IMG/VR virus record: IMGVR_UViG_3300031621_000022
Location: 1 to 28,589 of that record
Strand: one strand, 5' to 3'
Source: a virus
Length of the DNA: 28,589 bases
In this document: in pieces, positions 1 to 28,589 of the stretch
Position numbering within the stretch: position 1 is the stretch's first letter
Layout of the letters: each line of letters starts with the position of its first letter
The notes under the pieces: model-generated
Seen by the model: only the letters and a program-made list of their open reading frames with translations
Told to the model about the DNA's origin: nothing
Databases searched by the model: none
Made by a program: the position numbers and the translations under genes

Positions 1-2
1 TT

Positions 3-632
3 GGTTGTGATCCATACGATATATCGGGCACTACAGATGGCAGAGGATCCAATGGATCTCTTCATGGGTTAACAAAGTTTTCAATGGAAGATGTGCCGCC
101 TAATATGTTTTTTTTAGAATACATAGCAAGACCACAAACAGCTGAAATATTTTTTGAAGATGTACTAATGGCTTGCGTGTTTTATGGAATGCCAATCCTG
201 GCTGAAAATAATAAGCCTAGATTATTATATTATTTTAAACGAAGAGGATACAGGGGTTATTCAATTAACAGACCTGATAAAAAATATAACAAACTTTCTG
301 TAACGGAAAAAGAGTTAGGTGGAATACCTAATTCCAGTGAAGACATTAAACAAGCACACGCGGCGGCTATAGAAACTTACATAAATGATTTTGTAGGTTT
401 AAAAGAAACCGGTTATGGTGATGTGTATTTTCAAAGAACATTAGAAGATTGGGCTAAGTTTAATATCAACAATAGAACAAAGCATGATGCATCCATTAGT
501 TCAGGACTTGCTTTAATGGCTTGTAATAAACATAGGTATGCTCCAAATGCACCTAGACAAAAACCGCAGGCAATAGATCTAGGTATTAAAAAGTACGATA
601 ATAAAGGTTCAACATCAAAAATAATAAGTTAA
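3..632 (+). CDS. Terminase large subunit, C-terminal nuclease part (5' partial)
   Basis: The frame is open from the first complete codon of the window, so the gene begins upstream; 209 residues are visible. Terminase large subunits pump DNA into the prohead and cut it with a C-terminal RNase H-fold nuclease, and only that nuclease half is present. The three expected acidic positions are visible: Asp3 in GCDPYD, Glu68 in ILAENN, and Asp162 in KHDASISSGLAL. The first follows a typical strand and the last precedes a helix, as in the family. The ATPase (Walker) half is not in the window. An internal ATG at 84 could be mistaken for the start, but it would remove the first catalytic Asp. The portal gene follows with no gap, the usual terminase-portal order. 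Identification rests on motif layout and position, without a database search. Confidence 0.88.
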   Translation, partial: GCDPYDISGTTDGRGSNGSLHGLTKFSMEDVPPNMFFLEYIARPQTAEIFFEDVLMACVFYGMPILAENNKPRLLYYFKRRGYRGYSINRPDKKYNKLSVTEKELGGIPNSSEDIKQAHAAAIETYINDFVGLKETGYGDVYFQRTLEDWAKFNINNRTKHDASISSGLALMACNKHRYAPNAPRQKPQAIDLGIKKYDNKGSTSKIIS

Positions 633-3020
633 ATGGGTATATATACTAACACCAATAGCGCTTTTCCTAGCCAAGTAGTAAGCGATGCAGAAAAAGCAAG
701 CTTAGAGTATGGAACTCAGGTTGGTCAAGCTATCGAATACGAATGGTTTGGTCAAGGGCGTACTAATGGTAATAGATACTTAACTAGTTGGAATCAATTT
801 CACCAATTAAGATTATATGCGCGAGGTGAGCAGTCAATACAAAAATACAAAGATGAATTGTCTATTAATGGTGATTTATCTTATTTAAATTTAGACTGGA
901 AACCAGTACCAATTTTATCTAAATTTGTAGATATAGTTGTTAACGGTATATCAGGAAAGTCTTATGATATTAAAGCCTATGCTCAAGATCCATCTTCTAT
1001 AAAGAAAAGAACAGACTATGCTTCTATGCTTTACGAAGACATGGTGGCAAAAGAATATTTAGAAAGCCTTAAGCAAACGTTAGGAATTGATTTATATCAA
1101 ACGCCTAATATTGATACAATACCAGAGTCTAAAGATGAATTAGAATTGCATATGCAGTTAAGCTACAAGCAGTCGGTTGAAATAGCAGAGGAAGAAGCTA
1201 TAGCGTCTGTGCTTGCTCAAAACAAATTTGATCTTACTAGAAGAAGATTAAATATGGATTTAACCGTATTAGGCATGGCAGTGGCTAAAACTAGCTTTAA
1301 CACTGCGGAAGGAATTACGGTTGATTATGTAGATCCTGCTTACGTTGTTTATTCTTATACAGAAGATCCAAACTTTGATGACGTATATTATGTAGGAGAA
1401 GTAAAGTCTATAACAATACCTGAGCTTAAAAAAGAATTTCCAAACATTTCAGAAGAAGAGCTTGAAAGAATTCAAAAAATGCCAGGTAATAGCCAATACA
1501 TAACTGGCTGGGGTAATTACGACGAAAACACAGTTCAAGTTTTATACTTTGATTATAAAACATACCATAATCAGGTGTTTAAAATAAAAGAAACACCACA
1601 AGGATTGATGAAAGCTTTAGAAAAGCCGGATTCATTTAATCCACCAGAAAATGACAACTTTGAAAGAGTGTCAAGATCTATTGAGGTTTTATATAACGGA
1701 GCGAAAGTATTAGGCTCTAATGAAATGATAAAGTGGGAGCTAGCAGAAAACATGTCTAGACCTACCGCTGATACAACTAAAGTAGAAATGAACTACGCTT
1801 TATGTGCACCTAGAATGTACAAAGGTCGTATTGAATCTATTGTAAGTAAATGTATTGGCTTTGCTGATATGATTCAGTTAACACATTTAAAACTGCAACA
1901 AGTATTATCTCGTATGGTGCCAGACGGTGTTTACCTAGATATGGACGGACTTGCGGAAGTTGATTTAGGTAACGGAACTAATTACAATCCAGCGGAAGCA
2001 TTGAATATGTATTTCCAAACAGGTTCGATAGTTGGTAGATCACTTACTCAAGATGGTGATATGAACCCAGGCAAAGTACCTATCCAAGAGCTTAACAGCT
2101 CTTCAGGTCAAGCTAAAATTGGAGCATTAATTCAAACATATCAATATTATTTACAAATGATACGTGATGTAACAGGGCTCAACGAGGCTAGAGACGGCAC
2201 CGCAATGGATAAAAACTCATTAGTAGGGCTGCAAAAAATGGCCGCTAACGCATCCAATGTAGCGACTAGGCACATTAATCAGTCTAGCCTTTACATTACT
2301 CTTAAACTAGCCGAAAACATTGCGCTTAAAATAGCTGATGCACTAGAATTTCCACTAACTAGAAGTGCTCTACAAAATTCTATATCTACATTTAACATTA
2401 AAACTTTAGACGAAATAGTAAACTTAAATCTTCATGATTTTGGTATATTTTTAGAATTGGAACCAGACGATGAGGAACAAGCCCAATTAGAAAATAACAT
2501 ACAAGTTGCACTGCAACAAGGCGGAATTGATCTTGAAGATGCTATAGACTTAAGAAACATTAAGAATCTTAAGTTAGCAAATCAAATGCTTAAAATAAAA
2601 CGCAAAGCAAAAGGCAAACAAGATCAGGCAAATCAACAAGCTAACATTGCAGCTCAAGGGCAATCTCAAGCAGCCACTGCAGAAAAAACAGCGATGGCTG
2701 AGGTACAAAAGCAAGAAGCTATAATGGGCGCAAATGTTCAGTTTGAACAGTCTAAAAATCAAATGGAAATTCAGCGTATGGAAATTGCGGCGCAGCTTGA
2801 AGCGCAAAAAATGCAAACTAGATTTCAATACGATATGCAGCTTAAACAAATAGACGTTCAAATGGTGCAGCAAAAAGAAGGTGCTATTGAAGATCGCAAA
2901 GACAATCGCAGCAAAATGGAAGCTTCCCAGCAAAGTGAATTAATAAGCCAAAGAAAAAACGACGGCTTACCTATAGACTTTGAAAATCAACCCGACACGG
3001 GTATGCAGGCTTTCATGTAG
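633..3020 (+). CDS. Portal protein
   Basis: A 795-residue protein starting directly after the terminase stop codon and ending in TAG. Portal proteins form the dodecameric ring at one capsid vertex through which DNA enters and leaves. Support comes from position (terminase, then this, then scaffold-like and capsid genes), size (podovirus portals are about 500-850 aa) and a mixed alpha/beta body with a charged N-terminal region (around WNQFHQLRLYARGEQS). The last ~130 residues (about 664-765) are Gln/Ala/Met-rich, strongly heptad-like helix, ending in an acidic segment (GLPIDFENQPDTG). Such a tail matches the helical barrel seen in P22-type portals and the C-termini of Bacteroidota podovirus portals as I remember them. 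No Shine-Dalgarno site precedes it; it is probably co-transcribed or translationally coupled with the terminase. Exact subfamily (crAss-like or other) cannot be fixed from sequence reading alone. Confidence 0.85.
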   Translation: MGIYTNTNSAFPSQVVSDAEKASLEYGTQVGQAIEYEWFGQGRTNGNRYLTSWNQFHQLRLYARGEQSIQKYKDELSINGDLSYLNLDWKPVPILSKFVDIVVNGISGKSYDIKAYAQDPSSIKKRTDYASMLYEDMVAKEYLESLKQTLGIDLYQTPNIDTIPESKDELELHMQLSYKQSVEIAEEEAIASVLAQNKFDLTRRRLNMDLTVLGMAVAKTSFNTAEGITVDYVDPAYVVYSYTEDPNFDDVYYVGEVKSITIPELKKEFPNISEEELERIQKMPGNSQYITGWGNYDENTVQVLYFDYKTYHNQVFKIKETPQGLMKALEKPDSFNPPENDNFERVSRSIEVLYNGAKVLGSNEMIKWELAENMSRPTADTTKVEMNYALCAPRMYKGRIESIVSKCIGFADMIQLTHLKLQQVLSRMVPDGVYLDMDGLAEVDLGNGTNYNPAEALNMYFQTGSIVGRSLTQDGDMNPGKVPIQELNSSSGQAKIGALIQTYQYYLQMIRDVTGLNEARDGTAMDKNSLVGLQKMAANASNVATRHINQSSLYITLKLAENIALKIADALEFPLTRSALQNSISTFNIKTLDEIVNLNLHDFGIFLELEPDDEEQAQLENNIQVALQQGGIDLEDAIDLRNIKNLKLANQMLKIKRKAKGKQDQANQQANIAAQGQSQAATAEKTAMAEVQKQEAIMGANVQFEQSKNQMEIQRMEIAAQLEAQKMQTRFQYDMQLKQIDVQMVQQKEGAIEDRKDNRSKMEASQQSELISQRKNDGLPIDFENQPDTGMQAFM

Positions 3021-3032
3021 AAAGTAAACAAT

Positions 3033-3054
3033 TATTTAATTATATTTTATTATG
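3033..3054 (+). promoter_or_regulatory. A/T-only leader directly before the scaffold-like gene (copy 1)
   Basis: The bases running into the ATG at 3052 form a pure A/T leader that matches the leader of the gene at 5818 in 20 of 22 positions (ATG included). No Shine-Dalgarno sequence is present. It may be a translation-initiation leader or part of a late promoter; the sequence does not decide between these. Confidence 0.4.
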
Positions 3055-4239
3055 TCAGAAGAAACAAAAACAAATGAACCTGTTAAACAGGAAGGTGAGT
3101 TTAAAGTTAAAAAGAAAACTCCTAAAAAATTAACAACACCTAGTGACGAACCGGTAAGAGTCAACATCAAAGAACCTTTGATTGAATTACCACCAGAAGT
3201 TACAAAAGTGGTAATACCAAATGAAGATGCCATTCAAATCGGAGAAACAAAGGAAGTATCTGTGGAAGAACCATCCGGAGATAGCCCAACGATGGGAGAA
3301 CCTATACAAGAGTCCAACACGGATGTTGAAGGGTTTTCTGCAATCAAAGAAGTAACAGAAACTGAAAAAGTTGAAGCTCAGGTAGAAAAAGCAATACAAG
3401 ACGAAAGAATTCTTGGTAAAGCTTTACCTGAAAATATTGAAAAGCTAGTTTCTTTTATGGAAGACACAGGCGGGACAATAGAGGACTATACCAGACTTAA
3501 TGCTGACTACTCTCAAGTGGATGATGTTACATTATTAAAAGAATATTATAAAAAAGAAAAGCCTTATTTAGAAGGCGAAGACATTGATATGTTATTAGAA
3601 GACTTTATCATTGATGAAGATATCGACGAAGATAGAGATGCGCGCAAGAAAAAAATTGCGTTTAAAGAAGAAGTTGCAAAAGCCAAAAGCTATTTAGAGG
3701 AAACAAAGAGTAAGTATTACGATGAGATCAAGTTGAGACCAGGCGTTACTCAAGACCAACAAAAAGCCACGGACTTTTTTAACCGATATAATAAGCAGCA
3801 AGAGCAAGCTGAGCAACAGCATGCACGATTCAAAGAAAGTACCAAAGAACATTTTAACGACAATTTCGAAGGTTTCGATATTAAGGTTGGTGAAAAAAGC
3901 TATAAGTACAATATTCAGAATCGTGATAAAGTTGCAGAAAGCCAATCGAATATTAACAACCTTGTCGGGAAGTTCCTAGACTCAGATGGTAATGTTAAAG
4001 ACACAAAAGGTTATCACAAAGCTATGTACGCTGCTGACAATGTAGATAAGATTGCAGCTCATTTTTATGAGCAAGGAAAAGCGGATGCCGTAAAAGAAGT
4101 TGTAAACAGTTCAAAAAATTTAAGTAGTACCAAAGCTAGGTCTACTCAAGGAGAAGTGTTTTTAAACGGATTTAAGGTTAAAGCTATTTCAGGCGCTGAT
4201 TCTACAAAACTAAAAATTAAAACAAAAAAATTTAACTAA
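3052..4239 (+). CDS. Acidic protein between portal and capsid genes, probable scaffold
   Basis: A 395-residue hydrophilic protein that I do not recognise by sequence family. It sits between portal and major capsid genes, the standard place for an assembly scaffold. The first ~110 residues are rich in Lys, Pro, Glu and Thr and look disordered. The middle (about 110-290) is highly charged and helix-prone with acidic stretches (FIIDEDIDEDRD). The last ~20 residues are basic (KLKIKTKKFN at the end), recalling the basic C-terminal helix by which P22-like scaffolds bind coat protein. No protease motif is visible, and no separate prohead protease gene lies nearby, so scaffold removal without cleavage would be expected. 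Alternative: a minor head protein. Scaffold function is inferred from position and composition. Confidence 0.55.
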   Translation: MSEETKTNEPVKQEGEFKVKKKTPKKLTTPSDEPVRVNIKEPLIELPPEVTKVVIPNEDAIQIGETKEVSVEEPSGDSPTMGEPIQESNTDVEGFSAIKEVTETEKVEAQVEKAIQDERILGKALPENIEKLVSFMEDTGGTIEDYTRLNADYSQVDDVTLLKEYYKKEKPYLEGEDIDMLLEDFIIDEDIDEDRDARKKKIAFKEEVAKAKSYLEETKSKYYDEIKLRPGVTQDQQKATDFFNRYNKQQEQAEQQHARFKESTKEHFNDNFEGFDIKVGEKSYKYNIQNRDKVAESQSNINNLVGKFLDSDGNVKDTKGYHKAMYAADNVDKIAAHFYEQGKADAVKEVVNSSKNLSSTKARSTQGEVFLNGFKVKAISGADSTKLKIKTKKFN

Positions 4240-4253
4240 AAAAACAAAAAATT

Positions 4254-5732
4254 ATGGCTTTAAGTCCTCAATTTGGTAGTTTAATCCCTTCTTCACAGCA
4301 GGAGATTTTAAACAGTAACTACCTACAATTTAACGGTGGTGCTGCAGCGGGTGATACAAACACTTTTGCTCAACAATACTTACCAGAAATTTATGAACAA
4401 GAAGTAGAGCGTTACGGAAACCGTACGTTATCTGGATTCTTAAGAATGGTTGGCGCTGAAATGCCAATGACAAGTGATCAAGTAATTTGGTCAGAACAAA
4501 ATAGATTACACATTTCCTATGACAATTGTATCCAAGGTGTTGCAGGCGGGATAGCCGCTGGAGTAATTAGAGTAGCTCCAATTGCTGGATCCCCTGCTGT
4601 GCAAAATGTTATATCTGTAAATGACACTGTTGTTATTTTAGACACTGTTACAGGTGCAGAAACAAAAGGTATTGTTACGGTTTCTACTCAAAATGCAGCT
4701 GCAGTTGATGGTGACATTACTGTTGTAACATTTGACAATCTTGGATTTGCCGGTTACACAAGTGGTTCTGTAAAAGTATTTGTGTATGGTTCTTCTTATT
4801 CAAAAGGAACTAGTATGGTTAACGGTGGTACAGTAGCCGCTGGAACTCAGCCTAGAATTTCTGTTGAGCCACAACTTACTCAATATTCTAATTCACCAAT
4901 TATATTAAGAAGCCAGTACGTAGTATCTGGATCTGATATGGCACAAATTGGATGGGTTGAAGTTGCAACTGAAGATGGAACATCTGGATATTTATGGTAT
5001 TTAAAAGCTGAATCTGAAACTCGTTTACGTTTTGAAGATTACTTAGAAATGTCAATGATTGAAAGTGAATACAATCAAATTGCTCCTGGCGTAGGAGTTG
5101 GTTCTAGTCTTATTCCAGGATCTGAAGGTTTATTTTCTGCTATTCAATCTCGTGGAAATGTAGAAGTAGGATTTACTGCTGCCGCTGGACTTGACGAATT
5201 TGATGCTATCCTTAAAAATTTAGATACTCAAGGAGCAATTGAAGAAAACATGTTATTTTTACAAAGACAAACATCTCTTGATTTTGACGATATGTTAGCT
5301 TCTATTTCTGGTGGATTCGCTGGAGGTACTGCTTTTGGATTATTTGAAAATTCTGAAGAAATGGCTTTAAACTTAGGATTTAGCGGATTCCGTAGAGGGT
5401 CTTACGATTTCTATAAGACTGATTGGAAATACTTAAATGACGCTTCTACTCGTGGAGGAATCAACGGTATTAATTCAGTTGAAGGTGTATTAGTACCAGC
5501 TGGAACTTCTACAGTTTACGATCAGATCTTAGGAACTAATATCCGTCGACCATTCTTACACGTACGTTACAGAGCTTCACAATCTGATGACAGACGTATG
5601 AAGTCTTGGTTAACTGGTTCTGCTGGTGGTGCATTTACTTCAACTCTTGATGCTATGGAAGTAAACTTCCTATCTGAAAGATGTTTAGTAACTCAAGCTG
5701 CTAACAACTTTGTATTATTTAAAGGAATCTAA
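4254..5732 (+). CDS. Major capsid protein
   Basis: A 492-residue protein following the scaffold-like gene after a 14-nt A-rich gap with no Shine-Dalgarno site. It is the expected coat protein: placement, size, and a sequence resembling major capsid proteins of Bacteroidota podoviruses, including an SDMAQIGWVEVATEDG stretch followed by RFEDYLEMSMIESE. These are presumed HK97-fold proteins. An insertion-like, Ala/Gly/Val-rich beta segment at about residues 85-185 may be a surface domain. The second half is Gly- and Phe-rich (FLKN, GGFAGG, GFSGFRRGS). Its codons look more uniform than those of its neighbours, as is common for the most abundant virion protein, but I did not compute this. A terminator-like hairpin follows within 25 nt of the stop, suggesting that many transcripts end after this gene. 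Confidence 0.85.
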   Translation: MALSPQFGSLIPSSQQEILNSNYLQFNGGAAAGDTNTFAQQYLPEIYEQEVERYGNRTLSGFLRMVGAEMPMTSDQVIWSEQNRLHISYDNCIQGVAGGIAAGVIRVAPIAGSPAVQNVISVNDTVVILDTVTGAETKGIVTVSTQNAAAVDGDITVVTFDNLGFAGYTSGSVKVFVYGSSYSKGTSMVNGGTVAAGTQPRISVEPQLTQYSNSPIILRSQYVVSGSDMAQIGWVEVATEDGTSGYLWYLKAESETRLRFEDYLEMSMIESEYNQIAPGVGVGSSLIPGSEGLFSAIQSRGNVEVGFTAAAGLDEFDAILKNLDTQGAIEENMLFLQRQTSLDFDDMLASISGGFAGGTAFGLFENSEEMALNLGFSGFRRGSYDFYKTDWKYLNDASTRGGINGINSVEGVLVPAGTSTVYDQILGTNIRRPFLHVRYRASQSDDRRMKSWLTGSAGGAFTSTLDAMEVNFLSERCLVTQAANNFVLFKGI

Positions 5733-5755
5733 TTGATTCAACATTAATGTAATTC

Positions 5756-5796
5756 TTACCCTTGTTGTACTGACAGGGGTAATTATTACTTTTATA
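5756..5796 (+). terminator. Probable intrinsic terminator after the capsid gene
   Basis: Arms TTACCCTTGT (5756-5765) and ACAGGGGTAA (5773-5782) pair over 10 positions, one of them a G-U wobble, around a 7-nt loop. A T-rich run (TTATTACTTTTAT) follows. This is the layout of a Rho-independent terminator and lies 24 nt after the capsid stop codon. It could be partial, setting a high capsid-to-downstream ratio. Confidence 0.65.
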
Positions 5797-5798
5797 AC

Positions 5799-5820
5799 TA
5801 TTTAATTTTATTATATTATG
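5799..5820 (+). promoter_or_regulatory. A/T-only leader before the 274-aa gene (copy 2)
   Basis: This leader runs directly into the ATG at 5818 and matches the one at 3033-3054 at 20 of 22 positions. It sits just after the terminator-like hairpin, where either a new promoter or a strong translation leader would be useful. No Shine-Dalgarno site is present. Confidence 0.4.
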
Positions 5821-6642
5821 GCTAAACAAGCTAAAGCACAACAAGTTGAGGTTGCACCTCAAGAAGAAGTGGTAACAAAAGTTGCTACTCCAGTAAAACC
5901 CGCAAAACCAAAGTGGGAAATTAAAGATAGAGTTTACTATTTAACAGGTAGTAAAAACCCTTTAACATTGACAATTCCTGGTAAACATACAAGGAAACAT
6001 GCGTTGTTATACTTTGATTTAAAAACTGGAAAACAAAGAGAAATAAGATATGCTACTAATCAAGATTCGCCTCTTGTTGATGAGCAAAAAGGCGAGGTTA
6101 CAATGGGGCATATTAGGTTTCAAAAAGGATCTTTAACTGTAAAGAAAGAACAACAAAATTTACAAAAACTGCTATCAATATATCATCCTTTAAAGGGTAA
6201 ATTATATGACGAGTTTAGTGCTAAAGAAGAAGCTGTGGATCAATTACAGATATTAGACCTTCAAATAGACGCTATGAACGCAGCTAGAAGTATAGATGTA
6301 GATCAAGCAGAGGCTATACTAAGAGTTGAAATAGGTTCTAAAGTAAATGAAATGAGTTCTAAAGAACTTAAAAGAGACTTACTATTGTTTGCTAGAAGCA
6401 ATCCTGCATTGTTTATTAACTTAGCTAATGATGAAAATGTTCAATTAAGAAACTTTGCTATTAGAGCGCAAGAAGTTGGTATTATAAGCCTATCACAAGA
6501 TCAACGTACGTTTATGTGGGTATCAACTGGTAGAAAATTAATGAACGTTCCTTTTGACGAAAACCCTTACTCAGCATTTGCAGCTTTCTTAAAAACAGAT
6601 GAAGGAGTAGAAATCTATAAGTCTATAGATAAAAAACTATAA
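5818..6642 (+). CDS. Conserved head-associated phage protein, function unknown
   Basis: A 274-residue protein with a Lys/Ala/Gln/Pro-rich N-terminal ~32 residues (probably disordered), then a compact globular part. The globular part opens with beta-type segments (VYYLTGSKNPLTLTIPGK, GKQREIRY) and continues as helices. The end, NVPFDENPYSAFAAFLKTDEG, resembles the C-terminus of a structural protein I associate with marine tailed phages, but I cannot name a family. It lies between capsid and connector genes and is bracketed by two hairpins (5756-5782 and 6662-6683), so it may be transcribed or dosed separately. A role at the head surface or head-tail joint is inferred from location only. No enzymatic motif is visible. 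Confidence 0.6.
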   Translation: MAKQAKAQQVEVAPQEEVVTKVATPVKPAKPKWEIKDRVYYLTGSKNPLTLTIPGKHTRKHALLYFDLKTGKQREIRYATNQDSPLVDEQKGEVTMGHIRFQKGSLTVKKEQQNLQKLLSIYHPLKGKLYDEFSAKEEAVDQLQILDLQIDAMNAARSIDVDQAEAILRVEIGSKVNEMSSKELKRDLLLFARSNPALFINLANDENVQLRNFAIRAQEVGIISLSQDQRTFMWVSTGRKLMNVPFDENPYSAFAAFLKTDEGVEIYKSIDKKL

Positions 6643-6661
6643 AAACAAGTAATATTAATAC

Positions 6662-6683
6662 AGGGCTCGTTTACTCGGGCCCT
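6662..6683 (+). terminator. Strong hairpin after the 274-aa gene, possible terminator or processing site
   Basis: AGGGCTCG (6662-6669) pairs fully with CGGGCCCT (6676-6683), with one G-T wobble, around a 6-nt loop. The stem extends outward for five more A/T pairs after one mismatch. It is one of the most GC-rich short stretches in the window and lies in an otherwise A/T-only gap. The downstream side lacks a clean T-run, so it may be an RNA processing or stability element rather than a simple terminator. Confidence 0.55.
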
Positions 6684-6703
6684 ATATTATAACACAATAA
6701 AAA

Positions 6704-7492
6704 ATGGCGGTAAATATAAATACAGTATATCAAACAGTCTTGTATATTATAAACAAAGAACAAAGAGGTTATATAACACCTGCTGAATTTAATAGCTTAG
6801 CAGATCAAGTGCAAGATGAGATATTTCAATCATATTTTCCAGACGGTAATCAATTAAATCGTCAAAATCAAAACAATACACAAAACGATACAGAGTTTTT
6901 TAATGTATTTAAAAATATTGACTATAGATTATATCCTTTTGAAAATGAAGTTAGTTTTGTTTATGACACGGCTAATTTTGTTTGGCAATACACTGACCCT
7001 AACGACGAAGGTTTAATTGGTCAAATATATTTAATAGGAGATATTATATCGCAGTACAATAGTGATAATTCTACTTCACAGCCTCCTTCCGTAAGTGATA
7101 CTAATCAAAATTCTATAACTCAATTGGCTAGTAAAAAAGATTATAATAAATTAATAAGATCAAAATTAACTGCACCCACAAGGCAATATCCTTTATGCTT
7201 TAAAACAAATGTATTAAATACACTAGCTTTATCAGTTAACCCTAACCCCGATACTTTATTAGTTAATTGTATATTTAAGCCTATCCCTCCAAGATGGGGG
7301 TTTTTTGTAGGAGCCTTAGGCCAATACTTAAATAGCGCTGCAAATTCAGTAGATTTTCAATTAGATATTTCTGAGCAAAATAATTTAGTAATAAATATTT
7401 TAAAATACTGTGGAATTATAATAAATGATCCTACAATTATACAAGCCGCAGCTCAAGAAGCTCAGCAGGCATCAATTAACGAAAAATCATAG
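6704..7492 (+). CDS. Probable head-tail connector / ring protein
   Basis: A 262-residue protein with a helical N-terminus (VYQTVLYIINKEQRGYITPA, then EFNSLADQVQDEIF) that resembles small neck proteins of Bacteroidota podoviruses as I remember them. A Gln/Asn-rich linker (about 46-62) and a beta-rich central part follow. The C-terminus is Gln/Ala-rich helix. It is the first gene after the head module and is followed 6 nt later by another connector-type gene, then by the stabilization protein, so a role in closing the portal vertex is likely. It ends in TAG with a TAA codon immediately after (tandem stops). Which ring it forms (gp4-like or other) cannot be decided here. Confidence 0.6.
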   Translation: MAVNINTVYQTVLYIINKEQRGYITPAEFNSLADQVQDEIFQSYFPDGNQLNRQNQNNTQNDTEFFNVFKNIDYRLYPFENEVSFVYDTANFVWQYTDPNDEGLIGQIYLIGDIISQYNSDNSTSQPPSVSDTNQNSITQLASKKDYNKLIRSKLTAPTRQYPLCFKTNVLNTLALSVNPNPDTLLVNCIFKPIPPRWGFFVGALGQYLNSAANSVDFQLDISEQNNLVINILKYCGIIINDPTIIQAAAQEAQQASINEKS

Positions 7493-7498
7493 TAACAG

Positions 7499-8725
7499 AT
7501 GGGTTTAATAACTGAAACAAATCAACAATATTACCAAGGAGCCCAAGGATTTTTATCTGCAACTGGAGCAATTAATGAAACATTTTCAACTACTTTTGAT
7601 ACGGACTTAATATTTGGTGATTGGAATCCAGCTAATGCTAATTATGCTTTAAACAACTTTAAAGTATATACAAGCGCAACTGGGTTGCCACAAACTTATG
7701 CAGAATACTTATTAGCTTATTCTGTTTCAAATAATATTATAAATATTGACGCCGCTTTAACAGCCGGAACTTTTGTTGTTGTGCAATTAAAAGTATTAAG
7801 CGGAGGTAAGTATGGCCAAACAGAAGCTGAAAAAGCTTACGGAGATACCGTGGAAGATAATTACGGAAGCTATGAATATATAAAATTAACAGATGCTATA
7901 GACAACTTTATGGTTGGCTATGTAGGTGATGGCAAACTAATACAAAACGCTAAAAAATCTGATGTATTGTTTTTTGCAAAAAGAAGTTTGCAAGAATTTA
8001 GTTATGACACTTTAAAAAGTATTCATTCTCAAGAGCTGAGTATACCAGCTAGCTTAAGCGTTATACTACCTCAAGACTATGTTAACTATGTAAGAGTATC
8101 TTGGATAGATCAATTGGGTGTAAAAAGAATTATATACCCAGCAAACAATTTAACTATAGCTCCTTTTGAAACACCTATTCAAGATCAAGTAGGCGAACCA
8201 ACTCAAGATAACTTTGGAGAGAATATAGAAGGAACTTCTCTTACGGTTGAAAGATGGAAAAGCGCTAATGACGGTTTAATAAACGGTCAGCTAATCAACA
8301 ATATAGATGAAGCCGTGGACTTTCAAAATGCTTATGGCTTTGAAGGTAGCTGGAATTGGGGAAGACAATATGGTTTAGACCCTCAAACATCTCAAATGAA
8401 CGGCTGGTTTAACATGGATGAAAGAGAAGGTAAAATGTCTTTTTCTAGCAATTTAGCCGGAAAGCTTATTGTGTTAGAATACATCTCTGACGGCTTGGGT
8501 TATGACTTGGATACTAAAGTACCTAAGTTAGCAGAAGATGCTTTATACGCGTCCATACTGCATTCTATAGTATCTACAAGGTCTGGGCAACAAGAATATT
8601 TAGTTCAAAGATTACAAAAAGACAGAAGAGCTAAATTAAGAAATACAAAAATAAGATTATCAAATATCAAGCTTGATGAAATTGTTCAAGTTATGAGAGG
8701 TAAATCTAAATGGATTAAACACTAA
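7499..8725 (+). CDS. Probable tail connector / tubular protein
   Basis: A 408-residue protein. The N-terminal ~105 residues are beta-rich and look like a short add-on domain. From about residue 120 the sequence (KLTDAIDNFMVGYVGDGKLI, FFAKRSLQEFSYDTLKSI, SLSVILPQDYVNYVRVSWID) is of the type found in neck/tail-tube A proteins of marine flavobacterial podoviruses. It sits between the first connector and the stabilization protein with 6-nt gaps on both sides, consistent with an adaptor ring joining portal to nozzle, like T7 gp11 or P22 gp4. No catalytic motif is visible. The C-terminus is basic and helical (RLQKDRRAKLRNTKIRL). Function is inferred from order and recalled sequence style. Confidence 0.62.
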   Translation: MGLITETNQQYYQGAQGFLSATGAINETFSTTFDTDLIFGDWNPANANYALNNFKVYTSATGLPQTYAEYLLAYSVSNNIINIDAALTAGTFVVVQLKVLSGGKYGQTEAEKAYGDTVEDNYGSYEYIKLTDAIDNFMVGYVGDGKLIQNAKKSDVLFFAKRSLQEFSYDTLKSIHSQELSIPASLSVILPQDYVNYVRVSWIDQLGVKRIIYPANNLTIAPFETPIQDQVGEPTQDNFGENIEGTSLTVERWKSANDGLINGQLINNIDEAVDFQNAYGFEGSWNWGRQYGLDPQTSQMNGWFNMDEREGKMSFSSNLAGKLIVLEYISDGLGYDLDTKVPKLAEDALYASILHSIVSTRSGQQEYLVQRLQKDRRAKLRNTKIRLSNIKLDEIVQVMRGKSKWIKH

Positions 8726-8731
8726 AATTTA

Positions 8732-11700
8732 ATGGCTAAAGTTCAAAATACTTTTTTAAAATCCAAGATGAATAAAGACTTGGATGCTCGTATAGTGCCA
8801 AATGGCGAATACAGAGATGCTAGGAATGCTCAAATAAGTAAATCACAAGATGCAGAAGTTGGAAATTTAGAAAACGTATTAGGTAATGCGCTAGAGGTTA
8901 ACTTTCAAACAAAAACCGGTGTTGCTGGTTTAACCTGTATAGGTGCTTTAACCAACGAAGTTGCTAGTACTGTTTATTTGTTTTTAACAAATTATACAGA
9001 TAGCAATCCAAATGAACCCACTCACAATCCTTCCTCTAAAAATTTTATAATATCTTACAATGTTGATTCTAATTATGTAACAGTTCTTGTGACAGGCGCT
9101 TTTCTTAATTTTTCAACTACTAATCGTTTTTATGGATTAAATGCTTTAGAAAATTTATTGTTTTTTACAGATAATAGAAATCAACCTAGAGTTATAAATG
9201 TTTCATTAGCTAACAACGATATAAGCAATATAAACCCTAATTATTACACCACTGAAGATCAAATTTCTGTTGCTAAATATAATCCGTATGCATGCATGGA
9301 GCTTTTTCAAAAAAGCAAATTAACCGCTGGATACGAAACAACAATGAAAGACGTCAATAGCGAGTTCTTGCCAAACGGCGGATCTGGATTAGCTACAGGA
9401 ACAGGTGCTGCAGGGGCTGTTACAATAGTTTTAGACGCGGGAAGTGTTATAGGTAATATTCCAGTAGGTGATTTTGATATAGGATATATATCTGGCACCA
9501 GTGGAGCTATAACTAAAATAGCTAATGCCGCAGGTATTCTAGCCACTATATCTAATGCAGCTTATGACTCTACTAATAAAGAATGGACTGTTACAATAAC
9601 TACTTCTTCAGGAACTTCAGCTGTATTTCCAACAATACCAGCAGGTGCAATATATAAAATAATTTTTAATCCAAATCCGTATTATAACTTTCAGTTTTCA
9701 GGGGATCCAGATTTTTTAGAAGATAAATTCGTTAGGTTTAGCTATAGGTTTAAATTTGTAGATAATGAATATTCTATATTTTCACCTTTTACACAGTCCG
9801 CTTTTATACCAAAACAAGACGGTTATTTTAGATATGTTAATAAAGAAGGCTTAAAAAAAATAGACGATCAATCTGAGACTTATAGAAGCACCATTGTGTC
9901 TTTTATGGAAAATAAAGTTAATGAAATAAAATTAGCAATACCTTTGCCGTATACTAATTACACTTTAAGGGATGGTTTAAAAATATCTGAAATAGATATA
10001 TTATACAAAGAGTCAGATGCTTTAGCGGTTAAAGTTGTAGAAACAATACCAATAACTACAATTGAACAATCTGCCGGTATTTGTAAAGTTAATGGAAATC
10101 AAGCAGGCATAGGTATTGGGGCCAATATTAATATTAAAGACATACAGGGTGGAATAAAAATAGGTAGCACGCTAGAAGGTTCTGGAATACCAGACAATAG
10201 TTTAATAACAAGTTTTGTACCAATAGATCCTAGTAATCCTTTATCGGGCGCTTTGCAAATAGATAAAGCAATAACAAATATAGCTAATGATGCTATTTTA
10301 ACAATAGCTAATCCTAATTATTACGTTTACACCTACAGCTCTACTAAACCAACTAAAACACTTCCAGACTCTGAGCTTGTAAGAGTTTATGATAAGGTTC
10401 CAGTTAAATCTTTTGCTCAGGAAGTTGCAGGCAATAGAGTTATATATGCAAATTTTCAAAATAAATTAACTCCTCCTTCAACCATAGACTACGAAGTAAC
10501 TTGCACTGCTAAATCTGATTTTGTAATAAATGAAATAATTGCAACTTATGTAGGCGGAGCTGTAACCGGTACTTCTATTAACGGAATAACTTTTACTAAA
10601 CTAGTAAATCCACCTTTAGGATTTTTTGTGGGTATGATTATTTCTTCAAATACCTTTGGGGTTAACATTCCTACAGGCACAATTGTAACAAGCACTACTA
10701 GCAATGGGCAAACAGGGCAATCAGGAACGGCAAATATAACTTTAAGCAATACAGTTGTAATCCCAGCAGGTACGGTTATTTTTTCATTTTTACCTGGAGG
10801 CAATGTTGAAAACACTAGCAGTAAAATTGAATACCCTAATAGCTCTGTAAAAACAAACAGAAACTATCAAATAGGTTTTGTTTTATCTGATAGATTTGGT
10901 AGGCAGTCAAGTGTTATATTGTCTGAAAATTCTACACTATACAGTCCGTATTTAGACGAAGGAGATGATATAAATAAGTGGCCTGGCAATTCATTAAAGG
11001 TTAAAGTTAATAAACCTATACTTACAAATTTATACAATGGAGATACTACAAGTATTAATTATAATCCCGGTGGATGGTATTCTTATAAAGTTGTTGTAAA
11101 ACAAACAGAGCAAGAATATTACAATGTTTACTTGCCTGGAATTATGGCTGCATATCCACAAGATCAAATTTTGGAACTAGGTAGCACTTCTCATTTCCCG
11201 CTTATAAATGACAATATAAATAAAATCCCTAAAGATTTAACGGAAGTTGGGCCTCAGCAGAGACAGTTTAGAAGTTCAGTCCAACTGTATGGTAGAGTAG
11301 TAAATACAAATACAACTATTACATATATAAACGGCCGAGCATCTAATATAGGCAATAGTAATGAACAATATTTTCCACTTAATACTTCAGATACAGTTTC
11401 AACTATATCTACTTTAAGCGATTTATTTGATTATAATTTTACAAATCCTCCTTTTCCAAATAATTTTCCGCAATTTTATTCTTTTGAAAGTAATCCTTTT
11501 ATAGCTAAAATAAGTACTACATCTCAAATAGGGCAAATTTCTTCAATTAACTATACTGTAGCAGGGGCTACTGTAGTTCAAGGAAATCCAAACTCAACCC
11601 CTCCAATTGCTGCGGACGATCCAAGCAATACAGTAAAAATAACTGCGGTATCTGTTGAATCAGATTTGGGTGTTACTAATGTACAGGGCATGCTTGTGTC

Positions 11701-14092
11701 TGGGCAAGGAGTTCCTGAAGAGACATATGTTAATGCTTTTACAGCCGCAGCTGGCCTGCCAGGTGATCCAAACTTTACAAACGCCACTATTACATTATTT
11801 GCCAAAGACAATACTACTGAAGTAGACGTTCAATTAGCAAATGGAACAAAACTTACATTTACTTCAACCGATGGCCCTACTTCTACTCCAAGGTTTACAC
11901 CTTCTGTTCCTGGGCTTCAGTATTTGGCAGTTTATGAAACTGAGGCGGTAGAAAGCTTGCTTGATATATTTTGGGAAACATCTACAGCCGGTTTAATATC
12001 AGATTTAAACGGAGCTATTATAAATAACCAAGAAGATCCAGGGGCAATTGGCATAGACAATTGGAACACTACGCCTTTTACTGAAGGCTTAAGAGGTACA
12101 AGCGGAAGCAATAATATTTTAGATGGCAATGGTTTTAATTTAATAGATGATTTTGGAAACGAAATTGTGTTTTTAGCAACTGATACTTTAGACTTAACAG
12201 ATGTAACTATTACAGACCCTGTTAGCGGGATTGTGGAATCTGTTATAGATCCGCAAGGAATAGGTAATAATGATTATTTTAGATTAATTGATAATGGAAC
12301 TGAAGGCGGCGGAACTCCCGGCCCATGGAATATTAGAACTACAAATGTAAACCAAGATCCATTAGTACCCGCTTCAAAAAGATATTACGATAATGTTTAC
12401 TTTTTCCCAGATAACGAAAACTCTGATACAAATTTTAGACGTAATTTTACTTTTACATTTACAGCAACTGTTGGAGGTACAGTAACTGAAGGGTTACAAA
12501 TAAACGCTAACTTGGTAAATGTATTGCCTGTTGCTCAAAATTATTATTTAAATCAAACTAATGTCGTGGTTTCGGATTCGGGGTCATTAGACATAAATGC
12601 CAAAAGATCAGATACAGAGATATTAAGAATAAGAGCTACAAATGGTGCTGATAATCCCGACCTTCAAAATGGAGGGATTGCAGGTGAAGGCCCGCCTCCC
12701 TTTTCAAGTCAAAATTTAACATTTACAATTATAGATCAAATTTTTGTAAACAATAATCAAGATGCTCTATTAAATGGAGTGCCTATTTTTGCACTTGGAG
12801 GTACGTTTGTTGATTTTGGAACAGATCCTTCGGAATCTCTTTTTCTTCAATGCCAACTAACCAACACTCAATCTGCTCAAGCCACATTACCCGCTAAGGA
12901 ATATAGAGTTACAGTTAGAATAGCAGATCCTTCGGAAGCCGCAGGGGGCGGTTTTATAGATCGTGTATTCAATATAGACATGCGCCTTTTAATACCAGAA
13001 GATAAAATAAATAATTTAGCTACTAGAGTAGAAACAAATAATTTTATAGGCTTCCCTCCTGTTTTAGATGATAATGGTCAGCCAACTAATATTGATACGC
13101 TTTTACTTGCGGCATTATTCTCATACGCAAAAAAATGGATTAGCTTTCCAATGACCCTAATTGATCTTACAGACACTGCTACTCCCGGCTTAGCGGCAGA
13201 TGAGGCTGGATGGTATATGTATGCTGGTGGATTTTTTGGAAATGATACCACTCAAACTCAAGCGAATCTGCGCCAAACAAGAGGAGGTGTTTCATTGTTA
13301 AACTACAGCGGTGTAATTCCTGGTGATACTAACCAAGCACCTGTTGTTATACCTAAAAATTCGCCTGACGGAGATGGTAATCAAGTTCAAATAGCCACAT
13401 TTTTTGGTGATATTTTAGGAACAGACGGTCCTTACCATGATTGGCAATTTATATTTGTAAAAACTTTATTAGAAATAGAAAGCATAGGAAATAAAAAAAT
13501 TGTATATACGGCAGCGTCACTGGGGAATCAAGTAATTGATATTTTAGCACAAGCATTTGCGTCTGACTTAATAGCCGGTGCGGGGGTAAATCCTCCAAGA
13601 ATAATTAATGATAGATTTTTTATAAAATCTCATAATCCGACCACTAGAACAATAACATTTGGCAAAAATCTTAATAGTTCATTTCAAGAGGGTACTCCTC
13701 TTTATATATTTAAAGGCGTTTTAAAACCAGATGAAAACCCTTGGTATTTTGTGCCAAAATCAATTGATCAAGGTGGACAAACGTATACAATAGATAACAA
13801 TGGAATAAATTCAGCTATAATTACATCTCCTTGGACAGGATTTTTAATTGAGGCTATTAGGACTCAATACGGGGCTAATCCGCCAGGGGGAGCGGGTGCT
13901 AATTGCGCTGCTCCTAATTGGTGTGCAGCAATACCTAATGATCCAGCAAATAATAAACCTGGAGGAAATGGCAATTTTAGTACCCCAACGGCAGAAACAA
14001 CCCAACAAAACCAACTTTATTTTCATTATAACGCATACACAGGCATTAATAGTCAAGCGAATTCTGAAAGCATTGACTTTGAAATAATATAG
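8732..14092 (+). CDS. Tail stabilization (nozzle) protein, P22 gp10 / T7 gp12-like, with inserted modules and adhesin-like C-terminus
   Basis: A 1786-residue protein, far longer than P22 gp10 (about 470 aa) or T7 gp12 (about 800 aa). The N-terminus (MNKDLDARIVPNGEYRDARN, then GNLENVLGN) is the signature start of phage stabilization proteins, which form a beta-propeller nozzle below the portal. Core segments continue at DPDFLEDKFVRFSYRFKF (about residue 325), RNYQIGFVLSDRFGRQSS (about 705) and YLAVYETEAVESLLDIFWET (about 1065). Inserted between core segments are three copies of a small beta module (residues 474-528, 633-686, 981-1045) and a Gly/Ala-rich beta insert (about 215-310). From about 1080 to the end the protein is beta-rich, Asn/Thr/Gly-rich and possibly Ig-like, so a host-binding role is plausible but inferred. 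It ends in TAG. A further in-frame TAA at 14099 makes readthrough into the next gene unlikely. Confidence 0.75.
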   Translation: MAKVQNTFLKSKMNKDLDARIVPNGEYRDARNAQISKSQDAEVGNLENVLGNALEVNFQTKTGVAGLTCIGALTNEVASTVYLFLTNYTDSNPNEPTHNPSSKNFIISYNVDSNYVTVLVTGAFLNFSTTNRFYGLNALENLLFFTDNRNQPRVINVSLANNDISNINPNYYTTEDQISVAKYNPYACMELFQKSKLTAGYETTMKDVNSEFLPNGGSGLATGTGAAGAVTIVLDAGSVIGNIPVGDFDIGYISGTSGAITKIANAAGILATISNAAYDSTNKEWTVTITTSSGTSAVFPTIPAGAIYKIIFNPNPYYNFQFSGDPDFLEDKFVRFSYRFKFVDNEYSIFSPFTQSAFIPKQDGYFRYVNKEGLKKIDDQSETYRSTIVSFMENKVNEIKLAIPLPYTNYTLRDGLKISEIDILYKESDALAVKVVETIPITTIEQSAGICKVNGNQAGIGIGANINIKDIQGGIKIGSTLEGSGIPDNSLITSFVPIDPSNPLSGALQIDKAITNIANDAILTIANPNYYVYTYSSTKPTKTLPDSELVRVYDKVPVKSFAQEVAGNRVIYANFQNKLTPPSTIDYEVTCTAKSDFVINEIIATYVGGAVTGTSINGITFTKLVNPPLGFFVGMIISSNTFGVNIPTGTIVTSTTSNGQTGQSGTANITLSNTVVIPAGTVIFSFLPGGNVENTSSKIEYPNSSVKTNRNYQIGFVLSDRFGRQSSVILSENSTLYSPYLDEGDDINKWPGNSLKVKVNKPILTNLYNGDTTSINYNPGGWYSYKVVVKQTEQEYYNVYLPGIMAAYPQDQILELGSTSHFPLINDNINKIPKDLTEVGPQQRQFRSSVQLYGRVVNTNTTITYINGRASNIGNSNEQYFPLNTSDTVSTISTLSDLFDYNFTNPPFPNNFPQFYSFESNPFIAKISTTSQIGQISSINYTVAGATVVQGNPNSTPPIAADDPSNTVKITAVSVESDLGVTNVQGMLVSGQGVPEETYVNAFTAAAGLPGDPNFTNATITLFAKDNTTEVDVQLANGTKLTFTSTDGPTSTPRFTPSVPGLQYLAVYETEAVESLLDIFWETSTAGLISDLNGAIINNQEDPGAIGIDNWNTTPFTEGLRGTSGSNNILDGNGFNLIDDFGNEIVFLATDTLDLTDVTITDPVSGIVESVIDPQGIGNNDYFRLIDNGTEGGGTPGPWNIRTTNVNQDPLVPASKRYYDNVYFFPDNENSDTNFRRNFTFTFTATVGGTVTEGLQINANLVNVLPVAQNYYLNQTNVVVSDSGSLDINAKRSDTEILRIRATNGADNPDLQNGGIAGEGPPPFSSQNLTFTIIDQIFVNNNQDALLNGVPIFALGGTFVDFGTDPSESLFLQCQLTNTQSAQATLPAKEYRVTVRIADPSEAAGGGFIDRVFNIDMRLLIPEDKINNLATRVETNNFIGFPPVLDDNGQPTNIDTLLLAALFSYAKKWISFPMTLIDLTDTATPGLAADEAGWYMYAGGFFGNDTTQTQANLRQTRGGVSLLNYSGVIPGDTNQAPVVIPKNSPDGDGNQVQIATFFGDILGTDGPYHDWQFIFVKTLLEIESIGNKKIVYTAASLGNQVIDILAQAFASDLIAGAGVNPPRIINDRFFIKSHNPTTRTITFGKNLNSSFQEGTPLYIFKGVLKPDENPWYFVPKSIDQGGQTYTIDNNGINSAIITSPWTGFLIEAIRTQYGANPPGGAGANCAAPNWCAAIPNDPANNKPGGNGNFSTPTAETTQQNQLYFHYNAYTGINSQANSESIDFEII
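10151..10315 (+). repeat. Beta module copy A inside the stabilization protein
   Basis: Residues 474-528 follow the pattern G-S-x-L-x-G-S-G-I-P-D-x-S-L-I-T-S, then a variable loop, then a strand ending ANDAILTI. It is a protein-level repeat (divergent in DNA) of copies at 10628, 11672 and 15338. Confidence 0.55.
10628..10789 (+). repeat. Beta module copy B inside the stabilization protein
   Basis: Residues 633-686: VGMIISSNTFGVNIPTGTIV, then TSTTS, a loop, and ITLSNTVVIPAGTVIFSF. The shared core is G-x-x-I-P-x-G-T-x-V-x-S followed about 15 residues later by a T-L-S strand and a closing strand. Confidence 0.55.
11672..11866 (+). repeat. Beta module copy C inside the stabilization protein
   Basis: Residues 981-1045: VQGMLVSGQGVPEETYVNAF, then a longer loop, ITLFAKDN and NGTKLTFTS. 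It matches the V-x-G-x-G-(I/V)-P core and the closing L-T-F strand of the other copies. Confidence 0.55.
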
Positions 14093-14125
14093 GTAATTTA
14101 AACTAAAATTAAGTAATAATTAATT

Positions 14126-15817
14126 ATGGCAGGTGCACTATTAGAAATAAAATATTTTAATACGTTTTTTTTAAAAAAAATAGTTAATGACCCTTTACCT
14201 GTTTGGAATGGTTCTTTTGGAATTCCATCCGCAATAGGTGGCTACGCATCGGTTACAGCTAGCGATAATACATTTAACTGGGCAATCGAAGAATCAAGAA
14301 TTCGAGGAGGCTACAATAATACTAATGTAGACTATGGAGCAAAAGCATATATTGTAGAAGATGAACCTCAATCCACCAGTAGGGTTAACAGCCTAATATA
14401 TTCAGGCGTGTTTAATTCTAGAACCGGCGTTAATCAAACAAATGTATTTTCGGTTGCTGAAGACATAACTAAAACTGCTGATCCCGCAAATGGCTCTATA
14501 CAAAAATTATACGCCGAGGATACAAACCTTTCTATATTTCAAGAGCTTAAATGCTCAAGAGCATTAATAGATAAAGATGCTATATACTCTGCAGAGGGTG
14601 GAGGCACTGTAACATCAAGTAATTTAGTTATAGGCGTAATACAACCTTATACTGGAGAATATGGTATAAGCAGAAACCCTGGAAGTTTTGCTGTTTATGG
14701 TTATAGAAAATATTTTTCAGACACTAATAATAATGTTATTTTAAGGCTGTCTAAAGATGGCTTAACTGAAATATCAGGTTATGGCATGAAGGATTTCTTT
14801 AGAAAATCTTTAAGTAAATCAAGAGTTAATATTGTTGGGGGTTATGATATATATAGCAATGAATATTTAGTGTCTATTCAATCAGATAATTCAACTAATG
14901 AAAACGCTAAAACATTAAATTTTGACGAACGAGCGCAAGGATGGGTTAGCTTTTTTTCTTATGAGCCCGATCAAGCATTTAGTTTAAAAAATAATTTTTA
15001 TACAGTTAAAACTACGGGTGGAGCAGCGCAACTTTGGAAACACCATAGCTCTCAAGTTAATAGAGGAAATTTTTATGGAGTTGATAGAAAAAGTTCTATA
15101 GAATTTATTTTTAATCCAAACCCAACAAATTCAAAAAGCTTTAAAACTATAGCCTATGAAGGAAGTAACGGATGGGAAGTTGAAAATTTTATTTCTGATG
15201 AAACAGGTAAAAGCAGAGGTGTAAATGGCAATTGGGGAATTAGTCAAGACACAGGGACTGGTGTTGCAGACATTAATAATATTTCTAAAATAAAAAGCTA
15301 CGGAGAAGGCGAGTATGTTTTAACAGAAGGATCTGGAGTAACTTTAGCAGCTTCAACTGTAACAACCGTTTTATTAAATACAGAATCTTTTACCGGCTTA
15401 GCGGTTGCGGGCTCTGTAATAGACGGCGCCGGCATAAGCCCGGGCACTACTGTTGTTTCTTACAATAGCACAACAGGATTACTTACTGCATCGCAAATAA
15501 TGGCAATCGCTTTAGGAGCTACTTTAAACTTTAGCGGAGCGGTTAGTCAAGTAGATTATAATACTATTTTTTCTACAATAAATCCAGATTTTGATAGGTA
15601 TTATTGTGGATTTTTAAGAAAAGAAAATAAATATGTAGCTAATTTATTAAATAATAGCCAAGCTGCTGTAGGTGAAGTTTTATTTGGTGAATCTATTAGC
15701 GGAATTAAAGGATTTTATTCTACAGTTAAATTGTCAACAGACAGCACTACAGATCTTGGCGGTGAAAAAACTTTGTTTTCAGTTGAAAGCGTATATACAA
15801 TGAACAATGGATATTAA
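14126..15817 (+). CDS. Tail protein, probable second part of the stabilization/nozzle complex
   Basis: A 563-residue protein starting 33 nt after the 1786-aa gene and in the same reading frame, though separated by in-frame stops. Central segments (YGISRNPGSFAVYGYRKYF, then LRLSKDGLTEISGYG) are of the type I associate with the propeller part of stabilization proteins in marine flavobacterial phages. The N-terminal ~100 residues may dock on the preceding protein. A beta module like those in the preceding gene lies at residues 405-472. The C-terminus (GIKGFYSTVKLSTD) is beta-rich. Most likely this is a separately translated tail component that works with its neighbour; either an ancestral split or an independent gene is possible. 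The ATG is preceded by an A/T leader without a Shine-Dalgarno site. Confidence 0.6.
   Translation: MAGALLEIKYFNTFFLKKIVNDPLPVWNGSFGIPSAIGGYASVTASDNTFNWAIEESRIRGGYNNTNVDYGAKAYIVEDEPQSTSRVNSLIYSGVFNSRTGVNQTNVFSVAEDITKTADPANGSIQKLYAEDTNLSIFQELKCSRALIDKDAIYSAEGGGTVTSSNLVIGVIQPYTGEYGISRNPGSFAVYGYRKYFSDTNNNVILRLSKDGLTEISGYGMKDFFRKSLSKSRVNIVGGYDIYSNEYLVSIQSDNSTNENAKTLNFDERAQGWVSFFSYEPDQAFSLKNNFYTVKTTGGAAQLWKHHSSQVNRGNFYGVDRKSSIEFIFNPNPTNSKSFKTIAYEGSNGWEVENFISDETGKSRGVNGNWGISQDTGTGVADINNISKIKSYGEGEYVLTEGSGVTLAASTVTTVLLNTESFTGLAVAGSVIDGAGISPGTTVVSYNSTTGLLTASQIMAIALGATLNFSGAVSQVDYNTIFSTINPDFDRYYCGFLRKENKYVANLLNNSQAAVGEVLFGESISGIKGFYSTVKLSTDSTTDLGGEKTLFSVESVYTMNNGY
15338..15541 (+). repeat. Beta module copy D in the 563-aa tail protein
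   Basis: Residues 405-472 contain VAGSVIDGAGISPGTTVVSY, then TGLLTASQ and GATLNFSG. This is the same pattern as the three copies in the preceding gene. The stretch at about 15430-15455 is much richer in G+C than its surroundings. Confidence 0.55.
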
Positions 15818-15829
15818 AAATAAAAAAAT

Positions 15830-16471
15830 ATGGGACCAGCAGCAATAATAGGAGGTGGCCTTTCAATAGTAGGCGGTGTTATGGGAATGATTGGGGCCAA
15901 AAAAAGAGAAAGAGAAGCGCGCAGAGAACGCCAGCGGCTTGAAGGTAAGCTAATTAATTTAGAGGCCAATAGACAAGAAATTGTTAATCCTTATCAAGAT
16001 TTAAGCAGTATGATAAGTAATCCTTTTGCTAATTTATCTGTAGCTACAGGCGCTGCTGAAATGCAAATAGAAGAAGCAGATATATCTTTAGCTAATACTT
16101 TAGACACATTAAGAGCAACCGGGGCAAGCGCAGGAGGTGCTACAGCTTTGGCACAAGCGGCTTTAAAATCTAAAAAAGGAGTTGCAGCTAGTATTGAAAT
16201 GCAGGAAAAACAAAATGAAGATAAGCGAGCTCAAGGCGAAAAACAAAAACAAAATCAGCTAATGTCAGAAGCTCAAAGAGTCCAACAAGGTGAAGCTTAT
16301 GAGTTTGGATTACGAGAAACAAGACAAATGCAAGAACTAGATAGAACATCAGCTATGTTAGGAGCCTCTAGGCAAGCAGAAGCGCAAGCTGGAATGGATG
16401 CAACAGGAGCTTTAACAGGCGCTTTAGGAACTTTAGGCGGTATGGCCGCAACACCAGGATTTTTTAAATAA
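15830..16471 (+). CDS. Probable internal virion (ejection) protein, gp14/gp7-like
   Basis: A 213-residue protein. It starts with a Gly/Ile-rich hydrophobic helix (about 3-22, GPAAIIGGGLSIVGGVMGMI), followed by a basic patch (KKREREARRERQR). A long Gln/Glu/Ala-rich helical region (about 60-190) follows, and the end is Gly/Ala-rich (TGALTGALGTLGGM). Small ejection proteins of podoviruses (T7 gp14, P22 gp7) share this plan of a hydrophobic, membrane-active end plus a long helix, and are stored in the capsid then injected to help build a conduit across the envelope. The next genes, including the giant protein, fit the same module. Assignment is by architecture and order. Confidence 0.55.
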   Translation: MGPAAIIGGGLSIVGGVMGMIGAKKREREARRERQRLEGKLINLEANRQEIVNPYQDLSSMISNPFANLSVATGAAEMQIEEADISLANTLDTLRATGASAGGATALAQAALKSKKGVAASIEMQEKQNEDKRAQGEKQKQNQLMSEAQRVQQGEAYEFGLRETRQMQELDRTSAMLGASRQAEAQAGMDATGALTGALGTLGGMAATPGFFK

Positions 16472-16477
16472 TTATAA

Positions 16478-17635
16478 ATGGAAAACAAAAATCTACAAAA
16501 CAATTTATTTTTAAAGCAATTTAATGAAAGCAATGCAATAGCTTACAATAAAAGCTTTATAGCTAATCCCAGTGACTACAATTTTCAATTGCTAGACAAC
16601 GCTTACAGAAATGCAGGTAAAGCATACGCTCAAATAAAAATTGCTATTGAAACAAACAAATGCGAGTCAGAGTATTGCGCCGCGGAACTAGCTAAAATAA
16701 AACAACTAGAAGAGGCTCCTAATAATTCTTTAGAATTTTTAACGTCTCTAATGGCAGAGCTTAGTATAACTGAAGAATCTAACTATGATCCCAATAATAG
16801 TTATAGTTTTACGGCAGCTAACAGTTTGATGAGCGGTAAGCCTGGGTTTTCTAAAACAGATGGATACAATGCTTATCTAGATCTGTTACCAGATGGTTCT
16901 CAGCAAATAGTTTTTACAGGACCCGCTTTTAAAACTAGAATAGAAGAGCCTGATACTTTTGAAATTTTAGAAGTTGATGACCCTTTAATTATAAATAATT
17001 CTTCATTAAGCGCTTTGCTAGATTCAGATACATCTCTTGTAGTTTCTACGCCAGATGTAAATGCTGGAATGCTATTGCTTTTACCTGAAACAGGTTTATT
17101 TGTGCAAGAAATGATTAATGAAAATAAAGAATTAAAAGCTAACGCTAAGATAAGCGAAGAGTTTGTAATGAAAAATGCAGACGGAAGTTTTGATTATGAA
17201 ATTGTAGATTTAGGAAACAATCAAGGCAGAAACGCACTTAAGTATGATTTAGAAAAAATTGACAAAAAGGTTACTCCATTTATAAACGCGGAGGTTGGTG
17301 GTTTAATGAGCTCTGAGCAAGACGTGATAGCTGCGTGGAATGTTTATATAGCTAAAGGCACAAGTGTTGAAGAAGACGATCAAATGGTCCAAGACATGGG
17401 AAGAGAGGTAAATTCAGGAAACGAATACTGGAGTTATGAATTAGATCTTCCACTACAGCAAGACAAAAAAGTTTTATTTGAAATAAAATACAAAGAATAC
17501 TTTATGAATAATTATTTAAAACAATTTACAACTAATCAAATGCCAACGGTTAAAGAAGATGCAGCGGTTTTTGATTTAGAAGAAGCTAAAAAAGCAAAGG
17601 CTCAAAAATTTTTAGATGATAACGACTTAAATTAA
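16478..17635 (+). CDS. Hypothetical protein of the ejection module
   Basis: A 385-residue protein I do not recognise. The N-terminal ~100 residues are helical and charged, with an isolated close Cys pair (CESEYC, about residues 63-68). The middle (about 100-210) is beta-like with acidic and Gly/Asn/Pro turns (SLMSGKPGFSKTDGYNAYLD). The C-terminal ~60 residues are helical and strongly charged, ending in an acidic, Lys-rich tail. There is no signal peptide, membrane segment or catalytic motif. It lies 6 nt after the gp14-like gene and 5 nt before the giant gene, so it is almost certainly co-expressed and probably a virion partner. A role as an internal virion protein or as a chaperone for the giant protein is possible but unproven. 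Confidence 0.5.
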   Translation: MENKNLQNNLFLKQFNESNAIAYNKSFIANPSDYNFQLLDNAYRNAGKAYAQIKIAIETNKCESEYCAAELAKIKQLEEAPNNSLEFLTSLMAELSITEESNYDPNNSYSFTAANSLMSGKPGFSKTDGYNAYLDLLPDGSQQIVFTGPAFKTRIEEPDTFEILEVDDPLIINNSSLSALLDSDTSLVVSTPDVNAGMLLLLPETGLFVQEMINENKELKANAKISEEFVMKNADGSFDYEIVDLGNNQGRNALKYDLEKIDKKVTPFINAEVGGLMSSEQDVIAAWNVYIAKGTSVEEDDQMVQDMGREVNSGNEYWSYELDLPLQQDKKVLFEIKYKEYFMNNYLKQFTTNQMPTVKEDAAVFDLEEAKKAKAQKFLDDNDLN

Positions 17636-17640
17636 ATTAA

Positions 17641-20600
17641 ATGAACGAATTACAAAAATTTACAGCTTCGCTTCAAGGTCATTGGAATGACAAAGAAATA
17701 AAAGAACTTGTTATACAATGGAAAATAGACAATCAATGGGAGCAAAACAAACCTCAACCAATGGGGCCGCAAGAAGCACCAAAGCCTGAGAAGTTAACAT
17801 TAGAAGATACTTATATAGAAGAAGAAGTTTTTGAAGAAGTAAAGACGGAGGGCGATGCAGCGGGTGCAGGTGTGGAGCTAAGACAAACACCAGCACCAGT
17901 AGATATTACGGACTTAGTATTGGAAAATGGTTCTTCGGATTTAAAGCCAAATAAATTACAAAGTATTACTGAAAATTATAGTATTGACGGCAAAAAAGTA
18001 ACTGCTGATGACTTTGATTTTTACACGGAATTTAATAAAAATTTAAATCCCCAAGGAGCTTTGCTGCCCACCGTAAAGGATAGAAGCATTATAACCGTAA
18101 ATCAAAATGGAAAAAAAACGTCTTATTCAGCTAAACAAATAAAAACTTTAATAGAAAATAATTCCCCTGGTTTTGAAGACGTATCTAGCGTTCAAGAATA
18201 TGTAGATAGATTTGGCGATAATGCAGAAATTGTTGATCAATACAAAGACACTTATAAAGAGCAGCTTATCAAATACCAGCAAGAAATCGATGTAAGTAAA
18301 GTAGAGCAGGATGAAATAAACGCTTTAATAAGCAACCCCGATTTATTTAAACCTTACGTTGTAGAAACTGAAATTGTATCTGGAGGCGGGGGTAGTTCTA
18401 TGACAGGCTACATGCCGTCTAGCACTTCTATAAAAAGCGAAACAATAAAACCCTATGAAAACCAGCTTAAAGAAGCAAAAGCAACTTTAGTTAAAAATAG
18501 AAAAGCTCAAAACAGCTCAGAGCCTATAACTCAGCAAGAAATTGAAGATCAAGCAAAAGCCATTATAGAATATCAAAAGCAAGATGCTATAAGGAATGAT
18601 AATGCGGCTAAGCTTTTAAAGGACGGTAAAATTACGGAAACTCAGCAAAGTGAATTCTTAGGTATTATAGGTAAAAAAGCAAAAGATTCAAGTTGGAATT
18701 TACAGCCGCAAGCTAATCTTGTTGAGAAAAAAACCGCTAAGCTAAAAAACGGAAGTACTATACAAAATATAAATTCATTTTCTAAATCACTAGAAGAAGA
18801 TAGATTAAAATTAAGTAATCTAAAATCAGCAATGATAAAAATCTCAGGGGGTGATATGAAAATGAGTTCCCTAGATAGTCCTGAAAGAATAAATGAATTT
18901 AATAAAGCTGTAACAGAATACAATTCTATAATTTCTAATTACGATAAAAAATCAAAGTTTTTAGAAAAACTTGGAAAAGATTATCAAGTTCAATACAATT
19001 CTTTAGAAGCGGAGCAGGGCAATCTTATAGGCATGGCCTTAGATTCTGATACTAGTAAGTATGCTTTAAATTCATTAAAGCGAATTTACGATAAAGAAGA
19101 AAAACTTGCCTTAAACTTGGCTTTAGGTACTTTTAACATAGCAGCACAGGCAGGTGTTTTAGTAGAGGACGTTATTAAGTTTTCATTTGGAAACAGCGTG
19201 TTATTAGGTACAAAAGATACTGACTTTAAAAATAAAAAGCTATTTGGATTAGCAGAACTAGGAGTAAAGTCACAGCAAGCTCAAGAGTATATAAGAAATA
19301 AGTATTATGAGCCAATAACTTTTGATAAGGCATTTAACAGTTTAAGTAATTTTGGAAATTATGCTCTTGAAAAAGCAGTTGAACAAGCACCCATATATGC
19401 CGCTATTGCGTCTGGAGGCCTTGGAATGTTTGCGGTTTCAGCAAGTAGCGGTGGTGATTACTCATCATCAAGAAGAATAGAATCTAAACAAATAGGAGGC
19501 AGGGCTTATAATCCTGATGACGTGCTTTTTAGATCATTAGGATATGCAGGATCCGAGTATGTTTTTGGAGCACTACCAACCAGTAGATTGTTTAAAAGTT
19601 TAAACAAAGGAGCGGGTGATGGCACAAGAAGAGAAATATTAGACGGCATGCAGCAGTGGTGGAGAAACACTAAAACTTATGCTCCTAGTAATTTTGGAAT
19701 TGCGTTCGTTGACAAAATAGGAGAAGGCATGACTCAAGTTAGTCAAAATCTATTTGATGACAGCAGCCAAAATATATTTAGAGATGTACCAGAAGCGGTA
19801 TTTGTTGGAGGAATGTTTTCATACTCAGCAGCTTCAGCGCCTGTTATAAAAGGAGCTGTTTTGGCTAATTTTTCAGATTTTAAAACATATGATACTTATA
19901 GAGGTAATCTAAAAATGATAAATTCACTAGAAAGTTCTTTAAAAAATCAATGGACAAACGCTGATTTAAAAGAAAATACTAGAAAGCAAATACAACAATT
20001 AAAAGATCAGAACTTAGAAATAATAGAAGTTCAAAATAGAAAAGTAAATAACAACTTAAGTAGAGAAGGTTTTGGGTATTTTCAAAACGGAATGGAAAGA
20101 CAGGAGCAACTTAGAGTGGAAGCTGAAGCTGTTTTGGCTAATGAGTCTTTAAGTAAAAAGCAAAAAGACCAACGAATAAAAGAATTAAGTAATGAGTTCC
20201 AAGCTTTAAAAAACGGCATAGATGATTACAAACAAGCTTTTGCTAAAACCTTTAAATTACAAACAGCTAAAGAACAAAATAGATTAAAAAAAGAAGCTAA
20301 AATAAGATTAGAAGTACAAGGTAAATCCAATCCGAGTATTCAAAACGTATTAGATGAAGCTGAAAAAATACATACAGAAGAAAAAATAAATAACAATATA
20401 TCTAAAGAAACTTCCTTTTTAGAAAGTTTAATTGGAGCAGGTGTTGATATTAAATACAAAGCTGCTCAAACCAATGCAGAAGCTATAAAAGCTTTTACAG
20501 ATCTTATAAACGCAAGAGTAGAAGATGCAAACAATAGCATTAACAGAGAGCAAGGCGATAAATATATAAAGCAATTTAAAGAAGGAATAAATTCAGGGGA

Positions 20601-23600
20601 AACAAATGGTGTTAATATTCCATCTACAACTAACGGCAAAAAAGTTTACGATTCTGTAGTGTCCGTTCAAAACTCTATAGCAAATGAAAGAAGCGAAACT
20701 GGATTTCATGAACTTGGTCATTCCATAGCTGCTGAGGCCTTATCTACTGATCCAAATGCTTTTAAAGAAGTAGCGAATTCTGTTTTGGAATTTTTGCAGC
20801 AAAACAATAAAGACGCTTACACAAGAGTTAAAGCCAGATCTAAGGGCCAAGGATTTGATGAAGTTATAACTTATTTTTTAGAAGAAGTAACAAGCGGAAA
20901 TGTTAATTTAGAAAAACAAAGAGATACTGGATTTTTAGGTGCTCTAGGACAAGCGTTTGGTATTGCAACCGGCAAAGCAGGTAAAGCTGATTTTGATTAT
21001 AACTTTAAAGGCGAAACAGATGTTATAGCTTTTATGACTCAGCTAGGTACTAAAATAAAAGATGGTACTTTAACAGTAGGAGATGTTAAAGATATACAAA
21101 AATCAGATACATTAAAAACAGAATCCGAGTCTGAAGTTGATCTCGATCAAGCTGATCAAGATTTATTTAAAGAATCTAGAGTTAAATTAAATGAGTTAGC
21201 TGTTAAATCTAAAAAAGAAGATTTATCAATTACTGAACAAAAAGATTTAATAACTGAGTACAAAAGACTAGCGTTGTCAGGACCTGGTTTAAACTTTCAA
21301 AGTTACAAGTCTAGACAAGCAGGTCAACAAGGATTAAAGTCTATAAATAAAAATGATGCAGAATCTTTTGTTATGCAATATTACCAAGGCATATTAGATC
21401 GATACACGCCAACAATTGATGGTAAAAATATTGCTTTTTCAACTTTAGTTATATCCAATATTAATCCAAAAAGAGCTTTGTTTTTTGAACAAGAAATAGG
21501 AGGTTCAGATGTTGAAACTAGAATATCAGACGAAAGGCAAAAAGAAATAGAAAGCATTGAAGACACATCAAGCGAAACAATTGCAGAAGTAAACACAGAT
21601 GTTAAGCTTGTTGACAATATTAAAGTTAACAAAAAACCTTTAAGCACTGAATTTAAAGATAAAGTTAGAAAATTTGTAACTGAACAATTAGGAAGTGTAG
21701 ATGTTAATAGCGAAAAATTTAGAAAACAAGTTTTTAAGCCATCTAAAGCTTTTGTAGATTTTATTGTTAAAGATTTAATTGGTAGCCCAAAAAAATTTAA
21801 ACAATTTATACTGGAAAATCCTACTTTTTACAAAGGATTAAACATAACTGAATTAATTGCAATTGATGAAGGTAGAGTAGGAATGAAGCCTCCTCAGCCT
21901 AGATTGTTTACAGAATTTAACAGAAGACTTACAAAGCAGGCTGATATTGAAAAGTTTATGATGCAAGGAAAAATTCCTTATCTTACTGTTACTCAACAAA
22001 AAAATGGTGCAGATCTTTATAACAGACTTACTCCGTTACAACCAGCATTAAATCAACACTTTTTTGGCAGTATTTCTGATAGCAGTAAAAGTAACAGAAA
22101 GCGTGCTGCGGCTAAAGTCATTGCCGCTAAATTTATAGCAGAAGCAGCACCAAGTACAGAGGTTTTTAAAGCTAAACCGGAAATTGTTAGAGCTAAAACT
22201 GCTGAAAAACTACAGGTATCACCTAATGCTAAGTTTAGTGAAAATAGAAAAAACGTATTTATTGAAACAGGGTTAGACAGTAAGTCTAGGCCAGATTTTG
22301 CAGAATATAGCTTTGGTTATACAAAAGTTCTTAATTCATTATTAAAAGGAACAGGCTTTAGCAGAATAGATATGAAAGATCCTGAAGGCCGAAAAAGGTT
22401 TTTAGATTTTGCAATTAGCAGCGGATTAACTAAAAAACTTCCACCTATGTTTTGGAGGAAGTTGGCTTTTACTACTGAGAATGCTCTTACTAAAGATACG
22501 CTTAAAGAATTAGAAGAAGCTGGAATTGAAACAAAACCTTTTACTGAAGACGGCGAACTAGGGGATCTTAGAGAATACACAGGTAACTTGCCATTTAAAA
22601 ATGTTATAGAAGCTAACGTATGGGTATCTGAGTCTATAAAAGCAGAGCAAAAACGCTTAAGGAAGCCTAAAAATGAAGGTGGTGAAAATTTAAGCAAAGC
22701 TGAAGCTAAATTAAAAGCTAGAAATCTTTTTGCTAAAGATAGTGATTTTCCAGCATTAAAAAACATGCTTACTTATGAAGGTGTATATTCACAAAAAGGT
22801 AATTTAGAAAATGAATTAAATAATCCCGAGTTTGTAAAAAGACAAGATGAATCCATAGATGAGCTAGGTAAGCTTTTTGAAATGTTTCAAAACGAAATAA
22901 TGAGAAACAAAAATGGCACTATGAATTTCGAAGGTGTTGCTTTTGTGGGAGCTTTATTGTCTTCTAGCTCTTCTGGACAAGGACATTTTTTAAGATCTTC
23001 AGCTCCTTTTAGATTTTATCAAAAAGGGTATATGAAAACTGGATCTAGTGGAAACACTTTAGAGCATACTTTACCTGCTACTATAGTTGGAAAATATTTA
23101 TTTATGCAAGCCCTAGAAGGTAATGTTGGAGAAAACTTTAAAAACATAAAAAACAATTATTTTCAAGGACCAATATCTAATAAAAATGATAAAAAGCTAA
23201 AAGGCCAAAAACTTAATGGAGAAACATTTGATTACAGAGAAAAAACTCCAGAAGGATGGAAAATAACAGATAACATTTGGGCTAGATATTTTAATATTAA
23301 TGTAGGCTTAAATGGCGGTGGTATAAATCCAAGTGATTTAAAATTGCCAAACGGCAAGTCTGTTTACGATGTGCATAATATAACTTCCACCGGCGTTAAG
23401 GTTGATGTTGAAATGAAACAATCTAGATCTAAAGCTAATGATTTAGACGTTGATTTAGTTCCTAATATTATAACTTATAGTGATCCAGTAACTACCCAGA
23501 CATTAATAAACGCTTTAGCTAAAACTGATAAAGCTTTAAACGTAGCAAGAAGCGTAAATGCTCCAGTTAAAAAAATTAGAGTATTTGATTTTGATGACAC

Positions 23601-26496
23601 TTTAGCAACGTCAAAAAGCATGGTTGTAGTTAATATGCCAAACGGGTCTAGCAAAAAAATTAACGCAACAGAATTTGCTAAACAAGCTGCAGACTTAGAA
23701 TTGCAAGGTGCTAAATTTGATTTTACTGAATTTAGTAAAGTTGTTGATGGCAAAAAAGGGCCTTTATTTAGTGTAGCACAAAAAATTGCAAGTGTTAGAG
23801 GAACGGAAGATGTATTTGTATTAACAGCTAGACCTCAAGAAGCCGCAGGTCCTATAAAAGCTTTTATGAAAGCAAATGGTATAGACATACCTTTAGCTAA
23901 TATAACTGGCTTAGGGGATGGCACAGCACAAGCTAAGGCTGGTTGGATAATGGGCAAAGCTGCAGATGGTTATAACGATTTTTACTTTGCAGATGATGCT
24001 GTTAAAAACGTTAAGGCTGTTAAGGATGTACTTAGCCAAATAGATGTTAAATCTAAAGTTCAATTAGCTAAATTCAGCAAAATGCAAACTTTTGATATCA
24101 TTGTAAATGATATGATTGAAGACTCTTCTGGAATAGCTACATATAAAGAATATTCTGCAGCTAGAGCTAAAACGGTTGGCGCCAACAAAGGAAAATTTAA
24201 TTTCTTTATTCCACCGTCTGCTGAAGATTTTACAGGATTATTGTATAAAATGCTAGGTAAAGGCAAAAAAGGTGATGCTCAAATGGCGTTTCTTAAAGAT
24301 AATTTACTTGATCCTTACGACAGAGCTGAGTCCGCTGTAACGCAAGCTAAAATAGCTGCGGCAAATGATTTTAAAGCTTTAAAAACGCAATTAAAAACTT
24401 TACCTACAAGCTTAAGCGTACCAACAGGGGTTGGAGGTTTTACTTATTCTCATGCGGTCCGTGTAGCTATTTGGTCAGCTCAAGGCATGGACATACCAGG
24501 CTTATCTAAAAGAGATATTAAAGATTTGAATGATTTTATTCAAAATGATCCTGAATTAAAAACTTTTGCTAACGAGTTAATAGTAATACAAAAAGGTAAA
24601 CCATATCCTAAGCCAGGTCAAAATTGGCTAGGTGGCAACATTACTAGTGATATTATAAATGATATTAATAAAGTTAATAGAGCTGAGTATCAGCAAGAAT
24701 GGAGAGAAAATGTAGATATTATATTTTCAAAAGACAACCTGAATAAAATGGAAGCTGCGTATGGAACTAAATGGCGTAAAGCTATAGAGGATTCTTTGCG
24801 TAGAATGAAATCTGGTAGCAATAGACCCCCTGGAGGCAATAGCGTAACAGATGGATTGCTTGACTGGTTAAACAATTCAGTTGGCGCCGTAATGTTCTTA
24901 AATACAAGATCTGCATTGCTTCAAACTATATCTGCGGTAAACTTTATAAACTGGGGTGATAATAACATAGTAAAAGCAGGATTAGCGTTTGCAAATCAAA
25001 AACAATTTTGGTCTGATTTTATGACGCTTATGAATTCTGACTACTTAGTAGAACGTAGAAACGGTCTTAAAATAAATGTAAGTGAATCTGAAATTGCAGA
25101 TGCTGTAAGAGATTCAGACAACAAGGTAAAAGCAGCTATAGCTTTTTTACTTAGCAAAGGATTTGTAATGACAAGGTTTGCAGATAGCTTTGCAATTGCA
25201 AGCGGAGGGTCTACTTTTTATAGAAACAGAGTTAAAGCTTTAGTGGGTAAAGGAATGGAACAAAAAGCCGCAGAAGCACAAGCATTTGAAGACTTTAGAC
25301 AAATAGCAGAAGAAAGTCAACAGTCAAGTAATCCAAATAGAATTAGCCAGCAACAAGCTTCTGGTGCAGGTCGTGTTATATTAGCTTGGGCAAATACGCC
25401 GATGCAATATGCTCGTATACAAAAAAGAGCTGCTCAAGATCTTATAAACGGCCGTGGCGATTGGAAAACCAATGTATCTAAAATAGTTTATTACGGCGCT
25501 GTACAAAATTTAATATTTAATGCATTACAACAAGCCGTATTTGCTTTAGCGTTTGGAGAAGACGAAGACGAAGAAGTAAAAGACGCTAAGAAAAACGAAA
25601 AAATTTCAAGAGTTGCAAATGGTATGATTGACTCTCAGCTTAAGGGCTTAGGCATAGGTGGAGCTGCTGTGGTTGCAGTAAAAAGTGCTTTAATGGAATT
25701 AGGTAAGCAACACGCTAAAGACCGCCCTAAATACGAAGAAGCTGTATTTGATTTGCTAGGCTTTTCACCACCTCTTGGGTCTAAGATTCAAAAAATATAT
25801 GGAGGACTTAGAAGCTTTAGCTGGAGCATGAAAGATATTAAAGATAAAGGTTTTAGTTTAGATAATCCAGCTTATTTAGCAGGTGCTCAAATAACAACAG
25901 GTCTTACTAATATTCCGCTAGACAGAGTTATTAAAAAAATTAATAGCATGCGAGGAATTGTAAGCGAACAATCTTCTCTTTGGCAAAAAGTTGCTTTAGG
26001 TCTTGGTTGGTCCACTTGGGATGTAGGTCTTGGTTATTACGGAGGGTTTGACGCGGCAAAAGTTTTAACGCCTGAAGAGGAAAAAGTTAAAGAAATTGAC
26101 GATATGAAAAAGTTAACTAAAACAAAAGAGCAAATTGATATGCTGCTTGATTTAGGGTTAACTAAAAAAGAAATAAAAGCTTTAGGCAAAGAGCAAGTTA
26201 GAGTTGAAAAAATTATAGAGCTGCAAAATGCAGAGGCTAAACCTAAAGAAGAGGTTAAAGTTAAAGAAGAAATAAAAGGAGAAACTAAACCAACACCAGA
26301 AGTAAAAGCAAAACCTAAAACCGAAAGCGTTGAAAGAAGGCTTAGAAGACAATTTGATTCTATTAAAGATGAAAACAAACCTGATCAAGTAAAAACATTA
26401 CTTAAATTTGGGTTAACTAAAAAACAAATAAGAGAGTTACAATACGAAAAAAATAGAGTAAACAAAATATTAGAACTAATGGAAAAAAATAAATAA
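17641..26496 (+). CDS. Giant multidomain (polyvalent) ejection protein with zincin and HAD domains
   Basis: A 2951-residue protein taking 31% of the window. In order: an acidic, disordered N-terminus (to ~120); helical Lys/Glu/Gln-rich region; hydrophobic patches at about 488-515, 580-603 and 719-744; coiled-coil-rich segment (~750-930); zincin motif HELGH (His1023, Glu1024, His1027) with a candidate third ligand at Glu1074 (FDEVITYF); a possible degenerate sigma-like stretch (~1230-1310); a region with TLEHTLPA (~1806-1813); and a complete HAD phosphatase set: DFDDT (Asp1983, Asp1985), Thr2062 in LTARP, Lys2099, and Asp2118-Asp2119. The C-terminal third has hydrophobic stretches at ~2414-2437 and ~2614-2639 and ends in a duplicated motif. 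Position after a gp14-like gene suggests a virion protein ejected with the DNA, like giant 'polyvalent' proteins of other phages. Enzyme activities are inferred from motifs. Confidence 0.72.
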   Translation: MNELQKFTASLQGHWNDKEIKELVIQWKIDNQWEQNKPQPMGPQEAPKPEKLTLEDTYIEEEVFEEVKTEGDAAGAGVELRQTPAPVDITDLVLENGSSDLKPNKLQSITENYSIDGKKVTADDFDFYTEFNKNLNPQGALLPTVKDRSIITVNQNGKKTSYSAKQIKTLIENNSPGFEDVSSVQEYVDRFGDNAEIVDQYKDTYKEQLIKYQQEIDVSKVEQDEINALISNPDLFKPYVVETEIVSGGGGSSMTGYMPSSTSIKSETIKPYENQLKEAKATLVKNRKAQNSSEPITQQEIEDQAKAIIEYQKQDAIRNDNAAKLLKDGKITETQQSEFLGIIGKKAKDSSWNLQPQANLVEKKTAKLKNGSTIQNINSFSKSLEEDRLKLSNLKSAMIKISGGDMKMSSLDSPERINEFNKAVTEYNSIISNYDKKSKFLEKLGKDYQVQYNSLEAEQGNLIGMALDSDTSKYALNSLKRIYDKEEKLALNLALGTFNIAAQAGVLVEDVIKFSFGNSVLLGTKDTDFKNKKLFGLAELGVKSQQAQEYIRNKYYEPITFDKAFNSLSNFGNYALEKAVEQAPIYAAIASGGLGMFAVSASSGGDYSSSRRIESKQIGGRAYNPDDVLFRSLGYAGSEYVFGALPTSRLFKSLNKGAGDGTRREILDGMQQWWRNTKTYAPSNFGIAFVDKIGEGMTQVSQNLFDDSSQNIFRDVPEAVFVGGMFSYSAASAPVIKGAVLANFSDFKTYDTYRGNLKMINSLESSLKNQWTNADLKENTRKQIQQLKDQNLEIIEVQNRKVNNNLSREGFGYFQNGMERQEQLRVEAEAVLANESLSKKQKDQRIKELSNEFQALKNGIDDYKQAFAKTFKLQTAKEQNRLKKEAKIRLEVQGKSNPSIQNVLDEAEKIHTEEKINNNISKETSFLESLIGAGVDIKYKAAQTNAEAIKAFTDLINARVEDANNSINREQGDKYIKQFKEGINSGETNGVNIPSTTNGKKVYDSVVSVQNSIANERSETGFHELGHSIAAEALSTDPNAFKEVANSVLEFLQQNNKDAYTRVKARSKGQGFDEVITYFLEEVTSGNVNLEKQRDTGFLGALGQAFGIATGKAGKADFDYNFKGETDVIAFMTQLGTKIKDGTLTVGDVKDIQKSDTLKTESESEVDLDQADQDLFKESRVKLNELAVKSKKEDLSITEQKDLITEYKRLALSGPGLNFQSYKSRQAGQQGLKSINKNDAESFVMQYYQGILDRYTPTIDGKNIAFSTLVISNINPKRALFFEQEIGGSDVETRISDERQKEIESIEDTSSETIAEVNTDVKLVDNIKVNKKPLSTEFKDKVRKFVTEQLGSVDVNSEKFRKQVFKPSKAFVDFIVKDLIGSPKKFKQFILENPTFYKGLNITELIAIDEGRVGMKPPQPRLFTEFNRRLTKQADIEKFMMQGKIPYLTVTQQKNGADLYNRLTPLQPALNQHFFGSISDSSKSNRKRAAAKVIAAKFIAEAAPSTEVFKAKPEIVRAKTAEKLQVSPNAKFSENRKNVFIETGLDSKSRPDFAEYSFGYTKVLNSLLKGTGFSRIDMKDPEGRKRFLDFAISSGLTKKLPPMFWRKLAFTTENALTKDTLKELEEAGIETKPFTEDGELGDLREYTGNLPFKNVIEANVWVSESIKAEQKRLRKPKNEGGENLSKAEAKLKARNLFAKDSDFPALKNMLTYEGVYSQKGNLENELNNPEFVKRQDESIDELGKLFEMFQNEIMRNKNGTMNFEGVAFVGALLSSSSSGQGHFLRSSAPFRFYQKGYMKTGSSGNTLEHTLPATIVGKYLFMQALEGNVGENFKNIKNNYFQGPISNKNDKKLKGQKLNGETFDYREKTPEGWKITDNIWARYFNINVGLNGGGINPSDLKLPNGKSVYDVHNITSTGVKVDVEMKQSRSKANDLDVDLVPNIITYSDPVTTQTLINALAKTDKALNVARSVNAPVKKIRVFDFDDTLATSKSMVVVNMPNGSSKKINATEFAKQAADLELQGAKFDFTEFSKVVDGKKGPLFSVAQKIASVRGTEDVFVLTARPQEAAGPIKAFMKANGIDIPLANITGLGDGTAQAKAGWIMGKAADGYNDFYFADDAVKNVKAVKDVLSQIDVKSKVQLAKFSKMQTFDIIVNDMIEDSSGIATYKEYSAARAKTVGANKGKFNFFIPPSAEDFTGLLYKMLGKGKKGDAQMAFLKDNLLDPYDRAESAVTQAKIAAANDFKALKTQLKTLPTSLSVPTGVGGFTYSHAVRVAIWSAQGMDIPGLSKRDIKDLNDFIQNDPELKTFANELIVIQKGKPYPKPGQNWLGGNITSDIINDINKVNRAEYQQEWRENVDIIFSKDNLNKMEAAYGTKWRKAIEDSLRRMKSGSNRPPGGNSVTDGLLDWLNNSVGAVMFLNTRSALLQTISAVNFINWGDNNIVKAGLAFANQKQFWSDFMTLMNSDYLVERRNGLKINVSESEIADAVRDSDNKVKAAIAFLLSKGFVMTRFADSFAIASGGSTFYRNRVKALVGKGMEQKAAEAQAFEDFRQIAEESQQSSNPNRISQQQASGAGRVILAWANTPMQYARIQKRAAQDLINGRGDWKTNVSKIVYYGAVQNLIFNALQQAVFALAFGEDEDEEVKDAKKNEKISRVANGMIDSQLKGLGIGGAAVVAVKSALMELGKQHAKDRPKYEEAVFDLLGFSPPLGSKIQKIYGGLRSFSWSMKDIKDKGFSLDNPAYLAGAQITTGLTNIPLDRVIKKINSMRGIVSEQSSLWQKVALGLGWSTWDVGLGYYGGFDAAKVLTPEEEKVKEIDDMKKLTKTKEQIDMLLDLGLTKKEIKALGKEQVRVEKIIELQNAEAKPKEEVKVKEEIKGETKPTPEVKAKPKTESVERRLRRQFDSIKDENKPDQVKTLLKFGLTKKQIRELQYEKNRVNKILELMEKNK
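26125..26223 (+). repeat. C-terminal motif of the giant protein, copy 1
   Basis: Residues 2829-2861 (core LLDLGLTKKEIKAL, then RVEKIIEL). It matches copy 2 at 17 of 33 aligned residues without gaps. The DNA shares an exact 15-nt run (GGGTTAACTAAAAAA) at 26155 and 26410, exactly 255 nt (85 codons) apart. Confidence 0.8.
26380..26478 (+). repeat. C-terminal motif of the giant protein, copy 2
   Basis: Residues 2914-2946 (core LLKFGLTKKQIREL, then RVNKILEL), six residues before the end of the protein. It is separated from copy 1 by a Lys/Glu/Pro-rich linker. The helix-turn-helix-like spacing suggests a small helical hairpin. Confidence 0.8.
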
Positions 26497-26497
26497 A

Positions 26498-26995
26498 ATG
26501 AGTTCACCATTCCAAAAAAAATTTAGTGAAAAAACTCCTTTTGCAATACATGAAGGAAAAGCCCATAAAAGCTTAGAGCATCAAGCTGAAGAATATTTAG
26601 ATTTTCCACAAGAAAAAGCTAGAGCAAGAACTGACGAATATTTAGGCATTAAAGAAGATAAAGATGGATTAAAAGAAGAACAAAATTCTTTTAAATACGG
26701 CGATACTGCTAGACACTATTTAGCAGGAGATCAAACTTCTAGATCTATTCAAAAAAAATTAGGAGGATTTGGTAAAACATTTTTAGGCAAAACAATTGCT
26801 GGTATAGGATCTAATATAGGAGGCGTAATACATGAAGCACAAAACGTAATAGATGGCAGACCTATTATGGAGTCTGTAGAAGATGCAGCTAATAACTTAG
26901 CTGGCTCTATAGGAGCTTTTTTACCTGAAAAAGCAAGCAGTAAATTGTTAGATTGGTATAAAAAATTTGCTCCTGACGGAAAAGTAAAAAATTAA
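26498..26995 (+). CDS. Small phage protein with DxxRH...HE...NN signature
   Basis: A 165-residue protein starting one base after the giant gene's stop. The start MSSPFQKKFSEKTPFA is of a type I recall from several virion-linked proteins in marine flavobacterial phages. A charged helical part follows (to ~65). Then come potential metal or catalytic residues: Asp69, Arg72-His73 (DTARHYLAG), a Gly-rich hydrophobic stretch (GKTIAGIGSNIGGV), His112-Glu113 (IHEAQN), and Asp129 plus Asn132-Asn133 (DAANNLAGS). This order resembles a DxxRH...HE...D..NN..G family seen in bacterial toxin-like proteins, possibly DUF6973-like, but I am not certain. It could be ejected or could work with the lysis genes downstream. 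Tight spacing suggests translational coupling with the giant gene. Confidence 0.5.
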   Translation: MSSPFQKKFSEKTPFAIHEGKAHKSLEHQAEEYLDFPQEKARARTDEYLGIKEDKDGLKEEQNSFKYGDTARHYLAGDQTSRSIQKKLGGFGKTFLGKTIAGIGSNIGGVIHEAQNVIDGRPIMESVEDAANNLAGSIGAFLPEKASSKLLDWYKKFAPDGKVKN

Positions 26996-27009
26996 CATAA
27001 AAATAAATA

Positions 27010-27162
27010 ATGAGCATATCAGACATCAAAATGTACGCAATGAGTTTCGGAGTGGTTGGAATAACAACATTTGGACATATAGAAACTTGGTTAAAAATTA
27101 CTTTGCTTCTTGTAACCATTGGATACACGGTAACAAAATGGGTTAAACTTAAAAAAAAATAA
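27010..27162 (+). CDS. Small membrane protein, probable holin
   Basis: A 50-residue ORF (ATG 27010, TAA 27160-27162) below many gene-caller cutoffs but well supported by context. It fills the gap between two genes, ends one base before the next ATG and has an A-rich leader like its neighbours. The translation has a short polar start, a hydrophobic segment at about 8-24 (MYAMSFGVVGITTFGHI), a second at about 27-41 (WLKITLLLVTIGYTV), then a basic tail (TKWVKLKKK). Small size, two membrane segments, a charged C-terminus and an amidase gene 0.7 kb downstream fit a class II-type holin that opens the inner membrane for lysis. Another small membrane protein is possible; holins are too diverse to name by sequence. 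Confidence 0.6.
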   Translation: MSISDIKMYAMSFGVVGITTFGHIETWLKITLLLVTIGYTVTKWVKLKKK

Positions 27163-27163
27163 T

Positions 27164-27541
27164 ATGAATAAGCAATCACCGTTTAAAAAAATGCAAATAA
27201 GAGGCACTACATCACAAAAAGAGTATGATGAAGATGTTGATAATTCCGGAGTGCCTAACGCGGGTTACAAATTGGATTCTACACCTTTAAATATTAAAGA
27301 AGCTGCTTACGAAAAACAAAATCGTAAAATGCGTAAAGAAAACCCCGGAATGGGTAAAAGACTTACGTCTGGAACAAGCCCTCGAAGAGTGTCATTTGCA
27401 TGCAGATTTGCAGGTATGGCCGGAGCAATGAAAGACGCCAAAGGAGAACCAACAAAAAAAGCTATGGCTTTAAAAAAATGGGGCTTTGGTAGCGTTGGCG
27501 CTGCTAAAAGCTTTTGTAGTAAAAATAAATCTAAAAAATAA
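27164..27541 (+). CDS. Small basic protein with Cys pair, conserved in marine phages
   Basis: A 125-residue basic protein. The start (MNKQSPFKKM) shares the SPF-x-K-K pattern with the 165-aa protein at 26498. Residues ~16-60 are low complexity and charged. The C-terminal ~57 residues (SGTSPRRVSFACRFAGM, then KKWGFGSVGAAKSFC and a Lys tail) are a compact domain that I recognise as recurring in marine phages, but I cannot name its family with certainty. It has Cys80 and Cys118, too few for a classical zinc finger unless it dimerises. DNA or RNA binding is suggested only by its charge. It starts one base after the holin-like gene. Confidence 0.6.
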   Translation: MNKQSPFKKMQIRGTTSQKEYDEDVDNSGVPNAGYKLDSTPLNIKEAAYEKQNRKMRKENPGMGKRLTSGTSPRRVSFACRFAGMAGAMKDAKGEPTKKAMALKKWGFGSVGAAKSFCSKNKSKK

Positions 27542-27545
27542 AAAT

Positions 27546-27905
27546 ATGGAATCAGGACTTTACAAAAAATACATAGGATCTCCTTGTAATAAAAACGGAA
27601 TAGACCCTAAATTAATGGTAGACTCTGTAAAAAAAGCTGCTACTAACAAAGACTTTAATAAGCTTCAGGCAATAAACAAAACAAAAGATGCTGATTTAGG
27701 AACGATAAAATCCACTCTTGTAGATAAATATTCTTTTAATAAATCTTTAGATAATTATAATAAAATGACAATGCAACCGGGCTATAATTCAAATCCTGAA
27801 ATGGTTAAAAAATCAAATGACGCTTTTAAAAAAATAGAGAATATGAAAGCTAAAGATTCTAAAGGTAATGTAGTAAGTGCTATGTCTATTTTTATTGACG
27901 ATTAA
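27546..27905 (+). CDS. Hypothetical protein
   Basis: A 119-residue protein starting at the ATG at 27546, just after the preceding stop and with an A-rich leader. A longer frame from 27486 would overlap the previous gene by 56 nt and add an unrelated-looking N-terminus, so the later start is preferred. The sequence is Lys/Asp/Asn-rich and mainly helical (CNKNGIDPKLMVDSVKKAA, DKYSFNKSLDNYNKM), with one Cys and an acidic end (SIFIDD). There is no membrane segment or catalytic motif and I do not recognise it. Its stop overlaps the amidase start by one base (TAATG), implying translational coupling with lysis. Confidence 0.55.
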   Translation: MESGLYKKYIGSPCNKNGIDPKLMVDSVKKAATNKDFNKLQAINKTKDADLGTIKSTLVDKYSFNKSLDNYNKMTMQPGYNSNPEMVKKSNDAFKKIENMKAKDSKGNVVSAMSIFIDD

Positions 27906-28330
27906 TGCGTAGTATAGATAAAATAGTTGTACATTGCTCCGCTACACAGGAAGGAAGACACTTTGATGCCGCTGAAATAAATCGCTGGCATTTAAAAAGA
28001 GGCTGGAAAGGCATAGGTTATCATTACGTAATCTTGCTAGATGGTACTATAGAATATGGTCGCAATATATATGAGCAAGGAGCTCATGTTAAAAACCATA
28101 ATAAAGGATCAATAGGGATTTGTTATATTGGAGGCGTTGAAGAAGAAAGAGGTAAAAATGGCAAATGGATTGCCAAAGACACTAGAACGCCTGAGCAAAA
28201 AGAAAGCTTGCTGCTGTTACTAAAAACATTAAAAAAAATGCACGTAGATGCAGCTATTCATGGTCACAACGAGTTTGCCGCGAAAAGTTGTCCGTGCTTT
28301 AATGCTTATAAAGAATATTGTAATATATAA
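27905..28330 (+). CDS. N-acetylmuramoyl-L-alanine amidase (T7 lysozyme-like endolysin)
   Basis: A 141-residue single-domain Amidase_2 protein that cuts the bond between muramic acid and L-Ala in peptidoglycan. The zinc ligands and active-site residues fit T7 lysozyme with identical spacing: His10 (VVHCSAT), Tyr39 (GIGYHYVI), His121 (GHNE), Lys127 and Cys129 (KSCPCF), against T7 His17, Tyr46, His122, Lys128 and Cys130. The first three to four share the intervals and the last three match exactly. No signal peptide is present, so it would need a holin, and a holin-like ORF lies at 27010. There is no visible extra wall-binding domain. T7 lysozyme also inhibits T7 RNA polymerase; the N-terminus is shorter here and no T7-type polymerase is in the window, so that role is not implied. 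Confidence 0.9.
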   Translation: MRSIDKIVVHCSATQEGRHFDAAEINRWHLKRGWKGIGYHYVILLDGTIEYGRNIYEQGAHVKNHNKGSIGICYIGGVEEERGKNGKWIAKDTRTPEQKESLLLLLKTLKKMHVDAAIHGHNEFAAKSCPCFNAYKEYCNI

Positions 28331-28334
28331 ATAA

Positions 28335-28589
28335 ATGGGGAAATTAAAAAAAGGAAGATTAGCTGAAATAGTTAAAGAATTACAAGGAGCTTCTGAAATG
28401 CACTTAAAGCAATCAAAAGAGATTGATAGCCATATTGAAGACATGGAATCACCTTTAGAATTAAAAGACGCATGCTATAAAAAAGTAGTTGCAATATATG
28501 GCCCTAAGAATTCGGCATATCGAAGCGGAGCTATGGCTAAGTGTAGAAAAGCAGGCGCTGCTAACTGGGGAAATAAAAGTAAAAAATAA
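28335..28589 (+). CDS. Small basic protein with Cys pair
   Basis: An 84-residue protein whose stop codon ends exactly at the last base of the window. The first ~40 residues are a charged helix. The C-terminal ~42 (LKDACYKKVVAIYG, SAYRSGAMAKCRKAGAANWG, then a Lys tail) form a conserved-looking motif seen in other marine phages, with Cys47 and Cys70. It ends in NKSKK, the same five residues that end the 125-aa protein at 27164. The function is unknown. It starts 4 nt after the amidase stop, so it belongs to the same transcript. A virion or nucleic-acid-binding role is only a guess from the charge. Confidence 0.6.
   Translation: MGKLKKGRLAEIVKELQGASEMHLKQSKEIDSHIEDMESPLELKDACYKKVVAIYGPKNSAYRSGAMAKCRKAGAANWGNKSKK

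Follow-up and report, generated by a model that had tools for sequence, protein, structure and literature searches.

A family of small beta modules inserted in the split crAss-type muzzle of a virus, with varying site occupancy and self-nesting among its relatives

The stretch of DNA analyzed here (the window) is the virus record IMGVR_UViG_3300031621_000022, positions 1 to 28,589 (28,589 nt). Two of its plus-strand ORFs, w8732 (8732..14092, 1786 aa) and w14126 (14126..15817, 563 aa), are the N-terminal and C-terminal halves of one homologous, split crAss-type muzzle (nozzle). They match positions 2–182 and 919–1318, respectively, of the phrog_14478 profile. Core residues 1–769 of w8732 align with residues 1–648 of crAss001 gp44 with an E-value of 2.3e-44 (hhalign, alignment of six annotated muzzles), and w14126 matches the same alignment with an E-value of 7.2e-37. 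The C-terminal half is also recognized by PF25729 (crAss_MUZ_C) at residues 312–356, with 39.6 bits against a cut-off of 27, and its AF2 model matches residues 1120–1371 of the phicrAss001 muzzle (7qol_P) with a Z-score of 16. Both the window and 80 relatives encode the N and C parts of the muzzle in distinct ORFs, and the muzzle is a single gene in phi38:1 (gp097) and crAss001 (gp44). The original prediction described a beta module repeated in two adjacent tail proteins; copies do occur in both ORFs, but the two ORFs are parts of one muzzle.

The muzzle carries four plus-strand copies of a module of ∼65 residues (∼75–80 with linkers). Copy 1 (site B, 10100..10309, residues 457–526 of w8732) is inserted between the positions of residues 274 and 275 of crAss001 gp44, in IG1. 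Copy 2 (site C, 10556..10783, residues 609–684) has its insertion point at gp44 337/338, in IG2, and copy 3 (site D, 11606..11863, residues 959–1044) lies between gp44 648 and 948 (IG2/crass domain). Copy 4 (site G, 15347..15535, residues 408–470 of w14126) takes the place of a hairpin turn, EYV..V.R..Y. The insertion points map onto the IG1, IG2 and crass region of gp44, which passages of the crAss001 structure paper locate at the tail tip (PMC10172136). The span first proposed for the repeats, 10151-15541, begins inside copy 1 and reaches the end of copy 4; the module bounds are slightly wider. The expectation that the copies stand between conserved core segments was borne out; the module is missing from many homologues, and relatives that lack a whole module have intact flanks.

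The four copies are highly divergent, with identities of only 9–16 of 57–59 columns between copies, and a pairwise phmmer search with copy 4 did not reach w8732 at E≤1. With copy 4 as the sole seed, a profile search iterated through the 691 ORFs of the window and of 80 relatives finds all four copies, with E-values of 1e-11 to 2e-7. As this search is circular, a second profile was derived exclusively from copies of other genomes (187 unique N-half copies; search space of 16 window proteins). This independent profile detects copies 1–3 with E-values of 1.9e-11, 3.8e-8 and 1.9e-7, and reaches copy 4, in the other half of the muzzle, with an E-value of 3.7e-9. Decoys made from the same 691 ORFs by reversal and block-shuffling gave no match at E≤1, compared to 302 for the real sequences, and a chance resemblance of the four segments was therefore rejected. 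Profile-profile comparison of the N-half and C-half sets gave a probability of 99.2 and an E-value of 3e-19, while a profile of 37 unique C-half matches, some of which were short contaminating core matches, missed copies 1–3 at E≤5. Thus, the claim of four divergent copies of one beta module, three in the longer protein and one in the shorter, is upheld by the other-genome profile and the empty decoys.

Several further candidates were set aside. Inspection by eye suggested a fifth, divergent copy at residues ∼215–312 in the window (site A); it is not claimed, since the site-A profile scores only 0.1 bits there. C-half matches at residues ∼230–278 (e.g. in relative L066, E 0.00022) correspond to a conserved core hairpin and were treated as false. 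The match in Maribacter phage Panino (E 0.0016), the only one below 0.01 among six annotated relatives, falls in a C-terminal, core-like stretch and was not counted. A tblastn search of a phage collection with two module copies returned nothing at E≤1, and one copy used as a pattern against viral contigs recovered only itself, because single module sequences are too divergent.

Copy 4, the copy that was modeled, is predicted to be a compact barrel. AlphaFold gives a six-stranded barrel for this copy alone (mean pLDDT of 92.6), and within the AF2 model of w14126 the same segment has a pLDDT of 95–98. The top rows of the fold search are also six-stranded barrels. Matches of the copy 4 model in phage tail proteins include JBD30 8rk3_b (Z of 8.2), Chi 8vjh_B (Z of 8.0) and Mystique 9n71_A (Z of 7.5), and it can be superposed onto domain 89–170 of T5 pb9 with an rmsd of 2.8 for 72 aligned residues (Z of 6.5). 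Translation-factor and F1-ATPase barrels score equally with these phage barrels (Z of about 6–8) and all Foldseek E-values exceed 0.001, so a function in common with the other phage barrels does not follow. The term decoration in the original prediction seems apt for a putative barrel that lies between core segments and is missing from many homologues.

Occupancy of the sites differs widely among relatives. The 68 genomes compared carry 0–7 copies each and display 23 presence/absence patterns, after removal of 23 matches under 40 profile columns. Eight "A2" placements, which are probably site A shifted by alignment, were pooled with site A; with this pooling, and with Gx left out, there are 30 copy-number patterns, compared to 33 when A2 is kept apart and one Gx placement is retained. 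Site C is filled in 55/68 genomes, site B in 28/68, site A in 29/68 and site G in 24/63, frequencies that are biased because the relatives were gathered with a module-bearing query. Site G exists as filled and as clean empty-hairpin alleles, the hairpin EYV..V.R..Y being empty in many relatives. L066 presents a clean module insertion relative to the window in proteins that are identical at 366/552 positions.

Movement of the module between sites is nevertheless rare: for 180 of 202 copies the best match is a copy from the same site, and on a weak tree the site labels change 33 times, compared to 113–129 with shuffled labels. Most copies thus appear from sequence to be old residents of their sites, and the rarer sites to be filled by copies resembling those of other sites. 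One such site, Cx, is filled in only one of the 68 genomes (L035), where its copy agrees with that at site C at 130/170 bases (76% DNA identity); this points to an in-genome duplication into Cx.

Modules also occur inside one another. In 11 relatives, we identified a total of 13 sites where the variable loop of one module houses a second module. These are the 13 of 34 distinct junction-spanning cases in which the rejoined outer module scores at least 13 bits and gains more than 3 bits from its own right flank, cut-offs that were chosen after the scores were seen; for them, no more than one of the 172 swapped flanks performs equally well. The remaining cases were not counted as nested: 18 gain 3 bits or less, with several at site D losing score, and three gain more than 3 bits and score below 5 bits when rejoined. 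An earlier flank-swap control, in which the own flank was best in 7/27, was discarded as it included matches off the junction. Copy 2 of the window is un-nested; in L013, L015 and L016 its counterpart contains a further module.

The module also enters a second virion protein. The upstream ORF w6704 (6704..7492, plus strand) encodes a virion structural protein homologous to phi38:1 gp095, its only firm relationship; comparison with crAss001 gave no clear link to a ring protein (best hhalign E 0.017, to gp34; BLASTP E 0.72, to gp43). The window protein contains no module, and its homologues in two relatives (L048 and L067) contain one at two different places. Strong module matches in the collected loci are limited to the muzzle halves and the w6704 family. 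A second insert type, unrelated in sequence, is present in the same kinds of proteins. A third type was suspected in the w6704-type protein of L071, and no relatives of it were found within the collected set.

Beyond these loci, the module family was detected in virion or fibre proteins of the cyanophages S-PM2, Syn30 and P-HM1 (E-values of 4e-8 to 3.5e-5). These phages share the sequence family with the window muzzle, whereas their host proteins and their phage family (T4-like cyanomyoviruses) are unrelated to it. The module is not clearly covered by any model of Pfam, NCBIfam or PHROGs: Pfam gave no match for the four copies at E≤10 and at best 0.01 among 64 members, NCBIfam at best 0.027, and PHROGs at best 0.00095, for one of the four copies, and 0.0013 among the 64 members. 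The proposal that the insert is mobile agrees with the 23 site patterns among 68 genomes, the empty and filled alleles, the duplication, the second virion protein, the self-nesting and the cyanophage members, with the proviso that movement is rare.

Reportedly, Fraser et al. described in 2006 promiscuous Ig-like domains in phage virion proteins. The module resembles these as a small beta domain spread across unrelated virion proteins, and differs in belonging to another sequence family, in its six-stranded barrel matches and in its self-nesting. The muzzle itself resembles phicrAss001 gp44 (7QOK/7QOL) in the order of its core segments and in the fold of its C half, but is encoded by two genes and has inserts that belong to one recurring module family; the module profile has no match in crAss001. 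Among solved chains, the profile gave none below an E-value of 0.1 (closest 3qkb, E 0.15), and divergence may mask a relationship. Tail proteins of Chi (8VJH), Mystique (9N71) and JBD30 (8RK3) hold a similar small barrel (64–74 residues aligned, Z of 7.5–8.3), but with identities of 10–18% there is no link at the sequence level. The decoration domain of T5 pb9 is OB-type according to parts of its description (PMC7291167), as are domains V and VI of JBD30 gp49 in excerpts of another (PMC11445458). As is predicted for the module, these are small barrels inserted in tail proteins; unlike them, the module is multi-copy, polymorphic and self-nesting.

We consider it probable that the six-stranded barrels are inserts gained, lost and copied among permissive loops of virion proteins, where they would tune adsorption. 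The ends of the barrel would emerge side by side, and because they adjoin, the barrel could stand in for a beta-turn and be tolerated. The modules would move as in-frame DNA segments, via recombination between related virion genes. In this phage, four barrels would sit on the outer side of the IG1/IG2/crass region at the tail tip, making 24 in each tail if six muzzle subunits assemble as in crAss001, and, so exposed, may provide weak, many-fold contacts to host-surface material. More tentatively, the barrel could be a self-hosting mobile part, exchanged among unrelated marine phages and accepted by beta-turns including its own variable loop, such that Russian-doll trees of barrels would form a changeable host-contact layer; the second insert family would behave likewise.

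A structural role, in which the barrels pack on the muzzle, its neighbours or fibres and stabilize the tail tip or set the gate, seems rather unlikely. It would suit the 180/202 same-site best matches and the filling of site C in 55/68 genomes, and parts of the JBD30 report say that a small six-stranded barrel of the baseplate hub stabilizes the baseplate (PMC11445458); it fits poorly with the many empty sites of relatives (G filled in 24/63, B in 28/68), with the nesting and with members in cyanophage virion and fibre proteins. The barrels are improbable as near-neutral passengers, spread by recombination without a selected function because beta-turns accept a barrel with meeting ends: the large variation in occupancy, the nesting and the second, unrelated insert type would all be expected, yet core motifs have long been kept at one site across many genomes and strong matches in the collected loci are confined to the muzzle halves and the w6704 family. 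A separate evolutionary origin of the four segments as integral parts of the core, alike through a chance glycine-rich beta pattern, is strongly disfavoured by the empty decoys, the cross-protein detection (E 3.7e-9) and the absence of whole modules between intact flanks in relatives, despite the low pairwise identity and a weak match of the w14126 core (residues 235–255) to the contaminated C-half profile (E 0.0023).

Variation of muzzle length by insertion is already known: passages of the crAss001 structure paper place such insertions in the crass and IG2 regions, able to alter the surface, and in those passages it is not stated what the inserts are (PMC10172136). A limited, strict-term literature search, which is weak evidence of novelty, found no report of the identity of the module, its slot turnover or its self-nesting, and nothing on nested or inserted decoration domains or on tail insertions of marine crAss-like phages. 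In the marine clade studied here, many muzzle inserts belong to a single family of predicted barrels that occupies defined sites, has empty alleles and nests within itself, and the module has the appearance of a reusable component of phage tails. Its profile could label unannotated stretches of marine phage structural and fibre proteins, and the system offers a directly testable case of phages retooling the tail tip with the gate untouched.

The first gene in this 28,589-base virus record is the terminal part of a terminase; then come the portal (phrog_6547), several virion proteins, a 2951-aa protein and small ORFs. The two module-bearing ORFs, w8732 (8732–14092, plus strand, 1786 aa) and w14126 (14126–15817, plus strand, 563 aa), match the two ends of a single 1474-aa PHROG. 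The Pfam crAss muzzle C-terminal domain scores above cut-off in w14126, whose AF2 model matches the phicrAss001 muzzle (gp44) with a Z of 16; in profile alignment, the N half (here w8732) falls on gp44 1–648 and the C half (here w14126) on about 1037–1287. Since a single gene encodes the muzzle in phi38:1 and crAss001, we conclude that w8732 and w14126, the two adjacent tail proteins of the original prediction, are two parts of one muzzle, and that the host protein of the module is a split crAss-type muzzle. The muzzle is likewise encoded by separate N and C ORFs in the 80 closest viral-contig relatives. Within 8732–15817 of the window, the split falls at approximately gp44 1020–1037, directly past the IG2/crass region.

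The module is a β insert of ~65 residues, with copies 1–3 in w8732 (sites B, C and D) and copy 4 in w14126 (site G). These four copies, and the earlier description of their motif and loop, are borne out: a profile of 187 unique N-half copies from other genomes recovers all four, copy 4 at E 3.7e-9, and decoy sequences give zero matches at E ≤ 1. The window copies are highly divergent (9–16 identities per 57–59 columns), and a single-sequence search fails to connect them. A profile from C-half copies did not reach the N-half copies, which counts against the relationship; the two copy sets show a strong profile-profile match. None of the curated families in Pfam, NCBIfam and PHROGs clearly covers the module.

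Residues 396–474 are the most confident stretch of the w14126 model, with pLDDT of 95–98 across blocks 411–470 compared to 70.7 for the whole chain. Copy 4, the only copy modelled, was also predicted alone from an alignment of 64 modules as a six-stranded structure (pLDDT 92.6), and copies 1–3 probably share this fold, by homology. Its top solved-structure matches are phage tail-protein barrels (JBD30 baseplate chain, Chi tail tip and Mystique tail tube), together with archaeal PF0907 and a phage Bridgette chain; the T5 pb9 barrel scores lower than the three tail proteins, and the barrels of IF2, EF-Tu and F1-ATPase come next. The Z values are bunched at 6–8 and indicate a common arrangement only. 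Tailed phages account for most of the 50 predicted viral matches listed (identity 8–32%), namely tail, fibre, capsid and uncharacterised proteins, and giant viruses for a few. The module resembles OB-type decorations in predicted fold, a likeness that alone does not make it a member.

Excision of the modules and alignment of the cores revealed recurrent insertion points. After removal of near-identical genomes (N halves from 81 to 68, C halves from 79 to 63), the following site frequencies were obtained, which are biased because the query used to collect relatives itself held a module: A (pooled) is filled in 29, B in 28, C in 55, D in 41 (at least two copies in 11), E in 3, F in 2 and Cx in 1 of the 68 N halves, and G in 24, I in 3 and H in 2 of the 63 C halves. 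The 68 genomes display 23 presence/absence patterns with 0 to 7 copies each, and each added copy lengthens the muzzle by ~90 residues (r 0.64). The empty allele of site G consists of a short hairpin (EGEYVINPANGQAVxRxxY), the turn of which holds the barrel in the filled allele. A relative with 366/552 residues identical to the window (L066) has one additional barrel, in a loop unfilled in the window. PMC10172136 supplies the gp44 domain limits and describes muzzles as varying through insertions in the crass and IG2 regions. The mapped insertion points lie in IG1 (gp44 175/176 and 274/275), in IG2 (337/338), between 648 and 948 in IG2/crass (probability 32 for the second anchor, a weak one), at 1237/1238 and past 1287.

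The best match of a copy is at its own site for 180 of 202 copies and at another site for 22, and site labels on a FastTree tree (64 columns) need 33 changes, compared to 113–129 with shuffled labels; most copies are therefore old residents that occasionally move. The site Cx copy of L035 shares 65.6% protein identity and 130/170 bases with site C of the same genome. The site H copies of L066 and L055 are both nearest to site A of L051, and for L066 the likeness takes in the upstream linker ALTNG. Homologues of w6704, a virion structural protein (6704–7492, plus strand; homologue of phi38:1 gp095), hold the module at differing places in L048 and L067, the former copy being nearest to L048's own site B; the window's own w6704 has none.

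In many relatives, two module matches overlap or abut, and cutting out the inner full module and rejoining its flanks restores a full outer module. Flank swaps served as control. Thirteen sites in 11 genomes (two each in L010 and L024; one each in L014, L015, L017, L019, L020, L021, L022, L029 and L040), from 34 distinct cases, reach a rejoined score of at least 13 bits, with the native right flank adding >3 bits and no more than 1 of 172 swapped flanks matching it, thresholds chosen once scores were seen; the remaining cases were weaker or negative by rejoining score and are uncounted. The junction lies in the variable loop past the VVSY/F strand. Copy 2 of the window is the un-nested form at site C, where the outer copies of L013, L015 and L016 are recognisable and hold an additional barrel in the same loop; their rejoining scores are weaker.

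A 64-row profile run over whole phage records matched two virion structural proteins of S-PM2 (E 4.3e-8 and 6.5e-7), a Syn30 tail fibre (2.9e-5) and a hypothetical protein near gp7 of P-HM1 (3.5e-5), the S-PM2 and Syn30 matches having also been aligned; as these three cyanophages were picked because the fold search named them, 3/3 is no rate. It gave no match at E ≤ 1 in crAss001, phi38:1, Gundel_1, Panino, elemoA, phi13:2 or MW202828. Muzzle homologues occur in five genome-collection contigs, one of which (L107, labelled Flavobacteriaceae) contains the module. The labels of these MAG contigs (L104–L108) are Bacteroidetes (two), Flavobacteriaceae, Ilumatobacteraceae and Woesearchaeota; the last two are perhaps mis-binned, and the labels hint at a Bacteroidota host.

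A second inserted module type, with the pattern GxGYxxG...GxGYxxGDxVxITGGG, was observed in relatives (21 matches in 12 proteins): in the w6704 family at residues ~87–240 (L028, L031, L041, L043, L044, L058, L069, L073 and L079), in the N half (L032 and L050) and in the C half at residues 334–409 (L042). L105 also carries it. It has zero overlap with the first type, looks nested in L044 and L069, and matched nothing in Pfam for four proteins; reversed decoys give none, and the window none convincing. At site G, the L071 C half has a different glycine-rich insert, by eye like this second type, where its profile has no match. Residues 28–102 of the protein at 7499–8725 form an N-terminal domain beyond the portion aligning to phi38:1 gp096; occurring among homologues in the relatives' loci (82 matches in 80 proteins), it is a fixed extension, unlike the mobile module. 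By eye, the 2951-aa protein (17641–26496) has HELGH and DFDDT stretches, which we take to resemble metalloprotease and HAD motifs, respectively; Pfam gave nothing for it at E ≤ 0.01. In a 125-aa ORF (27164–27541), DUF6321 scores 34.8 bits against a cut-off of 28.5.

The barrel module thus displays polymorphic sites, in-genome copying, occurrence across proteins and self-nesting. It works in a similar way to promiscuous small domains of phage virions, but this likeness alone does not make it one of them. Movement would occur in frame, via recombination between related genes, and because the barrel ends probably lie close together, the module could replace a turn. The barrels may instead have a structural role or be passengers. 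The barrels are likely to lie on the outside of the muzzle, where they may make weak contacts with the host surface.

Follow-up and report, generated by a model that had tools for sequence, protein, structure and literature searches.

A giant mosaic protein from a marine podovirus lineage combines a predicted zincin peptidase with a HAD phosphatase domain and is very probably a virion protein

The window, a 28.6-kb virus record analysed over its whole length, contains the end of a terminase gene followed by a portal gene, head and tail genes, a 385-aa gene, a 2951-aa gene, a few small genes and an amidase endolysin, Table 1. The giant gene is a single open frame with an ATG start and no internal stop, and it is the last gene of the syntenic virion block. 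The portal is 51% identical to that of a Manatee Spring podovirus, 43% to Maribacter phage Panino, 41% to the Flavobacterium elemo phages, 34% to Cellulophaga phi40:1 and 28% to phi18:3, and the gene order agrees with that of elemo, Panino, phi40:1 and phi18:3. Given this kinship and the matching gene order, the host is probably a member of the Bacteroidota. A scan of genome contigs adds weak support, because it returned metagenome bins only, several of them Bacteroidota.

The 385-aa gene occupies the position of phi40:1 gp100, a virion protein by MS/MS, and the two have no sequence match. Further upstream, a 1786-aa and a 563-aa gene (8732-15817) jointly match single genes of phi40:1, elemo and phi18:3, the N-terminal part of each resembling the former and the C-terminal part the latter, and the tail gene is therefore split in the window lineage; the Panino tail gene is likewise split. 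The product of the 563-aa gene contains a crass muzzle C-terminal domain. Just ahead of the endolysin lies a DUF6321 protein of unknown function (27164-27541), 74-97% identical in relatives.

Table 1. Position of the described features; coordinates refer to the window unless a related record is named.
Feature	Position	Strand	Basis
Portal (633-3020) and other virion genes	633..8725	+	Kinship with elemo, Panino, phi40:1, phi18:3
385-aa gene, directly upstream of the giant gene	16478..17635	+	Retained beside the giant gene in 10/10 relatives examined
Giant virion-type protein, putatively polyvalent (P0001)	17641..26496	+	ORF; 106 distinct family proteins of 1896-3697 aa
N-terminal ~100 aa	17641..17940	+	35-52% identity with close relatives; the following ~1700 aa may fail to align
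Helical virion module, residues 540-770	19258..19950	+	Homologous to phi18:3 gp123, phi40:1 gp101, elemo gp90 and Panino (iterated HMM)
Predicted zincin metallopeptidase domain, residues 913-1152 (H1023, E1024, H1027, E1074)	20377..21096	+	Invariant columns, shuffle control, AlphaFold2 model
Unrecognised module with near-invariant E1808-H1809, residues 1743-1922	22867..23406	+	Conserved columns, shuffle control
Predicted HAD phosphatase domain, residues 1973-2166 (D1983, D1985, T2062, K2099, D2118, D2119)	23557..24138	+	Motifs; phrog_415; TIGR01664
Conserved all-helical C-terminal core, about residues 2167-2820	24139..26100	+	Identity in close relatives; helical model
C-terminal tail, two related helical repeats (MLLDLGLTKKEIKAL, TLLKFGLTKKQIREL)	26080..26493	+	Sequence, alignment
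Nested P-loop kinase, in relatives	L022:12092-13498; L041:9956-11600; L043:9953-11600; L044		P-loop in HAD

Single-sequence searches of Pfam, PHROGs and the PDB with the giant protein gave nothing useful, neither Pfam nor PHROGs holds a family spanning all of it, and tblastn with the whole protein, the core and the HAD found no matches in 50,697 phage records. Relatives were instead collected by pattern. A scan with FDFDDTL gave the 55 HAD relatives used below; as this pattern is biased toward the HAD, a second scan used a pattern downstream of it, in the helical core, and uncovered HAD-less proteins of about 1900-2440 aa. Both scans pooled give a family of 106 distinct proteins of at least 1800 aa. 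The HAD is present in 95 and absent in 11 of them, and HExxH is found in 99. Ten proteins keep HExxH without a HAD, which makes the HAD dispensable. In four records (L093, L118, L127, L137) the conserved core or the protein end sits in a shorter frame (551-2070 aa), which reflects a split gene or else a frameshift in the assembly.

The preliminary description placed the gene where podoviruses encode ejected proteins, and this is supported by its place as the closing gene of the virion block and by the homology of residues 540-770 to virion proteins detected by mass spectrometry. A profile was grown from residues 520-770, with reversed decoys and the database size set to one million. It collected elemo gp90 and phi18:3 gp123 in round one, phi40:1 gp101 in round two and Panino in round three, and matched no decoy. 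gp101 and gp123 are both marked in their records as "annotation based on experimental MS/MS proteomics analysis", and because of this homology the giant protein is very probably a virion protein. The link is thus the sequence homology of one module, beyond a shared position. Since gp101 and gp123 have neither HExxH nor a HAD motif, virion membership is deduced through a module other than the putative enzymes. The zincin profile does match elemo gp90, annotated "structural protein", around its own HExxH.

HELGH is present at residues 1023-1027, as first described, and the suggested third ligand could be assigned. In a protein of this composition HExxH is expected by chance about 0.0025 times. 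In an alignment of 18 sequences, all but one just 13-18% identical to the window protein, only H1023, E1024, H1027 and E1074 are common to all. The same four alone are invariant in an alignment of 66 relatives, most of them with a zincin region sharing 10-30% identity with that of the window; here HExxH was the criterion for selecting rows and E1074 was not. As the only further invariant column, E1074 is taken as the third zinc ligand. When the downstream residues were shuffled and realigned, no fourth invariant column appeared in 15 trials. The ligand set is thus shown to be complete and strictly kept, while zinc binding and peptidase activity are predictions. Three relatives (L016, L039, L054) have EExFH instead of HExxH and resemble relatives with APMHELLH; theirs is possibly an inactivated or altered metal site.

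An AlphaFold2 model of the zincin region (pLDDT 84.9) places HExxH and the glutamate on separate helices after three strands. The elements follow in the order helix, strand, helices, two strands, HExxH helix and Glu helix (strands 24-30, 78-85 and 88-96, helices 108-122 and 160-172 of the model), in agreement with the polyvalent-zincin core described by Iyer et al. (PMC5512222). Foldseek found no significant match to this model in the PDB, and weak matches in a viral library, several metallopeptidases among them. In the HAD model, strands and helices alternate over residues 27-166, and Foldseek again gave no significant match, only weak HAD matches (LHPP, E=1.9). For this reason both folds are assigned from their motifs, from profile matches and from the predicted secondary structure.

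The HAD motif set reported at 1983-2119 is complete. D1983/D1985/T1987, T2062/R2064, K2099 and D2118/D2119 are all in place and invariant in the 55 relatives, as is N2123. DFDDT was also considered as the catalytic motif of a crassvirus-type RNA polymerase; this was rejected, as the remaining, likewise invariant HAD motifs occur in their proper order and no match to a polymerase chain was obtained. PHROGs family phrog_415, "polynucleotide kinase", matches 50 of 57 members, and TIGR01664, "DNA 3'-phosphatase", 18 of 41 (best member E=5.2e-5). The window protein scores 14.8 bits against TIGR01664, under the curated cut-off of 107.65; its other HAD family matches are also below their curated cut-offs, and generic HAD families match weakly too. 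The domain looks most like the polynucleotide 3'-phosphatases, so that the proposed phosphatase or nucleotidase keeps its HAD motifs and is narrowed, by the recurring profile matches, from a generic nucleotidase to this branch.

In four relatives (L022, L041, L043, L044) a P-loop domain that matches polynucleotide kinase is inserted in the HAD between motif I and motif II. In the three of these relatives that the Pfam scan covered, the P-loop domain appears to match AAA_33 and zeta toxin as well. The stand-alone HAD protein of elemo does not align with the HAD of the giant protein beyond the motif. A T4 Rnl1-type RNA ligase was found in none of 18 related records, in a search whose control was likewise silent, and no RNA_ligase match in related records is above the cut-off, which weakens an RNA-repair reading. 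The single weak, sub-threshold RNA_ligase match is in a relative without the HAD (L209, G016:C1:63313-63669).

Ahead of the HAD, the strongest columns in 70 relatives are E1808 (99%) and H1809 (97%). Y1840, Q1842, R1882, D1850 and R1785 are conserved at 73-81%, and P1812 is mostly kept too; a shuffle control gave occasional G, P or N columns only. The module has no family or database match; the Glu-His pair bears a resemblance to HNH nucleases, and a reading as such a nuclease was set aside. The C-terminal ~1000 aa, i.e. the HAD and the core, are 67-90% identical among close relatives, the core model is helical (pLDDT 74), and the tail repeat is present as a single copy in some relatives. The preliminary list of parts was right about the zincin and the HAD. 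It overlooked the virion module, the Glu-His module and how the conserved core contrasts with the hypervariable front. Its "membrane-active segments" are marginal, as no 19-residue window exceeds 1.47 on the Kyte-Doolittle scale. The highest hydrophobic windows (489-522, 583-603, 2662-2688) are all below 1.5, one of the most hydrophobic stretches being part of the virion module, and membrane insertion is weakly supported.

Comparison with close relatives shows how unevenly the protein changes. In the comparison with L010, identity is 69-97% for most of the neighbour genes that can be aligned, the lowest value (49%) belonging to the fast-evolving gene at 8732-14092; within the giant protein, residues 1808-2951 are 80% identical, residues 1-101 are 52% identical and residues 102-1807 cannot be aligned. 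L015, with more distant neighbour genes, has residues 223-1154 in common with the window at 39%. Among 22 pairs with a core identity of at least 0.8, 55% have a zincin identity below 0.25. Modules are thus exchanged or replaced, with the ligand sets retained. The predicted protease and phosphatase sites are almost unchanged in about 100 relatives, and most of the remaining front two thirds changes fast.

The explanation we favour, and hold with roughly even confidence, is that of a polyvalent podovirus cargo delivered with the genome, with a self-cutting zincin, a HAD that heals 3' ends and an exchanged front. The giant protein would be packed in the virion of a marine Bacteroidota podovirus and enter the cell together with the genome; packaging and passage through the entry channel would presumably fall to the helical core and the 540-770 module. 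After or during delivery, the putative zincin would most likely cut its own polypeptide to free parts, possibly host proteins too. The HAD would most likely strip 3'-phosphates from nucleic-acid ends and so protect or heal nucleic acid at the start of infection, a role suggested by the profile similarity and by the nested kinase of the four relatives. The front two thirds would be swapped from phage to phage, which is what a conflict of these parts with varying hosts would lead one to expect.

The zincin could instead be a maturation protease that, within the newly formed particle and ahead of its release, cleaves the giant protein or further proteins of the virion, with nothing enzymatic directed at the host. 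In-head autoprocessing is among the options named for phage polyvalent zincins (PMC5512222), and the retention of HExxH in 99 of 106 proteins, including the ten without a HAD, would suit a core function. However, the EExFH form and the few other relatives lacking the motif imply that the activity is not strictly needed, and so rapid a change of the zincin region would be unusual for a pure assembly enzyme; we consider this unlikely. That the protein is mainly a structural or channel-forming ejection protein, its enzyme domains being passengers of little effect, would fit the homologues gp101 and gp123, which have neither motif, and the 11 family members without a HAD. It is hard to reconcile with zincin ligands that stay invariant amid ~17% identity and with the invariant HAD motifs, both pointing to selection on activity, and is in our view very unlikely.

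For the HAD, the other option is a nucleotidase or a signalling-nucleotide phosphatase, acting on host metabolism or on nucleotide defence signals rather than on nucleic-acid ends. Intact motifs I-IV, the weak matches to generic HAD families and the RNA ligases staying under the cut-off would all be compatible with it. Yet the commonest matches are to phrog_415 and TIGR01664, and four relatives have a polynucleotide-kinase-like P-loop inserted in this fold, so this option is possible but leans toward the unlikely. End healing by a delivered HAD can also be extended to a bolder, distinctly doubtful proposal, that of an abundant marine Bacteroidota phage lineage that injects a self-cleaving carrier of fixed core, replaced zincins, an end-healing HAD and a Glu-His enzyme. 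On such a carrier, the HAD, kinase-nested in some relatives, would be a virion-delivered end-healing enzyme reversing host nuclease damage at entry, distant zincin types would keep taking the place of the protease, and the Glu-His module would represent one more enzyme.

Relatives of the core are encoded in at least 554 IMG/VR stretches. In a common phage group the protein is thus the foremost candidate for delivery, and Pfam and PHROGs offer no annotation for it. One conserved carrier with approximately 100 zincins whose motifs are complete amounts to a natural experiment. If the HAD acts on 3'-phosphate ends, the phage would bring nucleic-acid repair along with its genome and not make it after entry.

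The nearest counterparts with proteomic data, phi40:1 gp101 (Pervagoviridae, 1691 aa) and phi18:3 gp123 (Pachyviridae, 1935 aa), share the helical module of ~230 aa and the position as last virion gene, and were themselves detected in virions by MS/MS; unlike the window protein, they have no HExxH or HAD motif and no recognisable C-terminal core. Flavobacterium phage elemo gp90 (QLF85284, 3694 aa, annotated structural protein) is found at the same position, has a homologous region (509-886, 25% identity) and, around HExxH at 1543, a zincin match, but the HAD was not found in it and the C-terminal core is not recognisable. For a crassvirus, too, giant proteins stored in the virion are reported, together with a model in which they are ejected through the tail (PMC10172136). 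By description, the PhiCrAss001 cargo (gp45-gp50) is alike in consisting of giant virion-stored proteins ejected through a muzzle-bearing tail, and the window encodes the muzzle domain; no sequence relation was found between the giant protein and solved phage RNA polymerase or cargo chains. With the HAD of polynucleotide kinase-phosphatases (phrog_415, TIGR01664) the domain shares the HAD motifs, the best recurring matches and, in four relatives, the nested kinase. It differs in its weak scores, in the lack of a kinase in the window protein and in its setting within a protein of virion type.

Polyvalent proteins of phages and conjugative elements, including a type with a zincin-like MPTase, were described by Iyer et al. 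(2017, PMC5512222), who propose that zincins process them. No Pfam polyvalent-protein (LPD) model matches the giant protein. Like polyvalent proteins, it is a very large multidomain protein encoded beside virion genes, with mosaic modules and at least two predicted effector domains, and in its zincin a three-stranded sheet precedes the HEXXH and a later helix that carries the glutamate. The most fitting reading is that of an injected, mosaic protein of the polyvalent kind; the theme is known, and the lineage and the combination of domains are new. Zincin-bearing polyvalent virion proteins are known, whereas the text of PMC5512222 mentions no HAD or phosphatase domain, and hence not this combination; the window protein unites the zincin with the HAD and the Glu-His module, all on a helical core that is strongly conserved.
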